Assembly (NCBI GenBank): GCA_029204225.1
Contig: CM055097.1
Location: 27,329,192 to 27,393,191 of the forward strand
DNA: 64,000 nt
Source: Diphasiastrum complanatum
Lineage: Eukaryota; Streptophyta; Lycopodiopsida; Lycopodiales; Lycopodiaceae
Reading direction: 5' to 3'
Both the position numbers and the translations under genes were made by a program. This document shows, one piece after another, positions 1 to 64,000 of the stretch; position 1 is the stretch's first letter, and each line of letters opens with the position of its first letter. Under the pieces are notes generated by a model, which saw only the letters and a program-made list of their open reading frames with translations, was not told the DNA's origin and ran no database searches.

Positions 1-2066
1 ATTCAAGTAAGTATTAATTCAAAGAGCAAATGACATGCTTGCTAAGTTTTTATGTGCTTGTTTTTTCTAATGCTTGCTAATTTAATTATTTATTAATGTC
101 TTGCAGATCATCTTTGGTGGTGAGGAGAACATTATAAAGATTCTACGAGTATTGGAAAGTCTTTGTGTTCCATATTGTCATCAAAAACTACAAAAGAAAT
201 GTTAAAGAATCTCGTTATGACAGGATTAAGAATGATATTGCTGTAGTGATTATACAGAGCATTCAACATGTCTTGGATGCAAGAGTTATCCAGGGAGCAT
301 GTGATGATTCAGAAATTAGTCGTAAAGCATATACTCTATTGTTTAAAATTGTATAGGAAGTCTTTGCACATGTGAAGATTCGAAAGCTACCTCTTCCTCG
401 TCCATTTAGAGTAAAAAAAGCAAGATATTGTCTTAATGGAGAGTATGAGTATGCTTATAGGTGTTCCCATTTCAAATCAAGAAATTGTATACATGTGAGA
501 GTGGAACATTGGAATACAATGACTCCAACAATTTATTTTTGGATATTAACAAAGTAGTGGCATACATGATTAAATATTACAAAATATTTGAAAGAGAAGT
601 CCAAGAAAAATTGATATTGGGTTATTAAACTTGATGAGTCTGAAATTGTTAAGGGACAAAAATTGGAATGGGTAAGTATCACCTTTATGAACAGAGCATT
701 GAACAATACTAAAAATAATACAGATGATTCCTCATTTAGTGTTCAATCAGAGAATAAAATATGGTGGTTAGCAGCATTTCAGGTATATTTCAATTTTACT
801 TAGTATTGTATTTTATCACCTAAGTTGTTGATGTCAATGTTCGTAACTTTGTATGTGTTTGTTACTTTTCAGGTTTTAAAAGAAGACCATGCTATTTTGT
901 TGTGGATTTTTTCGACATCAAAATATGCAAAGATTATTGAAGAGGCATATGGGTGGAAACAAAATATATGTGCCAAACTATGGCACGTTTCAAATTTAAT
1001 GGCATCTTTGCAGGTGATTTAAAGACACTGAAATGTATGTATAATGTTTCGCATGGGGCAAATACTAAACACCCTTGTTTGTATTGTATGAAGAATTGTA
1101 AAGACTTGAATTTGAAAAGATCACGAGTTGGTCCAACAAGAGATCGAGAGGATCCAAACTTTAGGACATGTGTTGGCAATTCCATTGATCAATGTTCACA
1201 TATGCACATTGCATGCTAAGGTACAAATTATTGAAAATTGATTTACAATCATATTTGTATGTCTGGAATGCCAAACCTGAATCGGCTTCTAAACAATTGG
1301 AATCGAGAGATTAGAGCAAGTACTTTTTGCACAAGGGGAATGTAAAAATAAAAAAAAGTGAAAAATTAATCGGGAAAATCTAGGGAACGTTCCAAACAAG
1401 CTATCTGTTGGAGGTGCAAAAGCTAGAAGGTTTTTATCCAATCACACTGGAAAGTCTTCTACCGTGACATACAATGTTTGGAAAGACGTTGTTGCAGCAT
1501 CAAAAGATTTTGAAGAGAGAGCGCAACACAAGATTAAAAAAAGCTGAAGTATGGCAAAATCTCAACAATCTGATTGGCATGTTGCGAAAAGAAAAGTTAT
1601 CTAAAATTGACATTGCAAATTTACAAGAATATTGTGAGATATTTGTCAAATCGGTAGCAGAATGTTGGGGAGAGGGATCATGTTACACACTATATGGTGA
1701 TTCACTATTTGTTTTTGTGCAAAAATTGTCTGCAACATCATATATTTGATTTATGATATATGTATTTTACTAGTTGCAGGCATATTCTATTACATCACAC
1801 CACATTTTTTGCAAAAGAATATGGAAGTCTGAGCATATGGTCTTCTCAAGGTATAGAGAAATCGCATTGGCAAGCAAGAGGAGCTTTTCATCGAGCAACC
1901 AAACCATGGAGGATATAATTCAAAGAGATGCTACTTATATCAATTATTTCAATGGTTCTACAGAAGAGCACAGTTTACATATCAAACCAAATATTCAACA
2001 AATCTCATTTCATTCAAAAAGGCATTTCAACATCTGAGGAGAAATAGTTCAACTTCATCATCTTAA
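1..2066 (+). pseudogene. Transposase-like gene, copy 1 (5' truncated by window edge, frameshifted)
   Basis: This is the same gene as at 52045-54700 but lacks its first exon because the window starts inside it. It opens in the intron that follows the coiled-coil exon. Recognisable pieces are the RYDRIKNDIAVVI segment near 215, the segment holding the first putative catalytic Asp near 630, the GDLKTLK segment with a CLYC zinc-knuckle-like pair near 1014-1090, the LKKAEVWQNLNN segment near 1530, and the last exon with G-x-E-K-S-H near 1856. Relative to copy 2 it has many single-base insertions (for example near 70, 97, 440, 470, 617, 945, 1012, 1170 and 1290) that break every exon. It cannot encode a protein as written. 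Some of these indels may be sequencing errors. Confidence 0.6.
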
Positions 2067-2951
2067 TAGAAAAACAATTAAAATATTACATATCCTCATC
2101 GGTATCAAAGGTCAGTTGAGCAGTATGGTCATGAAAAAATTGTCTCCTCTCATATGAATCCAGATGCTCAATTGATCTTCTTTTGCTCAACTCTATGTAA
2201 CTTGCATACACTGCTAAGGCAGAGGATCTTTTGGGTACATTTTACTGTTAGGATATCTATGTCCATCACAAAAACAGGACAATGCCTTTATTGCCATTAC
2301 TATAGTTCCTGCTTGTGAATAGAAGTTGTCATGTTGAATACAAATTTCATTTTGTACAAAGTATTTCAGGTAATGGCACAATGTTGAATCCTTATGGCCA
2401 ACAACACCTCGGGCAACTCCTCTTCTCGTAGCAAAATTATCAACTTCAATTGTGTCTTGCAACATAAATACAAAAATTTGTAATCAGTTAAATTTTCAGA
2501 TGGATTTTCATTGAATACAATGCTAAATATGATTATAATGGAATAAGAAAATAAAAATTACCATGTCATGCTGATCATACTCCAACAATCCTTTTCCACG
2601 CAAGTCATGCCCAACAAGAAATGTATCCTCAGAAAAAACGTATTGCTCTGAAGGAGGATATCTTTTTTGAAACTCAATGAACTCCTCCTCACTAGGAGCA
2701 TTTGCACCATAGGCTAGACATTGTTGCCTTGTAATTTGTAAGGCCTGCTCTCCAGACATCCAACCACCTTCATCTTGATAGTCAATCCCTTCAATTAAAT
2801 CATCATGATTGAAGTCTATTGTATCCGAAAATTTTGACAATGCATTGGCTAGTACAGATAGGATCTCGTCCTCTCTCATGTCGAACACAATCCCAATATC
2901 ATTCAATGATAAATATGGCAGGCTATTCATATGGAATACATGAATGTCGAG

Positions 2952-3604
2952 TGTGAAAAATTGTCAACTAGTAGTATTTTCCTAACTTGAGATTTTGTAG
3001 GCCTATGGCCAAATAAAAGTTAGAGATAGGTTCATACATGTATGTAGAGGCCCAAAGTATGTGTACACTACTTTTGAGGTCACATTAATTAGAGGAGGTC
3101 GAGTGTGGAGCTCTTCTATTGGCTCATAATTTGGTGCATTCCTATTTGACCAAATTTCTAGGTATATGGGTGAATCCTATTGGACCCCAATTTTAGCCTA
3201 TCATAAGACAAGTGGCCAAGAGGCACTATGGCTGCTATAAATAGCCATCTCCACGAGTATGTACACATCTCATTTTCATTCTATTGAATGAATGTTATGC
3301 TCTTTGAAGATCCATCTTCTTCTCTCTCACTTTTTTGTTCATATCTTGCATTCTAGCCACTAGAATTGTGATTTCTTTGTTGCTATGGCTTCACACGTGT
3401 GAAATGCAGGTTGTAGGCTCTGAAGTACGGACAGGGACAGCAAGTTTCTGTTTGTGGAAGCTTATGATCAGATTTTGATGTTTAGTTGATGTTTAGTATG
3501 CTTAACATCACAATTTCTATCATTTTTTCAATCTAGATGTGCATAACTTCCATGGCCAAGATCTTTATGAAACTTTAGCATCTTTTGGATCTGAGTTTTT
3601 CACA
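2952..3604 (+). repeat. 5' LTR of element A, copy 1
   Basis: It begins TGTGAAAAATTG and ends TTTTTCACA. It carries a TATA-like CTATAAATAG at about 3235-3244 and a 14-bp palindrome TTCACACGTGTGAA at 3390-3403 with a G-box core. It matches the 3' LTR at 8161-8813 along its whole length by eye. Confidence 0.97.
3236..3243 (+). promoter_or_regulatory. TATA box of element A LTR promoter
   Basis: TATAAATA lies in the middle of the LTR, the expected place for the U3 promoter. The same box occurs in the other LTR copies at 8445-8452 and 55870-55877. The assignment rests on motif and position only. Confidence 0.6.
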
Positions 3605-3616
3605 TGGTATCAGAGC
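3605..3616 (+). other. Primer-binding site (initiator tRNA-Met) of element A, copy 1
   Basis: TGGTATCAGAGC directly follows the LTR terminal CACA. It is the usual complement of the 3' end of plant initiator tRNA-Met used by many Copia elements. Confidence 0.9.
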
Positions 3617-4215
3617 ATTAGGCGGCCAAATGTGCAGGTTTTGCCAGATTTAGAAGAGATTTGTGGGCGAGTTTGCTTTTGTAGCATTCCAATCAAGTTT
3701 CTAGCTAAAAATCTTGTTGATTTATGTGTAGAAATTGGATCTTTGTGATCAAAACATCATTTGTATGCATTTCAATTGAAGTAGGGCGAATTCCCTCTGT
3801 ACTTATCAGAATAAGGAGACAAAAATTGTTTTGGAAAGAGGGAGATGCAAGATCCAACAAGATCCTATTAGTTTTCCATTCTAGCATATAGTTTTTTTAT
3901 TCAATTTCTTGCTTCTTCATGTCAAAAACTTCAAAATTGATGTAACCCTCTGATTTTCAGTTTGCTGAATGATTCAAGAGTGTATTTCAATCTTAGGAGT
4001 GAGGGAAAAAGCAAGTATATTGAGGTTTGGTCTTGGTTTGATCAAGAAATCATAAAACTAGTGGCTAAAATTAAGGAAAAAAGTGAGGAAAAGAGAGAAA
4101 AAGTAAGGTTTTAGGTTCCAAATCTTTGTGATTTCTTCTTGTGTTTCATTTGTTGATTCAAGAGAGTGCTTAGTGCATTGGAACAGGTCAAAGATCAGAG
4201 ATCAATCATTGCAAC

Positions 4216-7200
4216 ATGGCTACAAATGGAGGCTACATGTTGGAAAGCAATGATAGGCTTACCTCCCTCAACTATTCTACTTGGAAAGTAAGGATGGAGT
4301 CTTTGCTTGAGATGAATGAGTTGATGGATATTGTTGTAGGTGTGGAGGAGAGACCTTGGCACCTCAAGAACAATTGAGGTATGACAAGAGGGCAAAGAAA
4401 GCCCTTCACATGATCAAGATGAATGTGACAAATGAGCTTATCAAAGAGGTTGGTAAGTGCACATCATCTAGTGAAGCTTGGGAAGCCTTGAAGAAGGTTT
4501 ATGAATCCAAGTCTACTTCTAGAGTGTTGACTTTAAGAAGGCAAATCTTTTCTTGTATGCAAAAGAAGAGTGAGAATGGACATGCTTTTGTTTTGAGAGT
4601 TAAAGCATTGAATGATGAGTTAGCATGCATTAATGATGGCATAAATAATGAGGAGCTTGTTCAAGTGATTCTCAATGGCTTGTTGGATGATCATGCTAAT
4701 CTTGTTCAAAGTTATGCTATCCAAAAATGTTTACCAAGTGTTGGAGACTTGCAAGAGGTCTTGTTGGCTGAAGAATTCAGGTTGCAAGCAAGAGTGGGAG
4801 CATCTTCTACATCTCAAGGAGGAGAAGAGGAGGCAATGTTCTCTAAAGGCAAGTTCAAGGGCAAAGGTAAAAGCAATTGGTCTAAAGGGCAAGACCAAGG
4901 TGAGCACTCTACTTTTGGCAAAAAGAAGGATAGATCTAAGCTAAAATGTTTCTATTGTGGAGTCAAAGGGCATTTTGCTAGTGATTGTTTTAAGAAAAAG
5001 AGGGATCAAGGGGAAAAGCAAACCAATCTAACTATTGATGAGGGTGGGGATGAGCTTCTTTCAAATGATGCTTTTGTTATGTCATCTTGCTTGTTGGCTA
5101 ATCATGGAGACATTGATCCTTGGTGGATTGATAGTGGAGCCACTTCTCATATGACATATCATAAAGAGTATTTTTCATCTTTAATGGCATTTGATGGTGA
5201 TAGGAAGGTAATCTATACCGCAAATGATGGTGAGTGTGCAATCAAGGGGATTGGCACAATTCCTATTTCACTTTCTACAAATAGGAATATAGAATTGAAA
5301 GATGTTTTGCTCATTCCATCCATTACCAAGAACTTACTTAGTGTAAGCCAAATGCTTGACAAAGGATTCAAAGTTGAGTTTGATGGTGATGCTTGCTTGA
5401 TCAAAAAGGGGTGTAGTATCATTGCAAAAGGGAAAAGGCAAGGGAAATTGTTCAAGCTTGATGCATGTGTTGTTGCTAACCAAGTTGGATGCATGGCAAA
5501 TGAACAAATGTCAATTCAAGAGGTATGGCATAAAAGGATGGGACATCTCAACTACAAGGCCTTGGAGGTAATAGCCAAAAAGGAGGTAGTAAGGGGACTT
5601 CCCAAGTCTCTTACTTGCTTGAATCATGTTTGTGAAGAATGTGCTTTGTCTAAATCACATAGATTGCCATATACTAGATCTATATCTAGATCTAAGATGC
5701 CTTTTTCTCTCTTGCATTCGGATATTCATGGTGTTACTACAATTAGCAATGGAGGTGCTAAGATGTATGTAACTTTCATTGATGATTTTAGTAGATTTTG
5801 TTGGGTTTATCTACTAAAGAGCAAGGATGAGGTGTTTGATGTGTTTGTCAAGTTCAAAGTTGCTATTGAGACTCAATTTACAACCAAAATCAAATGCTTG
5901 AGGAGCGACAATGGTGGTGAATACATTTCTAACAAATTCAAAGCCTTTTGCGATGAGCATGGGATCAAGAGGGAGTACACATGTCCAAGAACACCACAAC
6001 AAAATGGAGTGGCCGAGAGGAAGAATAGAACCTTGTGTGAGAGTGCAAAGGCAATGAGATTGAATGCTAATCTTCCTAAACCTTTTTGGAGTGATGCTTT
6101 GTTGTGTGCAAATTTCCTATGCAATAGATGGCCAAGTGTTGTATTGGAAGGAAAAACCCCTTTTGAAGCTTTGTTTGGTACGAAGCCTAATGTCAAGTTT
6201 CTAAGAACTTTTGGATGCATTTGCTACTTCAACATTACTCTTGATGATAGAACTAAGGAGGATCCATCTTCAAGAAAGGGCATTTTTGTTGGTTATAGTG
6301 AAGTAAGCAAAGCATATAGGATTTATGTTCCTTCAATCAAGAAAGTGTTCACAAGTAGGGATGTCATTTTTGATGAAGGTAACATTCCAAAAGTTGTTTC
6401 AAGTGATGATGGTGTTGTTGCAACTAATGTGCTTGATGACAATGGAGTTGATGACACATTGGATGTGGATGTTGAAGAAGCCTCTTCAAGTCAAATTCCA
6501 AGGAGAACTCCAAGGCATAAAGTGAAACCCTCAAGGCTCACTTATGATGGCAAAGGTAAGCAAGTGGTGGATGGATCCAACTATGCTTTCCTAACTTCTT
6601 TTGATGTACCTTCATGTGTAGATGAAGCAAGGCAAGAAGAGGAATGGATCCAAGCAATGGATCTTGAGTTTGAAGCACTTATGAAGAACAACACATGGAG
6701 ATTGGTGGAGCTTCCAAAGGGCAAAAGTGCAATTGGATGCAAATGGATCTTCAAGGTAAAGACAAATCAAGATGGATCTATCAACAAGTTGAAGGCAAGG
6801 TTGGTGGCTAAAGGTTATGCTCAAGAGCATGGCATTGACTATGAGGAAACCTTTGCACCCGTGGCAAAGATGGTGAGCATAAGAGTAATCATTTCCCTTG
6901 CAACTCTTTATGGATGGGATCTTTGGCAATTAGACATTTCTAATGCTTTCTTGAATGGTGATCTTGAAGAGGAAGTCTACATGGAGCAACCCGAGAGCTA
7001 TGTTTCTCATAGCAAGCCTAATCATGTGTGTTTTCTACAAAAAAGTTTGTATGGTCTTAAGCAAGCACCAAGGAGTTGGTATGCTAGGCTTAACTCTTTT
7101 CTACTTTCTCAAAACTTCACTATGAGTGAGTATGATCATTCACTTTACTTTAGAATTAGTGCTAATGATGTTACAATCCTTCTAATTTATGTGGATGACA

Positions 7201-8165
7201 TTATTTTAAGTGGAGGGAACAAGGAAGATATAGAAGATATCAAGAAAGCACTAAAAAAGGAATTTGAAGTGCATGATCTTGGTCTTTTGAGCTATATCTT
7301 AGGAATAGAAGTAATTAGAACTTCTCAAATCACTTTTATTTCACAAGAGAAGTATGCTATTTCTATTCTCAATAGATTTCATATGGTAGATGCAAATCCT
7401 ATTGATACACCTATGGAATCACATGTAAAGCTAACTATAAGAGGTAATGAAAGATCCTTCGAGGACATTACTCTCTATAGGAAGCTAATAGGTTCTCTTA
7501 TATATCTAACCATCACAAGACCTGATTTATCTTATTGTGTTGGTAGATTAAGCCAATTCATGCAAGATCCTAGCATAGAACATTGGAAACTAGGAAAGAG
7601 GATCTTGAGATACATCTCGGGAACAAAAGATTTTGGCATTGTTTATAGAGGCTCATCACCTAACTTATTTGGTTTTTCAGATTCAGATTTTGCAGGAGAC
7701 CTTATGGATAGAAAATCCATAAATGCACATGCTATTTTCATAGGTGATGGAGCTATCTCATGGATGTCGAAGAAACAAGCAACTATATCACTTTCTTCTA
7801 GTGAGGCCGAGTACAAAGCTTTGACATCATGCACAAAGGAGATGGTGTGGATCAAGAGGATGATTATGGAGCTTCATTTGCTGGATTTTTCAGAGAGTCC
7901 AATCATCTTTTGTGACAACCTTTCAGCCCAAAGTCTAGCAAGCAATCCGGTTTTCCATGCAAGGAGCAAACATATCGAGGTGGCTTACCATTTTGTGAGA
8001 GAACAAGTGTTGGCAAAAGAGATCAAGCTTGAACATGTCCCATCAAAGGAATGTGTGGCTGATATCTTTACCAAAGCATTGGGAAAGGACTTATTTTTCA
8101 AGCATAGAACAAGTCTTGGTGTACTTTCTAAATCTATGCTAAAACTAGTTGAAGAGGGAGTGTGA
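4216..8165 (+). pseudogene. Element A gag-pol, copy 1, one-base frameshift in gag
   Basis: The start ATG at 4216 corresponds to the start of the intact 1316-codon frame in copy 2. Near 4350 this copy reads GAGACCTTGG where copy 2 reads GAGACCTTTGG. The one-base loss sends gag into a stop after about 50 codons. The rest of the frame (from about 4356 to the TGA at 8163-8165) is open for 1269 codons. It keeps the CCHC knuckle, protease DSG, integrase D-D35-E, RT YVDD and RNase H. The terminal TGA lies inside the first five bases of the 3' LTR. Whether the deletion is biological or a sequencing error cannot be told here, because the surrounding region is rich in one-base indels relative to copy 2. 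Confidence 0.9.
8151..8160 (+). other. Polypurine tract of element A, copy 1
   Basis: GAAGAGGGAG lies immediately 5' of the 3' LTR, the standard position of the plus-strand primer. It is also coding: it specifies the last residues of the polyprotein before the LTR-borne stop. Confidence 0.85.
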
Positions 8166-8813
8166 AAAATTGTCAACTAGTAGTATTTTCCTAACTTGAG
8201 ATTTTGTAGGCCTATGGCCAAATAAAAGTTAGAGATAGGTTCATACATGTATGTAGAGGCCCAAAGTATGTGTACACTACTTTTGAGGTCACATTAATTA
8301 GAGGAGGTCGAGTGTGGAGCTCTTCTATTGGCTCATAATTTGGTGCATTCCTATTTGACCAAATTTCTAGGTATATGGGTGAATCCTATTGGACCCCAAT
8401 TTTAGCCTATCATAAGACAAGTGGCCAAGAGGCACTATGGCTGCTATAAATAGCCATCTCCACGAGTATGTACACATCTCATTTTCATTCTATTGAATGA
8501 ATGTTATGCTCTTTGAAGATCCATCTTCTTCTCTCTCACTTTTTTGTTCATATCTTGCATTCTAGCCACTAGAATTGTGATTTCTTTGTTGCTATGGCTT
8601 CACACGTGTGAAATGCAGGTTGTAGGCTCTGAAGTACGGACAGGGACAGCAAGTTTCTGTTTGTGGAAGCTTATGATCAGATTTTGATGTTTAGTTGATG
8701 TTTAGTATGCTTAACATCACAATTTCTATCATTTTTTCAATCTAGATGTGCATAACTTCCATGGCCAAGATCTTTATGAAACTTTAGCATCTTTTGGATC
8801 TGAGTTTTTCACA
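8161..8813 (+). repeat. 3' LTR of element A, copy 1
   Basis: The 653-bp LTR matches 2952-3604 and is followed by the target duplicate TCGAG at 8814-8818. Its first bases TGTGA provide the TGA stop of gag-pol. Confidence 0.97.
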
Positions 8814-9440
8814 TCGAGCAGTGTCTTTCTTTTATCGTGTTCTTCTACACCTGATGTAGAAGATATTACCATCGACCGTGACAGAGCAGGGTCATACATC
8901 GAAGCCAGCCTAGCCTCTTCCTCATCACCCAATACTTCGTCTTCTAAATTTTTGTCCACATCGACAGTAAATCTTTGATTAGATGTTCTACTTGAAGAAC
9001 CAACACCAATTGATCTAGAAGATTGGCCTTCATCAAGTATTAACGCAGATATGAAGAAAACAAAAGCTATGCCCTCAGCTATAAACCTGCATGATCTCCT
9101 ATGGGATTCACAATATTGTACCACCTTCAGGCTCTCGTCAAGCTTGGTAAACTTCCTATCATGCTTGTGCTTGGCTTCAGGCTGGGCAACTATCAGTTCA
9201 TGGAAATGAATAAACTTCAGGCCATCAATAACAAGAGATAATTTGAGGATGCTAGTTCAAAACTTTTTTAATAATTCTAATAGGTGAGACTTGTGCTCAA
9301 GCACAAATCCATCAACATCAAATTTAAGACGAAAAAGCGATGAAAAGTACTCAGTCCTGTCTAGAACACCAGCGTCAGAGAGAAATTTATGCAGCTTGTC
9401 AAATTCCATATCGGAAATGACAGACAACACTGGATACTGC

Positions 9441-9634
9441 ATATCGCAAGCACGAGAGGAATGGAGATAATTTGGATCGACAAAGAGACTGTCGTGTGAC
9501 AACAATATCAGACAAAACAAAATGTAACAATATCGCAGGCACGTGACGGTGTGCAGAAAAAATAGAGAAAAGTAGCAGCGTCGCGTCGTAGCGATATTCG
9601 ACAGTTGAAATGAATATCTGATATCGCAGGCACG
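9441..9634. repeat. Three copies of an ATATCGCAGGCACG-like motif at about 90-bp spacing
   Basis: ATATCGCAAGCACG starts near 9441, ATATCGCAGGCACG near 9530 and 9621. They lie just upstream of the presumed start (9409) of the minus-strand convergent gene. The sequence between them is not clearly repeated. They could be promoter sites or transposase-binding subterminal repeats. Neither is shown. Confidence 0.55.
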
Positions 9635-9959
9635 CGAGGGAGTGATGGCAAATAAAATCGAACACAGTGGACTAGCATGGTTGTGATATTGCCTTGACGA
9701 TCTCTGAATAGCAAAATGTTTTATGACACTGTTTAGCCCTTATATAGATCCCGCAGATTCATCGCAACCATTCAAAAATCACCGTTAGATATGCGACACT
9801 TTAGAGATACGTCAAGTCCTGTAACGCGTCTCCTCCATTTGTCTTCTTTGGCTCCCTCTAACTGCTGCTTTTGATCTTGTCTTCTTTTGCTTCTCTTTGT
9901 TGTTGTAGAGAGCTTGATCAGAGCTATCCTTGTCATCAAGATGTTCACGGGCTTTCCTG

Positions 9960-10242
9960 ATCTCGATTACAGCCTTCTCAAATGCAACGTTGCAAATCGA
10001 ATCTTGGAATGATTTGGGTATCTACTCTTCTCAAAGCAAGTATCAAGATTTCAAATCCAGACAAGCAAACCCTCTTCATTGCTACTATCTCCATCGAACT
10101 TAGAAAACTTAAAAAGTTTATTATCAATCTTAGCAAACCTCCTTTTCCTATATCAAGTAGAAGAAGTTGACTTGGAGGAAACATGAGGAGATGACGACAT
10201 AGATGAAGAGGAGCTTGAAGAGCCTCGTGAGGAGCTATCCAT
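9960..10242 (-). pseudogene. Gag N-terminal fragment, Gypsy-like (fragment H), copy 1
   Basis: The ATG at 10242-10240 opens a very serine-rich N-terminus (about 30 residues) that ends at an in-frame TAG. The same frame continues with KFSKFDGDSSNEEGLLVW and, after another TAG, a segment ending FATLHLRR. A focus on FDG, a Trp-bearing stretch and FATLHL is typical of the retrotransposon gag domain of Gypsy elements. Both stops would fit single-base changes. The fragment ends without reaching a zinc knuckle. Confidence 0.45.
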
Positions 10243-10599
10243 CTTTGATTGGAGTTTTTTTGGAATTCACCTGAAATACACAAACTCAAGGCAAAAAGTA
10301 CGAACAGACTAGAGATTCAGAGAAATGCCATTCTCCAAAAAGGAAGATAGAAGCTCGCATTAACAAAGTATTGTCTCTAAAATAGAAAGCAAGTTGGAGA
10401 TCCAATTCTTGAGGAACCCCCAAATGGAATTTATTAGCTTTAATATTAAAGAGATATTGTAAGAAAAAGAAAATTTGAGCAGAAGGGAAATCTATTCGAA
10501 AGTAAACATACAAAGTCCTGTGCATTGGCATTTGTTTTAAGAAGGAATACACAAGGCCCTCACATCAACTTCACAAAGAAAGAAAAATAATAGACCTTG

Positions 10600-10611
10600 G
10601 CTCTGATACCA
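10600..10611 (-). other. Primer-binding site of fragment H, copy 1
   Basis: The minus strand reads TGGTATCAGAGC followed by CAAGG, complementary to initiator tRNA-Met. It lies 3 bp from the LTR-like terminus at 10615. Confidence 0.75.
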
Positions 10612-10862
10612 AACTGTGAACTTGAAGTGAAGGTCTACTAATTCTAAAGTCCTGACTTTAGAAGTTGTGACTTAAAAAGACCAAATCAACATAACACTGT
10701 TGAATAGAACTTGAAAAAAAAGACTCAAAAAGCTTAGCAAGTTTGATCAAGTTCTATTAGTGTTTGCATCTCATTTTGTGTGTAGATGCTAATTTTTCTA
10801 CATTGGTGAGATTGATAGTGTATTTCTCTTTCTAACCAACGATCTTTCAAGTGGATTGGATC

Positions 10863-11722
10863 TTAATGATTTGAAAAACCTACCGATTGATAAGGGTATT
10901 TCCTTTCTTGACTTATCACTATCTGTCTGCTTGCTCTGTCTCTAGATATCTTGATCCCGAGGAGGTAGTGCATTGGGTATGAGTCGGTCATTTCGAATTC
11001 GTTCGACAATAATGATTTTTTCTCATGAAGTAATTGATTTGAATTGTTGATGATCAGAGAGTCATCAACATATAGAGCTATTATAACATAGCTTGGTCCT
11101 ATGTGTTTGAGATAAACATTAGAGTTTGTAGAATTTGGAATGAAGTCGTGTTGCAACAAGAATCGATTGATTCTATCAAACTAGGCCCTTGGAGCTTGCT
11201 TTAGCCCGCAAAGAGCTTTCTACAGCTTACATACCTTGTGTTCTTGGCCTTGAAGGATGTAGACTTTGGATTGATAGATATAGATGTCTTCTTGTATGTA
11301 TCCATTCATAAATGTTCATGAACATCCATTTGATGAACTTCCAAATCTTCGAGAGCTACAATCGAATTGACTCGAAGTCTTATTACTTAACTGAACGTCT
11401 CAGTGTAGTCAATTCCATAAGTTTGTTCATATCCTTTGACAACTAGTCGAGCTTTCCATTTGGTTATACATACGTCTAGATTGAGCTTCAACTTGAAGAT
11501 CCACTTAGTATCAATAATCTTTGCATCAGGAGGAGCTTCAACAAGATGCCAGGTTCTATTCTTCATCAATGAATTATACTCAACATTCATGGCAGTGCGC
11601 CAGTTGTCTGCATTTGAACTTGACAGTGCTTCTGCTACTAAGGTAGGTTCATCATAATTGATGAATGCATAGGGGATATAATGATCAGGCTCTTGTTGAA
11701 TGTCGAGTAGACCTTCGAACAA
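10863..11722 (-). pseudogene. Copia reverse transcriptase fragment (element E)
   Basis: Two RT blocks occur in order. The first (11722-11387) contains WRTAMNVEYNSLMKNRTWHL and TKWIFKLKL and ends at GIDYTETFS. The second (11159-10863) contains ALYVDDSLII, the RT catalytic box, followed by LLSNEFEMTD. The 230 bp between them is frameshifted. RNase H is missing because the fragment ends at about 10863, next to fragment H. A pseudogene is certain. The family assignment rests on the two motifs. Confidence 0.8.
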
Positions 11723-11746
11723 TACTCGGGAACGACGTGAAAGTCA

Positions 11747-11800
11747 CACTTTGGCTTCCCAAGAAATTTCCAACACTTTGGCTTCCCAACAAATTTCCAA
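11747..11800. repeat. 27-bp tandem duplication inside fragment E
   Basis: CACTTTGGCTTCCCAA occurs at 11747 and again at 11774, each followed by a near-identical tail. The duplication sits in the linker between integrase and RT. Confidence 0.8.
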
Positions 11801-11857
11801 CAAACAACAATGCAAAATCCCATAGCATTTGTTTTGTTTTGTGAATGTTGTGTGACT

Positions 11858-12860
11858 TCAATAAATTCCTTGTAGCCTTGTTAATTTGGCACACCAATGT
11901 TCAGATAGTTGTTGAGATGATGATTCTCCTTGTTGTGTGACATGGGTATCTTTGATTGTTGTCGGAACAGTCGTGGATCGAAGCCTGTCGATGGTAATGG
12001 GAGTTGTTGGAATGAATTCTTGCATTGGTTGCTTCTGCTTGAAGTCATAAAATCTATCTTCCGGGAAGACAACGTCTCGACTGATCATGATTCGGCCTTG
12101 TTCGACAACGTAGAATCGATAGGCTTTGTGTGATGTCGAATATCCGATGAAGAAACTTCTACAACTGACGAGATCAGGCTTCTTTCTCAAGTAAGACATA
12201 ATTTGCCCACAACAAAGACCACCAAACACTCAAAGGTGCTTCAGACTCGGTTTGTATACATAAAAAGCTTCGAATAGAGTCTTTGAGTCAACTACTTTAG
12301 TGCTTGAATAATTTTGTGGATAGCAAGTTGTTGAAATTGCCTCAGCCCAAAAATTCTTGGGTAGTTGAGCATTTGATATCATTGATCATGTAGCATTGAG
12401 TAGTGTTCAATTCTTCCTCTCAACTACTCCATTTGGTTGTGGTGTGTAGCTGGTGGTGAACTGATGATGAATGTCGCATGACGATAAGTAGTTGGACATC
12501 ACAAATACTCCCCCCCACTATCTATGTATAGGGTCTTGAGTTGTTTACCAGTCTGTGTCTCATCAAACTGCTTGAATTCATTGAAACAGTTGAATGTCTC
12601 AGACTTGTTCTTGATGAACATTATATTGGTGAATTTTGAATATTCATCGATAAAAGTGAAAATTATAGTGTTGAACCCAAAGAGGGAGTACTCATAGGAC
12701 TGCTTTGATCTCTATGTATCAATCCTAAGATGGACTTAGCTCTAGTGGCTTTTCCCTTTGGGAGTCTTGATCTAGACTGTTTGCCTAGTAAGCACATCTC
12801 ATAGACATGTCAAATGTCAGTGGATGCAACATCAATATTTAAGTCTTTAACCATATTGTT
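11858..12860 (-). pseudogene. Copia integrase fragment (element E)
   Basis: The readable block 12229-11858 contains the post-catalytic Copia segment FFIGYSTSHKAYRFY and SRDVVFPEDRF. Further upstream (12230-12860) translated fragments match the integrase region that includes the Q-P-N-G-V-V-E-R box with the catalytic Glu, but frames change repeatedly. No start codon or gag is present. Confidence 0.7.
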
Positions 12861-12900
12861 ATGATGCATCTACAAGATGTTGGAGTTAATCTTCAATTCG

Positions 12901-13040
12901 ACTCACCCGAATTCAGTTCTTGAGCACCAGTAAACTATGTAAATATTCTCTCTCTACAACGACATGTAGTCTTAGTCATGTGCAAAAAGTACAAAAAGGA
13001 CCAAGAGTGGATCCTAATATGATCCTCAAGAGGGATTGGG
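12901..13040. other. Junction between fragment E and the LTR of element B
   Basis: This stretch contains no coding signal. The exact edge of B's LTR is not resolved: I take about 13041 (TGTTAGATTTAC) as the likely terminus. The expected 5-bp duplicate of the ACTCG found after B's other LTR was not seen here. Confidence 0.4.
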
Positions 13041-13791
13041 TGTTAGATTTACTTGATCTATCAATCTACTTGAGATTAAGATCAATTCTAGACACAAAAT
13101 CCTAACAAGAACAATCATTAATTGAAGGTAGGTGTACTTTATGGTTCCACACGTGTAAAACTCTATCCGAGTACGGAATCCAACCTGAAAATCAAGTACA
13201 CTATGATAGAACCTCAAAACAATCAAAACAAATGTAGACAAATGGAGAGAATCACACAAAATTGCTTCCAAAACCAAGATTGGTGTCTCACATTGATTAT
13301 GGCCAAATAAGCCTCTATATATACACTTCTTGGAGCTCGAGGTACTGATCATGCATCAGATCTCACACATGTGGGGATGCCTTGTCACCATCATGCAATT
13401 TGACACTTGGATCAAAGCTTTCCATTTTGGGCATTTTTGGTCTATTTTCCTACTATATGGAGATCTTCATGGAAATCTTCTAGAAGCAAAAACTCGCGTA
13501 CTTCAGCTATTTTCACACATGTGAGCTATCCTCTACACATGGGATGTGACACCTATTCAAAATATTTGGCTCATGCAATCAATAGATTGGTCCATGTGTC
13601 ATATCTCTAGTAAACTAGTTTTTGGCCATTTTAGCCTCTAGAACATGAATTAAATCGTATGTACAACATATATGATTATGGTACATGAAAAGTACACTTG
13701 TTTCACACGTGGGAACAGTCTCCACACATGTGTGTCTATCCTATATACAAGATTTTTGGCTTCTACCAAGCTTATTTTTGCATTTTTCACA
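13041..13791 (-). repeat. 3' LTR of element B
   Basis: The upper end (minus-strand start TGTGAAAAATGC) is at 13791, next to a purine-rich TTTTTGAGAAG. About 525 bp matches the other LTR. It carries several CACACRTGTG-type palindromes. The lower end is approximate. Confidence 0.75.
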
Positions 13792-13803
13792 CTTCTCAAA
13801 AAT

Positions 13804-16800
13804 CTAGCTTGGTAAATCTAGCATAGATCTATCTATAACTCCAAGAGCCAATCTTAATTTTACAAATGGATCTTTAGGCAATGCCTTGGTGAGTATATCA
13901 GCAATGCAATCTGATGATGAAACATAAATAAGCGCTATCTCCTTTGCTTGCACTTTCTCCCTCACAAAATGATGTGCAATCTCGATGTGCTTTGTTCGAG
14001 CATGGAAGACTGGATTGTTTGCAAGTTGTTGAGCTGCTTGATTATCACAATATATGCATGGAATGTCTTCATCCTTGATCACATGTAGCTCCTTTAAAAG
14101 CCTTTGTTGTTGTTGTCATAGCTTTATACTCGGATTCTGTTGATGAAAGAGAGATGGTATCTTGCTTTTTGGAAAGCCAAGATATAGCTCCTCCACATAA
14201 GAATGTAGCAAATGCACTTATGGATCTTCTATCCATCTTTTCACCTGCAAAACTTGAGTTTGAATATGCTCTTAATGACATATTAATGGACTTTGCATGT
14301 ATTGACTCAATTTGCCAACACAAAAACTAAGATCAGGTCTAGTGATGGTTAAGTATATCAAGGAACCAATAAGCACTCTATAGGTAGTGATGTCCTCAAA
14401 GGATGCTTCATCACTTTCCTTAGAAACTTTTACACTTAGTTCCATAGGAGTTTCAACTCCTTTACAATCAATCATGCCAAATCTTGCTAAGATTGATCTA
14501 GCATACTTAGATTGACATATGAAGGTAAAATCATTATTCCTAGTGACTTCTATTCCAAGTATAACTTTAAGAAATCCTAGATCTACCATCTTAAATTCAC
14601 TAGACAAGGAAACTTTTACATTCTTGATGCCATCTAGATCATTTCCTGTGAGTATAATGTCATCAACATATAAAACTAAGATAATGATCTTTCCATCATT
14701 ACATTTGTAGTACAATGATGGTTCATAAGAATTTACAAAAAATCCAATGGAAATAAGATAGGAATGTCACCTAGAGTACAATGCTCTTGGTGCTTGCTTG
14801 AATCCGTAAAGACTCTTCTTCAAGAAACACACTTTGTCTTCTTCTCCATCTTTGATGAAGCCCTCGGGTTGGCACATGTAGATTTCCTCTTCCAAGAATC
14901 CATTCAAGAAAGCATTTGTCACATCAAGTTGGAAGAGCTTCAATTTGAAAGAAGTTGCAAGACATATGACTAATCTAATGGTCACAAGCTTTGCAACAGG
15001 TGCAAAGGTTTCATCATAATTTATGCCTTTGACTTGCAAAAACCCTTTTGCTACAAGTCTAGCTTTGTACTTATGAATGGAACCATCTTGATTATATTTC
15101 AATTTATATATCCATTTACAAGTAAGAGGCTTCTTTCCATAACGTAAATCAACAAGCTTCCAAGTTTTATTTTACATTAATGCATCAAACTCTACTTGCA
15201 TAGCTTTCCTCCAATATTGAGGCTTGTTTGCTTCCTCAAAACTAGTTGGTTCTTCAAGCATTGTAGTCAAGAAAGTATAAGAGTCGAGTAGTTGAGAATC
15301 TTTCCTTTGCTCCCCTTTGTCACTATAAGTGAGCCTTGATGGCTCAATCCTTATCCTTGTTGATCTTCTTGGCACCCTTGGACTTTGAGTAGGTTCCACT
15401 TGGTCTTCATCTTCATGAAGCTCCTCCTCGGCCATAGCATGATCCTTGACAAGTTGAGTGTTGTTGGAAGTCACCTTTCCTTTGGCTTGGAGAGATTCAT
15501 CAAAAAGTACATCTCTACTAGCAACAACTTTTTTTGTAATAGGATCACATATACTATAAGCTTTCTTACTTTCACTATAACCAACAAATATGCCTTTGAA
15601 AGAAGTGGCATCTTCCTTTTTCCTTGTTTCTAAAGGAATATGTACATAACAAGTACATCCAAAAACTTTCAAATCACTAAGATTTGGCTTTTTGCCAAAC
15701 AATACTTTATAAGGTGTAAGTCCTTTAATGGCACTATTAGTCATTCTATTACAAAGAAAGTTTGCACATAAAATAGCTTCTCTCCAAAATGAAATAGGAA
15801 GAGATGCATTTAATCTCATAGCTTTAGCACACTCACATAGTGTCCTATTCTTTCTCTCAGCTACTCCATTTTGTTGTGGAGTATATGTACAAGTAAACTC
15901 TCTCTTAATGCCATTAGTTTCTCTCAGCTACTCCATTTGTTGTGGAGCATATGTACAAGTAAACTCTCTCTTAATGCCATTAGTTTCACAAAACTCTTTC
16001 ATCCTATTGGAGATGTACTCCCCCCCTTTGTTTTTCCACAAGAGTTTTGAGCTTTACAAAGGACTCAAAAACTTCACTTTTCTTAGACAAGAGATAAACC
16101 CAAGAGTATCTTGATTTATCATCAATAAAAGTGACATACATAAGAGCTCCACCATTTGATTCGGTGTATAAGGTCAAGAGGAGAGTTAGATCTTATCAAA
16201 AGATCTCTTGAAAGGAAGCTTATGAGATTTGGAAAGTCCACAAGCTTCACAAAGCTTGCCACACTTGGATATGGTTTTGGAAAGTCCTCTTGCTAGTTCC
16301 TTTGTCACCATAGTCTCCATAGCTTTGTAGTTAGGATGGCCTAACATTTTGTGCCATAATTCCACTTGAGTGAGCTCCTCCCTTGCCATGTTCACACTTC
16401 CAACCATCACATCAGCATCCAATTTAAATAACCTCCCATGCTTGAAACCACTAGCAATACATTTTTCATCTTTCAAGATAGAACATGCTCCATGCTTGAA
16501 ATGTATATCTAATCCACTATCCATAAGTTGTCCTACACTCAACAAGTTCTTTGTAATTGAGGGTGCATAAAGAACATTGTCTAGATCTACTTTTTTAGAT
16601 GATCCTAGACATAAAGGAATGGATCCAACACCTACAATCTCACATTCTTGATCACTTGCAGTGAAGATAAATTTCTTAGAACTATTGTAAGAAAGTAGAT
16701 TAGAGAAGTAGTCTTTTTGGTGAGTCATGTGAGAGCTTGCCCCACTATCAATCCACCAAGTGTCTTGATTAGATGTTTGTGATGAGGATACCATCAAAGA

Positions 16801-17568
16801 TAGATTTCCTTTTTCCTCCTCCTCAAGTAGAAGATTGCCTTGATTGTCCTTCTCTTGGGCATTCTTCTTCTTGTAGCATTCGGATGCAAAATGTCCCTTT
16901 TCTTCACAAAAAAAACACCTTAGCTTCTTCTTGTCCTTCTTGCTCTTGCCTTTGGAACTTGATGCTCCATCTTTGTTCTCCATCTCCATGTCTTGAGTCT
17001 TCTTGGATGGAAGCTTCTTCTTCTTGCCTTTCAAAGAAAAGTTAGCTTTTTCATCACCATCATTCAAAGGTAAGGAACTCATCCTACTTTTGATATGAAG
17101 CATTCTACTCTCCTCAATAACAAGCACACTTTGTAGTTTTTCAATACTAGGAAGTGAATCTTGAATAGCAAAGGTTTGAACAAGCTTGGAATAATCATCT
17201 CCTAATCCATTCAAAATGATTTGAACTAATTCATCATCTTTGATTTTATCATCTATAGAAGACAACTCCTTATTCAAAGATTTGATCCTAGAGACATAAT
17301 TTTGGGCACTTTCACTACTTACTTTCATGCTTTGAAGGATTTGATTCCTAAGCATGAGTATCCTTGAAGTGTTCTTGGATCCATAAATGGCTTTTAATGA
17401 ATCCCATGCCTCTTTGGATGTGGTACAAGATGAGATTTCTTTCAAAAGTTCATTACTTACATTCATTTTTATGCAATGTAATGCAACTCTACATCTCTTT
17501 TTGTACTTATCCAACTCAACTCCTCCTTGCCAAAACCAAGATTGGTGTCTCACATTGATTATGGCCAA
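13804..17568 (-). pseudogene. Copia gag-pol of element B, many breaks
   Basis: From high to low coordinates: gag (from about 17525), a CCHC knuckle CFFCEEKGHFASEC near 16910, protease WWIDSGASSHMT near 16750, and the gag-pre-integrase box VELWHKMLGHPNY near 16350. A degraded integrase follows in which the second catalytic Asp is not visible. Then come integrase C-terminus and linker (15819-15172), RT (15102-14272, with VLYVDDII near 14680) and RNase H ending LDLPS with a stop at 13804. Frames shift at about 16190, 15850, 15140, 14760 and 14290, and a 67-bp tandem duplication breaks the integrase Glu region. The first 15 codons of the readable 17568 frame are LTR sequence fused to gag by deletion. 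Confidence 0.9.
15851..15983. repeat. 67-bp tandem duplication in element B integrase
   Basis: TTTCTCTCAGCTACTCCATT starts at 15851 and again at 15918. The second unit lacks one T. The repeated part encodes (minus strand) the T-P-Q-Q-N-G-V-A-E integrase box with the catalytic Glu. The unit length is not a multiple of three, so the frame is lost. Confidence 0.9.
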
Positions 17569-18054
17569 ATAAGCCTCTATATATACACTTCTTGGAGCTC
17601 GAGGTACTGATCATGCATCAGATCTCACACGTGTGAGGATGCCTTGTCACCATCATGCAATTTGACACTTGGATCAAAACTTTCCATTTTGGGCATTTTT
17701 GGTCTATTTTCCTACTATATGGAGATCTTCATGGAAATCTTCAAGAAGCAAAAACTCGCCTACTTCAGCTATTTCCACACGTGTGAGCTGTCCTCTACAC
17801 ATGGGATGTGACACCTATTCAAAATATTTGGCTCATGCAATCAATAGATTGGTGCCATGTGTCATATCTCTAGAAAACTAGTTTTTGGCCATTTTAGCCA
17901 CTAGAACTTGAATTAAATCATATGTACAACATATATGATTATGGTACATGAAAAGTACACTAGTTTCACACGTGGGAACAGGCTCCACACATGTGTGTCT
18001 ATCTTATATACAAGATTTTTGGCTTCTACCAAGCCTATTTTTGCATTTTTCACA
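17528..18054 (-). repeat. 5' LTR of element B, 3'-truncated
   Basis: It is homologous to 13265-13791. Similarity stops at CCAAAACCAAG (17528), where gag sequence takes over. It contains CTCACACGTGTGAG at 17624-17637 and a CACACGTGGGAACAGGCTCC segment near 17967 shared with element C LTRs. Confidence 0.9.
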
Positions 18055-18917
18055 ACTCGCATAAGTCGAATAGTCTTTGCAATACATCGACTTGAAGCAG
18101 AAACATGATCGACTTCGTTGATGTCCACATCATCGACTTTACCGACTCAACTTTGTCGACATCCTAACATCAACTCCATCCACATCAACATTTTCTCAAG
18201 AGCGAGCCAATCGACTCGACTTGCTCGACAATCGTCGACTGTTACCATTCAAAATAGAGCTCTTCCTCTGCCTGTCACGCAGACCATGTCACAGTTCATT
18301 TCAGTACTTTGCAGTAACACTACTTCACGCTCATTGCCCACACAGTTGTTATGATTGTTCTATGTATATGGATCAACACAATCACCACAATACAACATCA
18401 AGTACTTCGAGACAAGAATCCCAGAATTGCTCACCTCCAACTGTATATTCACACTCTTATATTCACAAGTACAAAAGAAAAGCAACTTAAGTGCTCAACA
18501 TGGGCTCATAAAAGAATCAGCCCAATAACTCTAGGACTAAGCAAAACCTGTCATTGTCAAACTTAGAAAGTACCGTGATAAAATTACATGTTGATTATTG
18601 CTAATTAATCTAAAATTGCCCACCTTCTTTAGGCCTTCTTTCATTTCTCTTTTCACCCCCCTCCATCCTCCATCTTGGAAAAGAAAATTACTATAAATAG
18701 TTAAAATCCAGACAACATATAGCGGTGCACTTGTAATGCGCACAGCGCCAAATACGCCTCAAAGCGTTAAATAGAATAAGTGGCTAATTTTGATAAAGTG
18801 CCTTGAAGCACCATAGAATATTTTGTGACATGGCTCAATAGTTTTATTACCAAAAGCATTGTAAAGTCAAGTCAGTTGCCAAACAAAGAAAAAACCAAGA
18901 AACTTAGACTATGAAGT
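18055..18917. other. Non-coding interval between B and J
   Basis: The first 250 bp is rich in TCGAC and may be more of fragment E beyond the B insertion. I see no reliable ORF, LTR or RNA gene in the rest. It ends at the TGTTAGCCG terminus of J. Confidence 0.5.
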
Positions 18918-19980
18918 TGTTAGCCGATTTTTCAGCATGCTAAATCGGCTAAAATCGATATTTTTCAACTGTTTTTTAGGATAGACTATATTTAGAATTA
19001 CTAGATGTACTACTTAATCGACATAAAATTGGCCTGTATAGCCTAAGCTGATGGGGTCCCAATTTGTCCCAATGGACTATCGATGTAGTTTTTGTGAATT
19101 GGCCTTAGAAGTGGCCTTAGTAATTATTATATCTTTTTTTTTTTTGCATCATCAGTTTCTATGAGATGCCCACTGATGTAACCTCGTTTGATATAAATAT
19201 AACGGAATGCCTGAGGTTTTGCAAGGCCCTCCTTTGCCGTAAGCTTGTTCAGAAATCCAGGATCAAGAAGACGATACTGAAGATTACGAAGGACCGATGA
19301 ATGTTGATGATCGAAAGAGTACAAAAATCGACAAATCCATCAATGGGATATCAAGCAAACATTTGTGACAAGAGCCATGGGAACTGGAGAAGTTGGAATT
19401 AGTGGCCAAGATATCCATTTGGCAAAATGGTGCATGGTAGAGAAATATCAAGCTGAGGAAAAATCGATGAAACCACGGTCCATTGAAGGTCAGTTGCTAG
19501 CATGGAAAAACCAAAATCAACTTAATCGAGCACCTAGCAAGGGAATGGAATAGATTAAAAATCCCCAAAGACTTTGACTAGAGTCCAAAGTTGACTGGGA
19601 GGTACTGGTCTTACCAATAAACTAAATTGCAAGAAACAAAGATAATGAAATTGGAAATTCATTGACTTTTCTAAACAAATACTACACAAAGCCTAGAAGG
19701 CCCACACCTTCACTTCATATGGGAAAGGTCATAGGCAAGGTACAAAGGCCATGTGGGCAGCTAGAGAAATGTGTATGATAGAGGTGCTTGTGAACAAGTT
19801 AGTGAATGAGTCTTCAAGGAAGGCCATGTGGGCCTCATAAATGTTTTTTTTCCAAGTGAACAAGTTAGTCAATGAGTCTTCAAGGAAGGCCATGTGGGCC
19901 TCATTTTTTTTTTTCCAGGTGAAGAGAGGTCAGTGAGCCAGCTACAAAAGTGGGTGCTTGTAAGAGTCTCCTGTATGAAG
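18918..19980 (-). repeat. LTR of J, lower copy
   Basis: It is similar to 21192-22082 throughout. It carries an internal tandem of about 65 bp (GAACAAGTTAGT...GGCCTCAT at about 19792 and 19858) that the other copy has only once, and several T-runs. Confidence 0.75.
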
Positions 19981-21191
19981 TTTTTGTGAGAGCTTTCCAT
20001 TATCAGGGCATTCAACTGCCTTATGAGGTGTGTGTGTGTGATGCTCAGAGTTATGGATTTTCTGTGAAAGATATTGTATTTCTGAGTATGAGTTTAGAGG
20101 GCGATGGCATGAGCACGAGTATCCATTCTTCATTATGTCATGCCAAAGTCTTATATTCAGCCAACATACTATGGTTTCAAGCGTTGATTCTATCAGTTCT
20201 GAGCAGGCGCCCAGTTAATCATACATTCTGAGCGGAAATTTCAACATCTATGCTGCATTTTCAGAAAAGTGGTCGTCACGCATTAACGTCTACATTTCTG
20301 GCGTGTGGCTCATATAATTTAGAGCACTGGACTCCATCTACCAATGCATGCCATCGTTGTCTCAACTGCATGGAAGGAAACTGATTGGTGTTTTCAACAT
20401 TGCTGCCCCAGCTTCTGAGAATGACATCGCTGCCTCAGCTTCTGAAGATGAACCATGAGCACTAACCAATTTCTACCCGACTGAGCGCCTGAGAGTTCTG
20501 ATGGGTCAACGGTGCTATTGCTAGTTTTCAGAGCAGATCTTGGCCAGCTGTCAAAGAATCGTCTTAGAGGTGAAGATGAAGAGCAAACTTAGCGCTAACT
20601 TCTGGGAAATGTCTGATCATGAGTAATGACTATTGCTATGCGTTGAGCCACAGTTTTCCCAGTTTTCCCACTCAGCGATGGAAGACCTAGGGGGTAAGAA
20701 ACTATAATTTGAGTTCTATTTTTCTGTCTATCTATTCATAGTTTGTTGATGGATTATTTTGCTATTTCATTCTATATATCGATTGAAAAAAAAGAAAAAA
20801 AAGATCAATGTAAACTGCACTATCATATCCCTAAATGCATCGATTTGAGATGGGCATATAGTAAAATCTGATGGGAATGGGAGCATGAGCCGATTTAGGT
20901 GCACGAGATGAATGTGATGCAGGTACTACCATGATCTGTTCTTGTCTAATTCTGGGGCTTAAACGATGGCCATAGTTATTGTTGCTGAGAACTAGACTCC
21001 ATGCCTAATGGAAGAGAAAATTATGAACCAGTACCTTGAACTTCATCATGAGCAGTTAGCATTACACAATATTGTGTACTGAGCCTGTTGACTACTGGAT
21101 ATGAGTTTTACTAAACAAAACAAAAAAAGATTTTTTATCAACTTTGGGTTCGTTATGTTTGGAATTACATCCCCAGTGAATGCCGCCAAAA
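19981..21191. other. Internal region of J, no coding signal
   Basis: The 1.2 kb between the LTRs has only short accidental ORFs. The upper end carries the putative primer-binding site. No protease, RT, integrase or gag motif is visible in any frame. Confidence 0.6.
21170..21188 (-). other. Putative primer-binding site of J
   Basis: The minus strand reads TGGCGGCATTCACTGGGGA. The opening TGG complements a tRNA CCA end. The pattern resembles the non-Met sites of some Gypsy-type elements. I do not assign the tRNA. Confidence 0.5.
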
Positions 21192-22082
21192 TGTTAGCCG
21201 ATTTTTCAGCATGCTAAATCGGCTAAATCGATATTTTTCCACTGTTTTTTAGGATAGACTATATCTAGAATTACCAAATGTATAGCTTTACCAGCATAAA
21301 ATTGGCCTGTATGGGGTCCCAGTTCGCCCAAAAGGACTATCGATGTAGTTTTTGTGAATTGGCTTTAGAAGTGGCCTTAGTAATTATTATATCTTTCTTT
21401 TTTGCATCATCAGTTTCTATGAGATGCCCACTATTGTAACCTCATTTGATATAAATATAACAGAATGCATAAGGTTTTGCAGGGCCCTCCTTTGCTCTCA
21501 CCTTGTTCAGAAATCAAGGATCAAGAAGACAATACTGAAGATTACGAAGGACCGATGAATGTTGATGATTGAAAGAGTACAAAAATCGACAAATCTATCA
21601 ATGAGATTTCAAGCAAACACTTGGGAGCCATGGGGACCAGAGAAGTCGGAATTAGTGGCCAAGATATCCATTTGGCAAAATGGTGCATGGTAGAGAAATA
21701 TCAAGTTGAGGAAAAATCGACGAAACCACGGTCCATTGAAGATCAGTTGCAAGCATGGGAAAACCATAATCGACTTAATCGAGCACCTAGCAAGGGAATG
21801 GAATAGAAAAAATCCCCAAAGACTTTGACTAGAGTCTAGAGTTGACTGAGAGGTACCGGTCTTACCTAAACTAAATTGCAAGAAACAAAGATAATGAAGT
21901 TGATAATTCATTGACTTTTCTAAACAAAGACTACTGTCAATGACAGAGGTACTTGTGAACAAGTTAGTCAATGAGTCTTCAAGGAAGGCCATGTGGGCCT
22001 CAAAAATGTTTTTTTCCAAAGCGAAGAGAGGTCTGTGAGCCGGCTACAAAAGGGGTTGCTTGTAAGAGTCTCGTGTATGAAG
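21192..22082 (-). repeat. LTR of J, upper copy
   Basis: It matches the lower copy from TGTTAGCCG to TGTATGAAG, with scattered substitutions and a shorter GAACAAGTTAG segment. Divergence implies an old insertion. Confidence 0.75.
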
Positions 22083-22294
22083 CAAAAGAGCCATGAAGTA
22101 GATTTAGATTTAGCTCAAAACCTCCCTTGCATTTTCTATGATTCTTTAGTAATTTTGATCCTTCAAATGTGCGTAGCGTAGAGGCAACTTGACAAACTGC
22201 CGCTTCACCGGTCGTAGTGACTTAATTACTTTTAGATCGCACCTTCCCCATAGGATTGATTCCCAACCTCCCTATATTACAACAGAGTAGATCT

Positions 22295-22796
22295 TGTTAA
22301 AGTGAACTCAGGAGTGCCGAAGCCCCCATGCAGACGTGTGAAAAGGATCAGCGGTGGCCAAACTGCCTTAGAGCCCAACAGCCTATCCCGGTCAGCTGAA
22401 GGGGCTGCTGACGTAGACGATCCGGGAGACGACTATCTTGGCATCATACGCGTGTCCAAGAACAATCGTATCAAGAACTCCTGCAAGGCAAAGAGAGAGT
22501 CAGTGGCACGAACGAAGTGAAGGCTCAATCATATAAACAAAAATGTTAGACAATAGAAAAATAGCTCGTAGCTTCTTTTGCTTAGAATAAATAAGAGTAG
22601 TCTTCCGTTTTCAGGTTTCTCTTCAGTTATGCATGTTTTCTCTGTCACCGCTTATTTAGCCATTCTGGCATTTGCATCAAGATAATATATAGACTGTTGT
22701 GCAATATATCATCCTTGTGTGCGAGTGATTTGCTGCATGTGATTGAGATTCGTATCTATGATTTTGTTGAGTGCTGCAAGTCTTCAAAGGTTATGG
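22295..22796 (+). repeat. 5' LTR of element F
   Basis: It is about 95 percent similar by eye to 26669-27160. It includes a CAGACGTGTGAAAAGG segment near 22330 and an AATATATAG stretch near 22684. Confidence 0.92.
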
Positions 22797-22903
22797 GCCC
22801 ATTGCCGCAAATCATAGCCAAATAATTAGCAATCACTGCGAATAGACCTGCCAGAGGCATTTGCGAGAAGCAAGCGGAGGGAGGAAATACAGCATACACG
22901 AAG

Positions 22904-23827
22904 ATGATGGCGCAAAGAGGGGGCCAGATTGTGTTCGACCCAAAGATTGTGGAGCGGCTAGACGATAATAACTACTCAGATTGGTCGTGGCGTATGAAGA
23001 TCTTGTTGAAGGAGCAAGGCCTATGGAATATCGTCATGGGAGCAGAGAAGGAGCCAACTGATGAGGCGCCTGGCATAGCTGAAAGAAAGGAGCAGTTTCA
23101 AGAGCGATCAAGGTAGGCATATTCTATGATATGCCTGTCCCTAAATAGTCTGGTTGGATCGCAGGTGCAGGACGAGGATAGTGCACAAAGTGTTTGGGAG
23201 CACCTCAAAAATTTGTACCAAGGCACCGGACTAGGATCGAGAATCGTGCTCCATGGAGAGCTGACCCGCATGCATGCTAGAGAAGGGGAATCGGTGGCCA
23301 CGTACGTGGAGCGTTTTAGGACGACGTCAAGAAGACTGGCTGCCATGGGTCTGTTGATCGAGGATCAACAGCTAGCATGCATGTTTCTGGCAGGGCTACC
23401 ACCTTTTTTTGAGCCGCTCATAACGTCTCTGGAAGGACAGTATGCCGGAGATCGTGAAGGAGAACTGAACCTGTAGGTGGCAATTCAAAGGGTGCTCGAA
23501 GCGGACATGAGGCGGATGAAAGTGAGACCACAACCAGGGCAAGAGCACGCACTTTTTGTAAAAGGAGTGACAGCCAAGCAGAACACTGAAGCGAAATCTT
23601 CAGCCAAGAAGAAGACATTCTTTAAAAGAAAGGAAACAAGATGTTTCTTGTGTGATGGCGTGGACCATCTGTTGAAAGATTGTCCGATAAAAGCACAAGT
23701 AAAGGGCCTGAAGATCAAAGAAGCTGCAAATATGGCTGAGGAGGACAAGGAGGATGAAGGGGAAAGTGCATTAATGATGATCGATGAGTGGTCGCTCATG
23801 GCTAGAATCAAGCATCAGAGAGATTGA
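22904..23827 (+). pseudogene. Element F gag with zinc knuckle
   Basis: ATG at 22904 opens a Copia gag with the FDPKIVERLDDNNYSDWSWRM N-terminal pattern (target-binding leader before the UBN2-like domain). After a break at about 23116 the frame resumes from 23126 with VWEHLKNLYQGTG. A TAG at 23474 interrupts it, and it continues to CFLCDGVDHLLKDC (near 23643), a CCHC knuckle of C-x2-C-x4-H-x4-C spacing. A TGA at 23825-23827 separates it from protease. At least two of the stops could be single-base changes of sense codons. Confidence 0.85.
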
Positions 23828-23836
23828 GCAAACCAC

Positions 23837-26800
23837 ATGCTAATCAACAATCATGACAAGGACGAGGAGAAGGAACACGATGGTCAGTGGTTCCTAGACT
23901 CAGGTGCAACATCCCACATGACTCACGATCCCAGGATCTTCTCCACGATCAGAGAGCTGAATCCTCCCACTCAAATATGCATGGGAAACAATACATACAC
24001 GATAGTAGTTGGCATTGGAGAGGTGGCGATCGACCTATACCCCTCAGGAAGAGGAGTGTTGAAGAACGTTCTATATGCACCAGCTATTGGAAGAAACTTG
24101 ATCTCCGTCAGCAAGATCACCAAGATGGGCATAAAAGTAGCTTTCGAGGATGATGAATGCACCCTGACTGTGAAAAACGTGAGCGTCACAACAGGAAGAC
24201 ATGAAGGAAATCTCTATAAACTCAACTACAATAGTCTGACCCAGAATGACGAGCGGGCGTTCCTTGTAGAAGAGGACAATGATAGAGACAAATGGCACCG
24301 AAGGATGGGGCACATCTCATACCAGACGCACTTCAGGGACTACACAAATCAATGCAAGATTTCAAAGAGTAAAGGACCAAGTATGATACGATCTGACATG
24401 GAGGAGAATACATCAATGGGCAATTCAACGACTTCTGCAGAGAGGAAAATATTAGGCAAGAGTTCACGTGCCCCTACAATCCCCAGCAGAATGGTGTGAG
24501 CGAGAAAATGAATAGGACATTGCTGAACCTGGTCAGATGTATGCTCTATGAAAAACAATTGCCAAAGCACTTTTGGGCAGAGGCTGTCACCTGTGCGCCG
24601 TACCTGCACAATTGAGCTCCTAGTGAGAAGCTGAAATGGAAGACCCCAAGAGAAATGTGGACTGGATCAGAGCCTAACTTGAGCCATCTACAAACATTCG
24701 GATGCCTGTGTTTTGTTTTTGACAATGCACCCGGAAGGAAGAAGCTCGATCCAAGAGCCAAGAAGGGGATTTTTGTTGGGTATCCCTCCAACCAGAAAGG
24801 ATATCGTGTGTACATCCCTGAGAGTAGAAAAGTATTGGTTTCACGAGATGTAGAATTCAGAGAATCCGACAACTACTACAAGGATAACCCCAGTGAAGTT
24901 GACGATCCATCTACAGACCTTGTATTCCTCGAAATCAGGGAGAGGGATGAGCAAGGAATCAGCAGACGAGCAGTAACGAACCTCAACAAATTCATTCACG
25001 TGATTATGAGCCTCAACAGATTCGAAGATCCAGCAGAGTCAAGAAAGTTCCTCAGAGGTTCGATGACATGACGCTCATATGCGTAGAGAAGGACAACATA
25101 GTCCTGGAGCCTCAGAGCTTGCAGCAGGCAAAGGAGTCGAGACATTGGCCTAGCTGGAGGGAGGCAATGGAGAAAGAGATCCAAGCAATGAAAGATAATG
25201 AAGTTTGGAAGTTGGCCTCCTTGCCAAATGGGAGGAAGATCACTGGCTGCAAGTGGGTCTTCAAGCTGAAGGTTAGACTAGACGAAAGCATTAATCGGTT
25301 CAAGGCAAGGCTGGTGGCAAAGGGATACAATCAAGTGGAGGGAATCGACTTTAACGAGACCTATGCACCTGTTGTCCACATCGGAAGCGTGAGAATATTG
25401 CTGGCAATAGCCACCCAATTCAATTGGAAGGTATGGTAATCAGATGTTCAGACTGCATTCCTCAGCGACATACTCAAGGAGACCATCTATATGGCACAAG
25501 CCCCAGAATTTGAAGACGGAAGTAACCTGGTATGTTTGCTGTCCAAGGCGATATATGGTCTCAAGCAGGGATGCAGGGAATGGATCAAAAAATTCAATTC
25601 CACAGCAGAGCGACTCAAGCTTGTCAGATGCCATGTTGACAGTAGCACCTATGTGTACAATAGTGATGGTATTGTTGTTATTCTCGCAATTTATATTGAT
25701 GACATACTAATAATAGGAAATAGTGATGAGAAAATAGGTGAAGTTAAGTCAGCACTAGTTGGAGATTTCAAGATTAGAGACCTTGGAACAGTGTATCATT
25801 GTTTAGGAATGGAGATTGAAAGAGACCTTGACCTCAGTATCACTAGAATCAGCCAGAAGCGATATGTCAGAGAATTAATTGCTAGGTTCAAGATGGAGGA
25901 TGCAAATCCAGTTGCCAACCCCTCTGAAAAGGGGTTAGTTCTGACAAAAGAAATGTCTCCGGTACCCGAAGACGATAAGAATAAGATGGTTGATGTGCCC
26001 TTTAGAAGTCTAGTAGGGTCGCTCATGTATGCTGCTATGTGTACTCATCCAGACATTGCTTTTAGCATAAATCGAGTCAGTCAATTCAGTAGCAATCTAG
26101 GGTGGCAGCACAGGCTTGCAGCAAAACGGATTCTCCGCTATCTAAAAGGAACCATTGATCTGGAACTAACTTATCTCAGAGATTCAGGTTCATTGCAGGG
26201 CTTTGCTGACGCGGATTGGGGAGGGGATCTGGACACTAGGCAATCTACATCAGGATTTGTTTTCCTTATGAATGGGGGCCTGATCACCTAGGGAAGTTTA
26301 AAGCAAAAAAGTGTGGCACTTTTAACAAGTGAAGCGGAATATATGAGCTTCTGCCAAGCCACAAAGGAAGCAATTTGGATCCGGAATCTCATGAGCGAAT
26401 GGAGCTTTCAGCTCCCAGCTGTGGAGATTTTGAGCGACAACCAGGGTAGTATTTTTATTAGTAAAAATGGAGGTTCATGTCGTCGAGCTAAGCATATTGA
26501 CCTACAGTACTACTTCGTTAAGGAAGCAGTAGACGATGAGAAGGTGAGCATACGATATTGTCAGACGAAAAGAATGACAGCTGATGTAATGACAAAACCT
26601 TTGACAAGGGAGCTGCATGTGATACACACAGAGTCCATGGGCATAAGAATCTTCAGCGAGAGAGAGTGTGTTAAAGTGAACTCAGAAGCGCCGAAGCCCC
26701 CATGCAGACGTGTGAAAAGGATCAGCGGTGGCCAAACTACCTTAGAGCCCAACGGCCTGTCCCGATCAGCTGAAGGGGCTGCTGACGTAGACGATCCGGG

Positions 26801-26894
26801 AGACGACTATCTTGGCATCATACGCGTGTCCAAGAACGATCGTATCAAGAACTCCTGCAAGGCAAAGAGAGAGTCAGTGGCACGAACGAAGTGA
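23837..26894 (+). pseudogene. Element F pol: protease, deleted integrase, RT, RNase H
   Basis: Protease WFLDSGATSHMTHD is intact near 23890. The gag-pre-integrase box KWHRRMGHISYQ is followed within about 35 codons by the frame-shifted RSD segment, so most of the integrase core, including the first Asp, is gone. The post-catalytic part resumes near 24480 (PQQNGVSEKMNRT) with a TGA at about 24615. RT runs from 25068, with TAA at 25437-25439 where a Gln is expected before the SDVQTAFL motif, and YIDDILI near 25695. RNase H has a TAG at 26289-26291 where Trp is expected, then SEAEYMSF. The reading frame runs on into the 3' LTR to 26894. Confidence 0.9.
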
Positions 26895-27160
26895 AGGCTC
26901 AATCATATAAACAAAAATGTTAGACAGTAGAAAAATAGCTTGTAGCTTCTTTTGCTCAGAATTAATAAGAGTAGTCTTCCGTTTTCAGGTTTCTCTTCAG
27001 TTATGCATGTTTTCTCTGTCACCGCTTATGTAGCCGTTCTGGCATTTGCATCAAGATAATATATAGACTATTGTGCAATATATCATCCTTGTGTGCAATT
27101 GATCTGCTGCATGTGATTGAGATTCGTATCTATGATTTTGTTGAGTGTTGCAAGTCTTCA
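26669..27160 (+). repeat. 3' LTR of element F
   Basis: It begins TGTTAAAGTGAACTC directly after the purine tract and ends CAAGTCTTCA. It is homologous to 22295-22796 with about a dozen differences. Confidence 0.92.
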
Positions 27161-27161
27161 A

Positions 27162-27387
27162 ATCTTTTCTTTTTACTTGCCCATGACACTCTAGCATAAA
27201 TGAATCTATAGGGTAGGTGGCAAAAATAAGAGTAACACCCATCAGTATATTATACATCAAATAGTCCATGCTCATCTTTTCTTTTTACTTGCCCATGACA
27301 CTCTAGCATAAATGAATCTATAGGGTAGGTGGCAAAAATAAGAGTAACACCCACCAATATATTATACATCAAATAGTCCATGCTCAC
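27162..27387. repeat. Two tandem copies of a 113-bp unit
   Basis: ATCTTTTCTTTTTACTTGCC starts at 27162 and again at 27275. The units differ at about three positions near their ends. The first unit begins at the very edge of the 3' LTR of F. Nothing in it looks coding. Confidence 0.93.
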
Positions 27388-28491
27388 ACACAATACATCC
27401 AACTAATCCTCAAGGAAAGTAGGGCCCATGCTGCCTTGCACCACACACTTGCTCAAAGTGAGCTAAAGTCCAAAAAAAACGCACAAGCTTTGGGTCTTTG
27501 AGAAAAGCAATGTCAAACCAAATTAGAATGTACGACTCATGAGCATATCTCAAGAGCATCCGACATACTGAGTAAGCCATCCCTTATTTAACCCAACAAC
27601 ATGATCTTCAACGTTGATCACCCATGAAACTAGAGAAAAGCCTGCATTGTAATGGGAATGATATTTCTAGGATGATGTGATTCCCATTCCCACAAGCTTA
27701 TCTTTCACATATTAATCTTGCAAGCCCACAACATAAAACCAGCATTGACTTCTGCCTGCAGTCTGCATTCAGCGTGTCAACATCATTGTGAATACTCAAA
27801 CCTCATCACAATTCTTCAAAAAATAACATAATCGCATACAGATGACAGTTTCAAAATGGATACACTGCATTTATCTTGACTCTGAGAAGCATATCTAATT
27901 CGCATAGGAATGATAATCACGGTGGTACAATGTGTCTATACTGAGCCGGATGTACAGAGAAAATATTGACTACAATTTATGAGCTGCAAGTCTCAAGATA
28001 CTACTCTGTACTCGAATAGCAGCAATTGCAATCGCCAACAAATGTGAGTTTTATGGCTATCTTTCATCCTTATTGGTGTTTGTGGAATTCCAACATTCAA
28101 AAGGTTAATGGCATATGCTAGGACTCAGGAGCTACGGGTGTTTATGATCATTGATGTGAAAGGGCACATCCAAGGAGGCACTCACAGTTCACTCCAAAAA
28201 CCTCGGTTCTTCCAGTAAGCTCGATAAACTTTCATGCACCTGCTGGAATCAATGAATTCAGCTCATTTAACTTGTTTTGCTGTAAAACTCTTAAGCAATC
28301 AATGTATTCAGCTCATTTAACTTATTTTGCAGTAAAACTATTAACTTATAGCAGACTATCATAATCTGGCCTAAAAAATGAGCTCTAGCGTCTCATAGTA
28401 GAGGATAAAAAGAAACTCCAAATACATGCTTTGCTTGCACATATATGCTTGCAGGTTGCAGCAATATCAACTTTCTCTTCGGCTTGCTGAT
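27388..28491. other. Non-coding 3' flank of the MFS gene
   Basis: About 1.1 kb of AT-rich sequence without a credible ORF. It includes the presumed 3' UTR of the minus-strand transporter (just below 28492). A short imperfect direct repeat (CAGCTCATTTAACTTRTTTTGC) occurs at about 28258 and 28309. Confidence 0.5.
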
Positions 28492-30274
28492 TCACTTGTT
28501 ATGATTTAATATCTGATGTTTGTAGAATCCACGTGTTCTCGCAGTTAAAATCAAACTGAGTAAACAAGCAAACATGCTGAAAGTCGCCATGATGAAAAAG
28601 GAAAGTCGGTAGCATTGAACTCCATAGCAAAGACGGGCTCGTTTTTGTGTAAATTGTACAAGAATTGATGAACCTCTTTTGTGGAATATGGCATGCACGG
28701 CATGCTGCTTATTAGCTTCACGGTCATATAGATAACCAGCCACACGCACTGATAGAATATAAGATCCAAGAGGACTTGCCAGAGTTGCGAAACTGTAAAA
28801 GGTTCCAAAGAACTTCAAACCAAAGATCTCAGATACCATAGCTGTCATAACCGGCCACTGAGCTCCGTAGCACATTCCCACCAACATAGATCCCACATAA
28901 AATGAGCCAGGAAGATTGAAAGCAAAGACTAGTTGGCTTGCGCATAAGATAGCTAGTATCACTGCGAAGGACAGTGGCCTGGGGGCACCTTTCCTCTGAA
29001 AAAAGAGCTCTGAAGCAAAGCCGAATCCAACTCTACCGATGAAACCCCAAATATTAAGTAGGGATACTGCTGTGGTCACATGAACTTGCGAGTAACCCAG
29101 AGAGGAGCCAATTTGCCCCATATTTTGAATCACCATCACTCCAGCGCCGAAACCACAGGTTAAAGCTGCGAAAATGATCCATAAATCTAGACCCATCAGA
29201 GCTTGTAAAATCGTGTAATTATCGCCTCTGCTCGGCTGATTCCTCACTCCTGTCAGAAAGTCGTATAACTTGAAATGCCTCCGGATCGGACTACACGACA
29301 CTTCTTCACGTGGATTGCTGGAATTTTGGTCTTTTGAACAGATCTCAGACAGTAAAGGGGTGTGGGAACTAACTGAATGGCTGGCGTTCTGGTAGGAGGG
29401 TTCTGAATTTTCCACCACAGGGTCTTCTACAATCTGCTCATCTTCATTTTGCTCTCTCTCAGAGCTTTGGGGTGAGAAATCGGATCGGAAGACCACAATT
29501 AATGGTAGAAAAAGTATGACAATCATGAAAGCAGCAATAATTTCGTTAGCTATATGACTCACTTTGTCAAAATTTTGCACAAAATTTACCACCCAGAAGA
29601 ACAGCCGCACTCAAAAACAAATAAAGTCTTTGCGTCTCATTCTCCCCCCTATGTCGAGGCAAGGGGCGGATGAAAACCATGAGTAGTAGATACACGGTGG
29701 CTGGAAGCCAAGCAGCTAGAAGGACATAGGAGCTTGGGTTATTTCCATAAATTGCCAGGTAGATTTGCGTACGCAGAGCCCCACTCAACCCAATAAAGCC
29801 CTTCAGTAATCCGATTACCATCCCTCTGCTGCCCGAGAAGTTCTGTACAGATGTTACAAGAACAGCAGTGCTGACAAATGCCCCAGAATTACCTGCTACA
29901 AAATGGTAGAAACACATCTGCCAGATCTGAGGGCGAGGAATTTTTTTTGTGATAGCAAGCCAAATCATGAGAAACCCAAAAATGTTCAACCCTGAGCCAG
30001 CTAAGATGGCCGACCATTCCCCTAAGTAGTCATTGATCAGCCCAGGAACAATTCCCAGATATAAGGATGAAAAAAATGCGATTGTATCCAGAGTCTGCTG
30101 ATTGTAATTCAGAGATGTTTTCATGAACTGAGAGTAGACACCGAAGGAATAGAATGCACCAACACTAGACATGAAAAGGAAAGCTGCTACAAGCATCATC
30201 CATCTGCTTTTGCCAATCCTGTTCGCAGCAGTTCGAAGAGCTGCCATGAAACCCATTTGCTTGCTATTTATCAC
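28492..30274 (-). pseudogene. Nodulin-like (NFD4-type) MFS membrane transporter, one frameshift
   Basis: This is the only ordinary host gene in the window. The N-terminal frame (30274-29567) has the nodulin-like MFS start: SRWMMLVAAFLFMSSVGAFY, then SSLYLGIVPGLINDYLG, NIFGFLMIWLAITKK and SRGMVIGLLKGFIGLSGA. The C-terminal frame (about 29600-28492) has helix VSHIANEIIAAFMIVILFL, an acidic loop, then QALMGLDLWIIFAALTCGFG, NIWGFIGRVGFGFASE, PVMTAMVSEIFGLKFFGTFY and a tail CYRLSFFIMATFS...ARTRGFYK. Together they cover a normal length of roughly 590 residues with about 12 membrane segments. The frames change near 29575-29610 by one base. An intron there is not evident. It may be a true pseudogene or a sequencing error. 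The family is placed in cell or organelle membranes, and substrates are mostly unknown. The start at 30274 is the first Met; one a few codons later is equally possible. Confidence 0.85.
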
Positions 30275-31646
30275 TCCTCCAACGCTTATTATATGCCATC
30301 TCCTCTTTCCATTTCATGGCAATTGTCCATTTCATGGCAATTGTGAGGAGTGATATCTGACACATGACATCATCCGATTGGCTATGCAAAGGCAGATTTT
30401 GAGACATAGCAAAGGTTTTAAATCGTTTTTAATCTCCACCGTAGATCTACAACTGGTATGTGTGGTATTCGTCATCCGGCGGTGGGCTACGTGGTGTAGC
30501 CACACCCTCACTGCATTTTTTATTTGTATTTTCGATTTTTGTGAGTTAAACATGTGGCAATTTTAAATAAATTGGCTATTTCTATGAATTTTTCATAGCT
30601 ACTGCTTTTTTGTTTTTTTTGTTACTTTTCAAATACTTATAGTTATTTTGATTAAGGAATTTCGGATTATCAAGAGATTGACAAGTGGTTTTCCAATTGT
30701 TGTGGTCTTTGATTTTGGGTTTTGGGTTTTTGAACTACGTGCTTCCTGAAGTTTCGTTCATCACGTTTCTTGCCTTTTTCTAACCTGCTCGTTGTACCTG
30801 CATGCTGCATGCATGGTGATGAGTAAGGCCAATATCACAGTCACTAAATCCACGTTCACAGAGGACATAGCTTCTGCTCTGGCAAGAAGAAGATGAACTA
30901 CACAAATTCATGCTGCAGGGATCTTCCACAAAGTGAGTTAGAATCTAGATCCAAGAACACATGGAGGCTTGAAATGCAATTGACCTTGAAGGATATGACT
31001 GTATAATGTCGTGCAGCTTCGATGGAATTTCAGATCAGAGGTTACCTCTCATCTGCGAAATGTCTTATCTGAAAAGTCTCATCTCGATGAATTTGTGTAG
31101 TAAAACGTCAAATAAATCTAGAGATGTCGGCTTTGGAGGTTGATGGAACTTGCGCTTGTACCGATCCATAGATCCAAAGCGACATATGTCTTTAGTTACT
31201 CTATGAACGGGAACAGTTGCTGAGGGGCAGCGGCCGTTTGGTGGCACGGTTGCCACATGTTGTTTGATCTTCCCATCTGTTGTCCCGTTATATGAGGGCT
31301 GTGTCTGTGGTTGCGGATGTGATTTGGCATCTTTGGGTGCGTCTATGATTTGGCAAGCACAAATGGCAGAACATAATTTGGTCATTTCAATTAGCGGAGG
31401 TGATTGTTAAACAAAGCTTGAAAATATCATGTCTGCAACAACGCCATATTTCCATTTTTAGTATCAGACAATATATCGATACAAGCATAGGCAGGCATTG
31501 TTGCCCATTCGGAATTGCTTGTTAATCTTATTATTATAATTATGGTTGGCAATTGCTTCATCCTACAATTTTCATCAGGTTTTGATATTCCAAAACAGAG
31601 AGTTTCAGATGGTTTCTCAGGCTTGATCCGACGGCAAGACAATTGT
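30275..31646. other. Upstream flank of the MFS gene, no gene seen
   Basis: The first 100 bp includes a short tandem (CATTTCATGGCAATTGT twice near 30307-30343). The rest is AT-rich with T-runs. A 106-codon minus-strand ORF at 31065-31385 shows no recognisable domain and is probably accidental. Confidence 0.5.
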
Positions 31647-32460
31647 GGCTTCTAGATGTCTATCCGTCTCCTCAAGTCTCCACTTCCGTCGTAGAGACTT
31701 ACAATAGTGTTCTTTCAACTTGTTCATGTCATTAGACATAGAGTGTCGCACTAACACCAACCTCAACTGACCAGTCTCGCAAGTTATATCATCTTTGACA
31801 GCGATTTAATAGAGCTCTCATAGACATAACCGTTAATTCAAACCAACTTGGTTCTTTATTTTCTCAATCCATTTCATGCTTTTGTTGTATGCTCCTGTGA
31901 TATCAGCTGAGAAAGCTTATCATGAGCCACTCTCAGTTGCAAAGATCATAGGCAGTGCCTTTGAACCTTTCTCCCATGATGGCAAAGTGTGATGATGTGT
32001 TCCTTGCCATGACAAATTATGCATGGCTTGTTGTCTGATGTATCGTAGAGATGTGGTTCCAAAATATTTGAACACTGCAGTGGGAACGATCAAGACCAAG
32101 AGGACTACCCAATTCAAAGATTGGTGTCATACATGATTCAAATGTAGAATCAACTACCAGCCTCTTGCAGTAGTTCTAGGTTGTCATCTAGCAAAGGTGC
32201 AAAGAGCAATCTACATGATATCCAACTCCACTAGTGACGCTGAAGTATTTTTGAGAATTAATCACAAGTTTGATCTAATGTACGCAAAGCATGCTTTGTG
32301 CGTTAGTACATTAGCGAGGGAATGGAGTAGGGTGAATTCTCTGAGGCCAGAGAAGGATCTAGCAGCACTTGAAAAGGACTATGAAGAGATGGGTGCTGAG
32401 TCTGCTGAGGGTGAGGGTGAGGGTGAAGCTGAAGGAAAGGAGTACTGGATTTACTCCTAA
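31647..32460 (+). pseudogene. Alpha-tubulin pseudogene (processed-looking, C-terminal half)
   Basis: Translated pieces run in alpha-tubulin order across several frames. Near 31661 is YPSPQVSTSVVETYNSVLST. Near 31737 are LDIE...TNTNLN and QVISSLT, near 31846 FQTNLV, near 31890 [13 protein letters not shown], near 32010 MACCLMYR and DVVPK. Near 32197 is VQRAIYMISNSTS, then HKFDLMYAK, and finally DLAALEKDYEE-GAESAEGEGEGE with an acidic tail. About 70 bp is missing between the first two blocks, and several frameshifts and stops are present. No introns are visible, which fits a retroposed copy. No poly(A) tail or flanking duplication was identified. It is non-functional. Confidence 0.93.
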
Positions 32461-35207
32461 ATTGCATGACTATTAATCCGTTTTCAACAAGTCTAAGATC
32501 AACAAGCAATTCAATAGTTTTGATGATCATTAGCGTTCAAAAGAATATGTATATGCTTGCACCTCAACATGAGTTTCACAATTAAACATATGACTTCAAT
32601 GTTCAGCTATTCTATGTCATTTTTTTCCTATCACATTATAGTTTCATACTCTAGACTTTGCTTTAATTTCCTAGTTTGGGATAGGAGATATGATGAGGAT
32701 TGCCAAAAGAGCTTCTAACTATAGCTATAACTAGTCTAAGTAGGGGGTTGTGTCTAGTAGCTTGGTACTCAAATCATGCAAATGTTTAAAATAAACAGCA
32801 CTTGATGGTTACAAATTTCCAAGATTGATCTTATGTACTAAAAATACTAAAGGTGTGTGTGTCATTTGTGGTAAATGAATGGGAATTACTATGAAATCAT
32901 TTGGACTTCTAAAAAGTTAGAAATAGGAAATAGAAATCAAATTTTTAGTACTCATCAATATAAGACATACAACAAGGAAATATATAAAGATCTAGGAGCT
33001 CAAGACCTTTCCTAAAATAGAAGCTTGAAACACGTTAGATAACACATAGATGCTCGATCATGGTGTGGGTGTCAAGAGTGAAGCAACTTATATGTCTACT
33101 CAATTCACCTTATATGTAGATTTGATGCTACATGAGACGTCTAGCTAGTTATTGATCAAGACACCATGTCAATACAAATACATCTCATATCTACATTGTC
33201 TTTTACAATTATGCCATATATGGCACACAATTAGATCATGTTTGGACAAACATACAAAATTCAATAAATTTATTTGGAACTACATACACTCATTGGTCAG
33301 ATCATTCACCAATATATTATATGTGTGAATGATAAACACCTTATAAAAAAACTTTACCAGCGTGCAGTTTATTGCATGTTGCAAAGGTAGGGCCATGTGG
33401 CTTGCCACAATGCACTTGTTTTTCAGTAGTCATCCATAATTATTTTATGGGAATTGTAAGGTAGTGAGTTACCGTCCAACCACTTGTCCAACTTTTTATA
33501 TACAAAAACTTTAAAGAAAAACAAGGACTATGTGGTACTTTACCACAAAGGTCTTGCCATGTCATATTGTCGTACTTTTATTTTATGTGAATCCTACAAT
33601 TTTAGCATTATGGGAAGGCATTTGTGACATAATATGAATATAATAAGTTAAAAATTAGATTTAAAAGTGTGTGAAAAATTGCTGTGCGCAATGGATTTAT
33701 ATTTTGATTCTAAAATATGTGCCTGATATTCATAAGTTTGTATTGTATAATTAAAAATTTGATATTAGTTTGTTGTAAGTTTTGAATAGAGATTTAAAAG
33801 TCACAACAAATTGATAAGATTAGTTGATGATTATAACTTCATTGTATTAGACAACATAATCCATGATTGATTATGATAGTATATTATTTTTTCAATATGA
33901 TTGTAGTTGATTTTGTTTGAAAAGATGTAAAATAATGGAAAATTACATCATGATTTTGTCCATCACTAATGGTTTGATTATTACTTGAAGGTGATTGTTG
34001 AAATATGATATCATTGAGCAATGACTTTGTGAACGTCTTTGTAATGCGAGAAGCTTAATATGATGTGGATTTGATAGAAATAGAAGTTACTACATGAGGT
34101 AGTGAAATGCAACACGTTAGTTGCTCAAAGCAACACGTTAGTTACTCAAAGCAACAAGTTGCCTAAAAATTAGATGCAAGGATTTAATGTAAATAAAAAA
34201 ATTGGAGAGGGATGTAAGGAAACTTTAAAGACACTTGGAAACATATACTTCAAATATACTCTTCGAATGTATATGTGCAAATAGATCTAAAGGGATATGC
34301 ATAAGTTGAACCAAATTGGCATTCATGTTTGTTGCAAATTGTCCATATGTGGTAAAGTTGGGAATTGTATAGAGTTGTTACCTCTTTGAAAAGTATTTGT
34401 AGTCCATGGTAGGCCATGAAATTTAGTAGTAATTGTGTAAATAAACTGGACTTTAGAATATCAATATTTACGTCACCTATTACACTCAATGTAGGAACAT
34501 TTGAGGGTATTGTTTGGAGAACGTTGTTGAGAATTTGCGGTAGCGATTTGATATTTGCTTTTGGATGCTTTGTACGTAGCTATTATGTGCATGTGGAATT
34601 ATGTGCCTTCATTGAATGTTGCATGTGTTATTTCAATGTCGTTGTGTGTTGAATCTTGTGGCTTTACGGAGTATTTTGTGTTGGCTTGTTAAAAATTACA
34701 TTTCCAGTAGACGAAAAGTTATCGATATGTGTGGAAAGTAGACCATGCTTGTGTGTTTTTTATGCGTTTCTTGTAAACAATGTATATTGGAATTCATTAA
34801 GAAGTTAGTAGATTTTAGGTCAATGTAGAAACAGTTCAAAAACCAAAATTGCCCTTATTTTCGCCTTCTTTAGCCTATTTTGGCCAAACAAAAGGCTATA
34901 GCCTCCAAACGAAGGGCGTCTTGACTGTAATTGCAAGTACGGTACACCAAAATAGAGTGATTGCCACAGAGAAAGTGTTCGGAGCACGTCAGAAGTGATT
35001 TCACCATTCCACTGGGCAGGTAGTTGGTAGTTGGTGACGAGAAGCATTTTGGAAAGCGACGCCAGTTTGGCTTTCAATTTGGCGAGTGAGCGGTGGGTGG
35101 CCTGGTAAGCCAAAAATTGCAGGTCATTATTTGTGAATTTCTGACATCACAATTGGCTTCGGCATACACTTTATAGCCTACAGGTGGAGTTTCAAGCAGT
35201 TTGGAGA
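32461..35207. other. AT-rich intergenic region
   Basis: No coding or RNA gene is supported in these 2.7 kb. A minus-strand 97-codon ORF at 34820-35113 has no recognised domain. The last 100 bp leads into gag of element D, but no matching 5' LTR for D was found here. Confidence 0.5.
34110..34160. repeat. 21-bp tandem repeat, about 2.5 copies
   Basis: CAACACGTTAGTTGCTCAAAG at 34110 is repeated at 34131 with one substitution and then partly at 34152. It lies in AT-rich intergenic DNA. Confidence 0.85.
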
Positions 35208-36940
35208 TGGCAAACATCAATGAGGCAATTTTGGGCGATGCAAGCAAACTTGATGGGGCTTCTAACTACAACATCTAGAAATTCAAAATGAAGAGCATTT
35301 TGATGGAGAAATAGGTGTGGGAGATCGTGGCAGATATTGAAGTCCGGCCAAATACCACTCCAGGTGACATGAGGGCCTTTGATAAAAAGGCGCAGAGAGC
35401 ATTGTTCTTAATCAATCTTTTAGTGAAAGACCATGTAATCACTCATATAAGTGATGCCACGATGGCTAGGGGAGCTTTGGAAGCTCTTAGAATGCAATTT
35501 CAAACTTGCAATCCAGCTCAGGCCATGTTCTTGAAGTCGAGATTGAACGCAGTAAGGATGGAAGAAAGTGAATCAGTGGGATCTTTCTTCACCTAAATAA
35601 AGGAGCTGAGAGATCAACTTGTGACAATTGGAGAACCAATTAGGGACGTTGAATTGGTACATACCACAATGAGAGGTGTCTCGGAAGGGCTACAGATGTT
35701 TTTGAGTGGCATTGCTTCGAGGGAGAGGTTGCCTACTTTTGAAGACTTCCACAGAATCATGTTGCAAGAAGAGCAGCATCGTGAAGTGGTGAAGTCAAGG
35801 CAAACCCCACAGGAGGATCAAGCCTTGCTTGCTAAAGGCAAGTGGACAGGATGGAAAAGGATTCTCAAGAAATCCAAGGATGATGATAATGAGGGAGAGT
35901 CATCATCAATAGGGAAAAAGAAGAAGAAAGGCAAATGTTACTACTGCCACAAACCGGGTCATTGGGCACGCGAGTGTTACAAGAAGAAAGGTGGACATAA
36001 AGACGGGAAAAGTGACTCAACAAGGAAACATTGTCGAAGATGATGGAGAAGATGACGAGACAAGTGTCATCTCATCGGTATTGGCATCCCAAGTTGATGA
36101 TGGTGCCAGATGGTTCTTAGATTTAGGCGCCAGAAGGCATATGACCGGGAAACGTGATTGGTTTGAGAAATTCTCACCAATCCATGATGGGGATAAGGTC
36201 ACTCCAATGGAGAGGAATGCCAAATACAGGGTGTGGTCAATGTACCTGTGCAGTTTTCTAATGGTAAAATCAAGAACATCCCTAATGTGCTTTATGTTCC
36301 TGGACTCAAAAAGAGTTTGCTTTCTGTTGGTGTAATGGCAAATCAACATCTTAAGGTTAAATTTGTCAAGGATGGATGCCTTATGAGGGATATGAACCAC
36401 AACCATAAAGTGGTGGCGAAGGGTTATAGAGATAGTAATTGTGGCCTTTATAAATTGGATGCTACAAGACCAGGAGAATATAATTTGGCTATCTCAACAG
36501 CATCTCAATCTGAGTTGTGGCACAGAAGACTTGGTCATTTGAACTATGGTAGCTTGAGATTGATGGCGAAGCTGAAGATGGTAATAGGGTTACCGGCATT
36601 GCAGGATGATTATCATGCAATATGTGAAGGATGCATCATGGGAAAGCATCACAGGGAGACATTCAAGAAAGGTGGAGCTGCAAGAGCTAAGAAACCGCTG
36701 GAACTCATTCACAACGACCTGTGCGGCTCAATGAAGACCATGTCATTGGAGAAAGGATATTATTTTATGACTTTCATAGATGATTACTCTAGGAGGACAT
36801 GGATTTATTTCTTGAAGAAGAAATCTGACACTTTGGCTCGCTTCAAGGAGTTCAAGACTTTGGTAGAGAACCAACTGGATGCACGCATCAAAGTGCTAAG
36901 ATCTAATAGAGGGGCCAAATACAAATCTGAAGATTTTGAG
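35208..36940 (+). pseudogene. Element D gag, protease and integrase N-terminal part
   Basis: Gag starts MANINEAILGDASKLDG (ATG 35208). In-frame stops occur where Trp (about 35278) and Gln (about 35312) are expected, and again near 35596. The CCHC knuckle CYYCHKPGHWAREC is near 35938. The protease motif reads WFLDLGARRHMT near 36112, with the usual Ser of D-S-G replaced by Leu. The gag-pre-integrase box ELWHRRLGHLNYG is intact near 36514. Integrase has LIHNDLCGSM with the first Asp, but the second catalytic Asp is replaced by Asn (LRSNRGAKY, near 36900). The frame runs into element C. Confidence 0.92.
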
Positions 36941-37802
36941 TGATAGATTTTACAGTTTTTAGGACAATAATGATTGTACTTTACAATCATAGAGAGTTAT
37001 TGGTTGCTTAATCAATGAATCTATCAAGTTCTACACATTAGATCTTGATCTAGATTCACTACACTTGGATTTAAGCAAGAGCAATGGATCAACACATCAT
37101 TTTTTAGTGAGAGCGGCCTCACACATGTGGAGTACTGTCCACAGTACAGCCTGCATCTGAAACAACAAGTACAATGATACTAGATAGCAATCATACATAA
37201 AAATCACAAGACAAATGACTAGAAACCTCACAAGAGTGTAGAGTGCAAAAGTCTCATCAATCTTCTTAGCAAAATGATGATCCTTTTATGGATCAAGTAC
37301 ATCCATGAGTCTGGTACAGTCCAGCAGGTCTTCACACGTGTGAAGAGTGCCACATCACTCAAATCTATCCATTTGATCCATCCTTGATCCTTATCCAATA
37401 GTTGACCTTCTAGAATATGACTAAAATCCAAAAATCTAGTCTCCTAGAATATAGGAATATTTCCTTCAAAATAGGATGTAAGGAAAATGGTCAACTTTTA
37501 TCTTCTAGTACTCTATACACACGTGTGAACATCCACTTGTCATGTGGGAGCATTTACTCATGCACATGCAAGGAAAAGCTAATTTGTAGGTGACTAGTCA
37601 ACTTGACTAAAAACTAGTCATTTCATGTTCACACTAACTAGAATGATACAAAATCAATTTGGATATATACAAACATGAAAAGTACATCCTTTCACACGTG
37701 GGAACAGGCTCCACACATGTGAAATCAAATCATCAACATATTTTAATGTTTGATCAATATTTACATGAACCAATGTCAAGTGAGAAGTGACAATTTTCAA
37801 CA
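36941..37802 (-). repeat. 3' LTR of element C
   Basis: It matches 42704-43566. It carries at least three CACACGTGTG-type palindromes, including TTCACACGTGTGAA at 37331-37344, plus the segment TTTCACACGTGGGAACAGGC near 37690. Confidence 0.95.
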
Positions 37803-37815
37803 CTCCTCCTCAGTT

Positions 37816-40800
37816 CTAACTTGGCAAATCTAGTGTACATCTATCTACAATTCCAAGGGCATATCTTAACTTAAAAAATGGATCTTAGGACAATGGTTTG
37901 GTTAAGATATCAGCTATGCATTCGGATGATAGTATATGATGTAGTTGCACTTCCTTGGATTGTACCTTCTCCCTCACAAAGTGGTGAGCTATCTCAATAT
38001 GCTTTGTTCTAGCATGGAAGATAGGATTTGAAGCAATTTGTTGAGAAGCTTGATTGTCACAAAATATGTAAGGGATCTCCTCGGCCTCTAGCACATGTAG
38101 TTCCATCAAGAGTCTTCTTAGCCATAGGAGCTCTTTGGTTGTTGAAGTCAATGCCTTCATTAGAGGAGTTCTAAAAGACCCTTTGTAAAGATTCTTTTTA
38201 TATTTTTTCACAAATTTTTCTTACACATGGACCAATCAAAACACTCAAATTTGAAATCTATGTAACGTAACTTTTTGAGTCCACATTTTGATTCCATACT
38301 AAAAATGGCATAACTTTTTAGTGGTAAGTCCGAATTTAGCGAAGTTTGGTGCATTAGAAAGTGCTCAACAAGGGCTTTCCAATGATATGTTAGATTCATA
38401 CTTCTGAGCTACGATTAAAAAGTTATGGCAAGTCAAAAGTATTAGTGCTATAATATTTTAATAATAAAAAAGACATCTTGCACGAATTCTTAAAGGGTCT
38501 TTTTGGAACTCAAAACTCCTCTAATGGTACTCGGCTTCACAAGAAGATAGTGAGATTGTATCTTGCTTTTTGGAAAGCCAAGATATCACTCCTCCACAAA
38601 GAAATGTTGCAAATGCACTAATGGACTTCCTATCCATCTTGTCACCTGCAAAATCTGAATCCGAGTAGGCTCTCAAGTGCAAGTTAGATCCTTCATAAAG
38701 TATGCCAAAAAATCTAGTACTAGAAACATATCTAAGTACTCTCTTGGCACTTTTCCAATGATGAACTAAAGGAGCTTGCATACTTTGACTCAACTTGCTT
38801 ACACAAAAACTTAAGTCAGGTCTAGTGATGGTTAAATAGATTAGAGAGCCTATAAGCTTCCTAAAGAGGGTGATGTCCTCAAAGGATGCTTCATCACCTT
38901 CATTAGTTGCTTTCACAACATGCTCCATAGGGGTGTCAATCCCCTTACAATCTTTCATACCAAATCTTTCAAGAATGGAAGTAGCATACTTAGATTGACT
39001 TATGAAAGTACAATTTCTACTTCTAGACACTTCTATCCCAAGTATAAACTTTAGGAAGCCTAGATCTACCATCTTGAACTCATTAGATAAGTCAACTTTT
39101 ACTTTGCCTATGCCATCATCATCATTTCTTGTCATAATGATGTCATCAACATAAAGAACCAAAATGATGATCTTTCCTTCATTACATTTGAAATATAAAG
39201 AAGGTTCATAAGCACTTAGTACAAAGCCAAGGGAATAGAGAAAATCATGCAACCTAGAGTACCAAGCTCTAGGTGCTTGCTTCAAGCCATATAGGCTCTG
39301 CCTTAAGTAGCACACCTGTTGCTCCTCACCAACCTTGATGAAGCCCTCGGGTTGCATCATGTAGATTTCCTCTTCTAAGAAGCCATTCAAGAAGGCATTT
39401 GTCACATCCATTTGGTAGAGATCCCATTTGAACAAAGTAGCAATGCAAATGATTAATCTAATAGCTACAAGCTTAGCTACAGTTGCAAATGTTTCTTCAT
39501 AATCCAATCCTTTTATTTGAAGAAATCCCTTAGCAACAAGCCTAGATTTGTACTTACTAATAGATCCATCTTGATTGTACTTAATTTTATAAATCCACTT
39601 ACATGCAAGTGATTTCTTTCCTCTTGGAAGATTTACAAGATTCCAAGTATGATTCTCTTCTAATGCATCATACTCTACTTGCATTGCATCTGTCCAAACT
39701 TTAGATTTATATGCTTCTTCCAAAGATGATGGTTCTTCAAGCAATGTAGCTAAAAAAGAGTAAGAGGTAGAAGACATAGAGTCTTCCTTTTGCTTTCCCT
39801 TTTCCACATAGGTAAGCCTTGAGGGCTCGGCCTTGCTCCTTGATGATCTTCTCGGCCCCTTTTGACTCGGATCCAAATCTCCATCCTCGGGTTTGTCATG
39901 ACCCTCCTCGGGTTTTCAAGATCCTCCTCGGATTTGTCAAGATCTTCAATGCACAATGGGTTAGATCCATTTGACAAGCTCTTAGCAAATTGTGACTCAT
40001 CAAAAAGTACATCCTTGCTTACCTTTACTTTCTTGGATGTAGGATCATATATCCTATATCCCTTGCTATTTTCTCCATAGCCAACAAAGATTCCTTTGAA
40101 GGAGGTAGCAGCTTCTTTCCTTCTAGTCTCCAAAGGAATGTGTACATAACAAGTACATCCAAAGATCTTAAAATCTTTTACATTGGGTTTCTTATCAAAC
40201 AAGGAAAGGTGAGATCCCTATAGCACTACTAGGAAGTCTATTACACAAATAATTAGCACATGTTATGGCTTCTCCCCAAAATGAGATGGAAAGTGATGCA
40301 TCAAGTCTCAGAGACTTTGCACACTCACATAGACTCCTATTTTTCCTCTCGGACACCCCATTCTGTTGAGGGGTGTAGGAACAAGTGTATTGTAACTTAA
40401 TACCATTGATCTCACAAAAGTATTTCATTTTATTGGAGGTGTACTCTCCTCCATTATCACATCTTAGTGCTTTGATAGAAGTACTAAGTTGTTTCTCTAC
40501 TAAAGATTTGAACTTAATGAAAGCTTCATAAACAAGACTTTTCTTTCATAGCAATCCATGTGAATCTAGTACAATCATCTATAAAAGTTACATACATCAA
40601 GGCACCTCCATTACTTGCATGTGACAAAATATGTACATCAGAATGTATGAGATCCAAGGGAGAGAGAGATCTTGAGAAAGATCTCTTGTAAGAAGACTTG
40701 TGTGACTTTGCAAGGCCACATGCCTCACACATCTTTCCACACTTCTTGAAAGCTCTTGGTAGGCCGAGAGCTAGTTCCTTGCTTGCCATTGACTCCATAG

Positions 40801-42151
40801 ATTGAAGATTAGGATGGCCTAATCTCTTATGCCAAAGCTCCACTTGAGTTAGCTCCTCTCTAGCCAAGTTCACACTTTCACTTGCAACATTAGCATCCAA
40901 CTTGAAAAGTCTACCTTGCTTAATGCCACTAGCTATGCACTTATCATTTTTCAAGATGTAACAAACTCCATTCTTGAAATGTACATCTAGTCCATTGTCC
41001 ATTAATTGTCCTACACTAAGCAAGTTTCTTGAAATGGTAGGAACATACAAAACATTATCTAGATCTATCCTTTTAGATGTGCCTAAGCAAAGAGGTATAG
41101 ATCCTATGCCATCTATCTTGCATGCTTGATCACTAGCAGTGTATATTGACTTCTTAGAGTCATTACAAGATAGAAGAGTAGAAAAATAATGCTTGTTAAA
41201 GGACATGTGGGAACTAGCCCCACTATCTATCCACCATGTGTCTTGACTTGAAGTTGGTGTAGATGCAACCATTAAGGATGTGTTGAATCCATCCTCTTCT
41301 TCTTCCTCTTGAGCAATGTTCCCTTGATCTCCTTTGGCTTGTTGATTCTTCTTCAAGTAGCATTCTGAGGCAAAGTGTCCTTTCTTTCCACAAAAGAAAC
41401 ACTTTAGTTTTGCCTTGTTCTTCACTTTGCCTTTGGAGGTAGATCCTCCATTCTTCATCTCGGCCTCCTTGCCTTGATTTTTCTTGAATGGATTTTGTTT
41501 CTTCTTGCCTTTAGATGTAAAGTTATCTTTCTCCTCTCCTCCATTAAGTGACATGATATTCATTCTTGTCTTGAGGTGTAGAAGCCTACTCTCCTCGGCC
41601 ACAAGAACATTGTGCAACTTTTCAATGGATGGAAGAGATTCTTGAATGGCAAATGATTGGACTAAGTTGGTGAACGCATCACCTAGACCATTCAAGATGA
41701 TTTGTACTAGTTCTTGATCTTGGATCTTCTCTCCTATTGCACTTAACTCCTTGTTAAGAGATTTGATCCTAAGGACATACTCTTGTCCACTCTCTCCACT
41801 TCCTTTCATGCTTTAGAAAACTTGATGTCTTAGCATGAGGATTCTTGAAGTATTGTTGGATTCATAAATGTTCTTTAATGAATCCCAAGTCTCTTTGGAT
41901 GAGGTACAAGAAGACACCTCTTTCAAGACGTCATTGCATACATTTAACTTTATGCAATGTAGAGCTAATCTTGCTCTCTTCTTGTATTTGGCTTGTTCTT
42001 GGGGAGTTTGAGGCTCTTCCTCTATTCCTTGAACTATGTCATATAGATCATGGATCACTAGGAGTGATTCCATTCTCACTTTCCAAATGGAATAATTTGT
42101 GGAAGTGAGTCTCTCACTTGATTCCATCAAATATCCACCCATGGATGACAT
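37816..42151 (-). pseudogene. Element C gag-pol, nearly full length with several breaks
   Basis: ATG at 42151 starts gag (GGYLMESSERLTSTNYSIWK), close to the gag start of element A. A TAG at 41815-41813 replaces a codon that is Gln in the related element B. The next frame (41809-40526) has the knuckle CFFCGKKGHFASEC, protease WWIDSGASSHM, the gag-pre-integrase box VELWHKRLGHPNL and the first integrase Asp (LIHSDVHI). A frameshift lies near 40540. The integrase Glu (YTPQQNGVSERKNR) is in 40428-40195. RT and RNase H (39876-38521) include LYVDDIIM and SDSDFAGD, but RNase H is split at the E-A-E-Y motif by the insertion 38158-38526. A TAA near 37885 truncates the last 20 codons, which are still readable to a TAG at 37816. 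Confidence 0.92.
38158..38526. mobile_element. 369-bp MITE-like insertion with terminal inverted repeats
   Basis: It starts CATTAGAGGAGTTCTAAAAG and ends as its near inverse, CTCCTCTAATG preceded by AAAGGGTCTTTTTGGAACTC. The inverted ends can be paired over about 36 bp with small gaps. It lies exactly between the codons of A-E-Y and K-A-L in RNase H of element C, so removing it restores the motif without leaving a duplicated target. The interior is AT-rich and non-coding. The absence of a target duplication is unusual. Confidence 0.8.
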
Positions 42152-42703
42152 TTTAGAATGAATGCTTTTTTTAAAATCACAAAGATTTTTGAATTTTAAA
42201 AGATCTATGAAAAGGCCTAAAGCTTACTAGAATGCCTATAGGCTTGTCTCTATCAAACTAGCACACAAGGTTGAATGATACTCAAAGATCTTACCAAAAA
42301 TTCCTAGCTTTCACTCTCACAAAAAAAATTGCTTTACACTTTTCTTAGAGATTTCACTTAGACTCTAAAAAGAAATGCTTCAATGATCCAAAACTCTATT
42401 TGGTCATAGGCATTAGCTAGAATGAATCTAGATCAATACTATGCTTCAAAAAGCACCAAAAATGAACTAGTATTGTGATTTTGGGACCAACAAACACAAA
42501 GTAACTTAAATTGAAAGTTGTTGTATGGTTTCACACGTGTGAAAAGTACATACACAGCCTCCAAGTCGTTTTGATCCAAAAAAATACAAGCTATCACTCT
42601 AGAAGAACTCGCGCTCACTAGTATTGGCCAAAAACAAATTTTGCCAATGATCTTTACAAGATTTATAATTTAATGATCACTCTCTTACTTAGCTCTGATA
42701 CCA
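42152..42703 (-). other. Leader and primer-binding site of element C
   Basis: This is the 550-bp untranslated leader between the 5' LTR and gag. TGGTATCAGAGC (42703-42692) abuts the LTR. A further palindrome TTCACACGTGTGAA lies near 42529. Confidence 0.85.
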
Positions 42704-43566
42704 TGATAAATTTTATAGTTTTTAAGACAATAATGATTGTACTTTACAATCATAGAGAGTTATTGGTTGTTTAATCAATGAATCTATCAAGTTCTACACA
42801 TTAGATCTTGATCTAGATTCACTACACTTGGATTTAAGCAAGAGCAATGGATCAACACATCATTTTTTTAGTGAGAGCGGCTTCACACATGTGGAGTACT
42901 GTCCACAATATGGCCTGCATCTGAAACAACAAGTACAATGATACTAGATAGCAATCATACATAAAAATCACAAGACAAATGACTAGAAACCTCACAAGAG
43001 TGTAGAGTGCAAAAGTCTCATCAATCTTCTTAGCAAAATGATGATCCTTTTATGGATCAAGTACATCCATGAGTCTGGTACAGTTCAGCAGGTCTTCACA
43101 CGTGTGAAGAGTGCCACATCACTCAAATCTATCCATTTGATCCATCCTTGATCCTTATCCAATAGTTGACCTTCTAGAATATGACTAATATCCAAAAAGC
43201 TAGTCTCCTAGAATATAGGAATATTTCCTACAAAATAGGATGTAAGGAAAATGGTCAACTCTTATCTTCTAGTACTCTATACACACGTGTGAACAGCCAC
43301 TTGCCATGTGGGAGCATTTACTCATGCACATGCAAGGAAAAGCTAATTTGTAGGTGACGAGTCAACTTGACTAAAAACTAGTCATTTCATGTTCACACTA
43401 ACTAGAATGATACAAAATCAATTTGGATATATACAAACACAAAAAGTACATCCTTTCACACGTGGGAACAGGCTCCACACGTGTGAAATCAGATCATCAA
43501 CATATTCTAATGTTTGATAATTGTTTACATGAACCAATGTCAAGTGAGAAGTGACAATTTTCAACA
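42704..43566 (-). repeat. 5' LTR of element C
   Basis: Minus-strand start TGTTGAAAATTG at 43566, end TTTATCA at 42704, next to the primer-binding site. It is homologous to 36941-37802 and followed by the TTGAG target duplicate. Confidence 0.95.
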
Positions 43567-45969
43567 TTGAGGACTTTTGCAAAGAACACGACATCAAAAG
43601 ACAATTCACACAGTCACACACACCACATAGTAATGGTATAGCTGAAAGGAAAAATAGGACTATTATGGAGAGTGCACGCTCCATGATGAAGCAAATGGAC
43701 TTGACCGATTCACTTTGGTCGGAAGCGTGCAGTGCGACAATGTTCTTGCAAAACAGGAGCCCTACAGTTGGGGTTCCAAATGTGACTCCCGAAGAAGCAT
43801 TTATAGGAATAAAGCCAAAAATTGACAAGTTTCGTGTCATTGGAAGTAAGGCCTATGTACATGTGCCAAAGGAGGAGCGAAAGAAACTTGATGCCAAAGC
43901 AATCAAGTGTATCTTTGTCGGTTATGATGAGAGGACGAAGGCATACAGGTGTTTTGATCCTGTAATGAACAAGATTCACATTAGAAAAGATGTGATCTTT
44001 GATAAAACGCATAAGTAGGAAGATGAAGACCATGCAAGTGGTGAAAGCATCAAAAGACTTCCCACAATTTTGGAGGAAGAAGATGAAGAAGATGCTCCAC
44101 AAGATGATGCACGTGAAGACGGGAGTCGAGAGGGCGAGTATGAAAGGACACCACCTATTCAAGAGCCTAGGGGGAGGTACTTGCCAATAGGAGCAATAAA
44201 GGAGAAACCGATTGGAAGTAAGAGACATTACTTAGACACTCCTTGGGATACATACTCTCCACGTAGTGTATCACCTGGATCTAAGATACCAAAATGGTAT
44301 GAAAAGATCATGAAGGATGCAAAGCTAAATCAACCAGGATCTAGTACACAAGGAAAAGTGAGAAGATCAACGTGAGAAAGGAAGTCTCCTGATCGCTATC
44401 ATGTGAACTATGCCCTAATGAGTGACATTTTGAAGTGTCGAGAGCCATCAACCTTTGATGAGGGAAAAGATCACAAAGAGTGGCAAAGGGCAATGGAAGA
44501 CGAGATAGAATCCATCTACAGGCATGATACATGGGAGTTGGTTGATCTACCACTTGGAAAGAAACCCATTGACAACAAATGGGTGTTTAGAACAAAGTTT
44601 CATGCGGATGGCACAATAGCAAAGTATAAGGCATGCCTAGTAGTGAAGGGTTATGAGCAAAGCAAAGGAATTGACCATGAAGAGACATTTGCTCTGTGGC
44701 TAGTGAACTACGCCACGTCTTATCATTGCCTTAGCATCTCGTTTTGGGTGGAAGATCCATCAAATGGATGTGAAGTCTACATTTTTGAATGGTGACTTAG
44801 AGGAAGAAGTTTACATGGTCCAACCGTAGGGCTTCATGGCAAAAGGGCAAGAACAAAAGGTATGTAAACTACACAAAGCACTTTATGGCCTTAAGCAAGT
44901 GCCACACGCATGGTATGGACGCATTGACAATTACTTTTTCTCATGGGTTTGTAAGAACAAATTCAGATCCAAACCTTTATGTTCTTATAAATGATGATAG
45001 CATTGCCTTAATTGTACTTTAGGTTGATGACATCATTATCACGGACAATGATGAGAACCTCACTCGTTCTATCAAAGCCAACTTATGCAAGCAGTTTGAG
45101 ATGACAGATTTAGATCTTATGCATTATTGCTTGGGTGTCGAAGTATGGCAAACTGGCAGTGATATCAGGTTATGTCAAAACAAGTATGTGGGCGAGATAT
45201 TGGAGAGATTTTACATGACATAGTGCAAACCTTCCATCACCCCTTGCGAAGCTGGTAAGAAATTATCTCGTATCGATGATAGTGCACATGTTGACGCTAC
45301 TCTATTTCGTTAGCTAGTTGGGAGTTTGATATATCTTACGACTACACGTCCTGATATCTGCTATGCTATAAGTTTGATTAGCCAATTCATGTCATCACCC
45401 ACTATGGACCATTGGAAAGCTGCAAAAAGGATTTTGAGGTATGTGAAAGGTACGCCTAACCTTGGCCTAATCTACAAAAGACAAAGTGTTTTACCTAAGT
45501 TGCAGATTATATTGACGCTGATTGGGCAGGAAGTATAGATGATAGAAAGTCAACAACAGGTTATGCCTTCAATTTTGGTAGCAGTTGTTTTTCATGGTCT
45601 AGCAAGAAGCAAGATACTATTTCTCTTTCTTTTACAGAAGCCGAATATAAAGCGTTGAGTTCTGCTACCCAAGAAACTGTTTGGCTACGTAAGTTGTTAT
45701 GCAAGATTAGCATGAAGTAGGTAAATCCTATTGTTATTTTCTGTGACACTCAAAGTGGAATACAATTGGCTAAGAATCCTATCTTTCACGCAAGGACAAA
45801 ATATATTGAGGTGAAATATCACTTTGTGCGTGAGAAGTTACAATCTGAAGACATAAGTATTGTACATTGTTCTACATTATTACAAGTTGCTGATATATTT
45901 ACGAAAGCTTTAAGTAAAGAAAAGTTTGAGACTTTTAGAGCCAAACTTGGCTTAGATCTGGTTATGTAG
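43567..45969 (+). pseudogene. Element D pol: integrase C-terminal part, RT, RNase H
   Basis: It resumes the integrase of D in frame with EDFCKEHDIKRQF and the Glu box HSNGIAERKNR, then VFVGYDERTKAYRCF-like text near 43915. RT blocks are WVFRTKFHADGT, LNGDLEEEVYM and ALYGLKQ. The catalytic box reads stop-V-D-D (near 45022), so the Tyr of YVDD is a TAG. Further stops occur near 44828, 45221 and 45312. RNase H keeps [19 protein letters not shown] and ends at 45969 after VADIFTKALS. Non-functional. Confidence 0.92.
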
Positions 45970-46040
45970 AAAGCCTTTACTTGTAATACTATCATGGAGG
46001 TATGTTCCATGAATAGAGTAAACTCTAAAATAAAGAGAGA

Positions 46041-46309
46041 CGTTGATCATTGAGGGAGAGAGTTAAAATAGCAATGATCGACTTATACAGTGCTTTCGTA
46101 TTTCGACGGCACCACGTGTGCTTAGTTCTAGAGTTATCGGGCCATCTTTCTTTTACGAGCCCTTTGAGTGCTTTTAAGCAACTAATTAAGAAGTGTAACA
46201 ATGAAGTTTATCATTGATTTCTAACAAACTTAAGAAAAATAAAATACAAAAAACTAAGTATATACAAGAATAAAAAAGTAAAAGAGCATCATGTGACTAA
46301 ATTGAGTCA
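46041..46309. other. Probable LTR remnant after element D
   Basis: A purine tract TTGAGGGAGAGAG near 46050 marks where a 3' LTR of D should begin. No matching LTR was found upstream of 35208, so the limits stay open. No gene is seen. Confidence 0.4.
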
Positions 46310-47023
46310 TCACATGTCCTCCCCCTTAGATGCAGCAGGTCCCTCTGCTGACGAATCTGTTGAGTAAGTCTGACCAGCCAGCATCCCAAGGTACTTTTCT
46401 TCATTGTAAGCAGGGTTGCGCCAATGTTTATAGCTCATTTTGTGCAACCTGTACAAAAATTCACATTGAGGACTACCAAAATGGATCCAGGTTTGTGCGT
46501 CACATTTATCCTGCACAATAAATTCTGCATACATTCCAATTTGTCAATGACCTAAATCTTTCAGGTTATGTATGAGCAGATTTCCCTATTGCAACTGATC
46601 CATATAAGCTTTGGACTGGTTACCCACTCTCTTTCTAGGTATGCGCAAAGAAAGAATTTCTTTTGTGATGAGTAGAAAATCCATCCGAGCATAAATTAAT
46701 TGAATTCCCAACAGTGTCCTGGCCACAAACCCTGCCCGATCCAATGGACGATATGTTGTCCATAATCGATGCGCTGGCTGTTTTTCTCGTTTATGTATAC
46801 ATTCCACCATCTCTTTAAAGAATACTGTATACTTTAAACGGGGTTGGCTCAACTGGTTAGCTTGGCATCCAAAGTTTCTTTGGTCCCAGGTTCGAGCCTC
46901 CCCTTGGAAACCAAGAAGCATCTCTTTAAAGAATTTGACATAGTTAATGTCCCATTTCACATAAATTGTCCACAATTTAGGATAATAATAATTTATCAAC
47001 TTGTCAATCTTGTGCTTCTTCAC
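46310..47023 (-). pseudogene. Unrecognised coding remnant carrying a SINE-like insert
   Basis: One minus-strand frame runs from 47023 to 46310, with stops at 46586 and about 46544. Readable segments include HKIDKLINYYYPKLW, KWDINYVKFFKEM, HRLWTTYRPLDRAGF and CEFLYRLHKMSYKHW. I recognise no domain. A tRNA-derived insertion with its duplicated target (46808-46918, 111 bp) sits in the middle and keeps the frame, so FFKEM appears twice. It may be the 3' part of the decayed gene to its right (47365-49173), but splice sites were not established. Confidence 0.45.
46808..46934 (+). mobile_element. tRNA-derived SINE-like insertion with 16-bp target duplication
   Basis: A perfect 16-bp direct repeat CATCTCTTTAAAGAAT (46808-46823 and 46919-46934) flanks about 95 bp. 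The insert contains a box A-like TGGCTCAACTGGTTAGC (near 46845) and a box B GGTTCGAGCC (near 46890), the internal RNA polymerase III promoter layout of tRNAs and plant SINEs. There is no long A or T tail. The long flanking repeat points to target-primed reverse transcription. It is not a functional tRNA gene. Confidence 0.85.
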
Positions 47024-47364
47024 AATTGAATGAATATCAATTGTCAGTCATTTTGTGTGATTGTAAACCGGATGTGACGTTGTTCTTTGAACCGATTATC
47101 TGAATAAAAAATAAATGTAAATTCTTTCTTTTTCAGATATTTTAAGCATACATGGAGGAACTGCCTATTAAAATTTCCGTTAAACCAGGCTATTCAACCT
47201 CAAAAGAGCCCTGAAGGATAGCCCAATAGAGGCATCCTTTTTCTTCAATACTTAAGGTCCCCCATAAGATCATAAATTCACCAGCTCTCCAAACAACATT
47301 CCACTCCTTATTACAGTATCATTTTATTCAAGACAAAAAAGCATACTCAATCATCCATAGTTGC

Positions 47365-48072
47365 TCAAGATTTCTGAGTTGCAACATAACTAAAGAGCTT
47401 TCTCTTGAGATGCAAAATTTTGGTCATAAGTACTTGATTGGGTTCAATAATTGGCCTCACCTCTTTTCGTTTCCTTTTCTTGTCTCTAGATGTCACTGGC
47501 TCATCTGCCTTTGAATACTCGCTTCCATGGATGGAAGGGTCAACAAAATGATCATTATCATAATCAAATTCTGATAATAATGTCATTGTCTGGACTTCGT
47601 GGTGTTTCATTATTGGTTTTGCTTTCGTTAGCTGTCTCAATTGGTCCTCCAACTTCTGAATGAGTTGATGGTCCCTAGGATTGCTGCACTCGACAATATT
47701 CTTATGAATGCTTTTTCCTTTATCATTAGTTTCGAGTTCGGTATCTGAACTCAAGAAATCATCCTCCTCAGCATCTTTGAAGAAGTCTTTATTTTCCTTC
47801 TATAAGAGCTTCAACAGCTTCGTTTTTATCATTTCAATTGTATCAGCCCGATATTTTTCAAATTTAATTCTGTTGACTGACACACAACCCTTCTCTATAG
47901 TCTGTATTGTGTCAGTTTCGAAATTATCTTCTCTTTCTGCGGCTATGTGGGTTGCACTTCTCTCAGCAGCATCTTCAAACATATGATCAACAATTCGAGT
48001 AATTGTTCTAGCCATAATGTTGGCCTCAGATTCATTCAACAGCTCTAGGTGAGCGATGTCGCTTATTAGCAC
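47365..48072 (-). pseudogene. Unrecognised charged-protein exon, one stop
   Basis: A single minus-strand frame is open from 48072 to 47365 except for a TAG at 47800-47802. A possible splice acceptor (CACCTAG) lies near 48050. The product is highly charged: AERSATHIAAEREDNFETDT, IQKLEDQLRQLTKAK (heptad-like), then a basic RDKKRKRKEVRP patch near the end, and a TGA/TAG-type stop at 47365. It looks like the middle of a larger coding region. No family was recognised. Confidence 0.45.
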
Positions 48073-48077
48073 TTATT

Positions 48078-48380
48078 GGCCCGGGAGGGGGAGTAACGCC
48101 CGCTCTCGTGCCTATGCGACACGTGGATCGGGTGCCCGGGCCCTCAAAATTTTCTTGGTGACACGCTATCGCGGATCCGAGCACCCAGCGTCAGAGTCTC
48201 GCGGTTCGGGGCACCCTGCCCTGGCGCCGCACGAGCAAGAAGAGGGGCGAGAGAGGGCCCAGGATGGCGCCGGGCAGACGCGGCGCCAGGTGGGCAGGTG
48301 GGCGCCGGGCAGCTGGAGCTCAAAATTTTTCCGAACACAGGGCGTGACCCGGGCGTGACTGGCATGCCCCCGAGCACGCA
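48078..48380. other. GC-rich island in AT-rich DNA
   Basis: About 300 bp of strongly GC-rich, CpG-rich sequence (for example CCCGGGAGGGGGAG and GCGCCGGGCAG twice) stands out from AT-rich flanks. It separates two exon-like pieces of the decayed minus-strand gene. CTCAAAATTTT occurs at two points (near 48144 and 48319). Apparent ORFs here reflect base composition. The origin is unknown. Confidence 0.7.
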
Positions 48381-48627
48381 CACATGGTAGCAGTGAACAA
48401 TTTCTGTACTATATACAAAAGTTGCTCAGTCCATAGGAAACTTATGGGTCAAAGCTGAGCTTTGCAGGAAAGTGTGTAGGTGCCTGGCAGGGGGGCAGAT
48501 GGTGAGGACAAGGTGGAAACACGCGGCTGTTATGCATTGGGGCGGGCGTCATCGTATGTGTCCCAATAAGAGACCAGGCTAGGTGAGAAGCCAGATGACT
48601 CAGTTGGACTCCCCACAATCTAGCATG

Positions 48628-49173
48628 CTAGGACTTTTTCAACGCTTTCAAAAACATCCGATAGGAGATCGTGGAAAAGTCCACCGGTTCTTCATCATGT
48701 GATTGCAGCAAATATCCAAGATTCGAAACCGATATGGTAGAGTTTCTATCTGCGTCAAACACCATATCGCACATCCGCCTGACAAAACCTATGCATGCAG
48801 GATTCTTCAATTAGATAACTTTATAACCCTTCGTTTCTAGGTGAATAGAGTCTTCTCCTTCTGATAAATCAAACCATTCCTCAAGAAGGGTAGAGTCCGT
48901 TATCTTCTTTGCTTTCTTCGTTGAACCCTACATTGGCAGTCCAAAACATTCCGCATAATCTTCTGTGGTGAGCTCGATAGTGCGATGGCGTACTAAAAAA
49001 TAGCAGATATTTCCTCTGATTTTTACTCCTTTTGCCATTTTATTGCAGATATATGTCATCAGCAACGAGTTATCCTTATATTTGATTGTAGTAAGCTTGA
49101 ACAACTCTGCTCCTACTCTCCACTCTTCATACGGAATTTCCGTCCTAGTTTTCCATACTCGGTTAGATGCCAT
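48628..49173 (-). pseudogene. Unrecognised gene start, possibly retroelement-associated
   Basis: ATG at 49173 (MASNRVWKTRTEIPYEEW) opens a frame with stops at 48928-48930 and about 48811, ending at 48628. Segments NICYFLVRHRTIELTTEDYAECFGLP and NPACIGFVRRMCDMVFDADRN are well preserved. The V-R-x-R-x-I-x-L-T-x-E-x-Y-x-x-x-F-G-L-P pattern faintly recalls the putative plant transposon protein domain found in gag-like plant proteins. I give that little weight. The 5' flank (49174-49350) reads like an untranslated leader. Confidence 0.4.
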
Positions 49174-49807
49174 TTCTCTGTAAACTGAAGATGACAAATC
49201 CGCAACGCTAATATAGAATCAAGAGGAAAGCGGTTTGAAAAAGAGAATCCGAAAATCGCGATGGTAGCTTGCAAGATGTGCTATAGCACAACAGGAAGAC
49301 AACAAGAAAAAATAACGGAAGTGACAAGAGAGGTCTACATCGCTCTTAATTTGGGTGACGTCAGCTTATGACAACGAGGTATAATAACCGCCGGGGGTAT
49401 TAATAATAAGGGTACCACATCCGTCAATTGAGAAAATATGAAGGATCTAAAATGTTGAAGTTGGTCAAAAAATGATCTTTGGATCGAAAATTTAAAAGAT
49501 CAATTTTATTTGAACATATCCGAACCAAGATCGGATCGAATCGGTTCTAATATTTTTAGATACTTCATCTTAAGGACATGAATTTGGGTTGTGAATAAAT
49601 TCAAGAATCCTTAAAAAAAATAAAAAATAATAAATCCTACTTATTTAAAGCCTCTCCTCCCCCTCAAATAAGAAAACGTCCTCGTTGACTGAGAAGAGAA
49701 TAAGAATAAAAATAGAATTAAATAAAAATAATAATAAATATTCTCTTGGAAAAACATAAATTTGGAATTGCTTAGGTAAAACCAAGGGTTTATTTGTAAA
49801 CCACTTT
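49174..49807. other. Flank between the decayed gene and the Gypsy remnant
   Basis: AT-rich with no supported ORF. A purine tract on the minus strand (GAGGGGGAGGAGAGG, 49665-49651) is a likely Gypsy polypurine tract, so the sequence below it may be LTR remnant. No LTR pair was found. Confidence 0.45.
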
Positions 49808-51560
49808 CTATGGTTGATGATATTTCTTGATACGAGAGCCATTTAATCTTGTATCAAGTAGATTTCCTTCGAGATCAACCAGTTGGATCGAATTATTTGA
49901 GAACACCTCAATGACTTTGTATGGCCCCATCCATCTTGTATGTAGTTTCCCAAGAAACTTCAAATCTCTATTATCATACAATAATGCTAAGTCCCCAGCT
50001 TTAAGAGAAATCTTCTTCAAACGTGTATCATATTGCTCTTTTCTCTTTTTCTGCACCAATACTGTTTCTTGTAATGCTTAGAATCTATCCTCCTCGAATC
50101 GAAAAATCTGATCTGGTCTTTCGTTGACCATGTTATGTGATTCCTCACGGTCTGCATGTTGAATTCGATATGTCAGAATTTCAAATTCAATTGGGAGTAT
50201 TGGGTACATTTCATAAACCAAATAGTATGGAGTCTTTTTAGTCGTGAATTTTTCTATATCGGTACGCCCAAAGAACTGCAAGTATTTTTGTATCCCAGTC
50301 AGTGGAATGCTGATCTGTGATTTTATTTAGAATCTTGCATATAATATCGTTTGCTCTTTCTGTTAATCCATTTGCCTTTGGATTTTATGGTGTTGTTCTT
50401 CTATGAATAATCATAAAGTACTTCAGTAACTCCACAATAGTAGTGTTAATGAAATGGGTTCCTCTGTCACTAACGAGTTCCAAAGGACATCCATACCTTG
50501 TAATTATATTGACAAAAAAAAAATTGCAACTCTTTTTGCATCATTTTTCTTTGTAGCCTCGACTTTTTGTACAATAATCTGTGGCTACCAGTATGTATCG
50601 ATTTTTGCTTTGTCTTGTAGCCGATTTGATTGGTCCAACAAAATTGATACCCCACTTTTCAAATGGTGCCAATGGTAAGATTGGTACTAATGGCCAATTT
50701 GTTGACTTTGCTGGTTTTTCCATCCTTTGACAAGGATCACGGTTTAGAATAAATTTATGCACATCTTTGTACATTGTGTGCCACAAATATTTCTCATTCA
50801 TAATTTTCCGAAATGTGTTCTTTAAAGCATAGTGTCCACCAACTTCTTCTTCATGGAAAGACCTGATTACTATTTGTATTTCTTCTGGTTCCAAGCATCT
50901 TCGAAGTTCATCATTACTTCCAAGTTTGTAAAGCACACCTGATATAATAGTGTATGGTGCTACTTTATATTGAAAAACATTCTTCACTTCTCGAGTCATG
51001 CCTTCCGGATATAGCAATGTTTGCAAATACTGAATAATATCACCATATATTGATTTTTTGATATTTAACATCAGTTCTTCATCGAGTAGATTATCCGAAA
51101 TAGGGTCTTTGAGTTCAGTAGTTTCCAATCTCGATAGATAATCCGCATTTGCATGATGTTTGTCAGGTTGGATTTCCACTATATAATCAAATTCTGATAG
51201 TAGAAGAATCCAATAAGCAATTTGACCCGATAAATCTGGTTTATTAACCAAATACTTTATAGCATAATGGTCAACATGAAATGTAAATGCATAACTTAAT
51301 AAATAATGTCAAAACTATTTTACTGAATAAATCATTCCCAAAGTTTCTCGCTCAGTAGTAGAGTAATTCTTTTCTGATGCAAATAATTGTGTACCTGCAT
51401 AATATATAGGATAATCTTTCTTTGCATCAGTTTTTTGGCTCAGAATGCTTATTTCTTTGTTTACAACATTGGGATTCACCCAAGTGTTTTTCATGACATG
51501 GAAAAGGCTTTGTATATGTCCATCTTACCTTGCATAATTTTCATCAATTCCTAGGCCCTT
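49808..51560 (-). pseudogene. Ty3/Gypsy pol remnant: RNase H, integrase
   Basis: On the minus strand: RNase H text around 51400-51330 (PIYYAGTQLFASEKNYSTTERETLG, frame-shifted nearby), then 51251-50541 with LVNKPDLSGQIAYW, the integrase zinc-binding region (H near 50800, then NRDPCQRMEK) and the core start FEKWGINFVGPI. There the catalytic Asp expected in W-G-x-D-F is Asn. After frameshifts (50540-50290) the C-terminal GPY/F-like segment RWMGPYKVIEVF is in 50059-49808. RT, protease, gag and LTRs are missing. Confidence 0.88.
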
Positions 51561-51674
51561 TTTTCTAGGGGCTGCCCATCCCCAATTATAGTGGAGTGTG
51601 ACACAAAGGGTGATCAGTCCCTTGGTTTCTTCTCCCAGTCTTTATAGACTCGAGTGAGCCTTCTTTATCATTAG

Positions 51675-51704
51675 GAAAAACGGCAAGATATGTTGCCGTT
51701 TTTC
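51675..51704. repeat. Hairpin: GAAAAACGGCAA inverted, 6-base loop
   Basis: GAAAAACGGCAA (51675-51686) and TTGCCGTTTTTC (51693-51704) are perfect inverses around GATATG. On DNA level it could be a cruciform, an intrinsic structure of a LTR end, or chance. Confidence 0.85.
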
Positions 51705-51815
51705 TAGTTTCCGGTGCTGCCCGCCGTCTAACTGGTGTGGTTAACTCATTACAACTCAAACGAAATAAACATGTCGCCTATGCACACAGTCGACTAAGCA
51801 CACGCCGCCTAAGCT

Positions 51816-51903
51816 ATCAGTAGCGGGAGGAGAAGGAGAGGATAATTTTATTCATGCTCTCAAGAAGATATCAGTAGCGGGAGGAGAAGGAGAAGATAAT
51901 TTT
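51816..51903. repeat. 54-bp tandem duplication
   Basis: ATCAGTAGCGGGAGGAGAAGG begins at 51816 and again at 51870. The second copy is partial (about 34 bp) with one G-to-A difference. Confidence 0.85.
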
Positions 51904-52044
51904 TTGGTGTTCCCTCCAAAAATCTTTGAAAACATATGAAAGGTAGATTATATAACATGCATGTTTAATGATTTACAAGCTTGTTTTGGTTTCGTGTGAA
52001 TCGTTTTTCTCGTTACATGATTTAGTTTGTTTGATTTTGAAATA

Positions 52045-54700
52045 ATGGAAAAGTTTGATCTTCATATTGTGCTCCCACTCGATTGTGCTCCAATTTATAA
52101 AAGAAATACCAAAGCTGGTCAGATTAATGAGACTTGTAAGAAAGAACTTAGAGAAAAAAATTGTAGAAATATTGATTTGTGGACAGTTGGATCAATTTAT
52201 CCCAAAGATCCAAGTACAGGATGTTTTTTAGACTTTCAAACTACTGGTTGTGTGTAATGGACATAGTAGATTGTTGGGATACTGTCAAAAGCTGAGCCAA
52301 TACGGGATGTATGAAGCAATGAAGCGAACACATTTATTGGAGTATTTGTTGAATCAAACAAACAATGAGAAGGCAATACTTCAAGAAAATTTGTAGAAAC
52401 AAATATACAAAAATACGACATTGAGCTCCAATATATCAGAATTGAAAACTATTATTATTGATCTTCAAATATCCAATCAAGTTATGTTGAGAGACGTTGA
52501 AAATTTTAAAAGAGAAATCTTGAGTGCTATTGTTGAAGGCGAAGTTCTCAGAAGAAAATTAAATATAAGAAAACACAAACGACTTCCAAAATAAGACATA
52601 GATGATCTGTCTTCAAGAAGTGGAAACAAGAAGAAAAGGATTCAGGCATTCAAGTAAGTATTAATTCAAAGAGCAAATGACATGCTTGCTAAGTTTTTAT
52701 GTGCTTGTTTTTCTAATGCTTGCTAATTTAATTATTTATTATGTCTTGCAGATCATCTTTGGTGGTGAGAGAACATTATAAAGATTCTACGAGTATTGGA
52801 AAGTCTTTGGGTTCCATATTGTCATCAAAAACTACAAAAGAAATGTTAAAGAATTCTCGTTATGACAGGATTAAGAATGATATTGCTGTAGTGATTATAC
52901 AGAGCATTCAACATGTCTTGGATGCAAGAGTTATCCAGGGAGCATGTGATGATTCAGAAATTAGTCGTAAAGCATATACTCTATTGTTTAAAATTGTATA
53001 GGAAGTCTTTGCACATGTGAAGATTCGAAAGCTACCTCTTCCTCGTCCATTTAGAGTAAAAAAAGCAAGATATTGTCTTAATGAGAGTATGAGTATGCTT
53101 ATAGGTGTTCCATTTCAAATCAAGAAATTGTATACATGTGAGAGTGGAACATTGGAATACAATGACTCCAACAATTTATTTTTGGATATTAACAAAGTAG
53201 TGGCATACATGATTAAATATTACAAAATATTTGAAAGAGAAGTCCAAGAAAAATTGATATTGGTTATTAAACTTGATGAGTCTGAAATTGTTAAGGGACA
53301 AAAATTGGAATGGGTAAGTATCACCTTTATGAACAGAGCATTGAACAATACTAAAAATAATACAGATGATTCCTCATTTAGTGTTCAATCAGAGAATAAA
53401 ATATGGTGGTTAGCAGCATTTCAGGTATATTTCAATTTTACTTAGTATTGTATTTTATCACCTAAGTTGTTGATGTCAATGTTCGTAACTTTGTATGTGT
53501 TTGTTACTTTTCAGGTTTTAAAAGAAGACCATGCTATTTTGTTGTGGATTTTTTCGACATCAAATTATGCAAAGATTATTGAAGAGCATATGGGTGGAAA
53601 CAAAATATATGTGCCAAACTATGGCACGTTTCAAATTTAATGGCATCTTGCAGGTGATTTAAAGACACTGAAATGTATGTATAATGTTTCGCATGGGGCA
53701 AATACTAAACACCCTTGTTTGTATTGTATGAAGAATTGTAAAGACTTGAATTTGAAAAGATCACGAGTTGGTCCAACAAGAGATCGAGAGGATCCAAACT
53801 TTAGACATGTGTTGGCAATTCCATTGATCAATGTTCACATATGCACATTGCATGCTAAGGTACAAATTATTGAAAAATTGATTTACAATCATATTTTGTA
53901 TGTCTGGAATGCCAAACCTGAATCGGCTTCTAAAATTGGAATCGAGAGATTAGAGCAAGTACTTTTTGCACAAGGGGAATGTAAAAATAAAAAAAAGTGA
54001 AAAATTATCGGGAAAATCAGGGAACGTTCCAAACAAGCTATCTGTTGGAGGTGCAAAAGCTAGAAGGTTTTTATCCAATCACACTGGAAAGTCTTCTACC
54101 GTGACATACAATGTTTGGAAAGACGTTGTTGCAGCATCAAAAGATTTTGAAGAGAGAGGCAACACAAGATTAAAAAAAGCTGAAGTATGGCAAAATCTCA
54201 ACAATCTGATTGGCATGTTGCGAAAAGAAAAGTTATCTAAAATTGACATTGCAAATTTACAAGAATATTGTGAGATATTTGTCAAATCGGTAGCAGAATG
54301 TTGGGGAGAGGATCATGTTACACACTATATGGTGATTCACTATTTGTTTTTGTGCAAAAATTGTTCTGCAACATCATATATTTGATTTATGATATATGTA
54401 TTTTACTAGTTGCAGCATATTCTATTACATCACACCACATTTTTTGCAAAAGAATATGGAAGTCTGAGCATATGGTCTTCTCAAGGTATAGAGAAATCGC
54501 ATTGGCAAGCAAGAGGAGCTTTTCATCGAGCAACCAACCATGGAGGATATAATTCAAAGAGATGCTACTTATATCAATTATTTCAATGGTTCTACAGAAG
54601 AGCACAGTTTACATATCAAACCAAATATTCAACAAATCTCATTTCATTCAAAAAGGCATTTCAACATCTGAGGAGAAATAGTTCAACTTCATCATCTTAA
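52045..54700 (+). pseudogene. Probable D-D-E transposase gene with introns (best copy)
   Basis: Coding pieces follow one another on the plus strand. First is an N-terminal piece from ATG 52045 (MEKFDLHIVLPLDC...), then a coiled-coil-like stretch to about 52650. A GTAAGT donor (52653) and TTGCAG acceptor (52750) follow, then an exon to 53424 with one TAG (near 53000). A second intron lies at about 53425-53514. The next exon has one TAA (near 53637) and one A-run frameshift (near 53995), and a last exon ends at the TAA 54698-54700. Candidate catalytic residues are Asp at 53275 (IKLDESEIVKG), Asp at 53656 (AGDLKTLK) and Glu at 54491 (WSSQGIEKSH). A C-x2-C pair (HPCLYC, 53716-53727) and LHAKVQIIEKL lie between the second and third, as in DDE transposases with zinc-binding inserts. 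Only a few point lesions separate it from a full frame. Role inferred: cut-and-paste recombinase in the nucleus. Confidence 0.6.
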
Positions 54701-55585
54701 TAGAAAAACAATTAAAATATTACATATCCTCATCGGTATCAAAGGTCAGTTGAGCAGTATGGTCATGAAAAAATTGTCTCCTCTCATATGAATCCAGATG
54801 CTCAATTGATCTTCTTTTGCTCAACTCTATGTAACTTGCATACACTGCTAAGGCAGAGGATCTTTTGGGTACATTTTACTGTTAGGATATCTATGTCCAT
54901 CACAAAAACAGGACAATGCCTTTATTGCCATTACTATAGTTCCTGCTTGTGAATAGAAGTTGTCATGTTGAATACAAATTTCATTTTGTACAAAGTATTT
55001 CAGGTAATGGCACAATGTTGAATCCTTATGGCCAACAACACCTCGGGCAACTCCTCTTCTCGTAGCAAAATTATCAACTTCAATTGTGTCTTGCAACATA
55101 AATACAAAAATTTGTAATCAGTTAAATTTTCAGATGGATTTTCATTGAATACAATGCTAAATATGATTATAATGGAATAAGAAAATAAAAATTACCATGT
55201 CATGCTGATCATACTCCAACAATCCTTTTCCACGCAAGTCATGCCCAACAAGAAATGTATCCTCAGAAAAAACGTATTGCTCTGAAGGAGGATATCTTTT
55301 TTGAAACTCAATGAACTCCTCCTCACTAGGAGCATTTGCACCATAGGCTAGACATTGTTGCCTTGTAATTTGTAAGGCCTGCTCTCCAGACATCCAACCA
55401 CCTTCATCTTGATAGTCAATCCCTTCAATTAAATCATCATGATTGAAGTCTATTGTATCCGAAAATTTTGACAATGCATTGGCTAGTACAGATAGGATCT
55501 CGTCCTCTCTCATGTCGAACACATCCCCAATATCATTCAATGATAAATATGGCAGGCTATTCATATGGAATACATGAATGTCGAG

Positions 55586-56238
55586 TGTGAAAAATTGTCA
55601 ACTAGTAGTATTTTCCTAACTTGAGATTTTGTAGGCCTATGGCCAAATAAAAGTTAGAGATAGGTTCATACATGTATGTAGAGGCCCAAAGTATGTGTAC
55701 ACTACTTTTGAGGTCACATTAATTAGAGGAGGTCGAGTGTGGAGCTCTTCTATTGGCTCATAATTTGGTGCATTCCTATTTGACCAAATTTCTAGGTATA
55801 TGGGTGAATCCTATTGGACCCCAATTTTAGCCTATCATAAGACAAGTGGCCAAGAGGCACTATGGCTGCTATAAATAGCCATCTCCACGAGTATGTACAC
55901 ATCTCATTTTCATTCTATTGAATGAATGTTATGCTCTTTGAAGATCCATCTTCTTCTCTCTCACTTTTTTGTTCATATCTTGCATTCTAGCCACTAGAAT
56001 TGTGATTTCTTTGTTGCTATGGCTTCACACGTGTGAAATGCAGGTTGTAGGCTCTGAAGTACGGACAGGGACAGCAAGTTTCTGTTTGTGGAAGCTTATG
56101 ATCAGATTTTGATGTTTAGTTGATGTTTAGTATGCTTAACATCACAATTTCTATCATTTTTTCAATCTAGATGTGCATAACTTCCATGGCCAAGATCTTT
56201 ATGAAACTTTAGCATCTTTTGGATCTGAGTTTTTCACA
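55586..56238 (+). repeat. 5' LTR of element A, copy 2
   Basis: It is 653 bp, TGTGAAAAA to TTTTTCACA, with the same TATA box (55870) and CACACGTGTG palindrome as in copy 1. Confidence 0.97.
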
Positions 56239-56250
56239 TGGTATCAGAGC
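56239..56250 (+). other. Primer-binding site of element A, copy 2
   Basis: TGGTATCAGAGC directly follows the LTR and is complementary to initiator tRNA-Met. A leader of about 600 bp then precedes gag. Confidence 0.9.
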
Positions 56251-56847
56251 ATTAGGCGGCCAAATGTGCAGGTTTTGCCAGATTTAGAAGAGATTTGTGG
56301 GCGAGTTTGCTTTTGTAGCATTCCAATCAAGTTTCTAGCTAAAAATCTTGTTGATTTATGTGTAGAAATTGGATCTTTGTGATCAAAACATCATTTGTAT
56401 GCATTTCAATTGAAGTAGGGCGAATTCCCTCTGTACTTATCAGAATAAGGAGACAAAAATTGTTTTGGAAAGAGGGAGATGCAAGATCCAACAAGATCCT
56501 ATTAGTTTTCCATTCTAGCATATAGTTTTTTTATTCAATTTCTTGCTTCTTCATGTCAAAAACTTCAAAATTGATGTAACCCTCTGATTTTCAGTTTGCT
56601 GAATGATTCAAGAGTGTATTTCAATCTTAGGAGTGAGGGAAAAGCAAGTATATTGAGGTTTGGTCTTGGTTTGATCAAGAAATCATAAAACTAGTGGCTA
56701 AAATTAAGGAAAAAGTGAGGAAAAGAGAGAAAAAGTAAGGTTTTAGGTTCCAAATCTTTGTGATTTCTTCTTGTGTTTCATTTGTTGATTCAAGAGAGTG
56801 CTTAGTGCATTGGAACAGGTCAAAGATCAGAGATCAATCATTGCAAC

Positions 56848-59800
56848 ATGGCTACAAATGGAGGCTACATGTTGGAAAGCAATGATAGGCTTACCTCCCT
56901 CAACTATTCTACTTGGAAAGTAAGGATGGAGTCTTTGCTTGAGATGAATGAGTTGATGGATATTGTTGTAGGTGTGGAGGAGAGACCTTTGGCACCTCAA
57001 GAACAATTGAGGTATGACAAGAGGGCAAAGAAAGCCCTTCACATGATCAAGATGAATGTGACAAATGAGCTTATCAAAGAGGTTGGTAAGTGCACATCAT
57101 CTAGTGAAGCTTGGGAAGCCTTGAAGAAGGTTTATGAATCCAAGTCTACTTCTAGAGTGTTGACTTTAAGAAGGCAAATCTTTTCTTGTATGCAAAAGAA
57201 GAGTGAGAATGGACATGCTTTTGTTTTGAGAGTTAAAGCATTGAATGATGAGTTAGCATGCATTAATGATGGCATAAATAATGAGGAGCTTGTTCAAGTG
57301 ATTCTCAATGGCTTGTTGGATGATCATGCTAATCTTGTTCAAAGTTATGCTATCCAAAAATGTTTACCAAGTGTTGGAGACTTGCAAGAGGTCTTGTTGG
57401 CTGAAGAATTCAGGTTGCAAGCAAGAGTGGGAGCATCTTCTACATCTCAAGGAGGAGAAGAGGAGGCAATGTTCTCTAAAGGCAAGTTCAAGGGCAAAGG
57501 TAAAAGCAATTGGTCTAAAGGGCAAGACCAAGGTGAGCACTCTACTTTTGGCAAAAAGAAGGATAGATCTAAGCTAAAATGTTTCTATTGTGGAGTCAAA
57601 GGGCATTTTGCTAGTGATTGTTTTAAGAAAAAGAGGGATCAAGGGGAAAAGCAAACCAATCTAACTATTGATGAGGGTGGGGATGAGCTTCTTTCAAATG
57701 ATGCTTTTGTTATGTCATCTTGCTTGTTGGCTAATCATGGAGACATTGATCCTTGGTGGATTGATAGTGGAGCCACTTCTCATATGACATATCATAAAGA
57801 GTATTTTTCATCTTTAATGGCATTTGATGGTGATAGGAAGGTAATCTATACCGCAAATGATGGTGAGTGTGCAATCAAGGGGATTGGCACAATTCCTATT
57901 TCACTTTCTACAAATAGGAATATAGAATTGAAAGATGTTTTGCTCATTCCATCCATTACCAAGAACTTACTTAGTGTAAGCCAAATGCTTGACAAAGGAT
58001 TCAAAGTTGAGTTTGATGGTGATGCTTGCTTGATCAAAAAGGGGTGTAGTATCATTGCAAAAGGGAAAAGGCAAGGGAAATTGTTCAAGCTTGATGCATG
58101 TGTTGTTGCTAACCAAGTTGGATGCATGGCAAATGAACAAATGTCAATTCAAGAGGTATGGCATAAAAGGATGGGACATCTCAACTACAAGGCCTTGGAG
58201 GTAATAGCCAAAAAGGAGGTAGTAAGGGGACTTCCCAAGTCTCTTACTTGCTTGAATCATGTTTGTGAAGAATGTGCTTTGTCTAAATCACATAGATTGC
58301 CATATACTAGATCTATATCTAGATCTAAGATGCCTTTTTCTCTCTTGCATTCGGATATTCATGGTGTTACTACAATTAGCAATGGAGGTGCTAAGATGTA
58401 TGTAACTTTCATTGATGATTTTAGTAGATTTTGTTGGGTTTATCTACTAAAGAGCAAGGATGAGGTGTTTGATGTGTTTGTCAAGTTCAAAGTTGCTATT
58501 GAGACTCAATTTACAACCAAAATCAAATGCTTGAGGAGCGACAATGGTGGTGAATACATTTCTAACAAATTCAAAGCCTTTTGCGATGAGCATGGGATCA
58601 AGAGGGAGTACACATGTCCAAGAACACCACAACAAAATGGAGTGGCCGAGAGGAAGAATAGAACCTTGTGTGAGAGTGCAAAGGCAATGAGATTGAATGC
58701 TAATCTTCCTAAACCTTTTTGGAGTGATGCTTTGTTGTGTGCAAATTTCCTATGCAATAGATGGCCAAGTGTTGTATTGGAAGGAAAAACCCCTTTTGAA
58801 GCTTTGTTTGGTACGAAGCCTAATGTCAAGTTTCTAAGAACTTTTGGATGCATTTGCTACTTCAACATTACTCTTGATGATAGAACTAAGGAGGATCCAT
58901 CTTCAAGAAAGGGCATTTTTGTTGGTTATAGTGAAGTAAGCAAAGCATATAGGATTTATGTTCCTTCAATCAAGAAAGTGTTCACAAGTAGGGATGTCAT
59001 TTTTGATGAAGGTAACATTCCAAAAGTTGTTTCAAGTGATGATGGTGTTGTTGCAACTAATGTGCTTGATGACAATGGAGTTGATGACACATTGGATGTG
59101 GATGTTGAAGAAGCCTCTTCAAGTCAAATTCCAAGGAGAACTCCAAGGCATAAAGTGAAACCCTCAAGGCTCACTTATGATGGCAAAGGTAAGCAAGTGG
59201 TGGATGGATCCAACTATGCTTTCCTAACTTCTTTTGATGTACCTTCATGTGTAGATGAAGCAAGGCAAGAAGAGGAATGGATCCAAGCAATGGATCTTGA
59301 GTTTGAAGCACTTATGAAGAACAACACATGGAGATTGGTGGAGCTTCCAAAGGGCAAAAGTGCAATTGGATGCAAATGGATCTTCAAGGTAAAGACAAAT
59401 CAAGATGGATCTATCAACAAGTTGAAGGCAAGGTTGGTGGCTAAAGGTTATGCTCAAGAGCATGGCATTGACTATGAGGAAACCTTTGCACCCGTGGCAA
59501 AGATGGTGAGCATAAGAGTAATCATTTCCCTTGCAACTCTTTATGGATGGGATCTTTGGCAATTAGACATTTCTAATGCTTTCTTGAATGGTGATCTTGA
59601 AGAGGAAGTCTACATGGAGCAACCCGAGAGCTATGTTTCTCATAGCAAGCCTAATCATGTGTGTTTTCTACAAAAAAGTTTGTATGGTCTTAAGCAAGCA
59701 CCAAGGAGTTGGTATGCTAGGCTTAACTCTTTTCTACTTTCTCAAAACTTCACTATGAGTGAGTATGATCATTCACTTTACTTTAGAATTAGTGCTAATG

Positions 59801-60798
59801 ATGTTACAATCCTTCTAATTTATGTGGATGACATTATTTTAAGTGGAGGGAACAAGGAAGATATAGAAGATATCAAGAAAGCACTAAAAAAGGAATTTGA
59901 AGTGCATGATCTTGGTCTTTTGAGCTATATCTTAGGAATAGAAGTAATTAGAACTTCTCAAATCACTTTTATTTCACAAGAGAAGTATGCTATTTCTATT
60001 CTCAATAGATTTCATATGGTAGATGCAAATCCTATTGATACACCTATGGAATCACATGTAAAGCTAACTATAAGAGGTAATGAAAGATCCTTCGAGGACA
60101 TTACTCTCTATAGGAAGCTAATAGGTTCTCTTATATATCTAACCATCACAAGACCTGATTTATCTTATTGTGTTGGTAGATTAAGCCAATTCATGCAAGA
60201 TCCTAGCATAGAACATTGGAAACTAGGAAAGAGGATCTTGAGATACATCTCGGGAACAAAAGATTTTGGCATTGTTTATAGAGGCTCATCACCTAACTTA
60301 TTTGGTTTTTCAGATTCAGATTTTGCAGGAGACCTTATGGATAGAAAATCCATAAATGCACATGCTATTTTCATAGGTGATGGAGCTATCTCATGGATGT
60401 CGAAGAAACAAGCAACTATATCACTTTCTTCTAGTGAGGCCGAGTACAAAGCTTTGACATCATGCACAAAGGAGATGGTGTGGATCAAGAGGATGATTAT
60501 GGAGCTTCATTTGCTGGATTTTTCAGAGAGTCCAATCATCTTTTGTGACAACCTTTCAGCCCAAAGTCTAGCAAGCAATCCGGTTTTCCATGCAAGGAGC
60601 AAACATATCGAGGTGGCTTACCATTTTGTGAGAGAACAAGTGTTGGCAAAAGAGATCAAGCTTGAACATGTCCCATCAAAGGAATGTGTGGCTGATATCT
60701 TTACCAAAGCATTGGGAAAGGACTTATTTTTCAAGCATAGAACAAGTCTTGGTGTACTTTCTAAATCTATGCTAAAACTAGTTGAAGAGGGAGTGTGA
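56848..60798 (+). CDS. Copia gag-pol polyprotein, intact (1316 residues)
   Basis: A single frame encodes all retrotransposon proteins. Gag spans residues 1 to about 240 (GGYMLESNDRLTSLNYSTWK start). The CCHC knuckle CFYCGVKGHFASDC is at about 245-258. Protease has DSG near Asp306 (WWIDSGATSHMT). The gag-pre-integrase box is near 436 (VWHKRMGHLNYK). Integrase has Asp503, Asp565 and Glu601, a D-D35-E triad. RT has YVDD at about 992-995. RNase H has Asp1156 (SDSDFAGD), SSSEAEYKAL and FCDNLSA. The length is normal for Copia. The ATG at 56848 is the first in frame and sits after the leader. The last codons overlap the polypurine tract, and the TGA (60796-60798) lies within the LTR. No nonsense or frameshift is present, so it could be active. 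Confidence 0.97.
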   Translation: MATNGGYMLESNDRLTSLNYSTWKVRMESLLEMNELMDIVVGVEERPLAPQEQLRYDKRAKKALHMIKMNVTNELIKEVGKCTSSSEAWEALKKVYESKSTSRVLTLRRQIFSCMQKKSENGHAFVLRVKALNDELACINDGINNEELVQVILNGLLDDHANLVQSYAIQKCLPSVGDLQEVLLAEEFRLQARVGASSTSQGGEEEAMFSKGKFKGKGKSNWSKGQDQGEHSTFGKKKDRSKLKCFYCGVKGHFASDCFKKKRDQGEKQTNLTIDEGGDELLSNDAFVMSSCLLANHGDIDPWWIDSGATSHMTYHKEYFSSLMAFDGDRKVIYTANDGECAIKGIGTIPISLSTNRNIELKDVLLIPSITKNLLSVSQMLDKGFKVEFDGDACLIKKGCSIIAKGKRQGKLFKLDACVVANQVGCMANEQMSIQEVWHKRMGHLNYKALEVIAKKEVVRGLPKSLTCLNHVCEECALSKSHRLPYTRSISRSKMPFSLLHSDIHGVTTISNGGAKMYVTFIDDFSRFCWVYLLKSKDEVFDVFVKFKVAIETQFTTKIKCLRSDNGGEYISNKFKAFCDEHGIKREYTCPRTPQQNGVAERKNRTLCESAKAMRLNANLPKPFWSDALLCANFLCNRWPSVVLEGKTPFEALFGTKPNVKFLRTFGCICYFNITLDDRTKEDPSSRKGIFVGYSEVSKAYRIYVPSIKKVFTSRDVIFDEGNIPKVVSSDDGVVATNVLDDNGVDDTLDVDVEEASSSQIPRRTPRHKVKPSRLTYDGKGKQVVDGSNYAFLTSFDVPSCVDEARQEEEWIQAMDLEFEALMKNNTWRLVELPKGKSAIGCKWIFKVKTNQDGSINKLKARLVAKGYAQEHGIDYEETFAPVAKMVSIRVIISLATLYGWDLWQLDISNAFLNGDLEEEVYMEQPESYVSHSKPNHVCFLQKSLYGLKQAPRSWYARLNSFLLSQNFTMSEYDHSLYFRISANDVTILLIYVDDIILSGGNKEDIEDIKKALKKEFEVHDLGLLSYILGIEVIRTSQITFISQEKYAISILNRFHMVDANPIDTPMESHVKLTIRGNERSFEDITLYRKLIGSLIYLTITRPDLSYCVGRLSQFMQDPSIEHWKLGKRILRYISGTKDFGIVYRGSSPNLFGFSDSDFAGDLMDRKSINAHAIFIGDGAISWMSKKQATISLSSSEAEYKALTSCTKEMVWIKRMIMELHLLDFSESPIIFCDNLSAQSLASNPVFHARSKHIEVAYHFVREQVLAKEIKLEHVPSKECVADIFTKALGKDLFFKHRTSLGVLSKSMLKLVEEGV

Positions 60799-61446
60799 AA
60801 AATTGTCAACTAGTAGTATTTTCCTAACTTGAGATTTTGTAGGCCTATGGCCAAATAAAAGTTAGAGATAGGTTCATACATGTATGTAGAGGCCCAAAGT
60901 ATGTGTACACTACTTTTGAGGTCACATTAATTAGAGGAGGTCGAGTGTGGAGCTCTTCTATTGGCTCATAATTTGGTGCATTCCTATTTGACCAAATTTC
61001 TAGGTATATGGGTGAATCCTATTGGACCCCAATTTTAGCCTATCATAAGACAAGTGGCCAAGAGGCACTATGGCTGCTATAAATAGCCATCTCCACGAGT
61101 ATGTACACATCTCATTTTCATTCTATTGAATGAATGTTATGCTCTTTGAAGATCCATCTTCTTCTCTCTCACTTTTTTGTTCATATCTTGCATTCTAGCC
61201 ACTAGAATTGTGATTTCTTTGTTGCTATGGCTTCACACGTGTGAAATGCAGGTTGTAGGCTCTGAAGTACGGACAGGGACAGCAAGTTTCTGTTTGTGGA
61301 AGCTTATGATCAGATTTTGATGTTTAGTTGATGTTTAGTATGCTTAACATCACAATTTCTATCATTTTTTCAATCTAGATGTGCATAACTTCCATGGCCA
61401 AGATCTTTATGAAACTTTAGCATCTTTTGGATCTGAGTTTTTCACA
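60794..61446 (+). repeat. 3' LTR of element A, copy 2
   Basis: It matches 55586-56238 and is followed by target duplicate TCGAG. It supplies the stop codon of gag-pol within its first five bases. Confidence 0.97.
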
Positions 61447-62073
61447 TCGAGCAGTGTCTTTCTTTTATCGTGTTCTTCTACACCTGATGTAGAAGATATT
61501 ACCATCGACCGTGACAGAGCAGGGTCATACATCGAAGCCAGCCTAGCCTCTTCCTCATCACCCAATACTTCGTCTTCTAAATTTTTGTCCACATCGACAG
61601 TAAATCTTTGATTAGATGTTCTACTTGAAGAACCAACACCAATTGATCTAGAAGATTGGCCTTCATCAAGTATTAACGCAGATATGAAGAAAACAAAAGC
61701 TATGCCCTCAGCTATAAACCTGCATGATCTCCTATGGGATTCACAATATTGTACCACCTTCAGGCTCTCGTCAAGCTTGGTAAACTTCCTATCATGCTTG
61801 TGCTTGGCTTCAGGCTGGGCAACTATCAGTTCATGGAAATGAATAAACTTCAGGCCATCAATAACAAGAGATAATTTGAGGATGCTAGTTCAAAACTTTT
61901 TTAATAATTCTAATAGGTGAGACTTGTGCTCAAGCACAAATCCATCAACATCAAATTTAAGACGAAAAAGCGATGAAAAGTACTCAGTCCTGTCTAGAAC
62001 ACCAGCGTCAGAGAGAAATTTATGCAGCTTGTCAAATTCCATATCGGAAATGACAGACAACACTGGATACTGC

Positions 62074-62267
62074 ATATCGCAAGCACGAGAGGAATGGAGA
62101 TAATTTGGATCGACAAAGAGACTGTCGTGTGACAACAATATCAGACAAAACAAAATGTAACAATATCGCAGGCACGTGACGGTGTGCAGAAAAAATAGAG
62201 AAAAGTAGCAGCGTCGCGTCGTAGCGATATTCGACAGCTGAAATGAATATCTGATATCGCAGGCACG
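62074..62267. repeat. Copy 2 of the 90-bp-spaced ATATCGCAGGCACG motifs
   Basis: It is the same as 9441-9634. The only substitution noticed in the second half of the long repeat (T in copy 1, C in copy 2, at 62242) lies between the second and third motif. Confidence 0.55.
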
Positions 62268-62592
62268 CGAGGGAGTGATGGCAAATAAAATCGAACACAG
62301 TGGACTAGCATGGTTGTGATATTGCCTTGACGATCTCTGAATAGCAAAATGTTTTATGACACTGTTTAGCCCTTATATAGATCCCGCAGATTCATCGCAA
62401 CCATTCAAAAATCACCGTTAGATATGCGACACTTTAGAGATACGTCAAGTCCTGTAACGCGTCTCCTCCATTTGTCTTCTTTGGCTCCCTCTAACTGCTG
62501 CTTTTGATCTTGTCTTCTTTTGCTTCTCTTTGTTGTTGTAGAGAGCTTGATCAGAGCTATCCTTGTCATCAAGATGTTCACGGGCTTTCCTG

Positions 62593-62875
62593 ATCTCGAT
62601 TACAGCCTTCTCAAATGCAACGTTGCAAATCGAATCTTGGAATGATTTGGGTATCTACTCTTCTCAAAGCAAGTATCAAGATTTCAAATCCAGACAAGCA
62701 AACCCTCTTCATTGCTACTATCTCCATCGAACTTAGAAAACTTAAAAAGTTTATTATCAATCTTAGCAAACCTCCTTTTCCTATATCAAGTAGAAGAAGT
62801 TGACTTGGAGGAAACATGAGGAGATGACGACATAGATGAAGAGGAGCTTGAAGAGCCTCGTGAGGAGCTATCCAT
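62593..62875 (-). pseudogene. Gag N-terminal fragment, Gypsy-like (fragment H), copy 2
   Basis: It is identical by eye to 9960-10242: a serine-rich start, an in-frame TAG, then the FSKFDGDS and FATLHLR segments. Confidence 0.45.
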
Positions 62876-63232
62876 CTTTGATTGGAGTTTTTTTGGAATT
62901 CACCTGAAATACACAAACTCAAGGCAAAAAGTACGAACAGACTAGAGATTCAGAGAAATGCCATTCTCCAAAAAGGAAGATAGAAGCTCGCATTAACAAA
63001 GTATTGTCTCTAAAATAGAAAGCAAGTTGGAGATCCAATTCTTGAGGAACCCCCAAATGGAATTTATTAGCTTTAATATTAAAGAGATATTGTAAGAAAA
63101 AGAAAATTTGAGCAGAAGGGAAATCTATTCGAAAGTAAACATACAAAGTCCTGTGCATTGGCATTTGTTTTAAGAAGGAATACACAAGGCCCTCACATCA
63201 ACTTCACAAAGAAAGAAAAATAATAGACCTTG

Positions 63233-63435
63233 GCTCTGATACCAAACTGTGAACTTGAAGTGAAGGTCTACTAATTCTAAAGTCCTGACTTTAGAAGTTG
63301 TGACTTAAAAAGACCAAATCAACATAACACTGTTGAATAGAACTTGAAAAAAAAGACTCAAAAAGCTTAGCAAGTTTGATCAAGTTCTATTAGTGTTTGC
63401 ATCTCATTTTGTGTGTAGATGCTAATTTTTCTACA
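63233..63435 (-). mobile_element. LTR-like end and primer-binding site of fragment H, copy 2
   Basis: The minus strand carries TGTAGAAAAATT...GTTCACA (63435-63248), three bases, then TGGTATCAGAGC (63244-63233). It is the same as 10600-10802. Confidence 0.6.
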
Positions 63436-63495
63436 TTGGTGAGATTGATAGTGTATTTCTCTTTCTAACCAACGATCTTTCAAGTGGATTGGATC

Positions 63496-64000
63496 TTAAT
63501 GATTTGAAAAACCTACCGATTGATAAGGGTATTTCCTTTCTTGACTTATCACTATCTGTCTGCTTGCTCTGTCTCTAGATATCTTGATCCCGAGGAGGTA
63601 GTGCATTGGGTATGAGTCGGTCATTTCGAATTCGTTCGACAATAATGATTTTTTCTCATGAAGTAATTGATTTGAATTGTTGATGATCAGAGAGTCATCA
63701 ACATATAGAGCTATTATAACATAGCTTGGTCCTATGTGTTTGAGATAAACATTAGAGTTTGTAGAATTTGGAATGAAGTCGTGTTGCAACAAGAATCGAT
63801 TGATTCTATCAAACTAGGCCCTTGGAGCTTGCTTTAGCCCGCAAAGAGCTTTCTACAGCTTACATACCTTGTGTTCTTGGCCTTGAAGGATGTAGACTTT
63901 GGATTGATAGATATAGATGTCTTCTTGTATGTATCCATTCATAAATGTTCATGAACATCCATTTGATGAACTTCCAAATCTTCGAGAGCTACAATCGAAT
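63496..64000 (-). pseudogene. Copia RT fragment E, copy 2 (cut by window end)
   Basis: It contains the ALYVDDSLII catalytic box and LLSNEFEMTD, identical to 10863-11159, and continues to the window edge. Confidence 0.8.

Follow-up and report, generated by a model that had tools for sequence, protein, structure and literature searches.

A gene pair of Diphasiastrum complanatum is probably the remnant of a CMCT-type transposon whose longer relatives encode a histone H3-like protein

We analyzed a window of 64,000 nucleotides from Diphasiastrum complanatum (GCA_029204225.1, contig CM055097.1, positions 27,329,192 to 27,393,191), in which a convergent gene pair had been predicted to form a compact two-gene DNA transposon. 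The best explanation overall is that this pair makes up the left portion of a dead and truncated copy of a larger TIR DNA transposon of the CMCT type, the longer relatives of which carry four genes (A, B, H, and D), and we consider this joint reading probable. Gene H encodes a histone H3-like protein. Searches of the open literature found no published transposon that carries an intact histone gene as a standing component. The features of the window are as follows.

51673..62462, no strand assigned: truncated copy of a family-1 element, split by a Copia insertion, delimited by comparison with relatives
52753..54700, plus strand: gene A, decayed DDE transposase with at least one intron (D1 in KLDES, D2 in AGDLK, CLYC, H-x4-H, and E in QGIEK)
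54720..62048, minus strand: gene B, decayed gene for an unknown protein, split by Copia, with homologues in families 2 and 3
55586..61446, plus strand: Copia LTR retrotransposon within gene B (LTRs 55586-56238 and 60794-61446)
1..9829, no strand assigned: second copy of the truncated element with Copia, in a segmental duplication, its left part cut by the window edge

The plus-strand frame of gene A ends with a TAA stop at 54698-54700 and the minus-strand frame of gene B with a stop at 54720-54722; re-read from the sequence, the 19 bp between the two stops are exactly as originally predicted. The predicted introns were borne out in gene A, the reading frame of which, as read from the sequence, resumes after a GT..AG interval at approximately 53425-53515, and so was the predicted decay; the frame is broken near 53980, and 60 bp are absent at 54877 relative to the relatives. 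The span first proposed, 52045-62042, contains a real A/B pair; however, 55586-61446 is a nested Copia, and the copy is truncated at both ends. Positions 51673 and 62462, at which the window copy ends, were rejected as element termini because relatives extend beyond both. On the left, the relatives run approximately 75 bp further to the terminus CATTAGGGGA, and on the right approximately 3-4 kb further, via genes H and D, to TCCCCTAATG. The window itself does not contain gene H.

The two LTRs of the Copia are identical to each other, its 5-bp target duplication (TCGAG) is readable on both flanks, and it is missing from C8, a relative of the window locus. Positions 1-11367 and 52648-64000 of the window are 99.7% identical; the match takes in the flanking DNA and the Copia, which is the same in both. 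Genes A and B are indeed duplicated together, as had been observed, but the cause is this segmental duplication, and we rejected their co-duplication within the window as a sign of joint transposition.

Within this 1.74-Gb genome, the longer family-1 relatives are bounded by the ends CATTAGGGGA...TCCCCTAATG. The genome searches scored the top 40 or 150 candidates; therefore, all genome counts are lower bounds and are skewed to intact copies. We found 97 left ends at up to one mismatch and 112 right ends at up to two mismatches, with 0 matches to the reversed-pattern control in both searches. Termini are shared across loci. The original claim of a DNA transposon with a D-D-E gene, present as a repeat, is supported. 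When the 97 left ends were combined with 100 listed of the 112 right ends, 22 pairings of less than 25 kb were obtained, two of which share one right end. E13 (9649 bp) and E11 (7819 bp), both read end to end, contain A, B, H, and D between the two ends. Gene H is missing from E10, which has both ends, indicating that H is dispensable for the persistence of a copy. A 2165-bp derivative was present at two sites with differing flanks. All 12 gene A-matching copies that were fetched, drawn from the best 40 scored of 4694 first-look candidates, retained at least part of the adjoining gene B, which shows that A and B were dispersed jointly. As a separate observation, E13 carries 703 bp of gene D in the opposite orientation to E09, E10, and E11, which we took for a local rearrangement.

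Gene A carries the catalytic motifs on which the CMCT placement is based. The CMCT clade (EnSpm/CACTA, Mirage, Chapaev, Transib, Plavaka, ESTA, Lanisha, and RAG1) is defined by C(2)C and H(3-4)H between the second D and the last E and by 5'-CA..TG-3' ends (PMC12730594). In alignment A1, which comprises three sequences drawn from families 1 and 3, D11, D106, and E365 were invariant; we assigned these D, D, and E motifs from the sequence, without a structure. CIYC or CLYC follows the second D at columns 126-129, and H340-H345 was found in all three sequences, so that both C(2)C and H-x4-H lie between the second D and the E. The E stands 20 residues beyond H-x4-H in families 1 and 3, the two with an aligned C-terminal exon; RAG1 itself has the same spacing, the letters of which were confirmed in the PDB. 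Termini of the form 5'-CA..TG-3' were present in family 1 and were shown for the left end only in family 2. The TSD criterion of the class is 2-5 bp; no clean TSD emerged, with a 2-bp flank match in 4 of the 15 elements compared, a set that includes two members with identical flanks, vs 20 of 210 shuffled pairs. In contrast to the shared motifs and ends, the transposase profile matched one unrelated chain and no RAG1 or Transib chain among PDB chains up to E 10; therefore, the kinship with RAG1 rests on motifs. No informative Pfam match was obtained for gene A. The assignment at the family level, to a TIR DNA transposon of CMCT type with EnSpm/Mirage/Chapaev/Transib/RAG1 catalytic motifs, and the anatomy of the element are well supported. 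The element differs from the clade as published in that genes like B, H, and D are not mentioned in the available part of its description (PMC12730594). Lanisha is an EnSpm-like lineage for which the rank of a new superfamily has been proposed (Maumus, McDaniel and Carey 2020, Repbase Reports, as cited in PMC12730594); it is possibly the same lineage as the present element.

In each of two other families, homologues of all four genes share a locus, with a protein identity of approximately 30-60%; cross-family homology was computed for B, H, and D and separately for A. The left end of family 2, found independently, is CATTAGAGG. It begins CATTAG, and 38 of 40 matches begin at that point; the remaining two are the query and a nearly identical duplicate. 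For family 2, no right end was found, as the query ran into another repeat, and neither end was found in family 3, in which Copia insertions flank both sides. The N-terminal part of gene B in family 3 did not match its counterparts in families 1 and 2. When B, H, and D were searched for separately, their matches fell next to one another throughout the genome. Gene D was near B in 63 of 150 cases, whereas random placement gave a mean of 0.2 and a maximum of 3 in 200 runs; because approximate lengths were used for several contigs, and 100 Mb for small ones, this chance overlap is slightly underestimated. D was near H in 22 of 150 cases, every pair on one strand, and H was near B in 36 of 134 cases, 35 of them on opposite strands. 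These neighbor counts include duplicated loci, and the H set of 134 consists of 150 listed of 153 matches minus 13 canonical-scoring and 3 partial ones. Gene D gave no informative match in Pfam or by PDB profile.

The H3-like character of H was clear in each of the three families, with scores against PF00125 (cut-off 26.4 bits) of 86.4, 98.3, and 104 bits in families 1, 2, and 3, respectively. H matched H3 in the PDB at E 7.9e-25 over residues 1-128, and the best listed PDB chains were H3; in NCBIfam, weak archaeal-histone matches alone were obtained. H has the complete histone fold of H3, over which it is 47-56% identical to the host protein; KRVT and the beginning of the last helix are retained in each of the four families that were aligned. 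In family 1, it also has an H3-like tail start with the K4 end of the tail kept. It differs from H3 and CENH3/CENP-A in that the ARKS motif of H3K9/K27 is missing from the tails and in that it carries extra 200-aa domains. Long family-specific extensions are C-terminal in families 1 and 2, whereas that of family 3 is N-terminal and poly-proline. CENH3 is defined by a longer loop 1 than that of H3. Loop 1 of H is as long as that of H3 in families 1, 3, and 4 and one residue longer in family 2, and identity to Arabidopsis CENH3 was 44-51%; on these two grounds, we rejected H as a CENH3. IP-x-A-x-F, which replaces IRKLPF of H3, resembles plant CENH3. The tree recovered no single clade for the element histones and did not settle the CENH3 question. 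The dN/dS values of H were 0.30, 0.31, and 0.28 in three more diverged comparisons, suggesting that H is maintained. The values of 0.62 and 0.54 in two closer comparisons are as expected for dying copies and are not evidence of constraint.

Gene A would cut and paste the element, and B and D may serve as accessory factors in transposition or regulation. H would be expressed from the element, pair with host H4, and enter nucleosomes; a nucleosome containing H on or near the element would lack the ARKS sites for H3K9 and H3K27 methylation, which may counteract silencing. Anti-silencing is the role of H that we tentatively favor as a hypothesis. In its specific form, an element-encoded, fast-evolving H3 with an H3K4-type tail and no H3K9/H3K27 methylation would take the place of host H3 at or close to the element and keep the DNA open to the transposase, which is conceivable but doubtful. 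If so, an arms race would be conducted via histones, not histone-modifying enzymes, by thousands of copies in one plant genome.

Alternatively, H may serve transposition itself as a structural component, by wrapping or bending the element ends or by anchoring the transposase to chosen chromatin, and not act against silencing. The conserved fold, with KRVT and the last-helix start kept in four families, is consistent with this role, and the long family-specific extensions would fit a fused adaptor; however, E10 retained both ends without H, though it may have been movable in trans. We regard a structural role as possible, if somewhat unlikely. That H is a passenger, i.e., a host H3 captured by chance and functionless for the element like the gene fragments of Pack-MULEs and Helitrons, is considerably less likely. 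The loss of H from E10 would agree with a passenger, as would the Culex Helentrons, which hold broken fragments of two histone genes (PMC4067079). However, in families 1-3 the homologues of H (40-48% identity) stand next to those of B and D, copies from families 2 and 3 have open frames of 330-337 aa, and dN/dS is approximately 0.3 in the diverged comparisons. The Helentrons likewise contain histone-derived sequence inside a transposon, but there the element is of the rolling-circle kind and the histone sequences are short, broken pieces of H4 and H15 (PMC4067079), whereas here an open H3-like gene has relatives in several families.

Accessory genes acting on chromatin marks also lie beside the transposase in DNA transposons with TET/JBP (fungi), SET (oomycetes), and the Vandal regulator (plants) (PMC12730594). 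Those genes encode an enzyme or a regulator, whereas the present element carries the histone itself. If H enters chromatin, a mobile element would alter the substrate of silencing rather than the enzymes, and such elements could be a source of, and a selective pressure for, fast-evolving H3-like histones.

The original prediction of a two-gene, RAG-like transposon, in which A would be RAG1-like and B RAG2-like, is very unlikely, although part of it survives. The RAG1-type spacing of H-x4-H and E and the convergence of A and B in families 1 and 2 agree with it. However, the longer relatives have two more conserved genes, H and D, and A and B lie on the same strand in family 3, so the tail-to-tail arrangement is not a defining layout. 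The second gene was correctly said to have no known domain, as gene B fragments reached no Pfam cut-off; its C-terminal profile had no match among solved structures in the PDB, and a RAG2-like kelch propeller was not found. Least probable of all is that the H3-like genes are a host family amplified near transposons by coincidence, which the 6325 first-look candidates for PF00125, far above the 13 canonical-scoring genes listed (both rough counts), might suggest, but H lies between both element ends in E13 and E11, and its strand and spacing to D and B were fixed in separate searches.

Family 1, the transposon family to which the window copy belongs, is a mobile family with a four-gene anatomy. 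Two of its longer copies, E13 (9649 bp) and E11 (7819 bp), were read end to end by gene searches, and in both the candidate DDE transposase gene A (+), gene B (-), the histone H3-like gene H (+) and gene D all lay between the element ends. H was also found in E08, E09 and E12 and is deleted in E10. At E13 element positions ~8418-9120 (L013+L019), a 703-bp gene D block is inverted relative to E09, E10 and E11; beside it, ~143 bp of E11 are missing.

A genome search placed gene A at 42 or more sites with 92-100% identity (best 40 of 4694 first-look candidates scored). The original prediction asked whether A and B are neighbours at many loci, and B was at least partly retained beside A in 12 of 12 fetched copies. 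The shared termini that it sought by aligning loci were located in four copies with added flank: left CATTAGGGGAAACCTCAACTCAAAAAGGGCCC and right AAAGGGCCCTTATAGCGCTTGGACCTCCCCTAATG. Genome-wide, there were 97 left ends (≤1 mismatch) and 112 right ends (≤2 mismatches), and neither reversed pattern occurred. Pairing the 97 left ends with the best 100 of the 112 right ends gave at least 22 pairs under 25 kb, whose lengths include 6969 to 9649 bp as well as shorter forms, at 2165, 3087, 3191 and 3597 bp. The 2165-bp form occupies two sites with different flanks, which fits the expectation for movement. When flanks were compared for a target-site duplication, 2-bp identity was seen in 4/15 elements versus 20/210 shuffled pairs.

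Only A and B are present in the window; H and D had no match anywhere in it. The window copy is truncated, since similarity among the other copies extends beyond both its ends. The tail-to-tail arrangement, with 19 bp between the stops, was borne out:

54700 (+), stop of the plus-strand gene
54720 (-), stop of the minus-strand gene
55586-61446, Copia retrotransposon splitting the minus-strand gene; its two LTRs are identical and its 5-bp duplication reads TCGAG

The two genes had also been described as duplicated together. Both do occur in both copies, but the cause is a segmental duplication that includes the flanks: window 1-11367 and 52648-64000 are direct repeats, 99.7% identical and ~52.6 kb apart, each holding the same inserted Copia. 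Contig C8 has a third version (L005), which matches window 50943-64000 without Copia. Because this relative lacks the Copia and both copies on C6, the window's contig, carry it, the split between C8 and C6 predates the insertion, and the duplication on C6 is younger than it.

Linkage was assessed by separate genome searches with the family-3 D protein, the family-3 B protein and the Pfam histone model; all counts are floors. Within 8 kb, D lay near B in at least 63/150 cases and near H in at least 22/150 (same strand in 22), and H lay near B in at least 36/134 (opposite strands in 35). With B placed at random, the mean was 0.2 and the maximum 3 in 200 runs, with approximate lengths used for some contigs. 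In family 1, within 12 kb and among the best 40, the pairs numbered at least 13 (A-B), 16 (B-H), 11 (A-H), 11 (B-D), 10 (H-D) and 6 (A-D).

Related families in the same genome carry these genes:

Family 2, C22: A (+), B (-), H (+), D (-), ordered as in family 1
Family 3, C5: A (+), B (+), H (-), D (-), from gene searches
Family 4, C13:7453800-7463000 (L071): H 4293-4610 (+), B homologue 5101-6302 (-)

The same 9 kb of L071 holds a second, family-2-like element piece (H and B). By blastp, H is 40-48% identical across families 1-3 (E 5e-28 to 3e-23), the C-terminal part of B 31-44% across families (E 8e-40 to 2e-8) and D pieces 31-61%; the N-terminal part of family 3 B had no blastp match to B of families 1 and 2. 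The family 2 left end, CATTAGAGGAG, was located without using family 1: 38 of 40 matches start at query 1026-1031, and the remaining two are the query itself and a near-identical copy of it. Searches found no family 2 right end, and neither family 3 end at its locus. The former search met a different ~590-bp dispersed repeat with a palindromic end (L068 1310-1908; 3037 first-look candidates). In families 2 and 3, gene D has long CT microsatellites close to its 5' side (L024 165-450; F2 11145-11682, L068). By eye, the C-terminal part of D (L021:5042-5656 -) looks ubiquitin-like or PB1-like; the family 3 D protein matched Pfam PB1 at E 0.14, far below the cut-off.

The transposase had no match in Pfam, NCBIfam or PDB, and the family 1 and family 3 proteins are 42% identical. 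In both, the first D lies in KLDES/KLDKA and the second in A(G/V)DL. A CxxC stands 20 residues past the second D, followed by H-x4-H and an E 20 residues past the second H; RAG1 shares the H-x4-H and the +20 E spacing (RAG1 letters confirmed). Judged by sequence, the element carries the motifs and ends of the EnSpm-Mirage-Chapaev-Transib-RAG1 (CMCT) clade, for which PMC12730594 gives C(2)C and H(3-4)H between the second D and the final E, and 5'-CA..TG-3' termini. A would move the element by cut-and-paste, with B and D as putative accessory genes.

The H frame in L008 begins MARTKQTARPKS. It scored 86.4 bits against Pfam Histone (cut-off 26.4; families 2 and 3, 98.3 and 104 bits) and matched solved H3 structures over residues 1-128 (E 7.9e-25). 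The genome search with the Pfam histone model (6325 first-look candidates, a rough count) gave 153 matches, the best 150 comprising 13 canonical-scoring, 134 at ~95-110 bits and 3 partial; six inspected loci of the 134 belonged to families 2 (three), 3 (two) and 4 (one). Over the fold, the histones of the elements share 47-56% identity with host H3 and 44-51% with a presumed Arabidopsis CENH3 sequence. In a tree, they grouped with this presumed CENH3 against H3 and CENP-A (91); inner splits between families were 26-62, so the tree fits one or several origins.

KRVT preceding the last helix is retained in all four families. Family 1 copies begin ARTKQTARPKS or close variants, and the tails of families 1-3, as read, lack the ARKS motif at K9 and K27 (family 4 was read partly). 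H would enter nucleosomes. It may serve in anti-silencing, a tentative reading in keeping with the loss of the ARKS motif and with the chromatin regulators that transposons are known to carry. The main rival, a structural role for H in transposition, seems only slightly less likely. In the open-licence literature, outside Repbase and most subscription papers, the only histone-bearing transposons found were Culex Helentrons, which carry broken H4/H15 fragments (PMC4067079).

The H3-like protein has been under constraint. By the Nei-Gojobori method, dN/dS of H was 0.30 and 0.31 in family 2 (closest pair 0.62), 0.28 in family 3 and 0.54 in family 1 (135 codons); in family 2, B gave 0.26-0.59 and D 0.59. 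The closest pairs are nearer neutral, as expected of dead copies. In the more diverged pairs, the ratios indicate that H and B were constrained while the elements were alive.
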